Positions 1 to 64,000 of a stretch of 64,000 nucleotides of DNA are shown here, one piece after another (position 1 is the first letter of the stretch; the number at the start of each line of letters is the position of its first letter). Source of the stretch: Dactylosporangium sp. AC04546 (GTDB lineage Bacteria > Actinomycetota > Actinomycetes > Mycobacteriales > Micromonosporaceae). The notes beneath the pieces are model-generated. The model was given only the letters and a program-made list of their open reading frames with translations, was not told where the DNA came from and did not search any database. The stretch spans positions 62,001 through 126,000 of the forward strand of contig NZ_JAHYSG010000002.1 of the NCBI RefSeq assembly GCF_022095675.1, in the 5' to 3' direction. Made by a program: the position numbers and the translations under genes.

Positions 1-5
1 GGATC

Positions 6-338
6 ATGACCGGTTCCCCAGTCGGATGGGCGCAGATGACCCGCAGGCTCCTCTGGTCGACCAGTTGGCGGCCGGCTCGAACCATCCTGACGTCGGCGCT
101 CTCCGAGCGGGTGGCGCTCGATCTCGTCGGCCTTGTGAACCTCAATGGAATCACCGGCGTCACCGCATCAGGCGACGCCTGGCAGATCGAGAACGGGGAC
201 CTCTTCATCTTCGGCGGAGCATCCAGGCTCGCCTACCACGGGGTCACACGCGTGCATCCCTGCACCGCCCCCGATTGATCCGGCCTGGATACCGGCCGGA
301 TCAATATCACCATGCGCACCACCGGGCTCACCGACTGA
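6..338 (+). pseudogene. alkB: Decayed AlkB-type DNA dioxygenase, C-terminal part
   Basis: The frame reads GDLFIFGGASRLAYHGV, then TRVHPCTAPD, an in-frame TGA at 276-278, and resumes in the same frame as SGLDTGRINITMRTTGLTD. This is the C-terminal signature of AlkB-like Fe(II)/2-oxoglutarate dioxygenases, including the iron-binding His (YHGV) and the 2-oxoglutarate-binding Arg (GRINIT). The residues before about base 170 do not follow the family, and the HxD iron-ligand region is not readable, so the copy is interrupted by at least one stop and an upstream rearrangement. The gene may also be cut by the window edge. It sits 18 bases before tag, a partner expected in an alkylation-repair pair. 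Confidence 0.6.
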
Positions 339-356
339 CGGAGAAGTAACACGGCA

Positions 357-968
357 ATGAACGAATCACCCGAGGACCCCGGCGTTGTGATTGGCGAAGA
401 CGGCCTGGCCCGACCCGCGTGGGCGTCGGTCGATCCGATGCTGCGCGACTACTACGACACCGAATGGGGCATGCCCGTCACCGACGAGCGCGGCGTCTAC
501 GAGCGGGTCACGCTCGAAGGGTTCCAAGCGGGCCTGTCCTGGGCCACGATCCTCCGCAAACGCCCCGCATTCCGCGCCGCGTTCGACGATTTCGATCCCG
601 ACGCGGTCGCCGCCTACACCGAGCGCGATATCGAACGGCTCCTCGCAGACACCGCGATCGTGCGGAACCGGCAGAAGATCGAGGCCGCGATCCGAAACGC
701 CCAGGCGACGCAGAGGCTCCGCGACGACATCGGACTGTCCGCGCTCATCTGGTCGTCCAGACCGGCAACGACCCCCCGGCCGCGAACCTTCGCCGACATC
801 CCCACCACCTCGCCCGAATCCGTCGCCCTCTCGAAAGAGCTCCGCAGGCGCGGATTCGCGTTCGTCGGCCCGACGACGATGTTCGCGCTCATGGAGGCGA
901 TCGGCATCGTCGACACGCACCTGATCGGCTCGCACCGACGCGGTACCTCCGGCGTCTGGCCCGAATGA
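357..968 (+). CDS. tag: DNA-3-methyladenine glycosylase I
   Basis: The 203-residue product matches the Tag family of helix-hairpin-helix DNA glycosylases, which remove N3-methyladenine from DNA. The family pattern is clear: DYYDTEWG near residue 32, LEGFQAGLSWATILRKR, an FDPD segment, IVRNRQKIEAAIRNA, and LSKELRRRGFAFVGPTT. E. coli Tag binds structural zinc with Cys4, His17, His175 and Cys179. Here the N-terminal Cys is absent (RPAWAS), the first His is Tyr (DYYD), and the last Cys is Ser (THLIGSH). The zinc site is therefore probably lost, although the catalytic core looks intact. It follows a broken alkB fragment, which supports a former alkylation-repair pair. No strong ribosome binding site lies close to the ATG. 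Confidence 0.9.
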   Translation: MNESPEDPGVVIGEDGLARPAWASVDPMLRDYYDTEWGMPVTDERGVYERVTLEGFQAGLSWATILRKRPAFRAAFDDFDPDAVAAYTERDIERLLADTAIVRNRQKIEAAIRNAQATQRLRDDIGLSALIWSSRPATTPRPRTFADIPTTSPESVALSKELRRRGFAFVGPTTMFALMEAIGIVDTHLIGSHRRGTSGVWPE

Positions 969-1145
969 GCACGATCCGTCTCGACGCCTCCGGGCCGTTC
1001 CATCACGAGATGTTCGCTCAGGCTGCGATCTGAGTACAGAAAATCCCGGCGGCCGGTCTCACGAAACACCCGCCCGACCCGTCTTCCCAGTATCGCCGGC
1101 CAGTAACCGGCTGGCGATCACCCACAGGAGAAAAGGGACGACATC

Positions 1146-1595
1146 ATGTCGCTGGAAGAGAACAAGGCCATCGTCGGACGCTGGTTCACCGAGTTTTGGG
1201 GCAACCCCTGGAACCCTGCGGTCATCGACGAGCTCGCGCACCCCGACATCCGCTTCGAGTACTCGCTGCACAAGCCCATGCGCGGCCGCGACGAAGTGCG
1301 GGCGTTCGCCACCAGCTTCCGCACCGCGTTCCCGGACCTCAACTTCTGGGGCACCGCCGACCTGATCGCCGAGGGCGACTACGTGGTCGGCCAGTGGGAA
1401 GGCGGCGGCATCCACACCGGGCCGATCGTCTTCGACGACCTGCCCATCGGCTCGGTGCCAGCGGCGTCCGGCAAGACGCTCCGCTTCACCGGCACGACCG
1501 TCCTCAAGGTCGCCGACGGACTCATCGTCGAAGAGGTCGGACTCGACGACGGCGTGAAGGTCCTCCAGCAGCTCGGCATCATCCCCACCGAGTAG
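1146..1595 (+). CDS. SnoaL-like ester cyclase / NTF2-fold protein
   Basis: A 149-residue protein of the NTF2-like, SnoaL-type family. The opening helix (ENKAIVGRWFTEFWG), the HPDIRFEY strand, the GRDEVRAFATSFRTAFPD helix and the strand FTGTTVLKVADGLIVEEVG are typical. SnoaL relatives catalyse aldol cyclisation in polyketide tailoring, but most chromosomal members have unknown substrates. No polyketide genes are nearby, so the name describes the fold only. The gene stands alone and is followed after 22 bases by a strong hairpin, so it is probably monocistronic. Confidence 0.75.
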   Translation: MSLEENKAIVGRWFTEFWGNPWNPAVIDELAHPDIRFEYSLHKPMRGRDEVRAFATSFRTAFPDLNFWGTADLIAEGDYVVGQWEGGGIHTGPIVFDDLPIGSVPAASGKTLRFTGTTVLKVADGLIVEEVGLDDGVKVLQQLGIIPTE

Positions 1596-1617
1596 GTCGA
1601 CGAATACGCCGTTGAAC

Positions 1618-1656
1618 GCAGGGAGGGGTCGAGCGACGTGCACGGCCCCTCCCTGC
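1618..1656 (+). terminator. Terminator-like hairpin
   Basis: Perfect 11-base inverted repeat, GCAGGGAGGGG paired with CCCCTCCCTGC across a 17-base loop, starting 22 bases after the SnoaL-like stop codon. No T tract follows, as is common in high-GC actinobacteria. Termination is inferred from position. Confidence 0.6.
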
Positions 1657-2056
1657 GCAGTTCCCGGCCTGATGGATTTCGGCATCGCCGGACTCACGAC
1701 CCCCGCCGGTGGCCGGTACGGCCGGTACTTGTCGTTGTACCGCCACAACGAGTCGATCTGCGCCGAGTCGCAGAAGCGGTGCAGCAGGCGGCATGCGCGA
1801 GCGAGGCACGTAGGGCGGTCATTGACGCGGGCCGTTGGGTGGCGTCGGCATCGTCGCGTCCGCCTCAGCGGGTGTTGTGGTGGAGCCGCTGTTGCACCCG
1901 TGTGGCGATTGCGTGGAGATGGGGGCGGCGTTGGGGGTGGGGCGCTGGTTGTGCGCGGTGGTTCGCGACATTCGCCGCATGCGGATACGGGAGTCGCGCA
2001 CCGTCTTAGCGGGCCTGCTCACCGACGTCGTGCTGCCGTCGCGTGAACCTGCGCCG
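1657..2056. other. Intergenic stretch without a recognisable gene
   Basis: Several frames are open here because of high GC, but none gives a recognisable protein or is preceded by a good ribosome binding site. The stretch leads into a hydrolase tail fragment and may be degraded coding DNA. Confidence 0.4.
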
Positions 2057-2140
2057 GAGGCGGCCGGCAGCCACGCGATCTACGTGTCCCAGCCCGGCGC
2101 CGTGGCCGACCTCATTCGGCGGACCAGCGCCGGAAACTGA
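2057..2140 (+). pseudogene. C-terminal fragment of an alpha/beta hydrolase
   Basis: The frame reads EAAGSHAIYVSQPGAVADLI and ends RRTSAGN-stop. This matches nearly residue for residue the C-terminus of the intact hydrolase at 3187-3867 (GSHAIYASQPGAVADLV), including its catalytic-His segment. The upstream 220 residues of the family are missing, so this is a truncated remnant on the opposite strand from the intact copies. Confidence 0.65.
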
Positions 2141-2270
2141 CCCGGCCCACGCCGGCCCCTGCGCTCCGACCGCGGCGTGGGGGCCGGCACCTACCGAACG
2201 GGTGCGGTACCTCCCGGAGCGCCCCGGCTCACGGTGGTGGGCCGGGGCACTGGCGACGACCTGCGCGGCG

Positions 2271-3119
2271 TCAGGACGTCGCCGTGGCGGCCTCGTGGAT
2301 CAGGTTGGCGACGGTCGTCGGTTGACTGATCATGACGACGTGGGACGCGGTCGGGACTTCGACGATCTTGCGGGCGTTCGCGCGGCTGTACATGAAGCGT
2401 TCGCACGCGGGTGGGATCGCCTTGTCCCGGCCGGCGACCAGCCCCCACGACGGGATGGTCCGCCACGCGGCGGCCTGGGTGGGGTAGATGAAGGAGTCCG
2501 CGTCGAACGGCCGCTGCGTTGCCTGCAGGAGCCGGAACGTCGCCGTGGGAATGTCGGCGGCGAAGGCGGCCTGGCCGTCCTTGCTCAGGTACAGGTCGGT
2601 TCCGGTGGTGCCGTCGGGCTTCGTGTAGGGAACCGGGACGCTGACGGGCAGTACCTCGCTGCCGGGGAACTTGTTGATGAGATCCCCCTGCGTCTCGCCG
2701 ACGTCAGGCACGAACGCCGCGATGTAGACCAGTGCCTTGACGTTGCTCTTCCCGGCGGCAGCGTTGGTGATGACGGTTCCGCCCATGGAGTGTGCGACCA
2801 GTACGACCGGCCCGCTGATGGAGTCCAGCAGGCTCCCGATGTACGGGGCGTCGGTGGGGATGCCCCGCAGCGGGTTCGACGCTGCGATCGTGGTGTAACC
2901 CTCGCGCTGCAGCTTCGGGATGACCCCGTTCCAGCACGACGAGTCGGCGTAGCCGCCGTGCACCAGCACGATGGTCGGCTTGATCCTCGCCCCCGGCCGG
3001 TCCGCCTGGGGCGTCGCGGCAGTCGCCGTCTCCGCCCCGAGCGTGGCCGTCAGCGCTGCCGACCCGGCCAGAGCCGCGCCGGTCGCCAACACCTGACGGC
3101 GTGAGACATTCGGTGCCAT
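2271..3119 (-). CDS. Exported alpha/beta hydrolase with Tat signal
   Basis: A 282-residue alpha/beta-fold hydrolase. The N-terminus carries a twin-arginine signal (SRRQVLATGAALAGS) followed by an Ala-rich segment ending near ATAAT, so export by the Tat route is likely. The fold shows the strand TIVLVHGGYADSSCW, the nucleophile elbow VLVAHSMGGTV, an acid region near GRDKAIPP and a His segment ASHVVMISQP. The start is the ATG 15 bases inside the longest frame, because GGAG stands about 8 bases before it. Substrate is unknown; relatives include esterases and salicylate-esterase-like proteins. The next gene upstream is a cytoplasmic paralogue, suggesting duplication. Confidence 0.82.
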   Translation of the reverse strand: MAPNVSRRQVLATGAALAGSAALTATLGAETATAATPQADRPGARIKPTIVLVHGGYADSSCWNGVIPKLQREGYTTIAASNPLRGIPTDAPYIGSLLDSISGPVVLVAHSMGGTVITNAAAGKSNVKALVYIAAFVPDVGETQGDLINKFPGSEVLPVSVPVPYTKPDGTTGTDLYLSKDGQAAFAADIPTATFRLLQATQRPFDADSFIYPTQAAAWRTIPSWGLVAGRDKAIPPACERFMYSRANARKIVEVPTASHVVMISQPTTVANLIHEAATATS

Positions 3120-3186
3120 TGGTGATCTCCTCATTTCGCTGAACTGTGCTGACTTGCGTGGCGGCGCTGCTGACGGGTCGTGGTGC

Positions 3187-3867
3187 TCAGCGGCCGGCCG
3201 CGGCCTGGCGGACGAGGTCGGCGACCGCGCCGGGCTGGGAGGCGTAGATGGCGTGGCTGCCGATCGCCTCGGTGGTGACCGCGCCGGCGCGGGTGGCCAT
3301 GGCCCGCTGGGCCGGGGGCGGGATCATGCGGTCGGCGGTGGCGACCAGGTACCAGCTGGGCTTGTGGCGCCAGGCCGGCTCGGTGACCGCGCCGGCGAGC
3401 GCGCCGACACCCCACGGCACCTGGGAGTCGGCCAGGAACGCGGCCTCGTCCTCGGGCAGGTCGGCGGCGAAGGAGGCGTGGAACTTGTCCCGGTCGAGGA
3501 ACAGGAACCCGTCGCGGGGCGGCAGGATCGGCGGGACCGGCGCGCCGGGCGGCGGGTCGGCGATCAGCGTGTTGACGGACTCGCCCTTGTCCGGGGCGAA
3601 CGCCGCGATGTAGACCAGTGCCGCCACGGCGTCGTGGGTGCCGGCCTCGCTGATGACCGCCCCGCCGTAGGAGTGGCCGACCAGCACGGCCGGCCCGTCG
3701 AGCCCGTCGAGGACGAAGCGCGTCGCGGCGACGTCGCCTTCCAGCGACAGCGTCGGGTTCTGCACGATCTTGACGGTGAACCCGTCGGCGGTCAGCAGCC
3801 GGTGTACGCCCAGCCAGCCCGATCCGTCGACGAACCCACCGTGCACCAGCACGACGTTACGAATCAT
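3187..3867 (-). CDS. Alpha/beta hydrolase, cytoplasmic
   Basis: A 226-residue alpha/beta hydrolase of the same family as its neighbour but starting directly with the first core strand (MIRNVVLVHGGFVDGSGW), so no signal peptide is present. The nucleophile elbow is VLVGHSYGGAV, the acid region VATADRMIPP, and the His segment GSHAIYASQP. It precedes the Tat-exported paralogue by 67 bases on the same strand, so the two may be co-transcribed. Tail fragments of this family occur at 2057-2140 and near 10823, implying past duplication and loss. The substrate cannot be named. Confidence 0.82.
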   Translation of the reverse strand: MIRNVVLVHGGFVDGSGWLGVHRLLTADGFTVKIVQNPTLSLEGDVAATRFVLDGLDGPAVLVGHSYGGAVISEAGTHDAVAALVYIAAFAPDKGESVNTLIADPPPGAPVPPILPPRDGFLFLDRDKFHASFAADLPEDEAAFLADSQVPWGVGALAGAVTEPAWRHKPSWYLVATADRMIPPPAQRAMATRAGAVTTEAIGSHAIYASQPGAVADLVRQAAAGR

Positions 3868-3968
3868 GGAGTGCTCCTCGGGTCCGGCGGCGGGGTGAGA
3901 CGCCCGCCGCTTCGCACTCCATGCAAGTCCCGCCAGCCGCGCCGGCCCAGGCAGAACAGGATGCAGAA

Positions 3969-6230
3969 CTAGCTTCCGCCGCCCTTGGAGATGGCGTCGG
4001 CCCTGGCCCGGCAGTACGCGGCGCGGTCGTGCTGGCCGACCGTCTCGTACAGCTCGCCCGCTCGCGACAGGCTCTCGCGCGCCTCGGCCGCGTGGTCGTC
4101 GTCGTAGAGCTCCTCGCCGAGGATCCGCAGCCAGGCCGCCTGGCCCATGACGACCTGCAGGCGCTCGAAGAGGTCGACCGCGCGTAGCATCATGGGTACC
4201 GCCTCGTCGCGGCGGCCGAGGCGGCCCAGGGCCTGGGCGGTGTGACCGAGAATGTGCGGGAGAACCGCTTCGACGGCGAACGTCGTCAGGCCGGAGCCTG
4301 GGTCCTCCGCGATGGCCAGCGCCCGCTGGTGGGCGGCCAGCGCCTCCGCGGGGTCGCCGAGGTCGAGGGCGATGACGCCGCTGCCCAGCAATGTCTGCAG
4401 GCGAGCGTCGACGTCGCCGACCCGTTCGAAGAGGTCGACCGCCTGCCGGATCGCGCGCAGCGCCGACTCAAGGTCGCGCAGCGGCCGGATGCGGTGGGCG
4501 GCGGCGGTGTTCACCAGGGCGAAGGCCTCCTGCCGGAGGTCTCCAGCCTGCCGGGCCAGCGTCCGCGCCCGTTGTGCACAGTCCAGTGCGGCCGGCGCGT
4601 CCGCCCGCCACGGCAGCGTGTGGGTGCCGGCGAGGTGGTTCAGGAACTCGGCCTGAGCCGCGGCGTCGCCGAGCTGCACCGCCGAGTCCAGCGCGAGCGT
4701 GAACACGCCACTCCAGTGGGGCCAGTGCACCCAGCGCTCGTAGTACGCGTACGCGGCGGTGACGGCGCGAACCACGGCCCGGTGGTCCCCGGTGACGGCG
4801 GCGGCGCCGAGCGCCTGGAACCAATGCTCGGCTTCCGTGCGGATCCACGCCTCGGCGTCCTCGGCGCAGCCGAACGCGGCGCTGTCGGCGCCGCCCGGCT
4901 GGAACCGCCGGCCCGCTGCGGTCAGCGTGTCCAGGAGCCAGGCGACCATCCGCCGCCGGGTGGCTGCCACGACCTCGACCGGGTCCTCGGCCTCCAGGCG
5001 CTGGCTCGCGTAGAGGCGGACCAGGTCGTGGAAGCGGTACCGGCCGCCCTCCGCGGCCTCCAAGAGCCCAAGGTCGACCAGATCGTCGAGTCGATCCTCG
5101 GCTACGGGCACCGCGACCTCGCCGATCACCGACGCCAGTACCGCGCTGAAGTCCGCGCCAGGCACCAGCGACGCCCGGCGGAACAAGGGTCGTACCGGGT
5201 CGGGCAGCTGCTCGTACGACATTTCGAAGGCCGCCGCCACCTTCAGATCGCCGGCGCTGAGTTGATCGAGCCGCCGCTCCGCGGCCGACAACCGTGCCAC
5301 CAGATCGGCCGCGCTCCAGCCCGGCCGCGAGATCAGCCGGTTCCCCACGATGCGCACGGCCAGCGGCAGCCCGCCCAGCAGATTGACCAGTTCCTGCAGG
5401 TCGTTCTCGCGCGGCGCGTCGAATCGCTCGGCCAGGATTCGGTTCAGCAGGTCCTGAGCGTCGGCCGGCGGCATCGGATCCAGATGCAGCCGTTGTACCC
5501 CCTCGAGCCCGGCCAGCAGCCGGCGGCTGGTGACGATCAGCCGGCCGGGGCCGTCACCGGGCAGCAGCGGGCGTACCTGGGACTCCGACGCCGCGTCGTC
5601 CACGATCACCAGCACGCGTCGTTGCCGCAACAGCTGCCGGTAGCGCCCGGCGCGCTCGGCCGGATCCTGCGGCATCTGCTGGTCGCGGACACCCATCGCC
5701 CGCAACACCCGGGCTAGGATCTCGGCGCTGGCGACCGGCCGCCGGCTCATCCCCAGGGCGTCGACGAAGTACACGCCGTCGGGGAACCGGTCGCGCAGCC
5801 GGTGCGCGGCGCGAACCGCGAGGGTCGTCTTGCCCACGCCCGCGCCGCCGGAGATCACCGCCGCGCCCGGCCGGTCGGCCTCGTCGTCCAATGCGTCGAG
5901 CAGGCCGGAGATCCACACCAGTTCGGCGGTCCGGCCGGTGAAGTCCCCGATGGACCCGGGCAGCTCGCACAGCCCCGGGGCGGCCGTCAGGTACCCCGAA
6001 CGGGTGCGCCCGGCCCTGGCCAGCGCGACGAACTCGTCCCGGCGTGCCCCGTCGAGCTTGAGCGCGTCGGCGATCAGCTCGACCGTCCGCCGCTGCGGGC
6101 CCAGCGCCCGGCCGCGTTCCATGTCGCTGAGTGCGCGCACGCTGACGCCGGAGGACTCTGACAGCTCGTCCAGCGTCAGCCCGCACTCGTGGCGCGCGGT
6201 GCGCAGCGCCAGCGCGAACGTGGTGGTCAT
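3969..6230 (-). CDS. XRE-type regulator with NB-ARC ATPase and TPR repeats
   Basis: The 753-residue protein starts with a helix-turn-helix of the XRE type (residues 5-62, LTLDELSESSGVSVRALSDMERG). A STAND/NB-ARC NTPase follows, with P-loop GGAGVGKTT at 128-136, Walker B VLVIVDDA and the motif LLGGLPLAVRIVGNRL. The C-terminal half is rich in helical TPR-like repeats (ALVNTAAAHRI, DARLQTLLGSGVIALDLGD). This architecture belongs to signal-sensing actinobacterial regulators related to the AfsR/SARP group but with an XRE DNA-binding head. The ligand and targets are unknown. It lies on the same strand as the LuxR regulator at 6349, separated by 118 bases. Confidence 0.87.
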   Translation of the reverse strand: MTTTFALALRTARHECGLTLDELSESSGVSVRALSDMERGRALGPQRRTVELIADALKLDGARRDEFVALARAGRTRSGYLTAAPGLCELPGSIGDFTGRTAELVWISGLLDALDDEADRPGAAVISGGAGVGKTTLAVRAAHRLRDRFPDGVYFVDALGMSRRPVASAEILARVLRAMGVRDQQMPQDPAERAGRYRQLLRQRRVLVIVDDAASESQVRPLLPGDGPGRLIVTSRRLLAGLEGVQRLHLDPMPPADAQDLLNRILAERFDAPRENDLQELVNLLGGLPLAVRIVGNRLISRPGWSAADLVARLSAAERRLDQLSAGDLKVAAAFEMSYEQLPDPVRPLFRRASLVPGADFSAVLASVIGEVAVPVAEDRLDDLVDLGLLEAAEGGRYRFHDLVRLYASQRLEAEDPVEVVAATRRRMVAWLLDTLTAAGRRFQPGGADSAAFGCAEDAEAWIRTEAEHWFQALGAAAVTGDHRAVVRAVTAAYAYYERWVHWPHWSGVFTLALDSAVQLGDAAAQAEFLNHLAGTHTLPWRADAPAALDCAQRARTLARQAGDLRQEAFALVNTAAAHRIRPLRDLESALRAIRQAVDLFERVGDVDARLQTLLGSGVIALDLGDPAEALAAHQRALAIAEDPGSGLTTFAVEAVLPHILGHTAQALGRLGRRDEAVPMMLRAVDLFERLQVVMGQAAWLRILGEELYDDDHAAEARESLSRAGELYETVGQHDRAAYCRARADAISKGGGS

Positions 6231-6348
6231 CGCGGGTCGGTGGCCGCCTGGCTGGCGTGGTCGGCCATGCTCATCGTCATCTCCAGTTCTCGTCCCGTTC
6301 AGGACCTGGAGACGGACGCTATGGTCGGAGCGTCGCCGGCCGCTTCTG

Positions 6349-9128
6349 TCAAATGACTGGTCCGCGGGGCCGGTGATCGAGCGCGTCGCGCAGCCCCGCC
6401 CTGGAGGTGACGCCCAGTTTGGGAAAGATCTGGTGCAGGTGGTAGCCGACGGTGCGCGCGGACAGGAACAGTCGCTCGCCGATCTGCTTGTTGGTCAGCC
6501 CGGTAGCGGCCAGCCGTGCGATCTGCTCCTGCTGCGGGGTCAGCGCCGACGACAGCGCAGCGGCGGGCGGATGGTCGCGGTGAGCGCCGGCGGCGCGCAG
6601 CTCGCCATCGGCCCGCTGCGACCACGGGCGGGCCTGGAGCTGGTCGAAGAGGTCGGCGGCCGCCTGCAGGTGGGGCCGGGCCGCGGCGGAGGCCCGGGTG
6701 CGTCGCAGCCGTTCGCCGTACGCGAGGCGGAGGCGGGCGAGGTCGAACGGCCACCGGTCGGCGCCGGGCAGCGCCAGCGCCCGTTCGAACAGCGGCGGGA
6801 ACGACGCGTCGTCGGCGGCGATCGCGCGCGCTCCCGCCACGGTCAGCGCCAGCCGTGGCGACAGGTCGCCGATCCGAGCCGCGTCGGCCGCGTCCACATG
6901 CGCTCGGGCATCGGCGAGCCGGCCGGTGCGGGCGGCCGCCTCGACCAGCTCCATGATCAGCCACAGCGCGTTCGGTGTGTGCGCGGCGAGCTGACCGGCC
7001 GGGCTGACCATCGTGGCACACCGGTATGCCTCGTCGAACTCGCCCTGCGACAGCGCGGCCAGGGTGCGGACGTGCCACGCGTACCAGGCGACGACGCCGA
7101 CGCGGCGGGGCGCGGCCCAGCGGGTCATCTCCTGGACCGCCTGACGGCCGGCGGCGTCGTCGCCGCGAGCGGCGCCCACCAGGGCCTGCAGGAAGAGCCC
7201 GGGCCAGCGCAGCAGCCGGTAGTTGTGGGTCCGGCACAGCTCGAGGCACTCGGCGGTCAGGGTCTGTACCTCGTCCCAGCGGCCGGCGAAGTAGGCGTCG
7301 TTGCCCAGCAGCGCCAGCGCCTCGATGGCGGAGGTGACGGCGCCGCCTTCGCGGCCGTGCCGCACCGCCCGCCACAGCGGCTCGCGGCAGTCGCCGATCC
7401 GGTCGAGGTAGCTGCCGGCGATCGCGGTCCGCACGATCCGGGCCGGGCTGTTCTCCCGGGGCAGTGCCGTGATCGCGGCGTCGAGCCGGTCGAGTACCGG
7501 CAGCGCGCCCCGGGCCGGGTCGCTGAAGGTGCCGGCCAGGATCGACAGCAGCCGCGGCACGCGGGGTTTCAGCCTCTCGACGGCGGCGTGGAAGTCCGGC
7601 CAGAGGTCGGCCCGGCCGGCGAAGAAGCAGACCATCAGCAGCGTGTACAGGGCCTCGATGAGGGTCTTGTTGTGGGCGTCGCCCGAATCGGCCACCGCGT
7701 TGATGGCGCCGGTCAGCAGCCGGTGGGCGGAGTCCACGTCGCCGGTCTCGTTGAGCAGGTGGTAGGCGCCGGCCACGGCACCGGCCAGCGACCCGTGGTG
7801 CTCGGGGTCGGCGCGGCGGGCCGCGTCGAGCAGGGCGGGCACGTCGCGCAGGTCGCCGGTCACGATCGCGCCCAGGTACGCCGCTTCGGCGAGCCGGGGA
7901 CTGCGGTCGGTGCCGTCCGGGCTGAGGTCGGCGGCGCGCAGCAGCTCGCTGATCGCGCGGACCGCGTCGCCGCGGAAGAGGTTGATGTGGGCGACCCGCT
8001 GCAGCAACGCGGCGGTGGTCTCGTTCGGGCCGGTGCTCGCCTCCGCGAGGTGCCAGGCGCGCCGCTGCAGGTCCTCGGTGTAGTGCTCGGCGAGCCGTTG
8101 ATGGGCCCGCCGGCGTTCACCTTCCGTCGCCTGACCGACAATCGCGGACCGGATCAGGGGATGGCGGAAGGTCAGCACCGCCGCGGCGACGTCGACGGTG
8201 ACCAGCAGCGCGTGCACGGCCGGGGCCAGCGCCTCGGCGGCCCTCGGCGGCTCGCCCAGGACGGCGAGGTCGCCGGTGCCGTCAAGGACGGCCAGCAGCA
8301 GCGCGTCCCGGGTGCTCTGCGGCACCGCCGCGATCCGGGCGGCGAAGACCTGTTGCAGCCGGCCGGTCAGTGGCAGCACGGGCGCCAGCGCCGCGGTGCC
8401 GTGCGACGCCAGCGCGATCGGCAGTTCCAGCAGCGCCAGCGGGTTGCCCTGGGCCTCGGCCAGCAGCCGCTGCCGGGGGCGGGGCGGCAGCGCCGGGTGG
8501 CGGCTGTCGAGCAGGGCGCTGGCCGCGTCGTGCGACAGCGGCCCGAGCTCGTGCGTGCGCAGCTGGCTGGTGTCGAACTCAGTCGGTTCGCCGGTCCGGG
8601 CGGTAGCGAGCACGCCGAGCCGGTGGCCGCTGGCCCGCCGGGCGAGAAAGGCCAGGATCTGGGCGCTGATCGGGTCCAGCCAGGGCATGTCGTCGACGAC
8701 CAGCAGGATCGGGCCGGCCTGCGCGGCCCGGATGAGCAGCTGCAGCGCCGCGTTGGAGATCGCCATCCGGCCGGCGGCCGAGGTGGAGGTGGAAAGGCCC
8801 AACGCCCCGCGCAGCGCCGAGCGGTGCTCCTCGTCGAGCCCGTCCAGTCCGTCCAGCAGCGGTGACAGCACCTGGGACAGGCCGGAGAAGCTGACATTGG
8901 CGTCGTGCTCGATCCCGACGGCCCAGATCACCTGAGCGCCGATCGTCGCTGCGTACCCGGCCGCGTCGGCGATCAGGACCGACTTGCCTACCCCGGCGTC
9001 ACCGACGATCGCCAGTGACCCTCCGCGGACCGCGGCGTCGTCGACGAACGATCGCACCAGGGCGACGTCCTGATCACGGCCGACCAGGGAGCGCCCGCGC
9101 CAGCCGTGCGGGTCCCCGCCCGCATCGC

Positions 9129-9132
<4 letters not shown>
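6349..9132 (-). CDS. Large LuxR-family (LAL) regulator
   Basis: A 927-residue LAL-type regulator. The N-terminus has an AAA-type NTPase with P-loop GDAGVGKS at residues 44-51 and Walker B ILLVVDDMPWLD near 145. The middle is a long helical tetratricopeptide-like sensor region. The C-terminus has a LuxR helix-turn-helix (LTPQQEQIARLAATGLTNKQ, then SARTVGYHLHQIFPKLGV). Such proteins are usually ATP-dependent activators. The start overlaps the stop of the acyl-CoA synthetase gene by 4 bases (ATGA), so the two are translationally coupled. This suggests the regulator serves a lipid or organic-acid pathway. Confidence 0.88.
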
Positions 9133-10652
<1,520 letters not shown>

Positions 10653-10822
10653 GCGGCACCCCTTCCTGGCACCTCGACGCGGTGAGCAATCACCAGATCG
10701 TAGGCCGCCGCGTTGCCGGGCTGACCTCGGATCAGGCGCCGGTCAGCAACCCACGGCCACCTCCGGGCAGGCCTCGTGGCCGCCGCCGGCCCAGCGCAGC
10801 CAGGGCCGCTCGGGCCGGCGCC

Positions 10823-10863
10823 ACGGTCGTCGAGGCAGCCGGCAGCCACGCGATCTCGTCGGC
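10823..10863 (+). pseudogene. Scrap of hydrolase C-terminus
   Basis: The frame reads VVEAAGSHAIS, echoing the C-terminal His segment of the hydrolases at 3187 and 2057 (EAAGSHAIY). Similarity stops abruptly after Ser. It is too short to be certain but is the third occurrence of this tail in 11 kb. Confidence 0.35.
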
Positions 10864-10906
10864 GGTTCCGTCGCCCCGTACGACGTAGCGGGGTGGAACT
10901 GCTTGA

Positions 10907-12941
<2,035 letters not shown>

Positions 12942-13276
12942 AACACGATTTTAGTCCCGTTTATCTGTGTTCAGGAATTTTATCCGCATTCAGGCTTTTC
13001 CTGGGCGCCGCGCTCGTGTTGCGGCTGGAGCCGTTGATTCCGGTGGGCAGCGCCGTTTCCGGTATCCGGGCCGGGCGCGGACGTCGGATCGCGGACCGGG
13101 GTGTCGCGGAATGCGCTGCCGGCAGTGGCGTTCGGTGCGGCTCGCCGCACCGAACACGCCCGATCACCTGAACCCGGCACCACCATTCACCGCACGGCAC
13201 GGCGGGCCCCGGCGAGCGTGTCGGGCCATCGACATACCGCCACCCGCCCGACCCCACCAAAGCTCAACAACCCGCA
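12942..13276. other. Intergenic region between response regulator and kinase
   Basis: A 335-base gap with no credible gene. It contains the hairpin described separately. The part just before the kinase is unusually AT-rich for this window (attttagtcccgtttatc), which fits a promoter region for the minus-strand kinase gene. Confidence 0.4.
13130..13155 (-). terminator. Perfect hairpin downstream of the response regulator
   Basis: GTTCGGTGCGG and CCGCACCGAAC form an 11-base perfect stem around the loop CTCG. On the minus strand it lies between the response regulator stop (13277) and the kinase start (12941), a terminator position. There is no T tract; an operator role is the alternative. Confidence 0.45.
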
Positions 13277-13969
13277 TCAACCGTCATGATCGACTGCAGG
13301 CGAAAGGCTGGAGCTGGCGCGCTGGGGCGTCACGAGTCCGCTCTCGTAAGCGATCACGACGGCTTGGGCACGGCTGGACAGATTGAGCTTGGCCATGCTG
13401 CGGTTCAAATGAGTCTTGACCGTCGCCTCACTCACCGACAGCCGCTTGCCGATCTCGGCGTTCGTCATGCCACGAGCCACCAACCGCATCACCTCGAGCT
13501 CACGTGCGGTGAGCTGGCGCAGGTCGAGGGGAACGTCGACCGCGGGTCGCTGGTGGTACGCGTACGCCTCGACGAGCCGGCGCGTCACGGTCGGAGCAAA
13601 GAGCATCTCGCCCTCGGCCACGGTATGGATGGCGGCGAGCAGTCGCTCCGGGGGGCTCTCCTTGAGCAGGAATCCGCTCGCACCAGCGCGGAGCGCCGCG
13701 TACACGTACTCGTCAACGTCGAATGTGGTCAGGATGAGCACGGCGCAACGGACTTCGAGCAGGATCCGTTCGGTCGCGCTGATCCCGTCGAGGCCGGGCA
13801 TCCTGATGTCCATCAGGACAACGTCGGGACGGGCACTTGCGGCAAGTGCGACAGCCTCGGCGCCGTCGGCTGCCTGACCCACCACTTCCAGCCCGGGTGC
13901 GGCGGCAACGAGCGCGGCCAGGCCGGCCCGGATCAGCACCTGGTCGTCGACGATCAACACCCTGGTCAT
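13277..13969 (-). CDS. NarL/LuxR-type response regulator
   Basis: A 230-residue response regulator. The receiver domain starts MTRVLIVDDQVLIRAG, has the phospho-acceptor Asp in VLMDIRMPGLDG and the conserved Lys in FLLKESPPE. The output domain is a LuxR helix-turn-helix (LTARELEVMRLVARGMTNAE, then SEATVKTHL). The start was chosen at the ATG preceded by GGAGG with 6 bases spacing; the open frame extends 73 codons further upstream without family similarity. A histidine kinase gene runs divergently from 14116 and another lies downstream at 11055, so either could be the partner. Confidence 0.9.
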   Translation of the reverse strand: MTRVLIVDDQVLIRAGLAALVAAAPGLEVVGQAADGAEAVALAASARPDVVLMDIRMPGLDGISATERILLEVRCAVLILTTFDVDEYVYAALRAGASGFLLKESPPERLLAAIHTVAEGEMLFAPTVTRRLVEAYAYHQRPAVDVPLDLRQLTARELEVMRLVARGMTNAEIGKRLSVSEATVKTHLNRSMAKLNLSSRAQAVVIAYESGLVTPQRASSSLSPAVDHDG

Positions 13970-14103
13970 CGAAGACCTCCAATTGTGGCACCGCACTTCC
14001 AGACCGCCCAGAATACCGTTTGGGTGACGAAGTGGTCTTGTCCGACGCTTCGGTTGGCTGGCTTTCGTGGTTGCCGCGCTTCGTGGCCCCGTCGTGTTGG
14101 CGT

Positions 14104-14109
14104 TACGCT
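14104..14109 (+). promoter_or_regulatory. Possible -10 element of a leaderless gene
   Basis: TACGCT fits the actinobacterial -10 pattern TANNNT and ends 6 bases before the kinase ATG at 14116. No ribosome binding site precedes that ATG. Together these suggest a leaderless transcript. No clear -35 is seen. Confidence 0.3.
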
Positions 14110-14115
14110 GCGCCG

Positions 14116-15354
14116 ATGCGACTAGCGTCAATCCGAGGACTCCCGCGGACCCATCCGCTGGTGGTCGACACGGCCGTCGCGGTCGCACTGGCGGCTGCGG
14201 GCTGCCTGGCAGGCCACCAGTACCATCCCGACGGCTCGGTCCGGTTCGACCTTCTGGCCTACGCGTTGACCTGCGCGATCAGCCTGCCGCTGGCGCTGCG
14301 GCGGCACTTCCCGGTGGCCGTGCTGCTGGTATCCAACGCGGCATTCATCTGGTACATCTCATTCGGCTACCAGCCGTCGTTGAACTTCTGGTGCCCGATC
14401 ATCGCGCTGTACTTCGTGACCGCGTCACGGACGGGCAGCGCGGTGGTCCTCGGCTGGGTGGTCACCGGCGTGGCCGTGCTGCACAACGGGGTCGTTGCCG
14501 AACTGCCGATCCCGCTCGCCATGATCCAGGCGCTCATCGCACCACTCGCGGCGGTCCTCGTCGGGACCCAGACGCGTCACCTGGCCGAACGCAACACCAT
14601 GCTGGCCTCGATGACCGCGCGCCTTCATGTCGAGCAGAAAGAACGGGCGCGTCAGGCCGTGGTCGAGGAGCGGGTGCGGATCGCGCGTGAGCTGCACGAC
14701 GTGATCGCGCATCACATGTCGGTGATCTCCATCCAGAGCGGGCTGGCCCGGTACGTGCTGACCAGCGATCCGGATACGGCGCACGGCGCGCTGTCCACGG
14801 TCTCGGACACCAGCCGGGAGGCGTTGGCCGAGATGCGCCGGATGCTCGCCCTGCTGCGCATCGACCCGGACGAACCGTCACGTCCCGGCGAGCCCGGCCT
14901 GTCCACCATTCGTCCGGCACCGGGGCTGGGCCGCCTGGAGATCCTGGCCGACCGGGTGCGCGCGGCGGGGGTGCCGGTCGATGTCGTCGTCGCCGGCGAG
15001 CAGCGGCCGCTGGCGCCGGGAGCGGATCTGTGCGCCTACCGCGTCATCCAGGAAGGGCTGACCAACGTGCTCGCACACGCGGCCCCGGCACGAGCCACCA
15101 TCTCACTCACGTACGGCGAATACGAACTGACGGTACGGGTCACCGACGACGGCCGCCGAGCGCGCCCGCCGCACCAGGCGCCTCGGGAACGCGTGGGACT
15201 TGGGCTGTCCGGAATGCGCGAACGAGCCTGGCTCTACGGCGGGACACTGACCGCCGGCCATCGCGCCGAGGGCGGGTTCGAAGTCGTGCTCACCCTTCCC
15301 ACCACAACGCTGGTGTCCGAGGCGACCACCGCGCCGGGCGGCATCGCCGCGTAA
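14116..15354 (+). CDS. Sensor histidine kinase, DesK/NarL group
   Basis: A 412-residue kinase with about five to six membrane segments in the first 160 residues. A short coiled coil follows (LHVEQKERARQAVVEERVRI), then a HisKA_3 box RELHDVIAHHMSVI with phospho-acceptor His and adjacent Asp, and an HATPase domain (VIQEGLTNVLAHA; GLGLSGMRERAWLYGG). The kinase and the response regulator at 13277 are divergently transcribed with 146 bases between their starts, a common arrangement for a working pair. The ATG at 14116 fits the first membrane segment; the open frame upstream overlaps the regulator gene region and has no family similarity. Confidence 0.87.
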   Translation: MRLASIRGLPRTHPLVVDTAVAVALAAAGCLAGHQYHPDGSVRFDLLAYALTCAISLPLALRRHFPVAVLLVSNAAFIWYISFGYQPSLNFWCPIIALYFVTASRTGSAVVLGWVVTGVAVLHNGVVAELPIPLAMIQALIAPLAAVLVGTQTRHLAERNTMLASMTARLHVEQKERARQAVVEERVRIARELHDVIAHHMSVISIQSGLARYVLTSDPDTAHGALSTVSDTSREALAEMRRMLALLRIDPDEPSRPGEPGLSTIRPAPGLGRLEILADRVRAAGVPVDVVVAGEQRPLAPGADLCAYRVIQEGLTNVLAHAAPARATISLTYGEYELTVRVTDDGRRARPPHQAPRERVGLGLSGMRERAWLYGGTLTAGHRAEGGFEVVLTLPTTTLVSEATTAPGGIAA

Positions 15355-15394
15355 GCTGGCGACGACGTTGGCGATCCCCTATCTCGGTGGAGCT

Positions 15395-17071
15395 ATGTCC
15401 CAGACGCTGACCGTTTCGCAGCACACCATGGGTGCGTTTCCCACGATCTCCGACGCGATCGAGGTTGCCGCTGACGGTGCGGTGATCTCGATCGCGCCGG
15501 GTGTCTATCCGGAGGCGCTGCGTCTCGACGGTCGTCGCGTGAGCCTGGTCGCCGCTGGTGAGAACGGTTCGGTCACAGTGGACGCCGGGCAGACGGGACG
15601 TAGCGCGATTCGCTGTGCCGGTGGCGACGTCTCGCTGAGCGGGCTCGTCCTCGTCTCCGACGACTACCCCGCCATTCACGCACTCGGCACCAGGATGGTC
15701 GTGGAGGGCTGCCAGCTGCGGGTGGGCTACGCCGCGGGGCTTGCCGCCGTCCGGGGCACCCGCCTGACGGCGCGAGACGTCAAGGTGGTCGGCGGACAAC
15801 ACGGGTTCGTCATCGAGGAGTCGTCCGGGCTGCTGGACCGGTGCGCGGTCCAGGACGTGACCGGCGACGGCATCATCGTGCGTCTCGCGGCGGATCCGAC
15901 CATTCGCGACACGGCCATCACCCGGTGCGGGCAGCGCGGCATCTACGTCTACCAGGCGAGCCAACCGACCATCACCCGATGCGAGATCTCCGCCACCGGG
16001 CTGGCGGGTGTCCACATCACCGAGCACAGCGCGCCGGAGGTGACCAACTGCTGGGTCCACGACACGCGGGGCCCAGGCATACAGGTCGGGACCGGTTGCC
16101 GCGGCACGGTCATCGACTGCCGGATCGAACACACCGCGGGCCCGTCCGTGGTCGTCGACCCGGGCGCCACGCCGAGCGTGCACAACTCCCCCGCCAGCGG
16201 TCAGGATCGGCGAGTCAGCATCATCGCCTCGGGCGCGACGCCGGGGCACAGCGCGCCGACCGTGGATGTGCTGCTCGCCGAGCTCGACTCGATGATCGGC
16301 CTGGCCGGGGTGAAGGCTCAGGTCCGCGGACTCATCGACGAGATCCAGGTGAACGAGTGGCGGCGGGGAGCGGGTCTCGCGGTCGGCGCGGTCGGCAACC
16401 ACCTCATCTTCGCCGGAGCCCCGGGCACCGGAAAGACCACGGTGGCAAGGGTCTACGGCCAGCTGTTGCGGGCACTGGGCGTGTTGCCCAACGGCAAGTT
16501 CAAAGAGGTTTCGCGGCGCGACCTGGTCGGGCAGTACATCGGACACACCGCGGAGAAGGCGACGGCGGTCTTCGAGGACGCCCTGGGTGGGGTGCTGTTC
16601 ATCGACGAGGCCTACACGCTCACCCGTTCTGGCGGCTCGGCCGACTTCGGTCAGGAAGCTGTCGACACGTTGGTGAAGCTCATGGAGGACCACCGCAACG
16701 AGATCGCGGTCATCGTGGCCGGCTACACCTCGGAGATGCAGGACTTCCTCAACGCCAACTCGGGCCTCGCGTCCCGGTTCACCAAGTCCCTGGAGTTCGA
16801 GGACTACACCGCCGCCGAGCTCGTGCTCATCATCGAACGAATCGCCCGCATGGACGACTATCAGTTCGAGCCCGGGCTCGACGGTGCGCTGCTCGAATGG
16901 TTCGCGAAGGCTGAGCGGGACCGCAGTTTCGGCAACGCGCGCGAGGCACGAAAGCTGCTGGAGAGCATGCGCAAAGCGCAGGCCGGGCGGCTCCGGGCGA
17001 GCGGCCGCATGCCCGACCGGGACGACCTGCGCACCCTCGTCCTGGATGACCTGATGCGTGCGACCGGCTAG
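15395..17071 (+). CDS. Parallel beta-helix / AAA+ (CbxX/EccA-like) ATPase
   Basis: The 558-residue protein fuses two parts. Residues 1-270 are short turn-strand repeats typical of a right-handed parallel beta-helix (TISDAIEVAADGAVISIAPG; repeats such as GIYVYQASQPTITRCEISAT). Residues 300-558 form a CbxX/CfqX AAA+ domain: LAGVKAQVRGLIDEIQ, Walker A GAPGTGKTT near 344, Walker B VLFIDEAYTL near 405, and ASRFTKSLEFEDYT. EccA of mycobacterial ESX systems has the same AAA+ type behind a TPR domain, so this is plausibly its functional counterpart. The ATG at 15395 follows GGTGGAG; a TTG 27 bases earlier is possible. The stop overlaps the convergent gene by 4 bases. Confidence 0.85.
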   Translation: MSQTLTVSQHTMGAFPTISDAIEVAADGAVISIAPGVYPEALRLDGRRVSLVAAGENGSVTVDAGQTGRSAIRCAGGDVSLSGLVLVSDDYPAIHALGTRMVVEGCQLRVGYAAGLAAVRGTRLTARDVKVVGGQHGFVIEESSGLLDRCAVQDVTGDGIIVRLAADPTIRDTAITRCGQRGIYVYQASQPTITRCEISATGLAGVHITEHSAPEVTNCWVHDTRGPGIQVGTGCRGTVIDCRIEHTAGPSVVVDPGATPSVHNSPASGQDRRVSIIASGATPGHSAPTVDVLLAELDSMIGLAGVKAQVRGLIDEIQVNEWRRGAGLAVGAVGNHLIFAGAPGTGKTTVARVYGQLLRALGVLPNGKFKEVSRRDLVGQYIGHTAEKATAVFEDALGGVLFIDEAYTLTRSGGSADFGQEAVDTLVKLMEDHRNEIAVIVAGYTSEMQDFLNANSGLASRFTKSLEFEDYTAAELVLIIERIARMDDYQFEPGLDGALLEWFAKAERDRSFGNAREARKLLESMRKAQAGRLRASGRMPDRDDLRTLVLDDLMRATG

Positions 17072-18909
17072 GTTCCGCGCAGGGTCGGCCGCGGCTCTTC
17101 CCGGTAGCCGAGCTCCTCTTCCCGGCCGACGACACCGCCGCCCGGGGTTGGCACCTCCCACCGTCCGGTGTCGGCCCCGGTGCCCTCCTCCTCGCTCCGG
17201 CCGGGAGGGGCAGCCGGCCGCTGCAGGTGACGGGCGGTCAACTCGGGCGGCACGACCGGCTGTCCCTGTCGCCGTGGTCCAGCCGCCGGCGCGTTGCCGG
17301 TACCGGTGCCGGATTGTCCCGCGGCGTGGACGATCGAGCCGGCATCGTCGCCATGGGTTGCCGATACCGGGCGATCGAGCACCGGCGTGGTCGCATCGGC
17401 CTGGGCCGTCGTGATACCCAGCCAGTCGAATCCGGCGTTCCGGCCGTCCCGCGACCGGGTCTCGTAGGCACCCGAACCCGGACGTGAGCTGGATCGAGAG
17501 CTGTCCGGTGATGCCGAGCGACGGGTGACCGGACCGACCAGAACCGGCGGAGCAGACGCCGCGAGGCCGGGCACGGCCGGTGTGGCGCTGGGCGGCGGTG
17601 CCACCCGGTCGGCCACGTGCCGGGTCGGCCGGGCAAGCACGCCCGGCGTGCTCGACGTCGGCGGAGCGAACGGTGCGTCGACTCCGTTCGTGACCGGTCG
17701 CAGCGGGGCGCCGGGCGTGTCGTCGCGCGGCTGTCCGTTCGGCGGTGGCAAGGACATCGGGATCGCCGAACCCGTTGTCCCCGGTGCTGTCGGGCTCTGG
17801 CCGGCGCCCAGCACGCCGTTGACCGAAAGGCTGGGCGGCAGCCGTGGAACAGCGGCACCCGCACCGGCGGCGCCCGTTGGCAGGCCGGTGGGCACCACGG
17901 GCGACGCCGCAGGAACTGGCGGCAACCCAACGGCCCCGAGTGCCGGCGGGGCGGCCGGGATCGGCACGACACCGGGCGGAACGGGCATCGGTGGAGTCTG
18001 CGTCGGCGGGGGCACCGGCGCGGCCTGTGGCGGCTGTGCCGGTGCGGCCTCGCCCGTCGGCGGCTGCTTCGGTGCCGCCTGGTTCGACGGCAGAGATTCC
18101 TGTGCCGCCTCACCTCCAGGCAGGCCGGGCGGTTGCTTGCCGGGCCGTTGCTTGCCGGGCGGTTGCTTGCCCGGCAGTCGCCGGCCCGGCGGTCCGCCGG
18201 GTGGTCCGCCCGGCAGCGGGGGGTGGCCGGGGACGTTGAGCACCGCGTTCGGAGGGAAGAACGGCTGGCCGCTGCCGGCAGTCAGGGTGGGGTACACGTC
18301 GATCATCTGGCCCGCGACTTGAGCGGCCAGTGTCTGCGCCCGCTTGGTGTAGCGCTGTCTCGCCGACAGCAGCTTCTGAGCCTGGGTTGGCGCACCATAG
18401 CCCTTGGGGGCGATGTCGTACCACGGCGGGTTGAGGACGTTGTCGATCGCCTGCTCGTACTCGCGCCACAGCCGCTGCATGTCCGCGCGGGCGGTCGTGA
18501 TGATCTGGGCCAGGGCGTTGGCCGCGGTGCTGTTGCTGTTCGCGGCGCGCATCCAGTCGTCGAGGTAGGCGAGCGTGCGACCCGGCCCGGTCCGCATGAA
18601 CACCGGGCCCGCGGCGGACTGCTTCCAGGTCTTTTGCAGCGCGTTGCTCCGCTCCAGCAGCCTGGTGCGGAAACCCTCGAGCGTGGTGTAGGTCTGCGTC
18701 CATTGCTGCGCGAGCGCGGTGAGCATCTCCGGATGCTGGTTCATGATCTTGTCGTAGATCATTTTGATGTCGTCGCCCGTGGTGCCGTCGCCCGCGGTCC
18801 GGGGCGTGAACTCCCCGCCCACCTGGGGCACCGGGCTGTAGTTCATGCCTTCCCCGTTGGGGCCGCTGGCCATGGGATCGAGGCCGCCGCCCCAGTAGTC
18901 CCCGCCCAC
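17068..18909 (-). CDS. PPE/WXG-like protein with proline-rich tail
   Basis: A 613-residue protein. Residues 40-210 are helical and resemble the WXG100/PPE helical-hairpin class: TWKQSAAGPVF places Trp-x-x-Ser-Ala-Ala where WXG proteins carry Trp-x-Gly. From residue 225 the chain is a Pro/Gly/Ala-rich low-complexity tail with a PGKQ repeat, ending in charged segments. No enzymatic domain is visible. The GTG start lies 2 bases after the stop of the 18912 gene, so the two are translated together; downstream ATGs are possible starts. Position beside the Esx pair makes it a likely type VII substrate or structural partner. Confidence 0.7.
   Translation of the reverse strand: MGGDYWGGGLDPMASGPNGEGMNYSPVPQVGGEFTPRTAGDGTTGDDIKMIYDKIMNQHPEMLTALAQQWTQTYTTLEGFRTRLLERSNALQKTWKQSAAGPVFMRTGPGRTLAYLDDWMRAANSNSTAANALAQIITTARADMQRLWREYEQAIDNVLNPPWYDIAPKGYGAPTQAQKLLSARQRYTKRAQTLAAQVAGQMIDVYPTLTAGSGQPFFPPNAVLNVPGHPPLPGGPPGGPPGRRLPGKQPPGKQRPGKQPPGLPGGEAAQESLPSNQAAPKQPPTGEAAPAQPPQAAPVPPPTQTPPMPVPPGVVPIPAAPPALGAVGLPPVPAASPVVPTGLPTGAAGAGAAVPRLPPSLSVNGVLGAGQSPTAPGTTGSAIPMSLPPPNGQPRDDTPGAPLRPVTNGVDAPFAPPTSSTPGVLARPTRHVADRVAPPPSATPAVPGLAASAPPVLVGPVTRRSASPDSSRSSSRPGSGAYETRSRDGRNAGFDWLGITTAQADATTPVLDRPVSATHGDDAGSIVHAAGQSGTGTGNAPAAGPRRQGQPVVPPELTARHLQRPAAPPGRSEEEGTGADTGRWEVPTPGGGVVGREEELGYREEPRPTLRGT
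18131..18175 (-). repeat. Three 15-base tandem repeats in the proline-rich tail
   Basis: Unit GGTTGCTTGCCGGGC on the plus strand, three near-identical copies (one change in copies 2 and 3). On the coding strand it encodes LPGKQPPGKQRPGKQPPG. In-frame, so copy number can change without breaking the gene. Confidence 0.8.
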
Positions 18910-18911
18910 GG

Positions 18912-19844
18912 TCAGTTGCCCATCGGCTTGGCCGCGTCGGCGTACGGATCGTTGGGCTTCGGCCCGGGTGTGTGCGCTTCGGTGTGGTACTGCTCGATGA
19001 CCTGGCTCTTTCCGTCCTTGTAGACGGTCGTCTTGTTGGTCCAGGTGCCGTCCGCGTTCCTGGTGTCGCTCTCCTCGCGGGTCTTCCTGCCGTCGTCGTC
19101 GTAGAACGTGTGCACCGAGCCACCGTCCTGGTACCGCTCGACCGTCTGGCTGCTGGTGACGGACTTCGCGCCCGGCTTCGCGCGCTCTTCCGTCTCGGTG
19201 CGGGTCACGGTGCGGTCACCGGTCTGCGTCGTGGTGGTGCGGGAGACCGTGACGCTGCCGTTCGAACTGGTGGTCGTGCGCACGATCGCTCCGGTGGCGG
19301 GATCGCGCCACTCCAGAATCCTGAGCCGTTCACCGGTGGCCGAGTTGGTCGAGACGTACTCGGTCACACCGTACGGCCCGGCGGTGGGCGGACTGCTGCT
19401 CCACGTTCCGTCGTCGGCGGGCGCATCATCGGCGTTCTGCTGGTCTTCGTAGGTGGTGACGGGGAAGTTGGCCGGCAGCCCGGGTGGTCGGGCCACCGTG
19501 GGATCGCCGAAGGCGAACTTCACCGCGTCGATCGACACCGCCACCGAGCGGTCGGAGCCACCGTACGAGTCCGAGATGGTCTGTGCCGCAGACGCGATGT
19601 TGAACATCGCCTGGCCCAGGTTCGCCAGGTAGATGCCCAGTTCGCCCGCGTTGTGCACCAGCGCCACCTGGGCAAGCGACGCCTCGGTCAGCACCGGGCC
19701 GGTGAAGGCGCGCATGGGCAACTCGTTCAGCGAGGTCGTGGCGCTGGTCGCTTGGCTCATGACGTCCCTGGAGTCGTCGCCGAGCTTCTTGGCGTAGTCG
19801 ACCAGATCGTCGAGGTCCACCTCGACCTTGTCGCTGCCCGCCAT
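18912..19844 (-). CDS. WXG-like helical head with Thr-rich beta tail
   Basis: A 310-residue protein without a named family. Residues 5-100 are amphipathic helices (DKVEVDLDDLVDYAKKLGDD) like those of type VII substrates. From about residue 165 the chain turns into alternating Thr/Arg/Glu strands (VRTTTSSNGSVTVSRTTTTQ) suggestive of an extended beta repeat. It has no membrane segment or Sec signal. The start is the ATG with GAGGTGAG just ahead; the frame is open a further 166 codons upstream without protein-like character. It is the first gene of a two-gene unit with the PPE-like protein and is divergent from the Esx operon. Confidence 0.7.
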   Translation of the reverse strand: MAGSDKVEVDLDDLVDYAKKLGDDSRDVMSQATSATTSLNELPMRAFTGPVLTEASLAQVALVHNAGELGIYLANLGQAMFNIASAAQTISDSYGGSDRSVAVSIDAVKFAFGDPTVARPPGLPANFPVTTYEDQQNADDAPADDGTWSSSPPTAGPYGVTEYVSTNSATGERLRILEWRDPATGAIVRTTTSSNGSVTVSRTTTTQTGDRTVTRTETEERAKPGAKSVTSSQTVERYQDGGSVHTFYDDDGRKTREESDTRNADGTWTNKTTVYKDGKSQVIEQYHTEAHTPGPKPNDPYADAAKPMGN

Positions 19845-20138
19845 GCTCACCTCGCTGTCACGTCGCATGCCCCCGGCCGACGGTATGTCATGCGGGAGCC
19901 ACGGGCGTCGATCGCCGGACGGACTCCCGCGATGAACCCTGGCGGTAGGAACCGCCAGTCCTCCACCCATCGTGGTACCTGCCGCGACAGTGGCCGTCCG
20001 CGCCGGTATGAGTGTGGCGAACAGATCTGGCCGAGCGGCCTGCCAGCGGTTACGGTCGGCAGATCCACGGTGGGCGCGCGATCGTGTCGCCCGGGTCGGG
20101 CCTCGCGATGGGGCGCGTTGAGGATTTGGAGCGACGGC
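19845..20138. other. Divergent promoter region of the Esx locus
   Basis: These 294 bases separate the minus-strand pair (ending at 17068) from the plus-strand Esx operon. They should contain both promoters and include the 8-base hairpin at 19939-19958. No clear -35/-10 pair was identified. Confidence 0.4.
19939..19958. promoter_or_regulatory. Inverted repeat between divergent type VII units
   Basis: CTGGCGGT and ACCGCCAG pair perfectly around AGGA. Location about 95 bases from the minus start and 180 from the plus start is compatible with an operator or a 5' leader hairpin. Function unproven. Confidence 0.35.
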
Positions 20139-20474
20139 ATGGCTGGACTGGTTGCGGGCCCGGAACAGATGGTGGCACAAGCGCAGCAATGCGATCGGAT
20201 CAGTGAGGAACTCGTCGCGCGCATGACGAGCCTTGTCGGGCAGATCGAGGGCCTCAGCGGCGTCGGCATGGCGGGCCTGGCGGACAAGGCCCTCCAGGGT
20301 TCTTCGCAGCGCCTCCATCAGGGAATGGTGCAGATCACCCAAGCGCTCGGCGAACTCGCCGGCAAGATGCGAAACGCGGCGAACCAGCTCTCGACCGACG
20401 ACAGCGACGTCGCGCGAACGATCGACACGGCCGGCGACCTCGGCGGCACAGTGATCACGTCCCTGCGCGGATAG
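20139..20474 (+). CDS. WXG100-like Esx protein (EsxB position)
   Basis: A 111-residue all-helical protein first in the Esx operon, 43 bases ahead of a classical WXG protein. The central turn is GLSGVGMAGLADKAL, so Trp is missing at the WXG position, as in one partner of many Esx pairs. The C-terminus has no YxxxD/E secretion motif, and the protein contains no tyrosine at all. The ATG is preceded by GGAG with 8 bases spacing; the upstream open frame is not protein-like. It probably forms a heterodimer with the 20518 product and is exported by the EccBCDE channel. Confidence 0.75.
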   Translation: MAGLVAGPEQMVAQAQQCDRISEELVARMTSLVGQIEGLSGVGMAGLADKALQGSSQRLHQGMVQITQALGELAGKMRNAANQLSTDDSDVARTIDTAGDLGGTVITSLRG

Positions 20475-20517
20475 CCGCCGTCGCTCGCACCCCAGCCCTC
20501 AAGATTGGTGAGACAAC

Positions 20518-20808
20518 ATGACCGGTCCACTGAAGTACCACTTCAGCGCGATCCACGACGTGGCCGCCGCGATCAAGTCGTTCGAGTCCCACATGGACAA
20601 CTCTCTCGCCGGGCTCTACCGGCAGCTCACCGCGCTCTTCGCCGACGACTGGCAGGGCGCCTCCGGGCAGGCATGTGACGACGCCCGGCAGGCCTGGGAC
20701 AAGGGCGCGAACGAGGTCAAGGCCGCCCTTGGCCTGGTTGGGATCCGGCTCGCCGAGGGTGCGAACAGTCTCCAGGAGACCGACACCAAGCTCGCCGCGG
20801 GTATGTAG
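20518..20808 (+). CDS. WXG100 protein (EsxA-like)
   Basis: A 96-residue WXG100 protein: helix 1 (AIHDVAAAIKSFESHMDNSL), turn DDWQGASGQA containing Trp-Gln-Gly, helix 2 (ARQAWDKGANEVKAALGLVG). WXG100 proteins are small secreted helical hairpins of type VII systems. No YxxxD/E motif follows the turn. It is second in the operon after the EsxB-position protein and 14 bases before the YbaB-like gene. Family assignment is firm; whether it is an effector or a structural cap cannot be told. Confidence 0.87.
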   Translation: MTGPLKYHFSAIHDVAAAIKSFESHMDNSLAGLYRQLTALFADDWQGASGQACDDARQAWDKGANEVKAALGLVGIRLAEGANSLQETDTKLAAGM

Positions 20809-20822
20809 CGGTCGCCGTCACC

Positions 20823-21230
20823 ATGGACGACATGCCCGAGCGACCGAACTGGAGTGCGATGAGTGCGCTCGTCGCGGACCTGCGCAACGCCCTGTCCGGC
20901 CTGACCGACGTCCAGCGGCAGATGGTGGAGCTCAGCGGCGAGGCGTGGTCCGACGATCGGTTGATCAGGGTGATGGTCGGCCCCCGCGGCCAGCTCGTGG
21001 AGCTGGACATCGACGCGCGAGTGTTCCGCAATCCCAACGCCAAGGCACTGGCCGCATCGATCATGGGCGCGGCGGAACGGGCGGTCGCCGAGCTCAACGA
21101 GCGGTCGCGCCGGATCGTGGACGACAGCATGCCGGCTGACCTGCGACTGACCCGGATCGGCGGCGACGACCTGGCCGACGTGATGTACCGAAGTGACGCC
21201 GAGCTGCGCACGCAGCCCGGCTCGCGGTGA
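20823..21230 (+). CDS. YbaB/EbfC-like protein (EspL-like)
   Basis: A 135-residue protein with the YbaB/EbfC pattern: an N-terminal helix (ALVADLRNALSGLTDVQRQM), a beta strand RVMVGPRGQLVELDIDARV, then long helices (NAKALAASIMGAAERAVAEL). YbaB proteins bind DNA or act as adaptors; in mycobacterial ESX-1 the EspL protein belongs to this family and stabilises secreted substrates. Here it is third in the Esx operon, so an EspL-like accessory role is likely. Confidence 0.72.
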   Translation: MDDMPERPNWSAMSALVADLRNALSGLTDVQRQMVELSGEAWSDDRLIRVMVGPRGQLVELDIDARVFRNPNAKALAASIMGAAERAVAELNERSRRIVDDSMPADLRLTRIGGDDLADVMYRSDAELRTQPGSR

Positions 21231-21248
21231 CGGAGAAGTGAGATTCGC

Positions 21249-21563
21249 GTGGGAACGTATGTAGAGCTCGACAACGGCGGCGAGGTGATCGGTGCGGCCC
21301 ACCGGCTGCGCGCGGACGCAGAGGCGCTGAGGGCCCGGCTTTCCTGCAACACCATCGGGGCCGCCCAGGCGACGGCCCTCGCGCCGGTCGACGACTACGT
21401 GGTCGCGTTCAACACGAACTACATACCATCGAGCGAGGCGACGCTCGGCAACGCGTCCCAGCTCGCCGGCGTGGCGATGCGATCCGGTGACTATGCGGCG
21501 AGGTCGGTGCAGACCTTGATGGCCCAGGATGGCGCGAACGCCACCGGCGTCACCATCGTGTGA
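21249..21563 (+). CDS. Small EspC/WXG-like type VII protein
   Basis: A 104-residue protein from a GTG start preceded at a distance by GGAGAAGTGAG. It is helical with the segment VIGAAHRLRADAEALRARLS, a middle Tyr-rich stretch, then a second helix (NASQLAGVAMRSGDYAARS). It fits the ESX-1 EspC-like (DUF2580) type in length and layout, but it lacks Trp and a clean YxxxD/E motif. It lies between the YbaB-like and the giant gene and is probably co-secreted with, or a partner of, the giant protein. Confidence 0.6.
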   Translation: MGTYVELDNGGEVIGAAHRLRADAEALRARLSCNTIGAAQATALAPVDDYVVAFNTNYIPSSEATLGNASQLAGVAMRSGDYAARSVQTLMAQDGANATGVTIV

Positions 21564-21620
21564 CCCGTCACCCGCCCACAACCACGCGTAGCTCGTTCCT
21601 GGCAGTCATGGAGTAGACCG

Positions 21621-24600
21621 GTGGATGCCGACGACGTTCTCGCGGAACTGCTGGACTGGTTCGAGTATCTGGGCGACTGGGTTCCAGGCATCGGCACGAA
21701 GGTCTACGAGATCGTCGTCGGTAAGTGGCCGAAGGCGGACCAGTACGCCATCTACGCGTTGGCGGACGAGTGGGGCGACGTCGTGACAATGATGTCCGAC
21801 GCGTCCGCCTCCCTGGCCACCTCCGCCGATCCGATCATCCAGAACTGGCGCAGCTCGGCGGCCATGACGTTCTTCATCGAATGGAACCAGACGGTCGCCG
21901 CCCTCGGTCAGGTCGTCCGCGACATGACGAGGCTGCAGCAAGGCGTGCAGAGCTTCGGCAACAAGATCGAGATGACCAAGTTCACCATCGTCATGAACCT
22001 GTTCATGCTCGCCGTCGCGGTGCTTGCGGCCATCATATCCACGCTGCAGACCGCAGGCCTGTCGTGGACGGGCGTGGGCGCCGCGTTGGCCCGAGCCTCC
22101 ACGTCGATCCTGCGGCAGCGCACCGGCCTGCTCGCCGCCGCCGCCGGCCTCATCCCCAGGATGGCGCCGGGATTGGCGACCCGGGCAGGGCTGGGGGCCA
22201 CCATCATGGGCGGCACCAACCTGGTCGGTCAGGTCGGCCAGATCGTCATGGGCAACCGGACCGCACTCGACGGCGGCGACGTGTTCCGCAGCGCCGCCAC
22301 CGGCGCCGTCTTCCTGGCGCCGATGGGCGGCGGCTTCCTGGGGCACGTCGTCGGCGGCAGCATCGGCGGCGCGGGGGCCTCGGTCGTCGACAACGGCTAC
22401 CGCTGGCTCACCGACCCGGCCTCCCGCAACACGATCAACTGGCTCGGCGACTTCGGGCGCGGGCTTGTCCACGGCGCCGTGATCGGCGGCGCGTTCGGCG
22501 CCCTCGCCACGGTCAGCCGGCAGCCGCCATCCCGCGACACGATACCGGGCGACCGCTGGCAACGCATCGACCTCGGCGACGGCGGCGGAGCGAAATCGTT
22601 CACCAGACCGCTGACGGAACTGCCCAACGTGCGGGAGGTGAAGACCTCCGACTTCCTCGGTGCGAAACTTCGGGGTGGCGACGGTTTCGAACTGCCCGTC
22701 AAGGACCGCAACTTCGGCTACTGGGAGGGCAACGGCCGGGGAGAGCCGCTGGGCGGCGGCCGTTCTGACACTGGCTCCGGTAGTCCAGCCGGCGGCAGCG
22801 GCCGCGCGGCCGCCGAGTCGGGTCAACCCGGGGCGGCGAAGGTCATCGCCAAACCGGACAGTGCCCAGGCGTCGCAGCCGGGCGGGCAGACCGGGACGGC
22901 CCGGCCAGATCCCGGGTCGCCGCAGGCTCGGGTCGAGCTCGGCGAGGGTCCGCGCCCCGACCGGTCCACATCGGACGGAACAGTGTCCACACTGGATCGG
23001 CCGACGACCAGTGAACCGGTCCGGTTCACGCCGATCGAGGCGGAACGTCCTGGTGCCGGGGCATCCGCAGCCGAGCCGCCCGGTGGTGGCGGTCCGCGGA
23101 CGCATGGCGGTGCTCCCCCGACCACGTTCCCCGGTGAGAACCCCGGGCACCGGCCACCCGGGCCGTCGATGCCGGCCGAACCGACCCTACGGCCCGACCC
23201 GACGACGGGCGACAAGCTGGCCGCGCCGGGACCGTTGAGCGACAACTGGGTCGGGGCACCCATCAACGCGGCCACCACCGACACGTTCAACGCGACGCTC
23301 CTGCCGCCGCTGCCGCCGTTCGTCGCACCACCAGCGCTGCCGATGCAGCCGCTGCCGCCGCACCAGCCGTTGTCACCCACCGAGCCGGCGCCCCTGACGC
23401 TGCCGGACTCGCCGCCGCTGACGCCGACTCCACCGGCACCGTTCGCACCGACCCCTCCCGAGCCGGTGCTGCCCGAGCAGCCGCTGCCCCCCGACAATCC
23501 GATCGCTGCTCCACCGATCCCGCCGCAACCACCGGGGCCGCCCGGGCAGCCGACCCATACGCCGCCCAAGCTCGTCCCGGCCGAGCCCGGCCAGGGCGGC
23601 CCGGGAACCGCCGATCCGCTGCCGGCCGACCTTCCCACGCCGACCCAGCCCGGCGTGCCGTGGCTGCCGGAGGCCGACCGGCCCGTCCCGTTCGAGGTCC
23701 CGCTCCCGACCGGACCACAGACGCCGGGTGGGAATCCCCTTCCCGCCGAGGTGCCCATCCCCGGCGCCGACGTGCCGGCCGAAGTCCGGGTCACCGCCGA
23801 CGACATCCCACTCGAGGTGCTCGACGTCGGACGGCACCGCGAGGAGATGCCGCTGCCCCCGGCGTACGGTCCGCAGGAGTTGCCCCTGCTGCCGGGCGCC
23901 GCGGGAAACCCCGTGCCCGCGCCGCAGTTGCGTCCCGGTCTGATCGCCGCCGGTCCGGTCGGCGGGTCCCCGCGTCCGGTGGGTCCAACGCCCTCGTTGC
24001 CCGCGGTTCGGGGCTCCGGCCGGCCCGGTGCCCCCACCGAGCTCATCGAGGCGTACGAGAAGTACCAGAACATTCTGCGACACAACCGCGCACAGGATCC
24101 GGCCCAGCAGGACGCGGCCGAGATCGCCGCCCTGGACGCCCTGGCCGCCGCCCTGGTCGACCTGATGGACTTCCACCAGGACGCGCGGGACCTCCTGACC
24201 GCTCAGCTCGCGCAGGGGCTGGGCGACCCGCGGCGGTACCGCGACCGCATCGCCGAACATACCGAGATGGTCCAGCTGCTCGAAGCAGTCACCGACGCCA
24301 CGGCAGCCGCTCATCAGCCCCGTCCCGGGGAGACCGGCCACGCCGGTCAGCCCGGTCAGGTCGGCGTCAGCCGGGCCGAGCGCTTGGCCGCGCAACTGCG
24401 CGCCGAAGCCGCCCAACGGCGGGCCGAACGAACCTCCGAACAGCAGCTGCCGGCGAGTCCGAGCAAGAGTGCACGGATGGCGCAGCTCGGGCGGCAGGCG
24501 CATGCGGCGGACCGGGCCGCGAACGACCACCGGCTCGACGCCAATCACCTGTTGCGCCCCATCGTCAACGAGCTCGCGCGAGCCGCCGAGCACTGGACGG

Positions 24601-27600
24601 AGATCGAACGCCGGCGCCAGGCGTGGGCGGCTGACGTGGACAGGCGATTCGGCCGGATGGACCTGGCGGAGTTGACCGGCTTGCTGGGCGACCCCGATCT
24701 GCCCGCGAGTCGGGCCGCCGAGCTTCCCGTGGCCATCGCGGGTTCCATCGTGGACCCCGAGCTGTGGGCACGACCCGGTGCCGCGCCGCAGACCGAGCAG
24801 TGGTTGGTCAACGCCGCGGCGACCGCGATCGCTACGGCACTCGACACCGGCGTCAACGCGGTGCCGCGCAGCCGCGCTGTGATCGCGGCCCTGGTCGGAC
24901 GGGACACGCTGCTGCCGCCGTCGGCTTCCGCGTTGCTCGCGCTCACGGAACTCCGGCAGGCCGAGGGCGGCAGCGCGTCGGATCCTCAGGCGGGATCGCC
25001 CACCGCCGCGGCCGCCGTCGCGGTGGCGGCCGAGATCCTGATCGCCTTCGGATCGGCCAAACGTGCCGCCTCAGGTATTTCGCAGTCCGTGCGCGACCTC
25101 GTCGATGCGGCGTCATCGCTCATCGAGGCGGCTACGCCGGTCGAGGTCGACCCGTACCTGCCGCTGCGACCCGATGCCCACAGCGCCGACCTCCGGCTAC
25201 TGGCGGACATCGCCAACAGCGGCGTCGCCAACACGCCCGAGCTGCTGGCCAGCGCGACGGCCGTGTTGACACGGCTGATGCCCTACCTCGGCGATGCCAA
25301 TGGCGCGCTGACCGAACGGTCGAAGAACCAAACGGCGAAGGCGGCCGAAGCGAGAAAGGAAGCCCGCAAGGCCGGCGCAGCGGCAACAAAGGCGCGCAAA
25401 TCCGGCGACCGGCTCGCCGAGACCAGGGCGGCAGCGCAGGAGCGGACGCAGGCGTACAAACAAGGCGAGATCGCCGGTCGGCACGCGAGTCGCTCGAAGG
25501 CGTATGCGAACGCGGCGACCGCGGCCAGGCAGGCGAGGAGGTCGATCGACGCACTGCTCGACAAGCTGCGTCAGGCCGCTCAGCCGTCCCCGGGCCGGCG
25601 CGCCGTGACGGAGCCGCAGTTGGCGAAGGCCGCGAACACCGTACTCGATCTTTTCACCAAGTACGACGCGGCGGTGCGTGCCCTGCAACCCGACAAGGCC
25701 GTGCTGGCCACGAGCGTGCCGCACCAACGGCTGCCGTGGATCGACGGTCTCACGGAGGCGATCAACGCCCGGCTCCGCGAGGAGTGGGGCATCGATCCCT
25801 GGGACGAGCATCCAGCGCTCGCCACACCGGACAAACTGAACCGGATGCTGCGATCGGAGTGGCGCTGGACGATGGGCGGCGGCGCGATGCTCCAGTTCGG
25901 CGAGGGCAGACAGGCGGTCGAGATCAGGGTGCGCATGCGCCCCGGCGATGCGGTGGAGGTGCCCACGCCGGATCTCAACGCCGGCGAACTCATGGTCGGC
26001 CAGATCCCGTACTTCGCCCACGGCAGCGACATCTGGCAACAAGTGCTGGGTGGCAGCTCGGGCACGTCGCTGACGGTGCCCCCACTCGGACCCATCTCCG
26101 CCCTGCTCGACATGATCAAGGTGGGCGCCAGCGTGACGTCCGGCTGGGGACACTCGTGGTCGCAATCCGTGACGGGCGCGGACTTCGGCATGCCGGGTGG
26201 AGTGCTCGACAACCGCGGTCCGTCGACGCTGTTCGACCTGGCCGGCGAGCTGGATCTGTCGTACCGGACCGCCGGGACCATCAAGAGCAACGGTGGCAAC
26301 GCCGGCGCGTGGCGGCCAGTGTCCTTGGACCCGGCGCAGCGACACGTGCGCACCCCGGTGTGGCTACCAGACCCGCTGACGGACCCACCCGGCAACACGA
26401 TCACCAAGCCGAATACGAGCTTCACGGCGCTGCCCGAACACGCGCTGGTCGGCATGACCGGTCTGATCCAGCTGTACGACAAGATCCTGGATGAGCTCGG
26501 CGACAAGGCAGCCATCGGCAGCACGGCACGCGCACAGCTGGCCACCATCATCTTCGAGGTGTATCCCGCCCGGGTGCGCCAAACGGCGCAACAGCAGGTG
26601 ACCTGGCAGATCAGCAACGACGGCAAGGTGGTCGCCGAGATCACCCTGCACACCACAGTGAAGCCTGCGACGGCGAAGGTGCTGGGCAGCAGGGGCGGCG
26701 AACTCTACCTGGAATGGCTCCGGGTCGGGTTCTCACAGGCGAAGATCAGCCGGTCTCAGGCCTGGCCACGCAAGATAGGGCGAACCGCCAAGGCCTGGGT
26801 GCTGAGCGGTCGATACGAGACCGGCTGGGGTCGCAGCAGCAACATGGGCGCAGGCTCCGAGGCGATCCATCCGGTCGTGCAGCGCTTCGCCGGTGCCAAT
26901 GCCGTGCTCGAGATGGAGGTGAACCACCAGGCCGACGTCTCTCTCGCGAACGGCAAGCGCAAGAATCCGGTGCTAGCGTCGGGGACGGTGCTGGTCGCCG
27001 CGCCGGAGACGTACACCTATGCGGCCGGGCTTCCGGTGTCCGCCGACGCGGTGCGACGGGACGCCAACGGCACGGAGATCCGCGATGCCAGCGGTGAGCT
27101 GGTGCTCGACGGAGACCTGATCCTGGCCGCCCCGCCACACCGGAAGCCGGAGAATCCTCTGTGGCGCCAACGCAGTGGCGCTGACGGCGCCGGTCCGGCG
27201 CTCGTGCAGGATCTCACCGGCATCGAGGGGCCGGACGCTCTCCGGGACCAGGTGATGAGCGCGCTCAAGGCTGCCGGATTCACCCCCGCCGGCAAGCTCA
27301 ACGAGTGGACCGCGGTCCGTCTGGAGACGGGTTACGACCAGTTGTTCCAGGACGGCGCTGACGTCGTCGTGTCAAACCGGAAGGGCGAGACGCGCATCCT
27401 TCGCGTGCACGCGACCCGCGTGAACTCCACCTATCTGGGTTACACGCACAAACAGACGCTCGTCGCTCTCGACATCCACTCAGGCGGCGCGGGGCGTAGT
27501 GCCGGTTCCAAGCTGGCCCGATCGGGTGGCGGCGACCTGTCGCTCAAGTCGGCCAGTCTGATCGACCTCGGCGGCGAAGTCGGCGGCGCCGGTGGCTTCG

Positions 27601-30600
27601 GCGCCGGTGGCGGCTGGTCGCGGGAGGCAACGGCGAACGCCTCCGACTGGGTGAACCGCGCCGTACTGTTCGAAGCCGGTGCCGAGGGTAGCGCCGTCTT
27701 CAAGGACACCTTCGACATCACGGTCTCGATGGACTCCAACGGCACGCCCACCGTGCTCGGCACGAGCAACGGTGCCACCGCGAAGGTCATCCTTCCGGTC
27801 GCGCTCCTGCCGGACGCTCGACCCAGGCAACTGCCCTCCTCGTCAACGACGCAGCCGGCGGGTGTGTCGCCCGCAGACCGCGCACGCGAAGCACTGCACA
27901 AGGCGTCGATCCTGCACCTCGACGGTCGGACACGTGAGATGGCGCTCGCCGGGATCGAGCAGCTCGGTCTCACCGTCGATCCCCACTCGCCCGGCATTCT
28001 CGCGATCTCCGCGGGCCTGAACGTGCGCAGTCTCATAGCGGCGGGTCCTACGCTCTTCACCGGAATCGGGCACCAGGTGAACGGCGTCGCCTTTGATGCC
28101 GACGGGCAGGCCGTGCCCATTACCATCGATATCCAGGGTGTGTTGGGCCCGTCGACTGTCGTCGGCATCGGTCCGATGGTGCACGCCGACATCCTCTTCG
28201 GTATGCATTCGGTGGGAGACTCGGCGAGCAGGGGTTGGTCCGTCTCGGGTACTGGTAACGGCTCCTTCCCGGTCGACGTGCTGCAAGGCTCCGGCACGGC
28301 GGCACACGGCCGGGATGCGTCGCGGAGCTCGACGCAGATCGTCGGCGACGAGGGACTGATCCTGGACCTGGGGCAGCAGGTGTTCCGCACTGCCCGAGTC
28401 ACCTTCAACGTCACCGTGACGGCCCGGCCGATCCCGCAGAAGACGTCGACAACGGCCTCGAAGTCGGTCAGCAGCCACAATCACCTCCTGCTCTACTCTG
28501 CGCCCGAGCGGGAGGAGCTCAACAAGTACGTATCCGGCAGCGTGAGCATGCCGTTGGATCTCGTCGTCGACGCCGTCGCACGGTACGCCGGCGGCGAGCT
28601 TCCCCTTGATCGGCTGCCGGCTGTCCGGCTCATCCAGAAGCTGGCCGGCGACGTTGCGGCGCTGCCCGGGAATCCGGGTTTCGTCCCCACCATCGACCGT
28701 CTGGCGCCCGGGCTGCCCCGCCTGCTCGCCCGCAAGCTGCGCCAGGAGTTCGCCGATCAGCAGGCGATCAGCGCCGCGCCCAGGAACGCCACCCCCGTCG
28801 ATCTGCTCGGCACACTGACGTCGCTGGATCGGGGCGGTCAGCTCCCACCGATGGCACGGCAGGGCAAACCACCCGCCCACCTTGAGCACGGCGTGGGACA
28901 GAGCCGCATCTACGACGTCGATCTGCGCAACGCGGCCGGGGACCAGGTGGCAGACGTCTTCCACGAGGTGACGGCCCTGGTCGAGCAGGTCGCACCCGGC
29001 GCGATCGACCGCACGCCAGGCCTGTGGCGCGTCCTGTACAACCGGTTCGCCTACGGTCGCTGGCTCAACGGGCTCGAAGACGGCATGGGCAGCAACGTGT
29101 GGCGGACCGTCATCGAGATCGTGCCGAAAAGCGGCAACGGGCGCGAAGAGATCGCCGTCGAGATGAGCGCGGTGAGCCTCGAGGACGGTGAGATTCTCGG
29201 CATCGACGACAAGATCGCGCTGATCCACCAGAACTATCATTATGAACAGTCCAACCACGGTGGATCGCGAAACAGCTCCCGATCCGGAGAGGTCTCCGTG
29301 GGCGCGCCCTGGCCTGTCTCGTTCAAGTATGCGGAGGGCTGGACCAGGAAGACCTCCAGTTCGGCATCGCACAACGCACAGTTGACCCGGTTGTTCCAGG
29401 GCGCGAGCTTCACGCCGTTTGCGCGGGTGCAGCGACCGATCACCCTCACCCTGACGGCCAGCAGACACTCCGCGCCGTTGCCCGGTGTCGACAGGGTGAT
29501 GCGAGGGGCGATCAACCTGATCCCCGGTCGGAATGCTCCGCACAGTCAGTCCGCCACGCTGACCGGCACGGTGCTCCAACTGGTTCCCGAAGACGAGATC
29601 GAATGGGCGGGTGGTACGCCCCACAATTCGGCGCAGCCCGCCGTAGCCGATCCGACGTCCGTCTCGCTGCCGCACTCCCTTGATGTCGAGACGGTCGTCG
29701 TCGGCCCGGTCGCCGCCGAGATCGTGAGCCGACTGGGCCGGCGCGACCTGATGGGCGGGCGTGCCCACGAGGTGGCGGAGATCGTCTACTCGGCGCTGCG
29801 CCCCTCCTCCTACCGTGTCCAGCTGTCCCGGATGAGCACCTCCACCGGGCACAGGATCGCCGAGCTGCCGGTTCCCGGCCGACCGAAGAAGTCGGTCGAC
29901 GTCATCGTCCGCGCCCGGATCTCCGAACTCGTCATCATCACCGAACGCGGCAACGTGCGGATCGGCGATATCGACCGGATCGAGCACATCGCCGAGTACT
30001 CCCACAGCAGCGGGACGGCGAAGGCAGACAGTGTGACGGTCGGCGCGCTCGGCGGGGAACTCGCTCGGCGCGGCGAGCGCATGTACGCGGTGACGCACAC
30101 GGAGAAGATCGGCGGCCGGGACGAGACGACCGTTCTCTACGTCACCGAAGGGGCACTGATCGCCGTTCGGGTCGATCATGACGTGACGTTCGAGGTCCAC
30201 AAGGACGGCCGTCGCGACGGCACGCCACTCAGGACGGTCGTCCTCCCGGGAGCCGGCAGCGGCCGTGCGAACATCACCGTGGCCAAGGCACATCTGAGCG
30301 GGATGGGCAGGCAACCGTCGACCGGCGCGTGGGAGGCGCTGCTCGCCGATGTCGGGCAACCCCTCTCCCCCGGCGCGGTCGGCCCTGACACGCCTCGGGC
30401 GCTTCGCCGACTTTTGCGGCGCTTGGCGGGCAGCAACGCCCCGCCGTTGACCCTCGAACAACTGGCCCGCGCGGCCCTGGGCCCGGGCGGCACCATCCCG
30501 GGCGCGGTCAGCGCCTCGCCCCGGGTCTTTAACGTCGAACCCGTGGTTGACGCCGCGCCGGCGCCGCTGAACCCGCTGGATCTCGGCGCCGTGGTGGCCC

Positions 30601-31655
30601 GCGAGACGGGGGCGCTCGTCGTCTTCGACGTGCGCTTCGCCGATGGCGAGGTGCGGCGGTACTTCGCCATGCCCAACGGTCGCGTCCATGCCGACGGCGA
30701 CGCCTTCGGCACGCCCTCGCGGCCGATCAACGCGCTGCACACCCCGTTCGGCATCAACCGCGCCGACTGGGCCGCGCCCGGTGCGAACAACGCCGACGCG
30801 ATCGAGGAGCTGGCCCGCGCGTTCCTTCCCGACGTCGCGGAACAGGTGTTTGTCACGCCGCCGGTGGTGAGTCCCGTCGTCGGGCAGCCGGAGGGCGTGT
30901 TCGACGTCGACGGTGACGGCGTGTCGCTGCGGCTGCGTGTCGGCGCCGGCGAGTTCACGACCATCGGCGACGGCTCGGCCGCGCCGGCACCGGCCCAGTC
31001 CGTCCGTGTGGCGGGCGGAACGCGACCGGAATGGCAGGTCCAGATCAACGCGGGGATCAAGCCGTCCCTGGTGGCGCGGAACCTCGGTCACGAGCTACGG
31101 GAAATCGTGCTCCGCGAGCGCGGGTCGGCGCCGGAGGCCGCACACCAGGGAGGTGTCTCGGCGGAGTTCGAGATCACGGCGCTGGAGCTCAGCCGACCGG
31201 TGGCCGAGCAGTCCGGCGCCAGCGTCGGGCGCTGGATGGAGTCGCTGTTCGAGCTGGTCTCGCTCGACCGTGCGGCGGGTGACACGGTGGCGCGGGCCAG
31301 TCACCGGCAGGACATACTCGATCAGGTCAGCCATCCGCCGGCCGTCCAGCGTGCCTTCGATCTGCTCGACGAGGTCGATGCGGCGGGCTGGGCGCCTTGG
31401 CAGCTCGCCGCGGCGGCCCGCGCGCAGAGCGGATACACCGAACTCAGCGCCACGGGACACGACGCCCTGGCGCCCGTGCTCGCCGCGCGTCAACAGGCGC
31501 TCGACACCGTGCTGGCCAGCCTTTCACTCACGCCGCACGAGGCGCAGGCGGCCCGTGACGAGGTGCACTGGACACCGCAGCATCCGTCCGGCGGCACCGA
31601 TGGCTCCGCCGGCCTCGACGGCACCGGCATCATTTCAACGTACGGAGAGCGATGA
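21621..31655 (+). CDS. Giant WXG-like, proline-rich type VII protein (3344 aa)
   Basis: This gene fills 10 kb. Residues 1-115 resemble the helical head of CpnT-like and PPE-like substrates (AIYALADEWGD with a YxxxD motif; NWRSSAAMTFF in the WXG position). A hydrophobic helix at about 120-147 and Gly-rich hydrophobic segments to 300 follow. Residues 375-805 are Pro-rich. Residues 805-1380 are helical, with an Ala/Lys coiled coil (KAAEARKEARKAGAAATKAR). Residues 1380-2910 are beta-rich with recurring GW(G/S/T)-Ser-rich motifs near 1507, 1734, 1997, 2204 and 2572. The C-terminus (2970-3344) is a separate domain with GHELREIV at 3156. No known toxin domain is recognised. The GTG start follows ATGGAG. 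The stop overlaps the next gene (ATGA). Role as secreted effector or surface fibre is inferred. Confidence 0.8.
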   Translation: MDADDVLAELLDWFEYLGDWVPGIGTKVYEIVVGKWPKADQYAIYALADEWGDVVTMMSDASASLATSADPIIQNWRSSAAMTFFIEWNQTVAALGQVVRDMTRLQQGVQSFGNKIEMTKFTIVMNLFMLAVAVLAAIISTLQTAGLSWTGVGAALARASTSILRQRTGLLAAAAGLIPRMAPGLATRAGLGATIMGGTNLVGQVGQIVMGNRTALDGGDVFRSAATGAVFLAPMGGGFLGHVVGGSIGGAGASVVDNGYRWLTDPASRNTINWLGDFGRGLVHGAVIGGAFGALATVSRQPPSRDTIPGDRWQRIDLGDGGGAKSFTRPLTELPNVREVKTSDFLGAKLRGGDGFELPVKDRNFGYWEGNGRGEPLGGGRSDTGSGSPAGGSGRAAAESGQPGAAKVIAKPDSAQASQPGGQTGTARPDPGSPQARVELGEGPRPDRSTSDGTVSTLDRPTTSEPVRFTPIEAERPGAGASAAEPPGGGGPRTHGGAPPTTFPGENPGHRPPGPSMPAEPTLRPDPTTGDKLAAPGPLSDNWVGAPINAATTDTFNATLLPPLPPFVAPPALPMQPLPPHQPLSPTEPAPLTLPDSPPLTPTPPAPFAPTPPEPVLPEQPLPPDNPIAAPPIPPQPPGPPGQPTHTPPKLVPAEPGQGGPGTADPLPADLPTPTQPGVPWLPEADRPVPFEVPLPTGPQTPGGNPLPAEVPIPGADVPAEVRVTADDIPLEVLDVGRHREEMPLPPAYGPQELPLLPGAAGNPVPAPQLRPGLIAAGPVGGSPRPVGPTPSLPAVRGSGRPGAPTELIEAYEKYQNILRHNRAQDPAQQDAAEIAALDALAAALVDLMDFHQDARDLLTAQLAQGLGDPRRYRDRIAEHTEMVQLLEAVTDATAAAHQPRPGETGHAGQPGQVGVSRAERLAAQLRAEAAQRRAERTSEQQLPASPSKSARMAQLGRQAHAADRAANDHRLDANHLLRPIVNELARAAEHWTEIERRRQAWAADVDRRFGRMDLAELTGLLGDPDLPASRAAELPVAIAGSIVDPELWARPGAAPQTEQWLVNAAATAIATALDTGVNAVPRSRAVIAALVGRDTLLPPSASALLALTELRQAEGGSASDPQAGSPTAAAAVAVAAEILIAFGSAKRAASGISQSVRDLVDAASSLIEAATPVEVDPYLPLRPDAHSADLRLLADIANSGVANTPELLASATAVLTRLMPYLGDANGALTERSKNQTAKAAEARKEARKAGAAATKARKSGDRLAETRAAAQERTQAYKQGEIAGRHASRSKAYANAATAARQARRSIDALLDKLRQAAQPSPGRRAVTEPQLAKAANTVLDLFTKYDAAVRALQPDKAVLATSVPHQRLPWIDGLTEAINARLREEWGIDPWDEHPALATPDKLNRMLRSEWRWTMGGGAMLQFGEGRQAVEIRVRMRPGDAVEVPTPDLNAGELMVGQIPYFAHGSDIWQQVLGGSSGTSLTVPPLGPISALLDMIKVGASVTSGWGHSWSQSVTGADFGMPGGVLDNRGPSTLFDLAGELDLSYRTAGTIKSNGGNAGAWRPVSLDPAQRHVRTPVWLPDPLTDPPGNTITKPNTSFTALPEHALVGMTGLIQLYDKILDELGDKAAIGSTARAQLATIIFEVYPARVRQTAQQQVTWQISNDGKVVAEITLHTTVKPATAKVLGSRGGELYLEWLRVGFSQAKISRSQAWPRKIGRTAKAWVLSGRYETGWGRSSNMGAGSEAIHPVVQRFAGANAVLEMEVNHQADVSLANGKRKNPVLASGTVLVAAPETYTYAAGLPVSADAVRRDANGTEIRDASGELVLDGDLILAAPPHRKPENPLWRQRSGADGAGPALVQDLTGIEGPDALRDQVMSALKAAGFTPAGKLNEWTAVRLETGYDQLFQDGADVVVSNRKGETRILRVHATRVNSTYLGYTHKQTLVALDIHSGGAGRSAGSKLARSGGGDLSLKSASLIDLGGEVGGAGGFGAGGGWSREATANASDWVNRAVLFEAGAEGSAVFKDTFDITVSMDSNGTPTVLGTSNGATAKVILPVALLPDARPRQLPSSSTTQPAGVSPADRAREALHKASILHLDGRTREMALAGIEQLGLTVDPHSPGILAISAGLNVRSLIAAGPTLFTGIGHQVNGVAFDADGQAVPITIDIQGVLGPSTVVGIGPMVHADILFGMHSVGDSASRGWSVSGTGNGSFPVDVLQGSGTAAHGRDASRSSTQIVGDEGLILDLGQQVFRTARVTFNVTVTARPIPQKTSTTASKSVSSHNHLLLYSAPEREELNKYVSGSVSMPLDLVVDAVARYAGGELPLDRLPAVRLIQKLAGDVAALPGNPGFVPTIDRLAPGLPRLLARKLRQEFADQQAISAAPRNATPVDLLGTLTSLDRGGQLPPMARQGKPPAHLEHGVGQSRIYDVDLRNAAGDQVADVFHEVTALVEQVAPGAIDRTPGLWRVLYNRFAYGRWLNGLEDGMGSNVWRTVIEIVPKSGNGREEIAVEMSAVSLEDGEILGIDDKIALIHQNYHYEQSNHGGSRNSSRSGEVSVGAPWPVSFKYAEGWTRKTSSSASHNAQLTRLFQGASFTPFARVQRPITLTLTASRHSAPLPGVDRVMRGAINLIPGRNAPHSQSATLTGTVLQLVPEDEIEWAGGTPHNSAQPAVADPTSVSLPHSLDVETVVVGPVAAEIVSRLGRRDLMGGRAHEVAEIVYSALRPSSYRVQLSRMSTSTGHRIAELPVPGRPKKSVDVIVRARISELVIITERGNVRIGDIDRIEHIAEYSHSSGTAKADSVTVGALGGELARRGERMYAVTHTEKIGGRDETTVLYVTEGALIAVRVDHDVTFEVHKDGRRDGTPLRTVVLPGAGSGRANITVAKAHLSGMGRQPSTGAWEALLADVGQPLSPGAVGPDTPRALRRLLRRLAGSNAPPLTLEQLARAALGPGGTIPGAVSASPRVFNVEPVVDAAPAPLNPLDLGAVVARETGALVVFDVRFADGEVRRYFAMPNGRVHADGDAFGTPSRPINALHTPFGINRADWAAPGANNADAIEELARAFLPDVAEQVFVTPPVVSPVVGQPEGVFDVDGDGVSLRLRVGAGEFTTIGDGSAAPAPAQSVRVAGGTRPEWQVQINAGIKPSLVARNLGHELREIVLRERGSAPEAAHQGGVSAEFEITALELSRPVAEQSGASVGRWMESLFELVSLDRAAGDTVARASHRQDILDQVSHPPAVQRAFDLLDEVDAAGWAPWQLAAAARAQSGYTELSATGHDALAPVLAARQQALDTVLASLSLTPHEAQAARDEVHWTPQHPSGGTDGSAGLDGTGIISTYGER

Positions 31656-32218
31656 GAATGCTCCAGGCGAGGTCGCCAGAGGAGTGCCAGCTCTACATGG
31701 CGCTGCACCCGTGTGCGTGCGGCGAAAGCACGTTCGCCTGGTCGAGGCACTACACGGTGCCAGAACCCGGCCGGCCGGACGAGCGCGGAGCGTCCGTCTA
31801 CGAGGGCGACTGCCCGGGTTGCCGGCGGAGTCGGCGCTTCCGGTTCCTCATCCCACTGGCACCCGCGCCATCGCCCGCGTTCGGTGGCGCCGAGCCCTCC
31901 CGCATCATCGACCCCGCCCAGTTCCTGGACCACTACCGGGCCACGGTGGCCACCGTGGTGCCGGATCCGGCCCGGGTGCCGGCGCACCTGCTGCCGCGAC
32001 AGTACGCGCTGCTGCGGACCGGACTGGCCGCGTTGGAAGAGGTGCTCAAGTTCGTTCCACCCGGGGCCACGGTCGTGCCGGCGGGATCCTTCACCTCTGC
32101 GGCCGGGGCGGCCAGCTACGCCCGTGACCCCGGTCAGTTCCGCCGGGAACGGCTGATCGCGCTCCTCGAACTGCACCAGGTCACGGTCGCCGCCTACGCG
32201 CGGGCGCTGACGCGGTGA
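31652..32218 (+). CDS. Zinc-ribbon-like protein coupled to the giant gene
   Basis: A 188-residue protein I do not recognise by name. The N-terminal third has two Cys pairs, HPCACGESTFAW and CPGCRRSRR, spaced about 38 residues apart, the geometry of a zinc ribbon. The rest is helical (RQYALLRTGLAALEEVLKFV) with no membrane or signal segment, so it should be cytoplasmic. Its ATG overlaps the stop of the giant gene by 4 bases, so translation is coupled and amounts are probably matched. A chaperone, escort or immunity partner for the giant protein is the most economical guess. Confidence 0.65.
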   Translation: MRMLQARSPEECQLYMALHPCACGESTFAWSRHYTVPEPGRPDERGASVYEGDCPGCRRSRRFRFLIPLAPAPSPAFGGAEPSRIIDPAQFLDHYRATVATVVPDPARVPAHLLPRQYALLRTGLAALEEVLKFVPPGATVVPAGSFTSAAGAASYARDPGQFRRERLIALLELHQVTVAAYARALTR

Positions 32219-32245
32219 ACGGCCCGACCGGATCCGGAGCCCGCT

Positions 32246-33094
32246 GTGACCGGTGAGCTCGGTGTGGCCGCCTGGCAGCCCGCCAACGAGACCGAACAGG
32301 CCATGGCCGCGGCGCTCGACGCCGACGACCGCCGCGGGTACTTTCGGCTGCTCGCCGGGGCCGACCTCTATCTGCCCGGCTACGCCGAGTCCGACCCGGG
32401 CCCTACGGAACTGCTCACCGCCGACTTCCTCGGCGAGACATACCTGCTCGCCTTCACCTCGGCCGAGGCGCTGACGGCACGGCTCGGCGAGTTGGCCAAC
32501 GCCTACCGCGTGGTCACCTACGAGCAGTTGCGTGCGCAGTGGCCGCAGTGGCGCCTCGCCGTCAACCCTGACCTCCCGCTGGCCGTCTACACCTCGCCCG
32601 ACGCGGTCGCGGCGGCCGCCGGCGGAGCGCTCGCGGTGGCACGCGAGTCCGAACTCCTCAGCGCGCCGCACAGCCTTGGTGTGGTCGCGCACAACGCGGT
32701 CGAAGAGGTCCTTGCCGCCGCGGTCGCGTCGGGCGACCCCGAGGCCTACCTGCGAGCGCTGCTGGCCGCGGAGGTGACGGTGCCCACCCGGCGCGATCTC
32801 ACCGCACCGGGCGCGGCCCACCTCGTCAGTACGGAACTCTTTCCCTGGCTTCCTGGTGGCACGGCGCAAGCACCATCGATCAGCGTGTTCACCTCACCGG
32901 CCAGGTTCACGCAGGCGCTGCCGGCGGCGCCGTCGGTGACGGTCGCGTTCGTCCTCGTCGCGGCGACCTGGCCGGAGGGCTACACCCTCGTGGCCAACCC
33001 CGGCACGGCGCTGCAGCTGACCCTGCCCGCGGCACGGCTACGCCAACTCGTGCCGACAGACGCGGACCAGCCATCGGCAGCTGGTGAACAGTGA
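32246..33094 (+). CDS. SseB-family protein with two SseB-like domains
   Basis: A 282-residue cytoplasmic protein with two copies of an SseB-type domain. Copy 1 includes DRRGYFRLLAGADLYLPG, TYLLAFTSAEALTARLG and WRLAVNPDLPLAVY. Copy 2 includes AYLRALLAAEVTVPT, SISVFTSPARFTQALP and GYTLVANPGTALQL. SseB-like domains occur in actinobacterial type VII loci and may act as chaperones or scaffolds, though their biochemistry is poorly known. The GTG start follows GGAG at 6 bases. The stop overlaps the mycosin start by 4 bases (GTGA). Confidence 0.75.
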   Translation: MTGELGVAAWQPANETEQAMAAALDADDRRGYFRLLAGADLYLPGYAESDPGPTELLTADFLGETYLLAFTSAEALTARLGELANAYRVVTYEQLRAQWPQWRLAVNPDLPLAVYTSPDAVAAAAGGALAVARESELLSAPHSLGVVAHNAVEEVLAAAVASGDPEAYLRALLAAEVTVPTRRDLTAPGAAHLVSTELFPWLPGGTAQAPSISVFTSPARFTQALPAAPSVTVAFVLVAATWPEGYTLVANPGTALQLTLPAARLRQLVPTDADQPSAAGEQ

Positions 33095-34395
33095 GAACCC
33101 GACGTGGCCTGGCCACCCTGTTGCTGGCCAGCGGTCTGATCGCGATGATCGGTGCGCTGTCGACCGCTCGTCCGTCCGCCGCGGGACCGCTCGTCGCGGC
33201 GCCCGCAAACTGCGCCGCCGCGGGCCAGGAGTATGCCCCGATACCTTGGGCGACGAGCCTGCTCGCTCCGGCACGGGTGTGGCCGTTCGCCCGCGGCAAC
33301 GGGATCCGCGTCGCCGTGCTCGACTCCGGCGTGGATGCCTCGCACCCGCTGCTGACGGGCCGGGTCGCCGCCGGCTACGACGCGGTGACCGAGAAGGGGC
33401 GAGCCGACTCCGACTGTACCGGGTCCGGAACGCGAGTCGCGGGAGTGATCGTGGCCCAGCCGTCACCGGCGCGAGGCTTCAGCGGGCTCGCACCGGCCGC
33501 GACGATCCTGCCGGTGCGGATCCTGCCCGACAACGGGTACTCCGACCCGGACCAGGCGGACCCGGTGGTACTGGCCCGCGCCATCACCTGGGCGACCGCG
33601 CAGTCCGCCCAGGTGATCTGTGTGCCCGTGCCGACCTATGTCGACAGTCCCGAGCTGCGGGCGGCGGTCACCGCGGCGGTCGGGCGTGGGATCGTCGTGG
33701 TCGCCGCGGTCGGGAACCTGGGCGGCACCAGTTCAGCGAATCCCACCCCCTATCCGGCCGCGTACCCGGGTGTGCTCGGTGTCGGTGCGGTTGACGCGAA
33801 CGCCGGGCGCTGGGCCAGCTCGCAGCACGGCGAGTACGTCGATCTGGTGGCGCCGGGCGATGACATCGTCTCGACCCAGCGCTCGGGCGGCCTGGCCGGG
33901 ACCGACGGCACGGGCGTGGCGGCGGGCCTCGTGGCGGGCACGGTCGCACTGGTGCGCGAAGCGCATCCGGGTCTGGGTCCGGACGCCGTCGCGGCTCGGC
34001 TGTTCGCCACGGCGACGCCGGCCGGGGACCGGGCCCCGAGTCACGACTACGGCGCGGGCATCGTCAACCCCTACAACGCCGTCACCGACCGGCTGCCCAC
34101 GCCGGCGGCATCAGCCGGCCTCCCGATGTTCACGCCGCCCGAGTCTGACGTGGACCTGGTCGGCCCGGAGCGTCGACGGCGCGCGACGGTGCTGACCGCC
34201 GGGCTCATGCTCGTGGCGGCGGCGATCTGGATCGGGCGAACGGCGGTGATCAGGGGTTCGCGCCGGCGTTGGCGCTCAGCACTCGCCGAGCCACCGCCGC
34301 AACCGGCCGAGCCGGCGGCACCGGGTCCGCCGGTGCCGCTCTTCGAGGAGGAGGAGCCACTCGGCGCGACCCCTGCCCGACGCGCCACTCGCTGA
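33091..34395 (+). CDS. mycP: Mycosin (MycP-type subtilase), catalytically degenerate
   Basis: A 434-residue subtilase-like membrane protein with the mycosin layout: Sec signal (residues 1-31), S8 fold, and a C-terminal membrane anchor (ATVLTAGLMLVAAAIWIG) with cytoplasmic Pro-rich tail. The catalytic Asp is present (VAVLDSGVD, D78) and the oxyanion Asn is present (AVGNLG, N209). The His motif DxxGHGTxVAG reads DCTGSGTRVAG, Ser at 112. The Ser motif GTSxAAPxVAG reads GTGVAAGLVAG, Gly at 275. Both changes are plain in the DNA (tcc, ggc), so hydrolysis should be impossible. Mycosins also stabilise the ESX membrane complex independently of proteolysis, the role I infer here. Its gene overlaps SseB and shares the operon with the giant protein. 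Confidence 0.85.
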   Translation: MRTRRGLATLLLASGLIAMIGALSTARPSAAGPLVAAPANCAAAGQEYAPIPWATSLLAPARVWPFARGNGIRVAVLDSGVDASHPLLTGRVAAGYDAVTEKGRADSDCTGSGTRVAGVIVAQPSPARGFSGLAPAATILPVRILPDNGYSDPDQADPVVLARAITWATAQSAQVICVPVPTYVDSPELRAAVTAAVGRGIVVVAAVGNLGGTSSANPTPYPAAYPGVLGVGAVDANAGRWASSQHGEYVDLVAPGDDIVSTQRSGGLAGTDGTGVAAGLVAGTVALVREAHPGLGPDAVAARLFATATPAGDRAPSHDYGAGIVNPYNAVTDRLPTPAASAGLPMFTPPESDVDLVGPERRRRATVLTAGLMLVAAAIWIGRTAVIRGSRRRWRSALAEPPPQPAEPAAPGPPVPLFEEEEPLGATPARRATR

Positions 34396-34432
34396 GACAC
34401 GCAACCAGCCGATCGACCTTGAGCAGGGTGGC

Positions 34433-35827
34433 TCAGCCGACGACCGGCAGGAGGGCCTGGGCGGGGTCGAGCGTCGGTCCGGTCGGCAGGCGTTGCGCCA
34501 GGGCGACCGGCACGTCGACCGCACGCGCCGCGCTGTACCCCAGAAATCCCAGCACCTCGCCGGACGGCACCGGATAGCGGACACCCAGATCGGTCACGAT
34601 CGAGTAGGTGCCGACCTCAGCGTCCGGCGAGGGCAGCACGCGGATGACAGCGACCGCACCGGCCGGGACAGCGACCCGGTCGGCCAGGCTCGCCCCGGTT
34701 CCGGAGCGTCCGGCGGTAGGAATGCCGGCGTTGAGTGCGGCGTGCGCGCCGCCGAGACGCACCACCGGCTCGGCGCGGGCGTTCACGGTGCTGGCACAGA
34801 CCAGACCATCAGGCTCCGGCTCGACCAACACCGGTGTCCGCTGCGGCGGTGCCGTCACACCTTCGGCGGTAGGCAGGGCGGAACTTCGCGGCGCGGCGGA
34901 CGCGATCGCGACGGTGATCTCGATCGGTCGGACCGCTGCCTGGGCGGCCAGCAGCGCTTGCTGCAGGCTGGTCAGTGGCGCCAGGCCGTCGTCGAAGACG
35001 AGGTAGTACTGCGGTCCGGCGGCGGTGGGTGCGGCGAGCAGGTCGCCGATGCGACGGTCGGGCACGGCGCTGGCGAGCTCACCGCGCCTGAGCACGACGA
35101 TCGGGCCGATGTCGGCGCCGACCGGCAGCGCGTTGAGCCAGGCCGTCCCTACCGGAACCGACCTGGCCGTCGCGCCGAACAGCGCCGGCACCACCGCCTC
35201 GGCCAGGGCGTACCGGTGGCCGCGCCACACCAGAAAGCGCTGGCCGGCTACGGCGTCACGCGCCAGGACCGCGTGCTCGGCATCCACCGTCGTGCCACCG
35301 GTGGGCTCGTGGCCGACGACGAGGCTGGTCACGGTGGTCGCAGCGCCGGAGGCGCTGACCGCCTCGGCGGTGCACATCGACCACGGCAGCCCGACCGCGC
35401 TCGCGGCCGGCGGCAGCGAGTTCGGCGCGCCCGGGATGCCGACCGTGACCGCGCGGGGCACGCCCGCAAGCGCGGAGTGCGACACCCGGAACACCGGCGC
35501 GCCCGGGCGTCCGGACAGCAGCAGCGCGGATGCGTAGTTCAGCGTGGGGTGCAGCCGGCCGGCCACATAGACGAAGCTCGCGCCGGTTTCCTTCTCGATC
35601 ACCACCGCGCCGTCGGCCCGCCAGCCGTTGCCGCCCACCTTCGTGATCAGGCCGTACACGCCATAGGCGGCACCCACGACGATCGCGACCATCAGCCCCG
35701 CGAACACGGCCCCGACGCCACGCCGCAGCGGCGACTGCGCGGGATCGGTCTCGCGCATGACGAACGCGGAGATGACCCGCTGCACCAGAAACTGGTAGGC
35801 GTGCAGCTGATCCTTGCGTGATGCCAT
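34433..35827 (-). CDS. eccB: Type VII secretion protein EccB
   Basis: A 464-residue EccB. The signature N-terminus MASRKDQLHAYQFLVQRVIS is followed by one membrane segment (residues about 42-62, FAGLMVAIVVGAAYGVYGLI) and a large extracytoplasmic region with repeats, ending VALAQRLPTGPTLDPAQALL. EccB is part of the inner-membrane EccBCDE complex, with its periplasm-like domain forming the outer lobe. The start lies 6 bases after the eccD stop, so eccD-eccB form an operon. It runs convergent to mycP. Confidence 0.95.
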   Translation of the reverse strand: MASRKDQLHAYQFLVQRVISAFVMRETDPAQSPLRRGVGAVFAGLMVAIVVGAAYGVYGLITKVGGNGWRADGAVVIEKETGASFVYVAGRLHPTLNYASALLLSGRPGAPVFRVSHSALAGVPRAVTVGIPGAPNSLPPAASAVGLPWSMCTAEAVSASGAATTVTSLVVGHEPTGGTTVDAEHAVLARDAVAGQRFLVWRGHRYALAEAVVPALFGATARSVPVGTAWLNALPVGADIGPIVVLRRGELASAVPDRRIGDLLAAPTAAGPQYYLVFDDGLAPLTSLQQALLAAQAAVRPIEITVAIASAAPRSSALPTAEGVTAPPQRTPVLVEPEPDGLVCASTVNARAEPVVRLGGAHAALNAGIPTAGRSGTGASLADRVAVPAGAVAVIRVLPSPDAEVGTYSIVTDLGVRYPVPSGEVLGFLGYSAARAVDVPVALAQRLPTGPTLDPAQALLPVVG

Positions 35828-35833
35828 CGCCGC

Positions 35834-37234
35834 TCAGCCGCCGAACGAGCCGAAGAGGTCCCGGAGCCAGTCGTAGACCCCGGCGACCGCGCAGGCCAAC
35901 GGTATGAGCACCACGATCGCTGCCACGTCGGCGATGTCGGCCAGCCGTCCGACGTATGGTGTCGGTGTGCGCCGGCTGTAGGCCAGCGCGGCGGTGAGGA
36001 TCAGGATCGCGGCGCCGGCGACGAGCAGCAGCCGCACCGGCATCAGGCCCGCATCGCTCGACCCGAACCCGAACGCGAGCAGCCCGAGGCCGGCCACACC
36101 ACCCACCAGCATCGGCACCCGCTGTCGAGGCAGCGCGAACAGCCGCGCCCGCAGCAGGAGCGCCACCGACGCGGCGATGCCGAGGAGCCTCCCGGCCACG
36201 CCGCCGTCAACGACGAGCACGACGACGGCGCCGCCGGCGACGAGTGCGACCGACAGCAACATGCCGGCGAGGAGCTCGGTGGCCCGGGCCACGGCGGCGA
36301 AGACGCTCGCCCGCGGCGGCATGGGCCGGTCCGCCAGAATCCCTTCCGCACGGTCGGGCAGGTCGGGCACCGGGATCTTGCCCAACGAGCTCGCCATGAG
36401 CGGGTAGCCGGGAAGCATCGCGATCACCAGGGACAGCATCGTCGCCGCGGCGCCGGTGGCCGGCATTCCGGCAAGGACGAGCAGTGCGCTTCCCGCTCCC
36501 GCGAGGCCGGTGAAGATGCCGGTGAGGAACAGCCACGGGGCGCCGGCGACCGCGACGTAGGACACCACGCTCACGGCCACGAGCATCCCGGCCGCCGCCA
36601 GCAGGCTGGGCGCGCCGAGGCGGCTGAGGCCCGCCGTCGTGGGTGCGACCGCGAGGGCGCCGGCGAACCCCGCGTACGGCAGCGCGGCACCGGCCAATAC
36701 CGCGCCGGCGACGGCATCAGCGAAGGCCCGCGCCGCGATGGCGCCGGCAACGACGAGCAGCGCGGTGACCGCGAACAACGCCCCGGTGATGGACGACCAG
36801 GGCGGTCCGGTGAGGGCGGCGTCCATCAGACTCAACACGAGGATCGCGGTAGTCACGGCGAAACCGGCGCGGCGGGTCGCCGGGCCACCCCAGGACCGCC
36901 CCATCCGGCGTGCACCGCTGGCAATCACGTCGACGATGTCGTCATACGCCGGCTCTGGCCAGTCCAGCTCGCGCGGCACCAGGTGCACGACCTCGCCGTC
37001 GCGCACGTCCTGCGCGCCCAGGCTGCGGGTGGCAAGCAGCACCGTACCGGTGGTGCGGCGCAGCACCCAGCCGTTGTCGGTTCGCGCGTCGTCGGGCAGC
37101 CCTTGCACCGTGTGCCGAACCAGATGTGGCAACAGTTCGGCCACCGGCGCGTTGTCGGGCAGCGCCACGTCGAATCGGCGTGCTGCGGTCACGACGGTCA
37201 CCCGGGCCAGCCCGATACTGCCCTGGGATGTCAA
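35834..37234 (-). CDS. eccD: Type VII secretion protein EccD
   Basis: A 466-residue EccD: an N-terminal ubiquitin-like domain (about residues 1-90, VTVVTAARRFDVALPD; DGEVVHLVP) followed by about eleven membrane segments. EccD forms the main membrane barrel of the type VII complex. The TTG codon at 37232-37234 is chosen because GGAGGT lies 6 bases ahead and the protein then starts with the family-like LTSQGSIGLARVTVV; the frame extends 12 codons further without similarity. Its start faces eccC across about 200 bases. Confidence 0.93.
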   Translation of the reverse strand: MTSQGSIGLARVTVVTAARRFDVALPDNAPVAELLPHLVRHTVQGLPDDARTDNGWVLRRTTGTVLLATRSLGAQDVRDGEVVHLVPRELDWPEPAYDDIVDVIASGARRMGRSWGGPATRRAGFAVTTAILVLSLMDAALTGPPWSSITGALFAVTALLVVAGAIAARAFADAVAGAVLAGAALPYAGFAGALAVAPTTAGLSRLGAPSLLAAAGMLVAVSVVSYVAVAGAPWLFLTGIFTGLAGAGSALLVLAGMPATGAAATMLSLVIAMLPGYPLMASSLGKIPVPDLPDRAEGILADRPMPPRASVFAAVARATELLAGMLLSVALVAGGAVVVLVVDGGVAGRLLGIAASVALLLRARLFALPRQRVPMLVGGVAGLGLLAFGFGSSDAGLMPVRLLLVAGAAILILTAALAYSRRTPTPYVGRLADIADVAAIVVLIPLACAVAGVYDWLRDLFGSFGG

Positions 37235-37435
37235 CTGACCACCTCCACCGGCTCGCCGCGGACATCCCACGCAGCCGATCGCGCTATCAGAAACCCCGGT
37301 CTACTATGGGGCGTCGATTGCAGCTCGTCGATACCGTGATGGGTTGACCTCAGCTGTCGGTGTACCGCAAGGGTTTACTCCGCCCGGATTCGGCGACGCA
37401 CTCGCAACAACGGCGGACCGAGAGAGGCGGCGTTC
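37235..37435. promoter_or_regulatory. Divergent eccD-eccC promoter region
   Basis: The 201 bases separate eccD (minus) from eccC (plus) and must supply promoters for both. Several AT-richer patches are present (ggtctactatgg; gggtttactcc), but I could not pick a convincing -35/-10 pair. Confidence 0.4.
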
Positions 37436-40400
37436 GTGAGCCTGGTGATCGTCAACCGCCCACCGCGTCGCACCGCCCCCGTGCTGCCCACCGGCGAGGT
37501 GGTCCTGGAGCCGCCCCCAGACCTGCCCGCTCCGTCGGGCCGCGGCTGGATGCGGTTGCTGATGGTGCTGCCGATGGCCGCGGGCGCCGGCGGCATGGGC
37601 CTGATGATGGGGGTCGGGCGCTCCGGTCCACTGATGTACGTGGCCGGCGCGATGTACGGCGTGTCCATCCTCGGCATGATGGCGGTGATGCTGGTCAACC
37701 AGAGTGGCCCGAGCAAGAAGGAGATGGTCGAGGTCCGCCGGCAGTTCATGCGTCGGCTCTCGCAGCACCGGGCCCAGGTACGCGAGACGATGGTGCAGCA
37801 GCGGGAGGCCATCGCCTATCGCCATCCCATGCCCACCGACCTCTGGGCGATGGTCACCGGACCACGGCTGTGGGAGCGTCGGCGCGGCGACGTCGACTTC
37901 GGTGTGCTGCGCCTCGGGGTGGGACCACAGGCGCTCGCGACTGCGCTCATCCCACCGCAGACCCGGCCGGTGGACGAGCTGGATCCGTTGTGCGCGATGG
38001 CACTGCGGCAGTTCGTCGTCAGTTACGCGGTCGTCCCGGAGTTGCCGGTGGCGATCGCGCTGCGCGACTTCGCCCGGGTCTACCTGTGCGGTTCGCCCGA
38101 TCGAGGCCGTGCCCTGCTCCGTGCGGTGGTGGCGCAGGCCGCGACCTTCCACGCGCCGGACGACCTGCTCATCGCGGTGTGTGCCGGCGACGCGGAACGC
38201 CCGGCCTGGGGTTGGGTGAAGTGGCTGCCGCACGCGCAGCACCCGACGAAGTCCGACGCCGCCGGTGCGCTGCGGCTGTTCGCCACCGCCGCCACCGGGC
38301 TTGAGGCGATGCTCGACGACGTCCTGGCCAACCGCGTACGGTTCAATCCGGCGCTCACCGCGAAGGCGTCAGCCGGACCGCACCTCGTCGTCATCATCGA
38401 CGGCGGCAGCATCACCGGTTCGGACCACATCATGACCGAAGGCGGCGTGGAGGGTGTCACGGTCATCGACCTGTCCAATCCGCCGCCGCGGATGCTGGGC
38501 GAGGCGATGGTGGTCCTCACGCTGGACGCCGACGGCGGGCTCGCCGCGGCCACCATGGACGGCACGACGGACCTGGGACGCGCCGACGCGCTCGACCCGG
38601 TCGAGGCCGAGGCACTGGCTCGCGAGCTCGGGCCGCTGCGGCTGTCGGCCGCGCCCACGGACGTCACCGCCCTGAACGCCGGTCTTGGCCTGGCCGAGCT
38701 GCTCGAACTGGGTGAGCCCGACGACTTCGATCCCGCCCGGACCTGGGCGGGCCGGCCCAGCCGGGACCGGCTGCGCGTGCCGTTCGGCGTCAGCCTGGAC
38801 GGTCGACGGGTGGAGCTGGACCTCAAGGAGTCCGCCCAGGACGGCATGGGTCCCCACGGCCTCCTGGTCGGCGCCACCGGTTCCGGCAAGAGCGAGCTGC
38901 TGCGCACCCTGGTGCTCGCGCTCGCGGTCACCCACAGCTCCGAGACGCTCAACTTCGTCCTGGTCGACTTCAAGGGTGGCGCGACGTTCGCGACCCTGGA
39001 CCGGCTGCCGCACACCAGCGCGGTCATCACCAACCTCGCCGACGAGATGCCGCTGGTCGACCGGATGCTCGACGCCATCCAGGGTGAGCTGGTACGGCGA
39101 CAGGAGCTGCTGCGGGTGGCCGGCAACTACGCCTCCCTGCGCGACTACGAACGAGCCCGAGCCTCGGGCGTCCCGCTGGCGCCGCTGCCGAGCCTCCTGC
39201 TCATCTGCGACGAGTTCAGCGAGCTGATCAGCGCCCGGCCCGAGTTCATCGACATGTTCGTCCAGATCGGACGTGTCGGACGCTCACTGGGCATCCATCT
39301 GCTGCTCGCCACGCAGCGGCTGGAAGAGGGACGCCTGCGCGGCTTGGAGACGCACCTGTCCTACCGGCTCGGCCTGCGCACCTTCTCGTCCATGGAGAGC
39401 CGGGCCGTGCTCGGCGTGCCGGACGCCTATGAGCTCCCCCGGTCACCGGGGCACGGGTATCTCCGCATCGGCACCGAGGACATGATCCGGTTCCGGGCGG
39501 CGTATGTGTCGGGACGCCAAAAGCGCGACGGCGGGACCGTCACGCTGGCCGGCCGGGCCGCCGACGTGGTGCGCGACTTCGGTACCCACTACCTGGCGCA
39601 ACCGGTGGAGGACGAGCCGGCGGACGTCATCGAGGAGCCGGAGGACGCCCTCGGCCAGACGCTCCTCGACATCCTCGTCGCGCGGCTGCAGGGCCAGGGT
39701 CCGACGGCGCATCAGGTGTGGCTGCCGCCGCTGCAGGAGCCGCTGACCCTGGACGAACTGCTCGCGCCGCCGGTACACACGCCCGAACGCGGCCTCACCG
39801 TCGAACAACCGGACCGGCTCGGTCGCCTGCACGGCCCGGTGGGCGTCGTCGACAAGCCCTTCGAGCAGCGGCGTGATCCGATGTGGATCGACCTGTCGGG
39901 CGCACGAGGAAATCTCGTCGTCGTCGGCGCCGCCCGCACCGGCAAGAGCACCTTCCTGCGTACCCTCATCGCCGGTCTCGCGCTCACCCACACCCCGCGT
40001 GAGGCACAGTTCTACTGCCTGGACTTCGGCGGCGGCGCCCTGGCGCAGCTGGCCGAGCTGCCGCACGTGGGCGCGGTGGCCGCGCGGACCGACGTCAACC
40101 GGGTCCGTCGCACGGTCGCCGAGGTCTACGGCCTCCTGCAGCTGCGGGAGGAGTGGTTCGCCACCAGCGCGGTCGACGGGATCGACGGCTACCGGCGGCT
40201 GCTGCGCGAGCGGCCCTCCCCGGTGGACCCGTTCGGTGACGTGTTCCTGGTCGTCGACGGTTGGGCAACCCTGCGCGAGGAGTTCGAGGACCTCGAGTCA
40301 CTGGTCACCTCGCTGGCTACCCGGGGGCTGGGCTACGGCATCCACGTCGTCGGGTCGGCGGCGCGGTGGATGGAACTGCGGGCAGCCCAACGCGACGCCT

Positions 40401-41395
40401 TCGGTACCCGCCTCGAACTGCGCCTCGGCGATCCGACCGACTCCGTCATCAACCGGCGGGCGGCGGTCAACGTGCCCGAGCAGGCGCCCGGACGCGGTCT
40501 CACCCCGGACGGGCAACACTTCCTCACCGCACTTCCCCGCATTGACGGCCGAGCGGATCCCGACACGCTGGGCGACGGGCTGGCCGACCTGGTCGAGCGT
40601 GCGCGGGCCGGTTGGTCCGGGCCGGTCGCGCCCCAGGTGCGGCTGCTCCCCGCTGTGCTGCCGTACGAGGCACTGCCGGCGCCGGCTCGCGGCGCCGGCG
40701 GCAAACTGCCCATCGGTATCGCGGAGGTCGACCTCGCGCCGGTGTACCTCGACTTCGACGCCGAGCCGCACGCGCTGGCGTTCGGCGACGTCGAGTCCGG
40801 CAAGAGCTCCTTCCTGCGTGGCCTGGCCCGGACCATCACCACCGCCTACGACCCCAGTGGGGCGCGCATCATCCTCATCGACCAACGGCGGAGCCTGCTC
40901 GGCTGCGTGGACACCGAGCATCTCATCGGGTACGGCTCGTCGGCGACGACGACGGCGAGCCTGGTCGCGGACGTGGTCACCGTGATGCGCGAACGGCTGC
41001 CCGGCAACGATGTGACACCGGCGCAGCTGCGGTCACGGAGCTGGTGGAAGGGACCGGAGCTGTACGTCCTCATCGACGACTACGACCTCATCGCCACCGG
41101 CGGCCTCAACCCACTCGAGCCGCTGATCGAGTTTCTGCCGCAGGCACGCGACATCGGTCTCCATCTCGTGGTGACCCGACGCGTCGGTGGCGCCAGCCGC
41201 GCCATGTTCGACCCGCTGATCGGCCGGATCCGGGAGCTCGCGTCACCGGGCATCCTGATGTCAGGTCCCAAGGAGGAGGGCCCGATCTTCGGTGCCATGA
41301 GCCCGCAGGTGCTGCCGCCCGGACGTGCCTGGCTGATCAACCGGCGCCAGGGCGCCCGCCTCATCCAGCTGGCCTGGACCCCGCCGAGCCTGTAA
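37436..41395 (+). CDS. eccC: Type VII secretion ATPase EccC
   Basis: A 1319-residue single-chain EccC. Two membrane segments (residues 38-88) precede three FtsK/SpoIIIE-type ATPase modules. Walker A motifs are GATGSGKS (479), GAARTGKS (831) and GDVESGKS (1117). The Walker B strands differ: LLLICDEFSEL in module 1 has the catalytic acidic pair, module 2 has VFLVVDGWATL and module 3 LYVLIDDYDLI. EccC recruits Esx substrates and energises translocation; in characterised homologues module 1 is the essential motor. The GTG start follows GAGAGG. EccC is not split into Ca and Cb as in ESX-1. Confidence 0.96.
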   Translation: MSLVIVNRPPRRTAPVLPTGEVVLEPPPDLPAPSGRGWMRLLMVLPMAAGAGGMGLMMGVGRSGPLMYVAGAMYGVSILGMMAVMLVNQSGPSKKEMVEVRRQFMRRLSQHRAQVRETMVQQREAIAYRHPMPTDLWAMVTGPRLWERRRGDVDFGVLRLGVGPQALATALIPPQTRPVDELDPLCAMALRQFVVSYAVVPELPVAIALRDFARVYLCGSPDRGRALLRAVVAQAATFHAPDDLLIAVCAGDAERPAWGWVKWLPHAQHPTKSDAAGALRLFATAATGLEAMLDDVLANRVRFNPALTAKASAGPHLVVIIDGGSITGSDHIMTEGGVEGVTVIDLSNPPPRMLGEAMVVLTLDADGGLAAATMDGTTDLGRADALDPVEAEALARELGPLRLSAAPTDVTALNAGLGLAELLELGEPDDFDPARTWAGRPSRDRLRVPFGVSLDGRRVELDLKESAQDGMGPHGLLVGATGSGKSELLRTLVLALAVTHSSETLNFVLVDFKGGATFATLDRLPHTSAVITNLADEMPLVDRMLDAIQGELVRRQELLRVAGNYASLRDYERARASGVPLAPLPSLLLICDEFSELISARPEFIDMFVQIGRVGRSLGIHLLLATQRLEEGRLRGLETHLSYRLGLRTFSSMESRAVLGVPDAYELPRSPGHGYLRIGTEDMIRFRAAYVSGRQKRDGGTVTLAGRAADVVRDFGTHYLAQPVEDEPADVIEEPEDALGQTLLDILVARLQGQGPTAHQVWLPPLQEPLTLDELLAPPVHTPERGLTVEQPDRLGRLHGPVGVVDKPFEQRRDPMWIDLSGARGNLVVVGAARTGKSTFLRTLIAGLALTHTPREAQFYCLDFGGGALAQLAELPHVGAVAARTDVNRVRRTVAEVYGLLQLREEWFATSAVDGIDGYRRLLRERPSPVDPFGDVFLVVDGWATLREEFEDLESLVTSLATRGLGYGIHVVGSAARWMELRAAQRDAFGTRLELRLGDPTDSVINRRAAVNVPEQAPGRGLTPDGQHFLTALPRIDGRADPDTLGDGLADLVERARAGWSGPVAPQVRLLPAVLPYEALPAPARGAGGKLPIGIAEVDLAPVYLDFDAEPHALAFGDVESGKSSFLRGLARTITTAYDPSGARIILIDQRRSLLGCVDTEHLIGYGSSATTTASLVADVVTVMRERLPGNDVTPAQLRSRSWWKGPELYVLIDDYDLIATGGLNPLEPLIEFLPQARDIGLHLVVTRRVGGASRAMFDPLIGRIRELASPGILMSGPKEEGPIFGAMSPQVLPPGRAWLINRRQGARLIQLAWTPPSL

Positions 41396-41428
41396 CGCCG
41401 TCACGCCCGGCGGGGCGGGGCGCCCGGA

Positions 41429-42574
41429 TCACGCGTAGTTGGTGGTCCGGGCGCCGCAGCGGTCGACCCGCTGTTCGGACTGGTCACCGCTGCACACCCG
41501 GTACGCGACCGTGGTACCGCTGGCCAGGTTCAGGTCTTTCCAGTTGCAGGTGCCGGCGCCGCCGCTCGCCCACATCCAGACATCCGCCCCGCCCGCGACG
41601 GAATACTGAACCAGCGCGGCCAGACCGTCGGCCTTGTTGTCGCACACCTCGAGCGTGTCGCTCGACTTGTCGAACTCCGCCCAGGCCTCGCAGTTGGACG
41701 TCACGCACATGCGGGTGGGACCGGACGCCGGTGTTGTCGCGATCTTCGTTGTCGTCGTCACCTTTGTGGACGGCTGGGGCAGGGGTGGCGGCGCCGTGGT
41801 CGGCGGTTTGGGCGTCGGCGTGGGCACGGAGGTCGGCGTGGGCGAAGGCGCGAGGGTCGGATCGCCCGCCCGCGCCAGGGACTCCTCGGTGGGCAGCTCG
41901 GGCGCCGCCACGGTCGGCGTCGGCTCATCCTCGCCGATACCGAACGAGGGATACAGCAGTCCACCGACCACCACAACCATGATTCCGGCGATGGCGGCGA
42001 GCACCAGTGGGCGGCGGCCGCGCCCGTGCGGCGGCGGTGCGGGCTGCTCGGGCGGCGCCGGGTCCGCGTTCTCGGGCGGACCCTCTGCGGCAAACTGCGG
42101 TGCGGCATCATCGGGCGCCGGAGACAACGCAACGCGTGGTTCGGGTCGCCACCGTGCCACGCCGGGCCGGTGCCGCCCAGCCGGCACGTTGTCGGGAGGA
42201 AAGGCCTCGCTCGTCAGGTCCTCGTTGCGCGTTCGGGACGCGGCGACGAGCAAGGCGAGTGCCTCGGGTGAGCCGCGGTGCCAGCCGATCCGCAGGCGTT
42301 GCGGCGCTCGCCCCGGCCGGCCAGTGCCGCCGGGAGGACCATCCGGTTGACCCGCCGGGACCGCCACCGAGGATGGCGGCGGAGCCGGCGCGGCGAGCGG
42401 CGTGGCCAGCGACTGCGCCGTGGCAGCCGCTGCGGCCTCACCTCGCCCGACCGCATCGGCTCCTCCTCGTGCGGCACTGGCCGACTGCTCAACGGCGGCC
42501 CCCGGCTCGGTCACGTCGCCCAGCCGAGGCGTGGCTGCCCCGCGGCGTGGTCGTGCTGCGGTCGGCTCAGTCAC
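41429..42574 (-). CDS. Single-pass membrane protein with Cys-containing ectodomain
   Basis: A 381-residue protein of no named family. Residues 1-185 are a cytoplasmic, Ala/Pro-rich disordered region with a short ordered island (LRIGWHRGSPEALALLVAAS). One membrane segment follows at about 187-208 (LVLAAIAGIMVVVVGGLLY), then a Thr/Pro linker. The C-terminal ectodomain of about 95 residues has Cys pairs and the motif VWMWASGGAGTC. That last pattern resembles the secreted protein at 44005 (EWLWNGGGAGT). The gene overlaps the eccE stop by 4 bases, so it belongs to the secretion operon; a surface-facing accessory of the channel is inferred. Confidence 0.7.
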   Translation of the reverse strand: MTEPTAARPRRGAATPRLGDVTEPGAAVEQSASAARGGADAVGRGEAAAAATAQSLATPLAAPAPPPSSVAVPAGQPDGPPGGTGRPGRAPQRLRIGWHRGSPEALALLVAASRTRNEDLTSEAFPPDNVPAGRHRPGVARWRPEPRVALSPAPDDAAPQFAAEGPPENADPAPPEQPAPPPHGRGRRPLVLAAIAGIMVVVVGGLLYPSFGIGEDEPTPTVAAPELPTEESLARAGDPTLAPSPTPTSVPTPTPKPPTTAPPPLPQPSTKVTTTTKIATTPASGPTRMCVTSNCEAWAEFDKSSDTLEVCDNKADGLAALVQYSVAGGADVWMWASGGAGTCNWKDLNLASGTTVAYRVCSGDQSEQRVDRCGARTTNYA

Positions 42575-43671
42575 CGCGGGCCTCCCCCGGTCGGTGCGGA
42601 CGCGTAGGCGCCTGCGGCCTGCTCACCGTCCAACTGGAACAGTGTGGCCTGGAAGTGCTGGACACTCAGGCCGAGGTTGTCGCAGATCCGGTCGAGGTCG
42701 CGGGGTCGTGCGCCCACGCGCGCCAGGCACCGGACATTCGCGCCGTCGCCGTCCGGCACGACCACGATGCTGACGCTGGTGAGGACCGCCTCCACGGAGC
42801 CGAACGTGGCCAGCAGCTCGCCCGCATCCGCGATCCGTGGCCAACCACTGACCCAGAAGGCACGGTGCGCCACGTCGCCGGTGTACCAGGATTGCCACTC
42901 CTCGTACGGACCGGATTGTGGTGCTTGCCCGGCATCGTGCACGCGGTCGAGCGCGCACGATCTGACCATGGCGTCGAGCAACCCGGTCCGGTCGAGCGGC
43001 GCTGCGGAGAACCCGTCCCGGTGGAGCGTCCGGACGAGGCGCCGAACCAGCACCACCACTGCGGCTGGCACGCTGTCGAGCTCCTCCGCGCCGGCCTCGG
43101 CGAGGCTCTGCGCGTCCAACCGTACGGCCACCCAGATCGCGGCACGCTCGCCGTGTTCGTAGTGCGTGACGACCTGGAGCGCCGTGCCGGGAGAGTCGGT
43201 GCCCGCCAGCGCACGAACCAGCACCTCACACGGGACGCCGTGCTGGTCAGGCTGGGGCGCCACCTCGGCCACCGCAAACCAGCCGGCACCGTCGGCGGCA
43301 ACGCCGACCCCTGACCCGTCCGCGATCGTCACCTCGTCGACCCGCAACCCCTCAGCGAGCGAACCCAGTGTGCTGAGCCTCCAGTCCTCGGCCGGCCCGT
43401 GGCCAGGCCGCACTTTGCGTCGCCGCCGGTACTGCCGTTTGACGATGGCCCATTCCAGCCTCGTCCGGCCGCGTTGACGCCCCCACCGCAGTGTCAACGC
43501 GGCCGCGACGGTGACCCCGAACGCCGATGCGGTGAAGCCGAGGTTCACGACGACCAGAAGGACGACGACGACCAACTCCACGAGCAACAGTTGGACGACA
43601 TCCAGCGGGCCCAGCCCGCCGCGGACAGGTCGAAGGTCTTCGGCCTGGGTGGCACGGGCTGTCACCGCCAC
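42571..43671 (-). CDS. eccE: Type VII secretion protein EccE
   Basis: A 366-residue EccE. Two N-terminal membrane segments (VVQLLLVELVVVVLLVVVNL and FTASAFGVTVAAALTL) are followed by a basic linker and a cytoplasmic domain ending LSVQHFQATLFQLDGEQ, as in the family. EccE sits at the periphery of the EccBCDE complex. The GTG start follows GGAGG by 4 bases. The downstream ATGA overlap couples it to the membrane protein at 41429. Confidence 0.85.
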   Translation of the reverse strand: MAVTARATQAEDLRPVRGGLGPLDVVQLLLVELVVVVLLVVVNLGFTASAFGVTVAAALTLRWGRQRGRTRLEWAIVKRQYRRRRKVRPGHGPAEDWRLSTLGSLAEGLRVDEVTIADGSGVGVAADGAGWFAVAEVAPQPDQHGVPCEVLVRALAGTDSPGTALQVVTHYEHGERAAIWVAVRLDAQSLAEAGAEELDSVPAAVVVLVRRLVRTLHRDGFSAAPLDRTGLLDAMVRSCALDRVHDAGQAPQSGPYEEWQSWYTGDVAHRAFWVSGWPRIADAGELLATFGSVEAVLTSVSIVVVPDGDGANVRCLARVGARPRDLDRICDNLGLSVQHFQATLFQLDGEQAAGAYASAPTGGGPR

Positions 43672-43944
43672 CCGGCCTCCGCTGCCGGGTCACACGAAGC
43701 CGTGTGCCACAGACGTGACGGCATACCGCCGAACATCGCTCGCGAAACCATGGGTGGGCCCCTCAGGTGCTAGATCGTCAAGACGCTACTGGCTGGCCCG
43801 GACGATGTCGTCGCGCGCAGGATGGAGGTCCGCCTCCATCCACCGCGGTATCCCAGCGCGGCATCCAACCCACGCGGTACACCGACTGCGAGCTGTTGCC
43901 GGTGGCGGTGTGCGCCGTGGAAGTTCGAAGAAACTCGATCGCCT

Positions 43945-43972
43945 TGACACTTCGTCCACAGTGGATATGGTT
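43945..43972 (+). promoter_or_regulatory. Sigma-70-type promoter of the secreted-protein gene
   Basis: TTGACA (43945-43950), 16-base spacer, TATGGT (43967-43972). The -35 is perfect and the -10 has 4 of 6 consensus bases. The predicted start near 43979 gives a short leader with AGGAGGGGG at 43992-44000, 4 bases before the ATG at 44005. This is the clearest housekeeping-type promoter in the window. Confidence 0.65.
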
Positions 43973-44004
43973 TCGACGGCCATCTTGGTTCAGGAGGGGG
44001 CAGC

Positions 44005-44412
44005 ATGAAGGTACGTCGATTCCTCGCCGGCTGTGCGGCGGGTGTCGTCGCCTTGGTCGGTGGCGCTCTGCTGGCACCGGCACCCGCGCAAGCCGCGATC
44101 AGCTGGACGCTGAGTGGCACGTCAGCGGACCTTGAGGGCGCATGGGTGCACGGCTCCTACTGGTGGAGCGGCGGCCGTCTCTATGTCACGGTCTCGGTCA
44201 AGGACACGATCGCCAACGGCACCAGCGCGGGCGCGTACCTGTTCGCGGACTACAACGACGGCGGCACCCGCGAGGAATGGCTGTGGAACGGCGGCGGTGC
44301 GGGTACGACCAAAACGTCGACCTACAGCTTCGCCGGCAATATCAAGTACCTCCGGGCTGCGGAGTGCGTCTGGGGCTCATGTTCGTACATGAACATGGTC
44401 AGAATCTATTAA
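44005..44412 (+). CDS. Small secreted protein
   Basis: A 135-residue protein with a Sec signal peptide (MKVRRFLAGCAAGVVALVGG, cleavage after AQA near residue 30) and a mature beta-rich domain of about 105 residues with two Cys near the end (ECVWGSC). The motif EEWLWNGGGAGT resembles VWMWASGGAGTC in the ectodomain of the type VII membrane protein at 41429, with similar D-x-x-A-x-G spacing before it. No enzyme motif is visible. It has its own strong promoter and ribosome binding site, so it is probably abundantly secreted. Confidence 0.75.
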   Translation: MKVRRFLAGCAAGVVALVGGALLAPAPAQAAISWTLSGTSADLEGAWVHGSYWWSGGRLYVTVSVKDTIANGTSAGAYLFADYNDGGTREEWLWNGGGAGTTKTSTYSFAGNIKYLRAAECVWGSCSYMNMVRIY

Positions 44413-44468
44413 TTTAGTCGAGAGCTCCCAGCCTCCGGATGCGTTCCGAACTGCGGGAAGCGCGCAGC

Positions 44469-44861
44469 TCAGGAGGGCCGGGGTGCCCGCCGGTCGCGGC
44501 GCTGTTCGAGCTCCTCATCACTGACCAGCGTTTGCATCGGCTGACCCGGCACCATGATCATGGTGGCCAGGAAGCGCAGCCAGGTGTCCGGCCGGGGGTT
44601 GGCGGTTTGGTAGTGGATGACGTCGCCGCCCGGTTCGAAGACCGCCTCGCCGGCCCGGACCACTCGCTCCGGCTGGCCCTCCAGTTCGAAGATCATCTCG
44701 CCTTCGAGGACATAGGCGGAGAGCGGGCCGGAGTGCCGGTGCGGCGGGATACCCTCGCCCGGCGGCACTTCGAGCAGCACCGTCATGAGCTCGGGCGAAT
44801 CGGGGATGAACGGCGGTGACTCGTCGAGCAGCGTCGTCCGCGTGACGAGGTCCCTGGGCAT
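44469..44861 (-). CDS. Cupin-domain protein
   Basis: A 130-residue single cupin. Motif 1 is present (PPHRHSGPLSAYVLEGEM, with two His and a Glu) and motif 2 reads GGDVIHYQTANP with its His, so a metal site is likely. Such small cupins act as metal-dependent dioxygenases, isomerases or ligand sensors; the substrate is unknown. The start is the ATG with GGAGG 6 bases ahead; the frame extends 88 codons upstream without similarity. A strong palindrome stands 41 bases upstream. Confidence 0.8.
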   Translation of the reverse strand: MPRDLVTRTTLLDESPPFIPDSPELMTVLLEVPPGEGIPPHRHSGPLSAYVLEGEMIFELEGQPERVVRAGEAVFEPGGDVIHYQTANPRPDTWLRFLATMIMVPGQPMQTLVSDEELEQRRDRRAPRPS

Positions 44862-44901
44862 CGCAGTCCTCCAACGTGTCCCGAGGTGGCCGTAGCCAAG
44901 T

Positions 44902-44924
44902 GTCCGTAGCCACCGGCTACGGAC
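44902..44924 (-). promoter_or_regulatory. Perfect palindrome upstream of the cupin gene
   Basis: GTCCGTAGCC-ACC-GGCTACGGAC: 10-base perfect arms around 3 bases. An extra half copy (GGCCGTAGCC) lies at 44888-44897, nearer the gene. The spacing and symmetry suit a dimeric repressor operator, for example TetR type. No regulator gene is adjacent. Confidence 0.5.
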
Positions 44925-45317
44925 CCCATGGTTGCCCGGCGGTGCCCGATCACCCCCATCCGGGCAAGGTGACCGGGGTGTACCCCGTGGATGGCTGCGG
45001 TCGAGGAGCTGACGAGCCGCCTCACCGCCGCCTGCACCGCTGAGCTGGGTGCGGGGGCAGCAGGGTGGCCCACCGGACCCTCCACTGTGGACGTGTCTGG
45101 TCGGGACCGCCGTCGTTCTATCCATGATGGGTCTACCTGCAGTCGACCGGGTTTGTGCTCGACCCGACCGGGTACGTGGTCGTCAGCCTGGTCTGCGACC
45201 TGGGTGAACACCACAACCCCCTCCCGATCAGCTTGGTAGGACACCGAGGTCCGGTGCCACCAACACTGGTGATCCGAAATGTCGTGCAGGCGAGGACTGG
45301 GTAACGGGAGGTGCCGG
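44925..45317. other. Gap without a supported gene
   Basis: Nearly 400 bases between the cupin palindrome and the oxidoreductase. Open frames exist on both strands but none resembles a protein family or has a convincing ribosome binding site. GGGAGGTG at the end is the ribosome binding site of the next gene. Confidence 0.4.
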
Positions 45318-46235
45318 ATGAAGGCGATTGTGGTGACGGATCAGGCCGCAGGAACGGCCGGGATGACGCTGGTGGAGCGGCCCGAGCCGGCACCGGCGAT
45401 CAACGACGTCGTTGTTCAGGTTCATGCGTCGGGATTCGTCCCGACTGAGATGTCGTGGCCCTCGACCTGGACCGATCGCCTCGACCGTGACCGGACACCG
45501 TCGATCCCTGGGCACGAGCTGGCCGGAGTGGTCACCGCGCTCGGCTATGGCACGGCGGGGCTGTCGATGGGACAGCGGGTGTTCGGCCTCACGGACTGGC
45601 ATCGCGACGGCACCCTGGCGGAGTACGTGGCGATCGAGGCACGCAACCTCGCGCCGCTGCCCGGCGACGTCGACTTCACGGTGGGCGCGAGCCTGCCGAT
45701 CTCGGGCCTGACCGCGTGGCAAGGGCTGTTCCAGCACGGCCGCCTGCAGGCCGGGCAGAGCGTCCTCGCGCACGGCGCGGCCGGCGCAGTCGGGACGATG
45801 GTGACGCAACTCGCACGTGAGGCCGGCGCGTATGTCATCGGTACGGGACGCGCTGCCGACCGCCAGAAGGCGCTCGACTTCGGCGCGCACGAGTTCGTCG
45901 ACCTCGACAACGACGCCCTGGAAGACGTCGGCGGCGTCGACCTGGTATTTGACGTCATCGGCGGAGACATCCAGAGGCGGTCCGCAAGCCTCATCCGGGC
46001 CGGAGGAACACTGGTTTCCGCCGTAGGGCCGCCCGAGGCGCGGCCCGCCGACGGCCTGGCGATCGACTTCGTTGTCGAGTCCGATCGCGCCCAGTTGGGT
46101 GAGCTCGTCCAGCGCGTGCGTGACCTACGGCTGCGGACGAACATCGGCAACGTTGCGACCCTCGATGATGCCGTCGCCGCCCTCAACCCGACTGAGCGAC
46201 GCAAGGGCAAGACGATCATCCGCGTTCGTCCGTGA
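45318..46235 (+). CDS. Quinone-oxidoreductase-like MDR enzyme
   Basis: A 305-residue NADP-dependent medium-chain dehydrogenase/reductase of the quinone oxidoreductase/zeta-crystallin group. The GroES-like part shows PSIPGHELAGVVTALG and the cofactor domain has the Rossmann signature HGAAGAVGTMVTQLAREAG. The structural-zinc Cys cluster is absent, as in this zinc-free group. The gene starts at the ATG preceded by GGGAGGTG. Electron donor NADPH and a quinone or enone acceptor are inferred from the family. It ends 16 bases before a transposase scar. Confidence 0.87.
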   Translation: MKAIVVTDQAAGTAGMTLVERPEPAPAINDVVVQVHASGFVPTEMSWPSTWTDRLDRDRTPSIPGHELAGVVTALGYGTAGLSMGQRVFGLTDWHRDGTLAEYVAIEARNLAPLPGDVDFTVGASLPISGLTAWQGLFQHGRLQAGQSVLAHGAAGAVGTMVTQLAREAGAYVIGTGRAADRQKALDFGAHEFVDLDNDALEDVGGVDLVFDVIGGDIQRRSASLIRAGGTLVSAVGPPEARPADGLAIDFVVESDRAQLGELVQRVRDLRLRTNIGNVATLDDAVAALNPTERRKGKTIIRVRP

Positions 46236-46250
46236 GGACTCGGGGGACGC

Positions 46251-46364
46251 AATCGACTGGCGGGTGAGGGTACCGAACCAGGCCTCGATCTGGTTGATCC
46301 AGCCCGACCCGACCGGGGTGAAATGGAAGATGACCTGCGGATTCTCCTCGAGCCAGGCCATCAC
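46251..46364 (-). mobile_element. IS630-type transposase remnant
   Basis: The minus frame reads AWLEENPQVIFHFTPVGSGW, then INQIEAWFGTLTRQSI. This is the conserved C-terminal part of IS630-family DDE transposases, including the Glu of the catalytic triad (NQIEAWF). Only about 38 residues remain and no terminal inverted repeats are seen. Its upstream end lies inside a 28-base tandem duplication. Confidence 0.75.
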
Positions 46365-46397
46365 CCGCGTTCTCCTCCAGTCAGGCCATCACCCGCG
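46342..46397. repeat. 28-base tandem duplication
   Basis: Two adjacent copies (46342-46369 and 46370-46397) of TTCTCCTC-AG-CAGGCCATCACCCGCG type, differing at 2 positions. The first copy contains the broken end of the transposase fragment. It looks like a recent replication slip at an insertion scar. Confidence 0.85.
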
Positions 46398-46422
46398 CTA
46401 TAGCGTGGGACGCGTCGCAGTA

Positions 46423-46470
46423 CAACCAACACGAACAGGAGACCGCTCAACCAACACGAACAGGAGACCG
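46423..46470 (+). repeat. Tandem duplication of a ribosome-binding-site segment
   Basis: A 23-base sequence (CAACCAACACGAACAGGAGA plus CCG) occurs at 46423-46445 and again at 46448-46470, period 25. Each copy contains AGGAG; the second is the ribosome binding site of the 46473 gene. The first AGGAG is therefore a spare Shine-Dalgarno 25 bases upstream. Confidence 0.85.
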
Positions 46471-46472
46471 AG

Positions 46473-46874
46473 ATGTCCGAGTCCTATGCACTCCCCACTG
46501 GACCCGAAGGCGTCATCCCGTCGCTGATTGAGCGATTCAACTCCGGCAAGGTCAACGAGATGATGACCTTGTACGAAGGTGCCGTGCTCATCGCGGACGA
46601 CGGGCGAACCGTCACTGATCGCGCCGAGATCGCTGCCGAACTCGAGCGCGATCTCAGCCTCGGCCTGCCGCTGGAGGCCAAGGCTCGCCATGTGTTCGTT
46701 GCCGGCGACATCGCCGAGATCGTGGTCGACTGGTCAATTGATGGCACAGGTTCCGACGGCAAGCACGTGCACGTCGAAGGCACGGCAAGCGATGTCGCGC
46801 GCCGCGGCGCGGATGGACGCTGGCGGTACCTGATCGACAATCGTCTTGGGACGGCGGTGCGACAGCCCGCCTGA
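46473..46874 (+). CDS. NTF2-like (SnoaL/DUF4440-type) protein
   Basis: A 133-residue NTF2-fold protein: helix PSLIERFNSGKVNEMMTLYE, strand GAVLIADDGRTV, helix DRAEIAAELERDL, and the closing strands AEIVVDWSID and GRWRYLIDNRLG. This fold covers ketosteroid isomerase-like enzymes and many uncharacterised proteins. AGGAG precedes the ATG, inside the duplicated segment. It is 44 bases ahead of the flavoprotein gene and may share its transcript. Confidence 0.75.
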   Translation: MSESYALPTGPEGVIPSLIERFNSGKVNEMMTLYEGAVLIADDGRTVTDRAEIAAELERDLSLGLPLEAKARHVFVAGDIAEIVVDWSIDGTGSDGKHVHVEGTASDVARRGADGRWRYLIDNRLGTAVRQPA

Positions 46875-46918
46875 CACGGGCGCGCCACGGCAGCTCCCGG
46901 GCGAACGGAGGATGCGCC

Positions 46919-48385
46919 ATGACGACCATCAAGCTGTACCCCGACGACGTTCACAACCAGCGGACGATCCGCCAGGGCCACCCACCTGACTGGGTCAACC
47001 GCGGAGGTGGTGACTACGACCTGGTGGTGCTCGGCGGCGGACCGGGCGGCCTCACCGCCGCCACGACTGCTGCCGCAGAGGGGCACCGCGTCGCTATGAC
47101 GGAGCAGCGACTGACCGGGGGCACCTGTGTCAACTTCGGCTGCACGCCGAGCAAGGCGCTGATTCGCTGCGCACGCGCGGTGCACGATGCGAGCCGCGGG
47201 GCCGAGTTCGGCTTTCGGCTCGACGCCCCACCCCGAACTGACTTCGGCTCGGTCATGGATCGGGTCCGCAGGATGCGTTCCCTGAGCAGCTCAGGCGATG
47301 CGGTCGAGATGGCCGAGCAAGCGGGGGTGGAGGTCTACCTCGGGCACACGCGCTTCACCGCGCCGGATGCCGTGGAGGTCGACGGCCGGACGCTGCGATT
47401 CGGGAAGGCTGTGATCGCCACCGGATCGGACCCCGTCGTGCCCCCCATCGAGGGACTGCGGACCGGCGAGTACCTGACCAACGAGACCGTCTTCTCACTG
47501 ACCGAGCTGCCAGCCAGGCTGGTCGTCATCGGCAGTGGCCCGCTGGGATGCGAGCTGGCCCAGGCCTTCCGCCGCCTCGGCAGCGAGGTGGACCTGGTCA
47601 GCCACCCCAGGACCCTGCTGCCCCATGATGAGCCGGAGGCCGGTGAGCTGATCCGTCGCCGGTTCGAGCAGGAGGGGATACGGCTCCATCTGGGGTTCAG
47701 GGCAGTACGGGCGGGCGCCGGCCGTCTGCTGGTGCAGGGCCCCGACGAGACACGCGAGCTGCCCTACGATGCGCTGCTGCTCGGCACCGGCCGCAAGGCG
47801 AACGTGGAGCACCTGGACCTGGGCGCGGCAGGGGTACACGTCGCCGGAGACGGCGTGGAGGTGGATGCATACCTGCGCACCAGGAACCCCAACGTCTATG
47901 CCGCTGGCGATGCGACCTTCCCGCAGAAGTTCACGCACGCGGCCAATGCCACAGCGCGGCTCTGCATCGCGAACGCGCTGGATGGAGCGCATCGCCCGGC
48001 ACGGGAACTCGTCATTCCTCACTGCACCTACACCGATCCCGAGGTGGCCGAGGTGGGCCTGACACCGCGCCGAGCCCGCGACGAAGGTGTCGCCATCGAC
48101 GCGTACCGGCTCGAGCTGGCCAAGGTGGAGCGGGCGTTCATCGACGGCGAGGAAGAGGGATTCGGGGTGATCTACACGCGCAGCGGCAACGGCGAGATCG
48201 CAGGAGCGACGCTAGTGGCGGCGCACGCCGGTGAGATGATCAGCGAGCTGACGCTGGCAGTCACGAACCAGCTGCCCTTGGAGGCGCTGGCCAGCACGGT
48301 TCACTGCTACCCGACACAGGCCGAGGTCTTCCAGCGGATCGCACTGCAGCACGCCGGACACCAGAAGGTCGCGGTGGCCCACTAG
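46919..48385 (+). CDS. Pyridine nucleotide-disulfide oxidoreductase
   Basis: A 488-residue class I flavin disulfide reductase. FAD binding is DLVVLGGGPGGLTAATTAAA, the redox disulfide is GGTCVNFGCTPSK, the NAD(P) motif is VVIGSGPLGCELAQAF, the second FAD motif is VYAAGDAT, and the C-terminal catalytic pair is HCYPTQAE. The layout resembles dihydrolipoamide dehydrogenase and mercuric reductase, but no C-terminal Cys-Cys pair or N-terminal metal domain is present, so mercury reduction is unlikely. No 2-oxoacid dehydrogenase genes are nearby, so the physiological substrate is open. Its stop overlaps the convergent hydratase stop (CTAG). Confidence 0.85.
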   Translation: MTTIKLYPDDVHNQRTIRQGHPPDWVNRGGGDYDLVVLGGGPGGLTAATTAAAEGHRVAMTEQRLTGGTCVNFGCTPSKALIRCARAVHDASRGAEFGFRLDAPPRTDFGSVMDRVRRMRSLSSSGDAVEMAEQAGVEVYLGHTRFTAPDAVEVDGRTLRFGKAVIATGSDPVVPPIEGLRTGEYLTNETVFSLTELPARLVVIGSGPLGCELAQAFRRLGSEVDLVSHPRTLLPHDEPEAGELIRRRFEQEGIRLHLGFRAVRAGAGRLLVQGPDETRELPYDALLLGTGRKANVEHLDLGAAGVHVAGDGVEVDAYLRTRNPNVYAAGDATFPQKFTHAANATARLCIANALDGAHRPARELVIPHCTYTDPEVAEVGLTPRRARDEGVAIDAYRLELAKVERAFIDGEEEGFGVIYTRSGNGEIAGATLVAAHAGEMISELTLAVTNQLPLEALASTVHCYPTQAEVFQRIALQHAGHQKVAVAH

Positions 48386-48873
48386 GGAATCCATTGCGAA
48401 TCGCGGCGGGTCCAGGGGTTGTCGTCGGCGTCGATCGGCAGGGCGACGCGCGCGATGCACACGGTCCTGTCCTCGTCGCCGACCGTGAGTCGCAGCGCAA
48501 GCGTCGCCCAGCCGCAGCCCATGGTGTCGATGGCCACTTCGGTCACCTCCCCCGAGACGACCATCCGGTCGCCGGGGCAGACGGGCGTGCGCATCCGAAA
48601 CTCCAAGCGGCCGAGCCGGGCCTTCGGGCCTGCCCAGTCGGAAACGTAGCGTTCGAACCAGTGCGCCTGGTTGGGGGTGTTGAGGAAGATGTCCCGCGTG
48701 CCGCTGTGGTGGATCGCGAAATCGCGGTCGTGGTGCATCGGCCGCCAGTCCCGCGTGGCCAGCGCGCCGAGCACCACGCTGGTGGCCGTCACGCCGTGTG
48801 ACAGCTCCGGCAGCCGGTCGTCCGCCGCCACGTCGGTCAGGAGCAGGTTGGCTGTCCGGTCCACTGTGGTCAT
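48382..48873 (-). CDS. MaoC-like hydratase, catalytic subunit
   Basis: A 163-residue hot-dog protein of the MaoC/(R)-hydratase type. The segment TRDWRPMHHDRDFA supplies the Asp and His of the hydratase-2 motif (consensus GDxNPxHxD), so this is likely the active subunit. The rest (FRMRTPVCPGDRMVVSGEVT) is standard for the fold. The start overlaps the 48870 gene by 4 bases; together they probably form a heteromeric enoyl-CoA hydratase. It is the last gene of the nine-gene operon. Confidence 0.82.
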   Translation of the reverse strand: MTTVDRTANLLLTDVAADDRLPELSHGVTATSVVLGALATRDWRPMHHDRDFAIHHSGTRDIFLNTPNQAHWFERYVSDWAGPKARLGRLEFRMRTPVCPGDRMVVSGEVTEVAIDTMGCGWATLALRLTVGDEDRTVCIARVALPIDADDNPWTRRDSQWIP

Positions 48874-49382
48874 TGCCCTTCCGTCCGGTAGCCGAAGAAG
48901 GTGTAGCTGTCCACGCCGACGAGGTCCCCCCGCTGGTTGCGGTACTCCACGTCGATGACCCAGAACAACCCGGTGCCGAGCCGGGTGGTCTTCGGCTCGC
49001 TCACCGAGCGCAGCACCTGGCTGGTGGTCATCGTGTCGCCCACCCGGACCGGCTCATGGAAGACCAGCGTGTTGTGCGAGACGATCGCTTCGGGAAGGCC
49101 CAGCCGTTCCTTGAGGTCGAAGTGCGCCTGGAGCGGCAGCAGCTCCGAGCCCCGGTCCGGCGCCCAGTGGTGTGGCCGGAACCAGGTGGAGAGCATCGTG
49201 GGCGGGGCTACTGGTCCGTCGGTGATCTCGGCCGCCACGTCGGCGTCCCAGAACAGCGGGTTGCCGTTCTCCACCGATGCGCATCCGGTCCAGATGTGGC
49301 CCTGCTCAACCGGAAACTCAGCCACCTGGGTGTACTGCCGTATGCCGACCAGTTCCTCGTACCATCGTTGCGGCCCACTCAT
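48870..49382 (-). CDS. MaoC-like hydratase, FAS1-type non-catalytic subunit
   Basis: A 170-residue hot-dog protein with the N-terminal FAS1-like dehydratase pattern (ENGNPLFWDADVAAE, DGPVAPPTMLSTWF, FHEPVRVGDTMTTSQV). The hydratase His is replaced (NPLFWD instead of NPxHxD), so it is probably a structural or substrate-binding partner of the 48382 subunit, as in split MaoC pairs of steroid and acyl-CoA pathways. It follows the CoA-transferase-like gene by 56 bases. Confidence 0.8.
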   Translation of the reverse strand: MSGPQRWYEELVGIRQYTQVAEFPVEQGHIWTGCASVENGNPLFWDADVAAEITDGPVAPPTMLSTWFRPHHWAPDRGSELLPLQAHFDLKERLGLPEAIVSHNTLVFHEPVRVGDTMTTSQVLRSVSEPKTTRLGTGLFWVIDVEYRNQRGDLVGVDSYTFFGYRTEGQ

Positions 49383-49438
49383 GTCGGTACTCCTCCATCA
49401 ACTCCGTGTCCTGCCACGCCGGGTGACCCGCGTCGCGG

Positions 49439-50713
49439 TCAGACGACACCCAACTTGCGTAGCCTGGCAAGCTCCTCCGCTGTGAGCCCGAGTTCGCCGG
49501 AGAGCACCTCCTCGGTGTGCTCGCCGAGCCAGGGCACCCGCCGCTGCGGTCCCTCGGCAACCTTCGACAGCTTCACCGGGTTTCCGGGCACGAGCACCGG
49601 CTCGGGCTCCCCGTCGGGGCGCGGCATCGCGACGAGCATGTTGCGTGCGCGTACATGCGGGTCCTCGATGACCTCTGGTGCGGCGAGGCACGACCCAGCG
49701 GCAATGCCGGCCTCGGCGAGCAGTGCGCACACCCGCGCCCTCGTGAGCCCGGCCGCCCATGCCTCGACGGCGGGGCGGATGACCTCCTCGAAGTGCGCTA
49801 CCCACCCCGTGCGCTCAGCGAAGCGCGGGTCGCTCGTCCACTCCGGCCTGCCGATCGTGCGGGCGAGTGCCGTGAACTGGTGCTCGCGCCCCACCTGCAG
49901 GACGAACCAGCCGTCGGACGCCCGGCAGGAATGCATGATCAGCGGCGGCCCGCTGCCGTTGCCGGACCGCAGGCCCAGCGACCAGAAGTTGGTGACCAGG
50001 TCGGTGATCGCGACGATCGAGTCGAACATGGACACATCGAGATACTGCCCGTGGCCGGTGCGGTCCCGGTGCCGCAGCGCCGCGAGGATGCCCACCGACG
50101 CGAACAGGGCGGCGCCGATGTCGGCGACTCCGCCCATGGGGGCGACGAGCGGCGGCCGGTCGCCCTCACGGCGATACTCGTAGATGCCGGACATCGCCTC
50201 CACCACGGGGGCGTAGGCCGGCCAGGTTCGATACGGCGATACGCTGTCGCTGCCGAAGACGGTGTTGCCGAAGCCCGACACCGAAACGTACACGATCCGT
50301 GGCCAGCGCTCGGCGAGGCCGCCGTAGCCGAGCCCGAGCCGGTCCATCGTGCCGGGCTTGAAGTTCTCGGCGATCACGTCGAAGCGACCGGCGAGCGCGG
50401 TGAACAGTTCCCGGCCCTCGGGGTGCTTCAGGTCGAGCGTCACGCTGCGCTTGCCGAGGTTGTTGCGCAGGAACGTCGCTCCGACGTGTCGCCCGTCGGG
50501 ATCGGTGATGCCTGGCATGGAGGCACGGCCGGACTCCCCGCCGCGCGGACTCTCGACCTTCACCACGTCGGCGCCGAGGCGAGCCAGCAACTGGGTGGCG
50601 TACGGGAGTGCCTGCATCCCCTCCGCGGCCAGGACGCGCACGCCGTCCAGTGGCTGGCCGAAGTCGGCGGCAGCGGCGTTCGCGACCGCGCCGAGATCCA
50701 TGTGTCGCGGCAT
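49439..50713 (-). CDS. CaiB/BaiF family CoA-transferase-like protein
   Basis: A 424-residue member of the family III CoA-transferases. It shows LDGVRVLAAEGMQALPYATQ, LARLGADVVKVESPRGGE, FLRNNLGKRSVTLDLKHPEG and VIAENFKPGTMDRLGLGY. In characterised members the catalytic Asp sits in a motif like RPxYDxxxQAxSG; here the segment is TWPAYAPVVEAMSG, with Ala there. It may be a subfamily with altered chemistry. The ATG at 50713 follows AAGGGG by 4 bases and lies 8 bases after the permease stop. Its placement before hydratase subunits supports activation of an imported acid as CoA thioester. Confidence 0.85.
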   Translation of the reverse strand: MPRHMDLGAVANAAAADFGQPLDGVRVLAAEGMQALPYATQLLARLGADVVKVESPRGGESGRASMPGITDPDGRHVGATFLRNNLGKRSVTLDLKHPEGRELFTALAGRFDVIAENFKPGTMDRLGLGYGGLAERWPRIVYVSVSGFGNTVFGSDSVSPYRTWPAYAPVVEAMSGIYEYRREGDRPPLVAPMGGVADIGAALFASVGILAALRHRDRTGHGQYLDVSMFDSIVAITDLVTNFWSLGLRSGNGSGPPLIMHSCRASDGWFVLQVGREHQFTALARTIGRPEWTSDPRFAERTGWVAHFEEVIRPAVEAWAAGLTRARVCALLAEAGIAAGSCLAAPEVIEDPHVRARNMLVAMPRPDGEPEPVLVPGNPVKLSKVAEGPQRRVPWLGEHTEEVLSGELGLTAEELARLRKLGVV

Positions 50714-50721
50714 GGAACCCC

Positions 50722-51618
50722 TTAGTTGTCGGGTGCGCCGCGGTCCTCCGGCGCCCACGGGACGAGGAACCGGCTCACCCATCGGATGAGCTGGGCGAAG
50801 AGGACTCCGAAGAGCGCGACGAGCACGATCCCCACGAACATCTCGTCGTTGATGAACAGGTTGCGCGAATTGAAGATGAGGTAGCCCAGCCCGTCCTGGC
50901 CGACGAGGAACTCGGCCGCGACGATGACCAGCACGGCGACCCCTGCCGCGACCCGCATCCCGACGAGTGTCTGGGGCAGTGACGCGGGGAGCAGGACGTG
51001 CCGGAACATCTGCCAGCGACCCGCGCCGAAGACGACCGCGCTGTCGCGGTAGCCGATGGGCACGCTCATGATCGCCGCCATGGTGGCGATCCAGACGAAG
51101 AAGAAGACGGTCACTGCCACCAGGGCGATCTGCGAGCGCTCGCCGAGCCCGAAGATGTTGAACAGGATCGGGAGCAAGGCGAGCTTCGGCACCACGTACA
51201 GCGCATCGAGCGTGGGTTCAAGCGCCCGCCGGACGAGTGGGGCCCAGCCCATGAGCAGGCCGAGCACGGCGCCGGTGACCGAACCGATCCCCCAGCCGAA
51301 CAGCACTCGGCGCATGGTGGCGAACACGTCGTGCCACAGCACTCCCTCGGTGGACAGCCGCCATCCGGTCTGGGCGATGGTCACGGGCGTCGGGTAGAGC
51401 CTGGCGTCTATCCAGCCGAGATCGGACGCGGCCTGCCAGAGCCCGAGCAGCGCGATCGGGACCGCCACCGCCAGGCTGATCTCCAGCGACTGGCGCCGGC
51501 GATGGGCCCGCTGCGGGTCCAGTTCGGACTGGCCGGGCTGGTAGGCGATGGTCCGGGTGGCCGCGCCGCCGGGCCCACGGCGGCCGTGCCCGGACCGGTT
51601 CTCAGTTGTCATCACCAT
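50722..51618 (-). CDS. ABC transporter permease, SsuC/TauC type
   Basis: A 298-residue inner-membrane permease with about six membrane segments and the EAA-type loop (YRDSAVVFGAGRWQMFRHVL, LPASLPQTLVGMRVA). The family imports nitrate, taurine, alkanesulfonates and other small organic acids. The ATG chosen has GAGGAG at 6 bases; it overlaps the ATPase gene end by 17 bases. Specificity cannot be read from the permease. Confidence 0.9.
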   Translation of the reverse strand: MVMTTENRSGHGRRGPGGAATRTIAYQPGQSELDPQRAHRRRQSLEISLAVAVPIALLGLWQAASDLGWIDARLYPTPVTIAQTGWRLSTEGVLWHDVFATMRRVLFGWGIGSVTGAVLGLLMGWAPLVRRALEPTLDALYVVPKLALLPILFNIFGLGERSQIALVAVTVFFFVWIATMAAIMSVPIGYRDSAVVFGAGRWQMFRHVLLPASLPQTLVGMRVAAGVAVLVIVAAEFLVGQDGLGYLIFNSRNLFINDEMFVGIVLVALFGVLFAQLIRWVSRFLVPWAPEDRGAPDN

Positions 51619-52507
51619 CGCGGGCTCCTCGGTTGTCGCGTCCCGTCGCGCGTCCTGTGCGATCCGGGCGCTCGGCTGCCGCGCCCGGCACCGGCCGGAG
51701 CTGGCCACTGACCTCGACCCGCAGCGTCTGCCACAGCTCGTTCTCCAACGCGGAGAACTCGGGGGACAGCCGGATGTCGGGGCTGCGCGGGCGGTCGAAC
51801 GGCACCGTGCGGTCGAGGAGAATTCGGCCGGGGCGCGCGCTCATGACGACGACCCGGTCGGCGAGCAGGATCGCCTCAGACAGGCTGTGGGTCACGAAGA
51901 GCACGGTCCGCTGTTCGGTCTGGCAGATCTCGAGCAGTTCCTCCTGCAGCAGCGACCGCAGCTGGGCGTCGAGGGCAGCGAACGGCTCGTCCATGAGCAG
52001 CACCTCGGGCTCGGCGGCCATCGCCCGCGCGATGGACACGCGCTGGCGCATGCCGCCGGAGAGGTTGTCCGGCCAGGCTCCGGCGAAGTCGGCCAGCCCC
52101 ATCCGCTCCAGCCAGTGCCGTGCCCGCGCGTCGGCGGTCCTGCGGTCGACACCCTGGACGTCCAGGCCGAAGCGCACGTTCTCCAGCACCCGCTTCCACG
52201 GGTAGATGCCGTAGTCCTGAAAGATCATCGCGACCGGGTACGGCGAGCCGACGTGAATGTCGACCTTGCCGGCGCTCGGCCGCACCAGCCCGGCAACGGC
52301 GCGCAGCAGTGTGGACTTGCCGCAGCCGGAAGGGCCGACGATGGAGACGAACTCGCCGGGCGCGACGTCGAGACTCACCGGTCCCAGCGCCTCGACCGTC
52401 TTCGACCCGCGGCCGAAGACGCGACGCAGGTCGCGGATGCCGATCTTCACGGTGTCACCCCCGGCGCCGTGCCGGATGCGGGTGGCGTCACCCGGGGCCG
52501 CCCTCAT
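51602..52507 (-). CDS. ABC transporter ATP-binding protein, SsuB/TauB type
   Basis: A 301-residue ATPase with Walker A GPSGCGKST, Q loop FQDYGIYPW, signature LSGGMRQR, Walker B VLLMDEPFAALD and switch His VTHSLSEA. It powers import with the permease at 50722. The C-terminal 50 residues are a charged extension past the usual end. The start is the ATG with GGAGG 7 bases ahead; it overlaps the upstream stop by 4 bases (ATGA). The frame continues 36 codons upstream into the small gene, without similarity. Confidence 0.92.
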   Translation of the reverse strand: MRAAPGDATRIRHGAGGDTVKIGIRDLRRVFGRGSKTVEALGPVSLDVAPGEFVSIVGPSGCGKSTLLRAVAGLVRPSAGKVDIHVGSPYPVAMIFQDYGIYPWKRVLENVRFGLDVQGVDRRTADARARHWLERMGLADFAGAWPDNLSGGMRQRVSIARAMAAEPEVLLMDEPFAALDAQLRSLLQEELLEICQTEQRTVLFVTHSLSEAILLADRVVVMSARPGRILLDRTVPFDRPRSPDIRLSPEFSALENELWQTLRVEVSGQLRPVPGAAAERPDRTGRATGRDNRGARDGDDN

Positions 52508-52782
52508 TGGTGAGCCTCCGGCGGGTAGTCCACGACGATCTCCGATCCGGCCAGAGGGCCGCCGGCGAGGGCCGATGCTGCCATGGCGCGCAGTTGCGAC
52601 GCAGGAATGAGGCACTCCCCGCAGGCTCCCGGCCCTGGCCGGACGGTGAGCCGGACATTGCCGGCGGTGGTCACCACGTCCATCCGGTAGTTGTCGGCGG
52701 CGAACGCGGTGGCGATCCCGGCGAGCGCGTCGGCTGCGGCGTCCCCGGCACCCGCAGCGTCGTGCTCGGACTGTTGCGTCAT
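52504..52782 (-). CDS. Small conserved-type protein with CxxC
   Basis: A 92-residue protein I do not recognise. It has an N-terminal helix (ADALAGIATAFAADNYRMDV), a short strand (NVRLTVRPGPGA) and GACGECLIPASQLRAM, where the Cys-x-x-Cys could bind metal or be redox active. It is locked in the operon by 4-base overlaps with the UGSC gene before it and the ATPase gene after it, so it probably serves the UGSC protein. No signal or membrane segment. Confidence 0.6.
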   Translation of the reverse strand: MTQQSEHDAAGAGDAAADALAGIATAFAADNYRMDVVTTAGNVRLTVRPGPGACGECLIPASQLRAMAASALAGGPLAGSEIVVDYPPEAHQ

Positions 52783-54464
52783 CTCGGCTTCCCTTCTGTT
52801 GCCGGCTGCCGCTGGTCGCCTACCGGCTCCGTCACGAGGTGATGGCTCTGGAACGGCGCGAAGAACCAGCTTTGCTGCATACCGGTCGCGTGCACGTAGA
52901 CGAGCCGGAGCTGCTCGGGGGAGGCGACCGCCGCCGCCCGCAACGTTTCGTGCGGTTCGGTGAGCCGCGCGTAGAGCGCGGTGCGGATCGCGTCCTTGCT
53001 GGTGTACCCGCCGGCCGAGAGCACCGCGGCATGCTCGTGCCCGACGACGAAGAGGAACGGCCGGCCGGCGTAGAAGCTGGAGTCGGTCGCCACGTCGCGG
53101 TGCAGCCAGTTGACATGGCAGGCGGTGCGGGCCGCGAGCCCAAGTTCACCGAGCAGTACCTCGGCGTCACGGCTGTGGCAGATCACCGACGACTGCCACA
53201 CCGAGGCGTACAAGCTCACCGCCTCAGTGCCCGCGGGCAGACCCATCTCAGTCGTCAGCGGGGTCCACGGGCTGTCGTCCTCCGCCTCACCGAAACACCA
53301 GGAGTAGCGGCCCGGGTGGCCGAAGGTCGATCGGTCGAACTTGCCGTGCACCGACCGGCAGCCGTTGCGAACCAGCAGCCGCAACGCCCGGCCGATCGTC
53401 GCGTTGGCCCGGGTGCCCGGGCCGAGCGCGCCCTCGCCGCTGTTGAGCCCGATCCGGTCGCGCACCGGGCCGTGGACGATGACGATCTGCTGCGCGCCCG
53501 ACAGCGTGGCGGTGTGGCCGTGCAGGTTGTACTCGGGCCGGCCCAGCGCCCGCGCGGCGGCGAGCACGACGGGGAAGTACTCGGGCAGCGCCCCGGCCAT
53601 GACGGCGTTGGCGGCGACGACCTCTGCGGTGACGGTCAGGTCATTGCGGGTGGGAACCCGGAACACGACGTGATCGGCCGACAGGCCCACGGTGTCGAGC
53701 ATGTGCGCCACCCTGGCACGGGTCGGTACGACGACGGGGAGGCCGTCGGTCCAACCGCGCCGATGGAACTCCGCCAGCGCGGCGTCGGCGGACCCGAACG
53801 TCTCGGGGTTCGGCGTCTCGTCCTCGGCGTGGGCGGTTGTGAGCGGGGCAGTGCCGTCGTCGGCCCGGGCCGGACGCCCGGTGAACAGCAGGCGCTCGAT
53901 CTCGGGGGCCAGCGCGGCGGCCCGCTCGTCGGTCTCTGCGGCGGTGAGGTTGCCGACCGGGAACTTCGTGACGGCGAACGGGTAGTCCGGCATCCCGGAG
54001 AGCCGGCGCATGTAGTCGACCGGGCTGATGAGTGCGTCGGCGATGATCGCGACCGACGGGATCCCCAGCGCCTCGAAGTCGATGGCGTCCCGGATGGTGC
54101 GGGAGGAGCATGACCCGCAGTCGCCGATCGCGGCGACCACCGCGTCGGCGGTGGCGGCGATCTCCGCGATGTCCTCGTCCGTGGCCGGGACGCTCACCGA
54201 CGGCTTGCGGTAGTGGCGCACCTCCAGGTCCGGAAGGGACTCACCGAGGAGGCGGGCCACCGCGAACAACAGCTCGCTGCCGTTGACCTTGCCGTTGCTC
54301 ACGAGTGCGACGCGCAGTCCGGCGCGGCGCACGGGCGCGGGCGCCATGCCCTTCTGCGCCTCCGGCGACATGCCGAGAGGCCGAACCACCTCGACTCGCG
54401 CCGCGCCCGCGGCACCGTAGGGGCTGTCCAACGCGGCCGCCTCCTGGGCAGGGGTAATTGCCAT
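52779..54464 (-). CDS. UGSC-family protein fused to a large C-terminal domain
   Basis: A 561-residue protein in two parts. Residues 48-190 are the UGSC domain, named for a selenocysteine-Gly-Ser-Cys motif; here it is CGSC at 116-119, coded by TGC, with the flanking DCGSCSSRTIRDAIDFEALG. Residues 230-560 form the domain often found beside it (GWTDGLPVVVPTRARVAHML, IGLNSGEGALGPGTRANATI, TFGHPGRYSWCFGE). The biochemical function of this family is unknown to me; the thiol motif suggests redox or thiol-group chemistry. It sits between the IclR and transporter genes, so it probably acts on the imported compound or its product. Confidence 0.78.
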   Translation of the reverse strand: MAITPAQEAAALDSPYGAAGAARVEVVRPLGMSPEAQKGMAPAPVRRAGLRVALVSNGKVNGSELLFAVARLLGESLPDLEVRHYRKPSVSVPATDEDIAEIAATADAVVAAIGDCGSCSSRTIRDAIDFEALGIPSVAIIADALISPVDYMRRLSGMPDYPFAVTKFPVGNLTAAETDERAAALAPEIERLLFTGRPARADDGTAPLTTAHAEDETPNPETFGSADAALAEFHRRGWTDGLPVVVPTRARVAHMLDTVGLSADHVVFRVPTRNDLTVTAEVVAANAVMAGALPEYFPVVLAAARALGRPEYNLHGHTATLSGAQQIVIVHGPVRDRIGLNSGEGALGPGTRANATIGRALRLLVRNGCRSVHGKFDRSTFGHPGRYSWCFGEAEDDSPWTPLTTEMGLPAGTEAVSLYASVWQSSVICHSRDAEVLLGELGLAARTACHVNWLHRDVATDSSFYAGRPFLFVVGHEHAAVLSAGGYTSKDAIRTALYARLTEPHETLRAAAVASPEQLRLVYVHATGMQQSWFFAPFQSHHLVTEPVGDQRQPATEGKPR

Positions 54465-54472
54465 TGCTCACC

Positions 54473-55408
54473 TCACCTTGGGTTCGTGTCGTCCTGGCGT
54501 GGGCCGGCCCTCAGCGGGCGTCTGCGCGCTCCGGGTGGCGCGGCCCGAGCCGCCTCCTGCGCGACCGCCGCCAGACCGGTCCCGAGTTTGATGAGCCGCT
54601 CGCCGGTCTGTTCGCCGTGGTACAGCGGGACCATGAGCGCGATCTCGGGACCTGGCTGCGGGCCGAGGATCGGCACCGAAATGTGGTTGACCCGGTAGGA
54701 CGCTGCCGGTCGGATGTCGTCCAGGTGGTAGCCGTGCCGGCGCAGCGCCTGTCCAAGGTGGACGAACAGCTCCGCGCTGATCCCCGCCGTCTCCAGACGC
54801 TGCGCTCGAAGTTGTTGCGCGAGTTCGTGGTCGGGCGGCAGGTCGAGTCCGACCACGAAGCCCCGGCTGCGTGCCGCGGCGACGCCGTCGCGCAGCCGGG
54901 GCATCTCCTCGGAGCCGACCGGCGGGTTCGCCGCCGCCACCCAGGCGTCGAATCGGTCCGGCGGATACCACGCCGACAGTGCCAGTCCGAACGGTGGTGC
55001 GAAGGGCATCTGCACGCCCGAGCGGGCAAGGCCGTGCAGCGGGTCGCCGAACCCCGAGCGGGACAGCAGGACGAGCTGGCCCTCGGCGACCGCCACGGCC
55101 ACACAGCCGACGTCGTACTCGGCGGCGAACCGGTCCATGAGCGGCCGGATGGGGCCGGTGTCCGGGAACCGGGCGAGCGCCGCCGCACCGGCGCCGATGA
55201 GCGTCGGACCGAGGCTGTAGCAGCGCGTCGTCGGGTGCTGGAGCAGCCATCCGTCGTCGAGCAGCGTGCTGATGATGCTCAGCAGCGTGGCCTTGTTGAT
55301 GCCGAGTTCCCGGGACAGCTCCGACAGGCCGAGCGCCTCGCCGGTGTGGCCGGCGAGGAACTCCATGACGGCCACGACGCGTGCGGTGGTGTTGGAACGT
55401 CTTGGCAT
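54473..55408 (-). CDS. IclR-family transcriptional regulator
   Basis: A 311-residue IclR regulator: winged helix-turn-helix (LGLSELSRELGINKATLLSI) and a C-terminal effector domain (PIRPLMDRFAAEYDVGCVAV, ARSRGFVVGLDLPP). Such regulators sense small aromatic or organic acids. It is the second gene of the operon, 7 bases after the binding-protein stop, so it is likely autoregulated and controls the palindrome ahead of the first gene. The start is the ATG after GGGTCGAC; a longer frame of 46 codons upstream has no similarity. Confidence 0.88.
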   Translation of the reverse strand: MPRRSNTTARVVAVMEFLAGHTGEALGLSELSRELGINKATLLSIISTLLDDGWLLQHPTTRCYSLGPTLIGAGAAALARFPDTGPIRPLMDRFAAEYDVGCVAVAVAEGQLVLLSRSGFGDPLHGLARSGVQMPFAPPFGLALSAWYPPDRFDAWVAAANPPVGSEEMPRLRDGVAAARSRGFVVGLDLPPDHELAQQLRAQRLETAGISAELFVHLGQALRRHGYHLDDIRPAASYRVNHISVPILGPQPGPEIALMVPLYHGEQTGERLIKLGTGLAAVAQEAARAAPPGARRRPLRAGPRQDDTNPR

Positions 55409-55415
55409 GTCGACC

Positions 55416-56543
55416 CTAGCCCTGGTGGCCGACGACCAGCTGGTACAGCGACCTGTCGACGACCCTCTCCTCGGGCAGCGGCGTGGAGTAGCGGATCGCG
55501 CCGGTCTGCAGCCACACCTCCTGCATGGCCTTGGAGGTGCCCGCACGGATCTCCCAGTCGAAGACCAGTGGCGGCGTGGACTTCAGCGTCTCGGGCTTGA
55601 GATCGAGCAGCGGGGCGAGCTCGTTGAGAAAGTTCCCGTCAGCCTTGTAGTCGCCGGTGAAGTAGGTGCTGATGGTGCGGAAATAGGCCCGCATGAACGC
55701 CACGCCCACGTCACGGTGCTCGCGGAGCAGCTTCGGGCCGTAGATCAGCCCGCCCAGCGGCTCGCCGGGCGGCTGCCCGCCGAGGAAGTTGTAGTTGGGG
55801 CGGTCGACGACCTGGTTCCACGCGGGAGTGAGCAGCCAGGCGGCGCCGATGGCGCCGTTCTCCAGCGCGGTGAGCTGCTCGCTGGGCTTGAGCGTCTGGA
55901 ACGTGACGTCCTTGACGGTGAGCCCGCCCTTGGCGAGCGCCTGGCTGATCGGGAGCAGGATCGTGCTGCCGGTCCCGGCGGCCGAGCCGATCTTGCCACC
56001 ACGCAGCTTCGACAGGTCGTCCTTGCCGACCGCCCACAGGCCACTCTTGGACTCCGGCGCCTCGGTGTAGTTGCCAGCGACCCAGCGCAGGTCGTACCCC
56101 TGGTTCAGCGCGTTGTGAAACGACGCGTCCGGCCCGGACTGCCAGGCATCGAGCTGCCCGTTCGCGAGCAGGCTGAGCGCGTCGGCGGGTGGGACGATCT
56201 TGATCTCGACGTCGAGGTTCTCCTTGGCGAACTCACCCTTGGCCTGCGCCCAGTACATCGGACCCTGCAGCTCGGCGGACTTGGTGGTCAGCGCGATGAC
56301 GAACTTCGTCCGCTCCTTCAGCGGCTGCGGCTCGGGGAATCCGGCCTTGCAGCGCGCCGCCTTGCGGGTCGGACTCCGGTCAGCCGGATCGGTCCATGCG
56401 TCCTCGCACCCGGCCACGGAGTCGATCTTGCCGGTGACCGCGGGTCCCGCAGGGGTGTCGGTGGTCCTGGTCTTGGCCGCGCATCCAGCGGTGGCAAGGA
56501 CGACCACCAGGAACGGAGCTACATACCTCAAGGTCTTTCCCAC
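55416..56543 (-). CDS. ABC substrate-binding lipoprotein, SsuA/TauA-like
   Basis: A 375-residue binding protein from a GTG start. Signal peptide LRYVAPFLVVVLATAGC ends in a lipobox (lipid Cys at residue 21), so it is a membrane-anchored lipoprotein. The core shows FVIALTTKSAELQGPMYWAQ, ALSLLANGQLDAWQSGP and GSAAGTGSTILLPISQAL, matching nitrate/sulfonate/taurine-type periplasmic proteins. GGAGGG lies 4 bases ahead of the GTG; an upstream TTG would break the leader. First gene of the nine-gene operon, directly after the palindrome at 56554. Confidence 0.86.
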   Translation of the reverse strand: MGKTLRYVAPFLVVVLATAGCAAKTRTTDTPAGPAVTGKIDSVAGCEDAWTDPADRSPTRKAARCKAGFPEPQPLKERTKFVIALTTKSAELQGPMYWAQAKGEFAKENLDVEIKIVPPADALSLLANGQLDAWQSGPDASFHNALNQGYDLRWVAGNYTEAPESKSGLWAVGKDDLSKLRGGKIGSAAGTGSTILLPISQALAKGGLTVKDVTFQTLKPSEQLTALENGAIGAAWLLTPAWNQVVDRPNYNFLGGQPPGEPLGGLIYGPKLLREHRDVGVAFMRAYFRTISTYFTGDYKADGNFLNELAPLLDLKPETLKSTPPLVFDWEIRAGTSKAMQEVWLQTGAIRYSTPLPEERVVDRSLYQLVVGHQG

Positions 56544-56553
56544 GCGACCCTCC

Positions 56554-56569
56554 GGTTGTATATGCAACC
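56554..56569. promoter_or_regulatory. Palindromic operator candidate
   Basis: GGTTGTATATGCAACC: GGTTG/CAACC arms around TATATG, nearly symmetrical throughout. It lies 11 bases upstream of the binding-protein start, where a bound repressor would block expression. The operon's own IclR is the obvious candidate. Confidence 0.55.
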
Positions 56570-56612
56570 GACCTGGCTGCAGGACCGATGGTAGGGTTGC
56601 CCCAGCAGTCGG

Positions 56613-56628
56613 TCAAGCGTTTGCTTGA
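56613..56628. promoter_or_regulatory. Inverted repeat TCAAGC-N4-GCTTGA
   Basis: TCAAGCGTTTGCTTGA has perfect 6-base arms around 4 bases. It shares the CAAGC core with the 56816 site and lies upstream of the minus-strand operon, so it may be a second binding site for the same regulator. Confidence 0.45.
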
Positions 56629-56815
56629 TTCGCGCCCGGTGTCCCGGCACCAGCCCCGGCACCCGCTCCGTCCGCCTCGATCGCCGCCGTCGACCGCGGG
56701 CTCGATGTTCGCCGATGTCGCGCGCCAATGGTCTCGATGCATTGGCTCCGCGAACCCGCTCGACCGGCAGCACCGGACAGTGTTGACGAGGCGGAGCCAC
56801 ACTGCCTAACCTTCG

Positions 56816-56829
56816 ACCAAGCGCTTGCT
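56816..56829. promoter_or_regulatory. KstR2-like operator
   Basis: ACCAAGCGCTTGCT fits AnCAAGnnCTTGnT, the published consensus of KstR2, a TetR-type repressor of sterol ring catabolism in mycobacteria and rhodococci. It lies between the divergent catabolic units, just downstream of a weak promoter-like pair (TTGACG at 56783, TAACCT at 56107+1000). No KstR2 gene is in the window; another TetR protein could use the same core. Confidence 0.5.
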
Positions 56830-57172
56830 AGATCTCCTCACCGGGGCTCCGTACCGAGGCGGTCATCGCTGCCGCGGCACGCTCGGCGACCGGCGGGGTG
56901 CACAAGGGATCGCTTCGCGACGCAAGGGGCCAACACACCCGGCCCCATCTCTGCTCGGCCAGCCGGCCGGTGAGCAAGGGTACGGTCCGGCGCAGATGGT
57001 CGCGGTGCTGCTGAGGCTCGATGACGGCGCATCACCACTCCGTGCGGCCGAACTCAGCTGAGAAGACACCAGTTCAGCTGCAAACGATGTGCGCTACCGG
57101 CGGGCAGGACGTGGCCATGGTCATGGGCACTGATCGCCTGCATGGAGCGCGCCTACAGCGGGAGGTCTGACG

Positions 57173-58465
57173 ATGGCGGACTCGGCGGAGTCCAGGAGTT
57201 CGGAGGCGACGGGGTTGCTCGCCGGGGTGCGGGTCGTCGAGTGCTCGCTGCTCGAACCCGGTTCCCTCGGCATGATCCTCGGTGACCTCGGCGCCGACGT
57301 GATCAAGGTCGAGGCACCCGGCGGTGACTACATCCGCCGGCTGGGCTGGCCGTTCGTCGAGGGCGTGTCGATCCTGCACTGGCACGTCAACCGGGGCAAA
57401 CGCAGCATCGAGCTGGACCTGCGCACGCCCGACGGTATCGAGGTGTTCCTCGACCTGGTCCGCTCCGCCGACGTTGTCGTCGAAGGCATGCGCCCAGGAG
57501 CGCTGCACCGCCGTGGGGTCGGCTACGACCGGCTGCTCGAGGTGAACCCGGCGATCGTGTTCTGCTCCCTGTCCGGCTTCGGCCTGACCGGCCCGTACCG
57601 CGACCTGCCGTCGCACGGGGTCGGCTTCGACGCATGGGCCGGCGTGGCACCACCCGGAGTGGACACACAGGGCGCCACCTACCTCGCCGACCACACGAGC
57701 ATCGGGACCAAGGTGGGCCCGGTGTGGGCCGCGATGGCCGTGGCCGCCGCGCTGCTGCGCGCCCGTACGACCGGACGGGGTTGCCATCTCGATATCGCGC
57801 AGAGCGACGCCGCCGCGGCGGCCAACTGGCTGCCGATCGAGGGAACCCGGGCCTACGAGCGACCAGAGCCCGAAGTCACCGGCAACCCGGCCGACGGAGG
57901 CGAGCGGCGGGTCGCCGGGCCAGGCGGCATGCAGGAGGCGGTGCGCTACCAGTACTACCGCAGTGGCGACGGGCACGTGCTCTTCATGGCCTCCGAGCGG
58001 GAGTTCTGGGAGAACTTCTGCCGGGGGGTGGGCCGGGAGGACCTGTACGAAGCGCGTCCCGGCCGCCGCTACGCCGACCACGCGAGCGGGGACCGGGTGC
58101 TGCGCGGCCAACTCCAGGAGATCTTCGAGGCGCGCACCACAGCCGAGTGGGTGGCGTTCGGGCTCGCCGTGAACTGTCCCATCGCGCCGGTCAACAACCC
58201 GGCGTCCATCCTCGCGGACCCGCAGTTCCGGGAACGGATGCCGTGGCTGCCCGCGGCCCAGTACGGCGCGGACCTGCTCCCGACCCCGGTCAACGTGGTG
58301 GGCGAGGTGCGCCACCGTCCGCACCGCGCGCCCTCGCCGGGACAGCACACCGCCGAGATCCTGTCCGACGTGCTCGGCTACGCCCCAGAACACATCGACC
58401 GGCTCCGCGCCTCGGGCGCCGTGCCCGGCGAACGGACCGTCCAACCGGATGCAGCAAGCTCTTGA
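57173..58465 (+). CDS. CaiB/BaiF family CoA-transferase-like protein
   Basis: A 430-residue family III CoA-transferase-like protein: LAGVRVVECSLLEPGSLG, LGDLGADVIKVEAPGGDY, WHVNRGKRSIELDLRTPDG, FCSLSGFGLTGPYRDLP. Where characterised members have the catalytic Asp (consensus P-x-Y/H-D), this reads LPSHGVGFDAWAG, with Gly. It follows GGGAGG with good spacing. The acyl-CoA synthetase starts 8 bases after its stop, so the pair is co-transcribed. A role in handling CoA thioesters of the imported acid is likely, but transferase activity is uncertain. Confidence 0.83.
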   Translation: MADSAESRSSEATGLLAGVRVVECSLLEPGSLGMILGDLGADVIKVEAPGGDYIRRLGWPFVEGVSILHWHVNRGKRSIELDLRTPDGIEVFLDLVRSADVVVEGMRPGALHRRGVGYDRLLEVNPAIVFCSLSGFGLTGPYRDLPSHGVGFDAWAGVAPPGVDTQGATYLADHTSIGTKVGPVWAAMAVAAALLRARTTGRGCHLDIAQSDAAAAANWLPIEGTRAYERPEPEVTGNPADGGERRVAGPGGMQEAVRYQYYRSGDGHVLFMASEREFWENFCRGVGREDLYEARPGRRYADHASGDRVLRGQLQEIFEARTTAEWVAFGLAVNCPIAPVNNPASILADPQFRERMPWLPAAQYGADLLPTPVNVVGEVRHRPHRAPSPGQHTAEILSDVLGYAPEHIDRLRASGAVPGERTVQPDAASS

Positions 58466-58473
58466 GGAGAACA

Positions 58474-60639
58474 GTGGACATGGTGAACCCAGCAGGGCAG
58501 GACACGCTGCGCGATGTCGAGCTCGACCGGTTCTTCCGTCCGGAGACGGTCGCGGTGATCGGCGCCTCCGACACCCCCGGGCGGCCGACGACCCTGAACT
58601 GGGGCCGGATCAGGGCCTGGGCCGAGCGGGCGGGTGCCCGCGTCTATCCGGTCAACCCCAACAAGGAGACTGTCGACGGGATACCCTCGTTGCCGAGCGT
58701 TCTCGACGTCCCGGACGAACTCGACCTCGCGGTGATCCTGGTCGCCGACGCCATGGGTGCGCTGGAACAGGTCATCGCCAAGAAGGCGCGGTTCGCCGTG
58801 ATGTTCGCCGCCGGGTTCTCGGAGTCCGGGCAGGAGGGCGAGGAACGCCAGCGGCGCCTTGAGGAGCTGCTCGCCACCGGCGGCGTACGCCTGCTGGGGC
58901 CCAACACCAACCTCAACGCCTTCGAGAGCTTCCGCGACGACCTGCCGGGCCGACCGATCGCCCTCATCACCCAGAGCGGCCACCAGGGCCGCCCGGTCTT
59001 CCAGGGACAGGAGATCGGCATCCGCTTCAGTCACTGGGCGCCCACGGGCAACGAGGCGGACCTGGAGTCGGCCGACTTCATCAGGTACTTCGCGGACCAG
59101 CCCGAGACCGGCGCGATCGCTGCCTACATCGAGGGATTCAAGGACGGCCGGACGTTCCAGCTCGCCGCCGACCACGCGGCCCGCAGCAGGGTGCCCATCG
59201 TGGCGGTCAAGGTCGGGCGCACGGACGTGGGCAGGTCGTGGGCCAAGTCCCACACCGGTCACCTCACCGGTGCCGATGCGGTCGTCTCGGCGGTGATGCG
59301 GCAGTACGGCGTGACCCGGGTGGACGGTCTCGACGAACTCCTCGACACCGCGGCGATGCTTGCCCGTTCGGCACCCCCGCGCGGTGAGGGCGTGTGCGTG
59401 TACTCGATCTCCGGCGGGACCAGCGCACACATGGCCGACCTGCTCAGCGCCGCCGGCCTGCGACTGCCCGAGCTGACCCCGGACACCCAGGTCGCCCTGC
59501 GCGAATGGATCCCGGGCTATCTGCGGATCAACAACCCGGTCGACAACGGCGGCCACCCGACCGGCGACTGGCGCGGCCGCAAGATCCTCGACACCATCGT
59601 CGCCGACCCCAACGTCGACGTGCTGGTCGTGCCCATCACCGGGGCGTTCCCCCCGATGAGCGACAAGCTCGTCGACGACCTCATCGCCGTCGCCGCGACG
59701 ACCGACAAGCCGGTGTGCGTCGTCTGGGGTTCGCCCGCCGGCACCGAGTCGGCCTACCGGGACGCCCTGCTCGGCTCGTCGCTGCCGGTGTTCCGCACCT
59801 TCGGCAACTGCGTGACCGCGGTCCGGGCGTTCTTCGAGTACCACGCGTTCACCCGGCGATACACGTCCTGCTGGGACGGCTCGACGGACCTCGGCACGTC
59901 GCCGGCGGCCGATGCGGCGCGGACGCTGCTCGTTCCGGGCACCGTCCTGCCCGAGCACCGCGCCAAGGAACTGCTGTCGGCCTACGGCATCAGGTCCAGC
60001 AGAGACATCCTCTGCACCAGCCCGACCGAGGCCGTGGCCGCGGCCTCCTCGCTCGGTTACCCGGTGGTGCTCAAGGTCGCCAGCGCCGAACTCCCGCACA
60101 GGACCGACCTCGGACTGGTACAGGTGGGGGTCCGTTCCGAACGCGAAGTGCGGGAGGTCTACGCCCGGATGGTCGAGCGCGCCGCCGCGGCGACCAGCAC
60201 ACCGATCGACGGCGTGCTGGTGTGTGAGCAGGTCTCCGGCGGCGTGGAGACCGTGGTGGGCATCGCCACGGACGAGCTGTTCGGGCCGACCGTCATGTTC
60301 GGCATCGGCGGCGTGTCGGTCGAGGTGTACCGCGACGTGACGTTCCGGGTGCCGCCGTTCGACCGGGACGAAGCACTGCGCATGGTCCGCGAGGTCAGGG
60401 GATTTCCGCTGCTCCTGGGCAGCAGGGGGCGGCCGGCCGCCGACCTCGACGCCGTCGTCGACGTCGTGATGCGGGTGCAGCAGATGGCACGGGACCTGTC
60501 CGCCGAACTCGCCGAACTCGACATCAACCCGCTCGTCGCGCTACCCGACGGCGCCGTCGCGCTCGACGCGCTGGCCACCGCACGTCCGCGATCGATGGCA
60601 ACGGAACGCCGGCCGAACGGGGCGTCGTCCGCGCGATGA
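58474..60639 (+). CDS. ADP-forming acyl-CoA synthetase
   Basis: A 721-residue NDP-forming acyl-CoA synthetase. Order: CoA-binding Rossmann domain (VAVIGASDTPGRP), ligase domains with the phospho-His segment SWAKSHTGHLTGADAV, and a C-terminal ATP-grasp domain (LSAYGIRSSRDILCTSPTEA, YPVVLKVASAELPHRTDLG, ELDINPLVALPDG). The family interconverts acyl-CoA and acid with ATP/ADP. The GTG is chosen because GAGGAG is 4 bases ahead; an ATG 6 bases later is possible. The frame is open far upstream but overlaps the CoA-transferase gene. Confidence 0.88.
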   Translation: MDMVNPAGQDTLRDVELDRFFRPETVAVIGASDTPGRPTTLNWGRIRAWAERAGARVYPVNPNKETVDGIPSLPSVLDVPDELDLAVILVADAMGALEQVIAKKARFAVMFAAGFSESGQEGEERQRRLEELLATGGVRLLGPNTNLNAFESFRDDLPGRPIALITQSGHQGRPVFQGQEIGIRFSHWAPTGNEADLESADFIRYFADQPETGAIAAYIEGFKDGRTFQLAADHAARSRVPIVAVKVGRTDVGRSWAKSHTGHLTGADAVVSAVMRQYGVTRVDGLDELLDTAAMLARSAPPRGEGVCVYSISGGTSAHMADLLSAAGLRLPELTPDTQVALREWIPGYLRINNPVDNGGHPTGDWRGRKILDTIVADPNVDVLVVPITGAFPPMSDKLVDDLIAVAATTDKPVCVVWGSPAGTESAYRDALLGSSLPVFRTFGNCVTAVRAFFEYHAFTRRYTSCWDGSTDLGTSPAADAARTLLVPGTVLPEHRAKELLSAYGIRSSRDILCTSPTEAVAAASSLGYPVVLKVASAELPHRTDLGLVQVGVRSEREVREVYARMVERAAAATSTPIDGVLVCEQVSGGVETVVGIATDELFGPTVMFGIGGVSVEVYRDVTFRVPPFDRDEALRMVREVRGFPLLLGSRGRPAADLDAVVDVVMRVQQMARDLSAELAELDINPLVALPDGAVALDALATARPRSMATERRPNGASSAR

Positions 60640-60670
60640 GCTGGACGGCCGGCGCACGGGCCTGATCATC

Positions 60671-60710
60671 GCCTGGCTCGGTGGACGCTCCGTCGCCCGC
60701 CGAGCCAGGC
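60671..60710. terminator. Bidirectional terminator-like hairpin
   Basis: GCCTGGCTCGG and CCGAGCCAGGC form a perfect 11-base stem around an 18-base loop, centred between convergent acyl-CoA synthetase and proS stops. Confidence 0.6.
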
Positions 60711-60714
60711 ACCG

Positions 60715-62124
60715 CTAGTAGGATCGCGCCACGACTGCCACGAGGCCCGGCTCCTCCTCGGAGTCGGGACAGGTGCCGTCCTGCCGGACCAGGCAGCGGA
60801 CCGTCACCCCCTCTTCGTTCGCCTTCGTCTCGCCCTCGGTCCCCATAGCCGACCACGGCACCCGCGCCCACCTACCCTCGATCGCCGCGGCGACCGCGTC
60901 GTCGGCCGTCGTCACCTCGACCGTGTTGGCCTCCCGGCGGGCGAGCGCCTCGTCGTACAGTGCCTGCTGGCCCTCGGCGAGCGTCTCCACCACCGTCTTG
61001 ACGACCGCGTTGATGTCGACGGAGGTCTTCGTACCGGCGAACCTGCGCACCAGCACCACGTTGCCCGCGGCGAGATCGCGCGGGCCGACCTCGATCCGCA
61101 CCGGGAAACCCTTGAGCTCGGCGTCGACCGCCCGCCGCCCGAACGGCGTATCCACCCGGTCGTCGAGCGCGACCCGGACGCCGGCGGCCTTGAGCTCATT
61201 GCGGAGCTGGGCGGCTGCCTCCAGTACACCTTCGCCTGCCTTGACCACCGCGACGAGCACCTGCGTCGCCGCGGCGCGCGGCGGAACGCGGAGACCGGCG
61301 TCGTCGCCGTGACACATGATCAGGCCGCCGAGCATGCGGGTCGAACTGCCCCACGACGTGGTCCAGGCGTGCTCCTGCGTGCCGGCCTGGCTCGAGAAGA
61401 CGATGTCGAACGCCTTGGCGAAGTTCTGACCCAGCTCGTGGCTGGTGCCCATCTGCAGCGCCTTGCCGTCGCCCATCATGCCTTCGAGCGTGTACGTGTT
61501 CGTGGCGCCGGCGAACCGCTCCCGCGCGGTCTTGCGCCCCACCACGACCGGCATCGCGAGGACGGTGCGCATGAAGTCCTCGTAGACGTCGTGGAGGATC
61601 GTGCGCGCATACCGCCGGGCGTCGCCCTCCGTGGCGTGGGCGGTGTGGCCCTCCTGCCACAGGAACTCGGTCGTGCGCAGCAGCAGCCGCGGCCGCAGCT
61701 CCCACCGCACGACGTTGGCCCACTGGTTGAGCAGCAGCGGAAGATCACGGTAGCTGCTGACCCACTTCGCCATGTACTCGCCGATGACGGTCTCGCTCGT
61801 CGGCCGCACGACCACGGGCTCGGCGAGTGGCTTGCCGCCGCCGTGCGTCACCACCGCGAGCTCCGGCGCGAAGCCCTCGACGTGTTGCGCCTCGCGCCGC
61901 AGATAGCTCTCGGGGATGAACAGCGGGAAGTAGGCGTTCTCCGAGCCTGCCGCCTTGATGCGGTCGTCCATCTCGGACTGCATGCGCTCCCAGATCGCGT
62001 ACCCCGCCGGTCGGATCACCATGGTGCCGCGCACCGGCCCGTTGTCAGCGATCTGGGCCTTGGCGAGCAGTTCCTGGTACCAACGGGGGAAGTCCTCCGC
62101 GCGCGGAGTGAGCACACGAGCCAT
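60715..62124 (-). CDS. proS: Prolyl-tRNA synthetase, archaeal/eukaryal-like type
   Basis: A 469-residue class II synthetase that charges tRNA-Pro. Motif 2 region is RWELRPRLLLRTTEFLWQEG, the substrate region TSETVIGEYMAKW, and the short length without the bacterial editing insertion (about 570 residues in the long type) marks the shorter archaeal/eukaryal-like class found in many actinobacteria. The anticodon-binding domain follows (VVLVRRFAGTKTSVDI), with a C-terminal zinc-type extension containing Cys. The ATG after AGGA is preferred. Transcription is opposed by the acyl-CoA synthetase. Confidence 0.94.
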   Translation of the reverse strand: MARVLTPRAEDFPRWYQELLAKAQIADNGPVRGTMVIRPAGYAIWERMQSEMDDRIKAAGSENAYFPLFIPESYLRREAQHVEGFAPELAVVTHGGGKPLAEPVVVRPTSETVIGEYMAKWVSSYRDLPLLLNQWANVVRWELRPRLLLRTTEFLWQEGHTAHATEGDARRYARTILHDVYEDFMRTVLAMPVVVGRKTARERFAGATNTYTLEGMMGDGKALQMGTSHELGQNFAKAFDIVFSSQAGTQEHAWTTSWGSSTRMLGGLIMCHGDDAGLRVPPRAAATQVLVAVVKAGEGVLEAAAQLRNELKAAGVRVALDDRVDTPFGRRAVDAELKGFPVRIEVGPRDLAAGNVVLVRRFAGTKTSVDINAVVKTVVETLAEGQQALYDEALARREANTVEVTTADDAVAAAIEGRWARVPWSAMGTEGETKANEEGVTVRCLVRQDGTCPDSEEEPGLVAVVARSY

Positions 62125-62157
62125 GGCCGCCAATCCTAGTCAACATTCCGTCGCCGT

Positions 62158-62182
62158 CGCGGGCGATATTCGGCCGCCCGCG
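62158..62182 (-). terminator. Hairpin after pruA
   Basis: CGCGGGCG and CGCCCGCG pair perfectly around 9 bases, 12 bases after the pruA stop and ahead of the proS start. Likely separates the proline-catabolism unit from proS. Confidence 0.5.
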
Positions 62183-62193
62183 CCGATAAGGGG

Positions 62194-63843
62194 TCATCTC
62201 CTGGCTCCAACCGGCCGGCCGAGGTACGGGTACCGGTAGTCGGTCGGCGGGACGAAGGTCTCCTTGATCGAGCGCGGCGAGGTCCAGCGCAGCAGGTTCA
62301 CCGCGGCGCCGGCCTTGTCGTTGGTTCCGGACGCGCGGCCGCCGCCGAACGGCTGCTGGCCCACGACCGCACCGGTCGGCTTGTCGTTGATGTAGAAGTT
62401 GCCGGCCGCGAAGCGCAGCTCGTGCTGCGCCCACGCGATCGCCCGGCGGTCCTGGGCGATGATCGAGCCGGTCAGGGCGTACGGCGCGATCGACTCCATC
62501 CCGCGCACGACCGTCTCGTAGTCGGCGTCCTCGTAGACGTGGACGGCGAGGATGGGGCCGAAGTACTCGGTCGTGAACATCTGGTCGGTCGGGTCGGTGG
62601 ACTCGACGACGGTCGGGTGCACGAAGTAGCCCACCGAGTCGTCGGTGTCGCCGCCGACGATCACGTCGAGCTGCTCCTGCCGCTTCGCGCGGGCGATCAC
62701 GGCCTTGTGCCTGGCGAACGCCCGGTCGTCGATGACCGCGCCCATGAAGTTCGAGAAGGTTGCCGGGTCGCCGATGGTGATCGTCTCGATCTCGGCGAGC
62801 AGTGAGTCCTTCATCTTCTTCCACACGGAGCGGGCGACGTACGCGCGCGAGGCCGCGGAGCACTTCTGGCCCTGGAACTCGAAGGCGCCGCGGATCATCG
62901 CGGTGCGCACGACGTCGGGGTCGGCCGACGGGTGCGCGACGATGAAGTCCTTGCCGCCGGTCTCGCCCACGATGCGCGGGTAGGAGCGGTATCCCCCGAT
63001 GTTGCTGCCGACCTCGCGCCACAGGTGCTGGAAGGTCGGGGTCGAGCCGGTGAAGTGGATGCCGGCCAGGTCCGGGTGGGACAGTGCGACCTGCGAGACC
63101 TCGAGGCCGTCGCCGGGGAGCATGTTGATGACGCCCGGCGGCATGCCGGCCTCCTCGAGCAGCTCCATGGTCAGCGACGCGGCGAGCTGCTGGGTGGGCG
63201 ACGGCTTCCAGATCACCGTGTTGCCCATCAGTGCCGGGGCGGTGGGCAGGTTGCCGGCGATCGCGGTGAAGTTGAACGGCGTGATCGCGTAGACGAAGCC
63301 CTCCAGCGGGCGGTGGTCGGTGCGGTTCCACACGCCCGGGCTGTTCGCGATCGGCTGGTCTTGCAGGATCTCGCGGGCGTAGTGGACGTTGTAGCGCCAG
63401 AAGTCGATGAGCTCGCAGGCGGAGTCGATCTCGGCCTGGAACGGCGTCTTCGACTGGCCGAGCACGGTGGCGGCGTTCAGGCGCTGGCGCCACGGGCCGG
63501 CCAGCAGGTCCGCGGCCTTGAGTAGGATCGCGGCGCGGTCGTCGAAGTCGAGGTCGCGCCAGCCCGGCGCGGCGTCCGCCGCGGCCTTGATCGCGGCGCG
63601 CGCGTCGGCCTGCGTGGAGTTCTTCAGGGTGCCCAGCACGTGCTGATGGTCGTGCGGCTGAACGACCTGGATCTCGTTGCCGCCCCCCGCATCGCGGCGC
63701 CCGCCGATGTGGGCCTTGAGGTCCTTCTGCTGCTGCTCGAGCTTCTCGATCTCCGCGCGGAGGGCCTCCCGTTCGGGGGTGCCGGGCGCGTAGGTCAGGT
63801 TCGGCTCGTTGCTGGGAGCCGGAGGAGTCGTCACTGCGTCCAT
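62194..63843 (-). CDS. pruA: L-glutamate gamma-semialdehyde dehydrogenase
   Basis: A 549-residue aldehyde dehydrogenase of the 1-pyrroline-5-carboxylate dehydrogenase family, the second step of proline oxidation to glutamate. The catalytic Glu is in VGETGGKDF and the Cys nucleophile in FEFQGQKCSAASRA. NAD-binding segments YAITPFNFTAIAGNLP and IHFTGSTPTF are present. An N-terminal coiled coil (REALRAEIEKLEQQQ) is typical of this actinobacterial group. The next gene upstream, 29 bases away, is proline dehydrogenase, giving the full two-enzyme pathway as one operon. Confidence 0.95.
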   Translation of the reverse strand: MDAVTTPPAPSNEPNLTYAPGTPEREALRAEIEKLEQQQKDLKAHIGGRRDAGGGNEIQVVQPHDHQHVLGTLKNSTQADARAAIKAAADAAPGWRDLDFDDRAAILLKAADLLAGPWRQRLNAATVLGQSKTPFQAEIDSACELIDFWRYNVHYAREILQDQPIANSPGVWNRTDHRPLEGFVYAITPFNFTAIAGNLPTAPALMGNTVIWKPSPTQQLAASLTMELLEEAGMPPGVINMLPGDGLEVSQVALSHPDLAGIHFTGSTPTFQHLWREVGSNIGGYRSYPRIVGETGGKDFIVAHPSADPDVVRTAMIRGAFEFQGQKCSAASRAYVARSVWKKMKDSLLAEIETITIGDPATFSNFMGAVIDDRAFARHKAVIARAKRQEQLDVIVGGDTDDSVGYFVHPTVVESTDPTDQMFTTEYFGPILAVHVYEDADYETVVRGMESIAPYALTGSIIAQDRRAIAWAQHELRFAAGNFYINDKPTGAVVGQQPFGGGRASGTNDKAGAAVNLLRWTSPRSIKETFVPPTDYRYPYLGRPVGARR

Positions 63844-63872
63844 GTCTGCATCCGTAGGTTGTGAAGGTTGAT

Positions 63873-64000
63873 TCAGCCGCGAGCCAGCGCTCGCAGAAAG
63901 AAGGTGAGGTTGGCGGGGCGCTCAGCGAGCCGGCGCATGAAGTAGCCGTACCAGTCGGTGCCGAACGGCACATAGATCCTGACCTGACACCCCTGCGTCG
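63873..64000 (-). CDS. Proline dehydrogenase, C-terminal end
   Basis: Partial gene cut by the window edge. The visible C-terminus reads VRIYVPFGTDWYGYFMRRLA, then ERPANLTFFLRALARG-stop, the conserved end of monofunctional proline dehydrogenases, with the substrate-binding Arg pair (MRRLAERP). It oxidises proline to 1-pyrroline-5-carboxylate with FAD and feeds pruA 29 bases downstream. Confidence 0.88.
   Translation of the reverse strand, partial: TQGCQVRIYVPFGTDWYGYFMRRLAERPANLTFFLRALARG

What the first reader, a model, noticed from the sequence alone, without database searches (positions are those of the whole stretch)
33091..34395. Type VII locus with a catalytically dead mycosin
The subtilase triad is broken at two of three positions: the His motif reads DCTGSGTRVAG (Ser112) and the Ser motif reads GTGVAAGLVAG (Gly275), while Asp78, Asn209, signal peptide and membrane anchor remain. 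Established work shows mycosins have a structural role in stabilising the ESX membrane complex separate from proteolysis. This locus may have retained only that role. It is the only mycosin in the window and is encoded with the giant protein rather than with eccB/eccD.
Basis: partly seen in the sequence, partly recalled or inferred. Interest (0 to 1): 0.78.

Follow-up and report, generated by a model that had tools for sequence, protein, structure and literature searches.

The report
Protease-dead mycosin in an ESX locus
A bacterial secretion machine carries a protease-shaped cap protein whose cutting site is gone, and a large family of relatives shares the loss, which suggests that the protein is kept as a structural part and not as a protease.

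Summary
The gene at 33091-34395 (+) encodes a mycosin-type subtilase with Asp78 and Asn209 kept, catalytic His replaced by Ser112 and catalytic Ser by Gly275. It is neither a sequencing error nor a one-off: two close relatives have the same residues, and 106 of the 119 other listed homologs lack a working Asp/His/Ser triad. The window gene falls in one large dead clade; the EccCs of its loci form one clade too (20 of 20 rows dead), mostly Micromonosporaceae. In 20 named dead loci it is the only mycosin found; 17 show EccB-EccD-EccC beside it. A second dead lineage (mostly His to Arg, Ser to Ala) serves another EccB-EccD-EccC locus of the same genome. Fold-wide conservation in the dead clade matches that of active mycosins, but catalytic and substrate-strand columns are lost; dN/dS is below 0.5. 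The genome also holds 8 intact mycosins; 18 of 18 relatives' genomes checked hold one. Best reading: a structural pseudoprotease that braces the ESX membrane complex, as engineered inactive MycP1/MycP5 do. The giant-protein link is weak. No experiment has been done.

The parts
33091..34395 (+). mycosin-type subtilase without His and Ser of the triad (D78, S112, N209, G275), N-terminal hydrophobic (signal-like) helix, C-terminal helix 359-394 (membrane anchor by sequence)
33424..33426 (+). codon TCC, Ser112 at the catalytic His position
   Evidence: alignment; shared by P0003 and P0004
33913..33915 (+). codon GGC, Gly275 at the catalytic Ser position
   Evidence: alignment; shared by P0003 and P0004
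32246..33094 (+). SseB-domain protein, 4-base overlap with the mycosin start
   Evidence: Pfam PF07179 8e-14
31652..32218 (+). 188 aa protein, no Pfam family, homologs at sister loci
21621..31655 (+). giant 3344 aa protein with N-terminal WXG100-like domain, probable T7SS substrate (inferred)
   Evidence: Pfam PF25547 2.6e-14
34433..35827 (-). EccB, GIPGAP motif kept
   Evidence: TIGR03919 283 bits
35834..37270 (-). EccD
   Evidence: TIGR03920 178 bits
37436..41395 (+). EccC, three ATPase domains, Walker A motifs present
   Evidence: TIGR03924 942 bits, TIGR03925 878 bits; sequence
42571..43671 (-). EccE
   Evidence: Pfam PF11203 3.9e-14
41429..42574 (-). proline-rich protein with a hydrophobic segment, between EccC and EccE
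   Evidence: no Pfam hit; translation
17068..18909 (-). 613 aa protein, Pro-rich tail, possible ESX substrate (PPE/EspB-like look, from recall, not shown)
   Evidence: only a weak WXG100_2 match, E 0.11; homologs beside sister mycosins
15368..17071 (+). right-handed beta-helix fused to an AAA+ ATPase (EccA/CbbX-like, label recalled)
   Evidence: Pfam PF13229, PF00004, PF17866

Best explanation
The protein is a pseudoprotease mycosin. It is exported, anchored by one C-terminal helix, keeps the mycosin fold and N-terminal extension, and acts as the outer-face structural cap of its own ESX complex, bracing the EccB assembly as MycP5 does, without cutting any substrate. This ESX subtype gave up substrate processing early in its history and kept only the bracing role. 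Shown here: residues, predicted fold, linkage, clade-wide loss, selection. Inferred: absence of activity, export and anchoring, assembly into the complex, function of the system.
Against: No activity, binding or secretion data. The tryptophans of the MycP5-EccB5 interface are not seen at the aligned EccB positions in the loci read, active or dead, so the same contact cannot be claimed. Intact mycosins elsewhere in the genome could act in trans. dN/dS is higher than in 9 intact pairs (0.11-0.26), so constraint is somewhat weaker. Inactive MycP1 raised ESX-1 secretion in the cited work, so catalysis is not without effect there. Some new conserved residues (Asp209 in 87% of the weighted dead rows) hint at a changed pocket function.
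Confidence: 0.72

Rival explanations
1. Mixed assembly: the dead mycosin braces the complex while an intact paralog from elsewhere in the genome supplies cutting in trans, joining the cap or acting after secretion.
For: 13 mycosin-type genes in the genome, 8 intact; 18 of 18 genomes with a dead locus hold an intact one; several intact mycosins stand without Ecc genes in the stretch read, e.g. L107, L167, L170, L172.
Against: The dead gene is the only mycosin ORF found in 20 of 20 named dead loci; the substrate strand (177, 179) is also eroded, which fits no need for cutting at this place.
Confidence: 0.13
2. Re-used pocket: the former active site now binds a substrate segment or partner without cutting, as a gate or chaperone of secretion.
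For: Asp at the oxyanion position in 87% of the weighted dead rows, and further columns conserved in dead rows but not in intact ones: G45, L77, G103, A105, G211, Q263, G279.
Against: The catalytic positions themselves vary (T, S, L, Q, A and others at His; mostly G or A at Ser), and the window protein lacks Asp209.
Confidence: 0.1
3. Relic: the gene is a decaying remnant in a dying locus.
For: Higher dN/dS than intact mycosins; in two of 8 pairs about twice that of EccB.
Against: dN/dS below 0.5 in all 8 pairs and within the range of EccB or near it in most; open frame, conserved fold, EccB/C/D/E all present; loss shared across genera.
Confidence: 0.03
4. Hidden catalysis: other residues replace the missing His and Ser.
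For: None found.
Against: No column has a conserved His in the 125 dead rows (best 63%, position 85); the only Ser conserved in 85% or more (244) is equally conserved in intact mycosins.
Confidence: 0.02

Closest known systems
Mycosins MycP1/MycP3/MycP5 of mycobacterial ESX systems
   Same: Subtilase fold, N-terminal extension, C-terminal membrane helix (predicted), ESX linkage; two cysteines (41, 109) invariant in 41 dead relatives, disulfide in MycP from recall
   Different: The mycobacterial ones are described as proteases with all features for activity; this one lacks His and Ser, and most clade members lack the oxyanion Asn too
Engineered inactive MycP1 S354A and MycP5 S461A (van Winden 2016, PMC5082899, passages)
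   Same: No catalytic Ser; secretion kept
   Different: Laboratory mutants; here the state is natural and shared by a clade; MycP1 S354A secreted more than wild type
Pseudokinase YukC/EssB of the Bacillota T7SSb (PMC9600267, search listing with start of abstract)
   Same: A secretion-complex part named in the title as a pseudoenzyme
   Different: Kinase-like, unrelated protein, other phylum
CspC-type pseudoproteases (NCBIfam NF040808, weak hit)
   Same: Subtilase relative named as non-triad
   Different: Germinant receptor by the model's name; hit 27.9 bits against a cut-off of 675

Membership tests
Mycosin family (TIGR03921, MycP) | Subtilase domain with mycosin profile score | tested here: inconclusive
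   268.9 bits, cut-off 278.75; intact paralogs of the same genome also fall below it, e.g. 274.6 and 267.2
Mycosin family (TIGR03921, MycP) | Asp-His-Ser catalytic triad | tested here: not met
   D78, S112, G275; so it is not filed as a mycosin protease but as a non-catalytic relative
Mycosin family (TIGR03921, MycP) | MycP fold with N-terminal extension along the protease domain | tested here: met
Mycosin family (TIGR03921, MycP) | Signal peptide and single C-terminal membrane helix | tested here: inconclusive
   Predicted helices 5-22 and 359-394; no dedicated signal or topology program was run
Mycosin family (TIGR03921, MycP) | Encoded with ESX core genes | tested here: met
   EccB, EccD, EccC, EccE beside it
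Mycosin family (TIGR03921, MycP) | Needed for ESX complex stability | not testable with these tools
   needs deletion and complex purification
Active S8 peptidase | Triad and oxyanion Asn | tested here: not met
   His and Ser absent; Asp78 and Asn209 kept
T7SSa / ESX system | EccB, EccC, EccD core with FtsK-type ATPase | tested here: met

The most novel reading that the evidence does not exclude
Actinobacterial ESX systems have dropped proteolysis at least twice, giving stable, ancient protease-free ESX subtypes in which the mycosin is a pure structural or gating cap whose former active site has been re-used, so that large or sensitive substrates pass uncut.
Probability: 0.25. Interest if true: 0.8.

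Novelty: new variant of a known kind. Interest (0 to 1): 0.62.

Why it matters
Why ESX systems need a mycosin but not its protease activity has been argued from laboratory mutants in mycobacteria. A natural clade in which catalysis is gone while the fold is as conserved as in active relatives gives evolutionary support for a separate structural role, and offers soil actinobacteria as hosts in which that role can be studied in a complex whose own mycosin cannot cut.

Tried and rejected
Sequencing error: rejected, relatives share both residues. Only-mycosin-in-genome: rejected. Replacement His or Ser: none conserved. Giant protein as obligate partner: not supported, homologs at 2 of 20 dead loci (L037, L055) and 1 of 60 intact loci (L039, Kribbella; L050 gave only E=0.008); flanks of at most 10 kb cut many loci, so absence is weak. 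Interface tryptophans as a discriminator: absent in active and dead loci alike, no information. The layout as a mark of dead systems: rejected, loci with intact mycosins have it too (L203, L207, L208, L209; L026, L030 and others). Oxyanion Asn as part of the 'dead' call: dropped, because it shifted between alignments; 33 of the rows compared among 343 changed in a recorded position, in the Ser position only own-genome L013. still used the older label (anything other than DHNS). Single origin of all dead rows: the AU test is borderline (p 0.0503, lnL difference 37.6), so two origins are likely, not proven; in the same careful tree the window lineage needs 2 changes and is one clade in 26% of bootstrap trees, while the quick tree of the same rows shows it as one side (SH-aLRT 82).

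Rows dropped before counts: L075_2471 and L054_7171 (82 ORFs to 80), P0154 and P0194 (119 to 117). In one search also P0110 and P0111, the own-genome dead rows, and four own-genome intact rows (L004, L006, L008, L010) that are far from the rest; leaving these out lowers the entropy of the intact set. In one search labels for the added loci were set by hand; L179 was labelled dead from a gapped row, and it and the contig C76 EccC lie outside the clade of 20. Trees are quick LG+G4 trees without bootstrap.

Literature: no paper on natural inactive mycosins was seen in searches. These cover open-licence PMC papers only, and of the broad searches I saw only the listed part (30 of 65, 15 of 71, 12 of 182, 20 of 342, 12 of 20). 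This does not show that none exists.

Full report
Observation. Asp78 (VLDSGVD) and Asn209 (AVGN) are present; the His motif is DCTGSGT and the Ser motif GTGVAAG. The HMMER alignment to subtilisin Carlsberg puts S112 and G275 on the catalytic His and Ser. Two relatives (P0003, named Dactylosporangium sp. NPDC050688, 86% identical; P0004, 83-85%) share both residues, so an error in the sequence is very unlikely.

Surroundings. The locus holds EccB, EccD, EccC, EccE, a giant 3344 aa protein with a WXG100-like N-terminus, a 188 aa protein and an SseB-domain protein. The giant gene, the 188 aa gene, the SseB gene and the mycosin run in one direction; the first two overlap by 4 bases, as do the last two. 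EccB is convergent, its end 37 bp from the end of the mycosin. EccC has Walker A motifs in all three ATPase domains (sequence). The machine therefore looks complete.

Same genome. The genome (13.0 Mb, 348 contigs, listed contamination 11.5%; the other six genomes of the genus are given 4-10%) has 13 mycosin-type matches of 190 bits or more. Eight have the triad; L007 (the window gene), L009, L011 and L012 lack it, and L013 is unclear because its Ser motif aligns differently. Seven EccC genes pass the family cut-off: four lie by intact mycosins (contigs C7, C12, C22, C32), one is the window, one (C76) lies by L012, another dead mycosin, and one (C111) has no mycosin in the 15 kb read.

How widespread. 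The protein search matched 820 proteins and listed 120, the first being the window protein itself. Of the 120, 107 lack Asp, His or Ser: His lost in 104, Ser in 106, Asp in 41 (106 of 119 without the window protein). In 80 named loci from one genome scan, which kept the best 80 of 542 relatives (82 ORFs, two dropped), 20 are dead and 60 intact. The 20 come from Actinoplanes (9), Micromonospora (5), Actinocatenispora (2), Phytohabitans, Rugosimonospora, a Micromonosporaceae MAG and Amycolatopsis marina. In each, one mycosin ORF was found in the stretch held; 17 of 20 have EccB, EccD and EccC in the window layout, L037 has EccC in another layout, L023 has EccB and EccD before its contig ends, and L056 is cut just after the mycosin. 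Eighteen of these 20 genomes were searched: the best mycosin of each is intact, 18 of 18. In a sample of 200 genomes of the family, a strict search with an intact relative (P0036, E up to 1e-90) found a match in 15; of the 13 stretches then read, 5 have an intact triad, 6 a dead one and 2 are gapped, so the lineage is patchy.

Descent. With the triad columns masked, 115 dead rows including the window protein form one group (SH-aLRT 97; 192 rows; quick tree). The EccC proteins of the same loci, which are independent data, give the same answer: 20 of 20 EccCs beside such mycosins group together (SH-aLRT 99; 65 rows, two more dead-labelled rows lie elsewhere). The loss is thus a property of an ESX subtype. 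Its nearest intact mycosins (P0024, P0036, P0046 and others) branch beside it; in the wide tree they fall among early dead branches, so the order of losses there is open. One of them, P0036 (named Longispora fulva), sits in a stretch without EccB, EccC or EccD in the 20 kb read (L197).

Second lineage. A search with the dead mycosin of contig C76 matched 177 proteins and listed 120, 119 of them new; of 117 compared (two dropped), 93 are dead, 74 of them or nearly so with Arg at the His position, 57 with Asp-Arg-x-Ala. Its ten representatives are one clade (100/100) in the careful tree of 61 rows, apart from the window clade with intact lineages between. An AU test that forces both together gives p 0.0503 and a log-likelihood 37.6 lower, so separate origin is likely and not proven. 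The wide tree needs at least 11 changes of state, 6 forced by well-supported branches (162 rows, quick tree). The C76 locus has EccB, EccD and EccC (no EccE was recognised), and so has a DRPA relative in Phytohabitans flavus (L176, EccC in two frames).

How it most likely works. In M. marinum, inactive MycP1 and MycP5 still support secretion (inactive MycP1 even raises it), and mycosins stabilise the membrane complex (PMC5082899, passages). In the ESX-5 structure a MycP5 trimer caps the EccB5 chamber and complexes without it are loose (PMC8131196, passages and section 7). The window protein keeps what that role needs in fold and anchoring and lacks what cutting needs. I therefore take it as a structural cap. 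The exact contact cannot be copied from ESX-5, because the tryptophans described there are not found at the aligned positions of the EccB sequences read here, with active or dead mycosins.

Limits. All is sequence and prediction. Whether intact paralogs cut in trans, and whether the former pocket has a new use (Asp209 in 87% of the weighted dead rows, though Asn in the window protein), is open. Literature was searched only in open-licence PMC papers.

Noticed in passing
15368-17071 (+): Right-handed beta-helix domain fused to an AAA+ ATPase with lid domain (CbbX/EccA-like, label recalled), in the ESX neighbourhood; related frames occur at dead loci L021, L023, L074 and L090 and at intact L080, matched there through the opposite-strand reading.
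   Followed up: partly
17068-18909 (-) and 18912-20342 (-): Two adjacent proteins without a significant Pfam match that look like a paired ESX substrate set; homologs lie beside dead mycosins in Actinoplanes loci L061, L074, L076, L082.
   Followed up: partly
20823-21230 (+): YbaB/EbfC-family small protein (36 bits) upstream of the giant gene.
   Followed up: no
L102 (own genome, contig C7): Three intact mycosins around one EccB/EccC/EccD/EccE locus.
   Followed up: no
L163 11869-13104 (-), own genome contig C76: Second EccB-EccD-EccC locus with a dead mycosin (Asp-Arg-Asp-Ala), member of another large dead clade.
   Followed up: yes
L197 (Longispora fulva-type locus): Intact close relative of the dead clade with no EccB, EccC or EccD recognised in the 20 kb read, near an AAA+ and an SseB match.
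   Followed up: no
P0200, P0201, P0205, P0206, P0207, P0210, P0216: Seven mycosin-like proteins, all named Kitasatospora, in which the catalytic Asp is Gly while His and Ser stay: possibly a further loss.
   Followed up: no
L114 (same genus, G004): Another dead mycosin, Asp-His-Ser-Gly at the four positions, in a sister genome; in the wide tree it is near own-genome L009.
   Followed up: no
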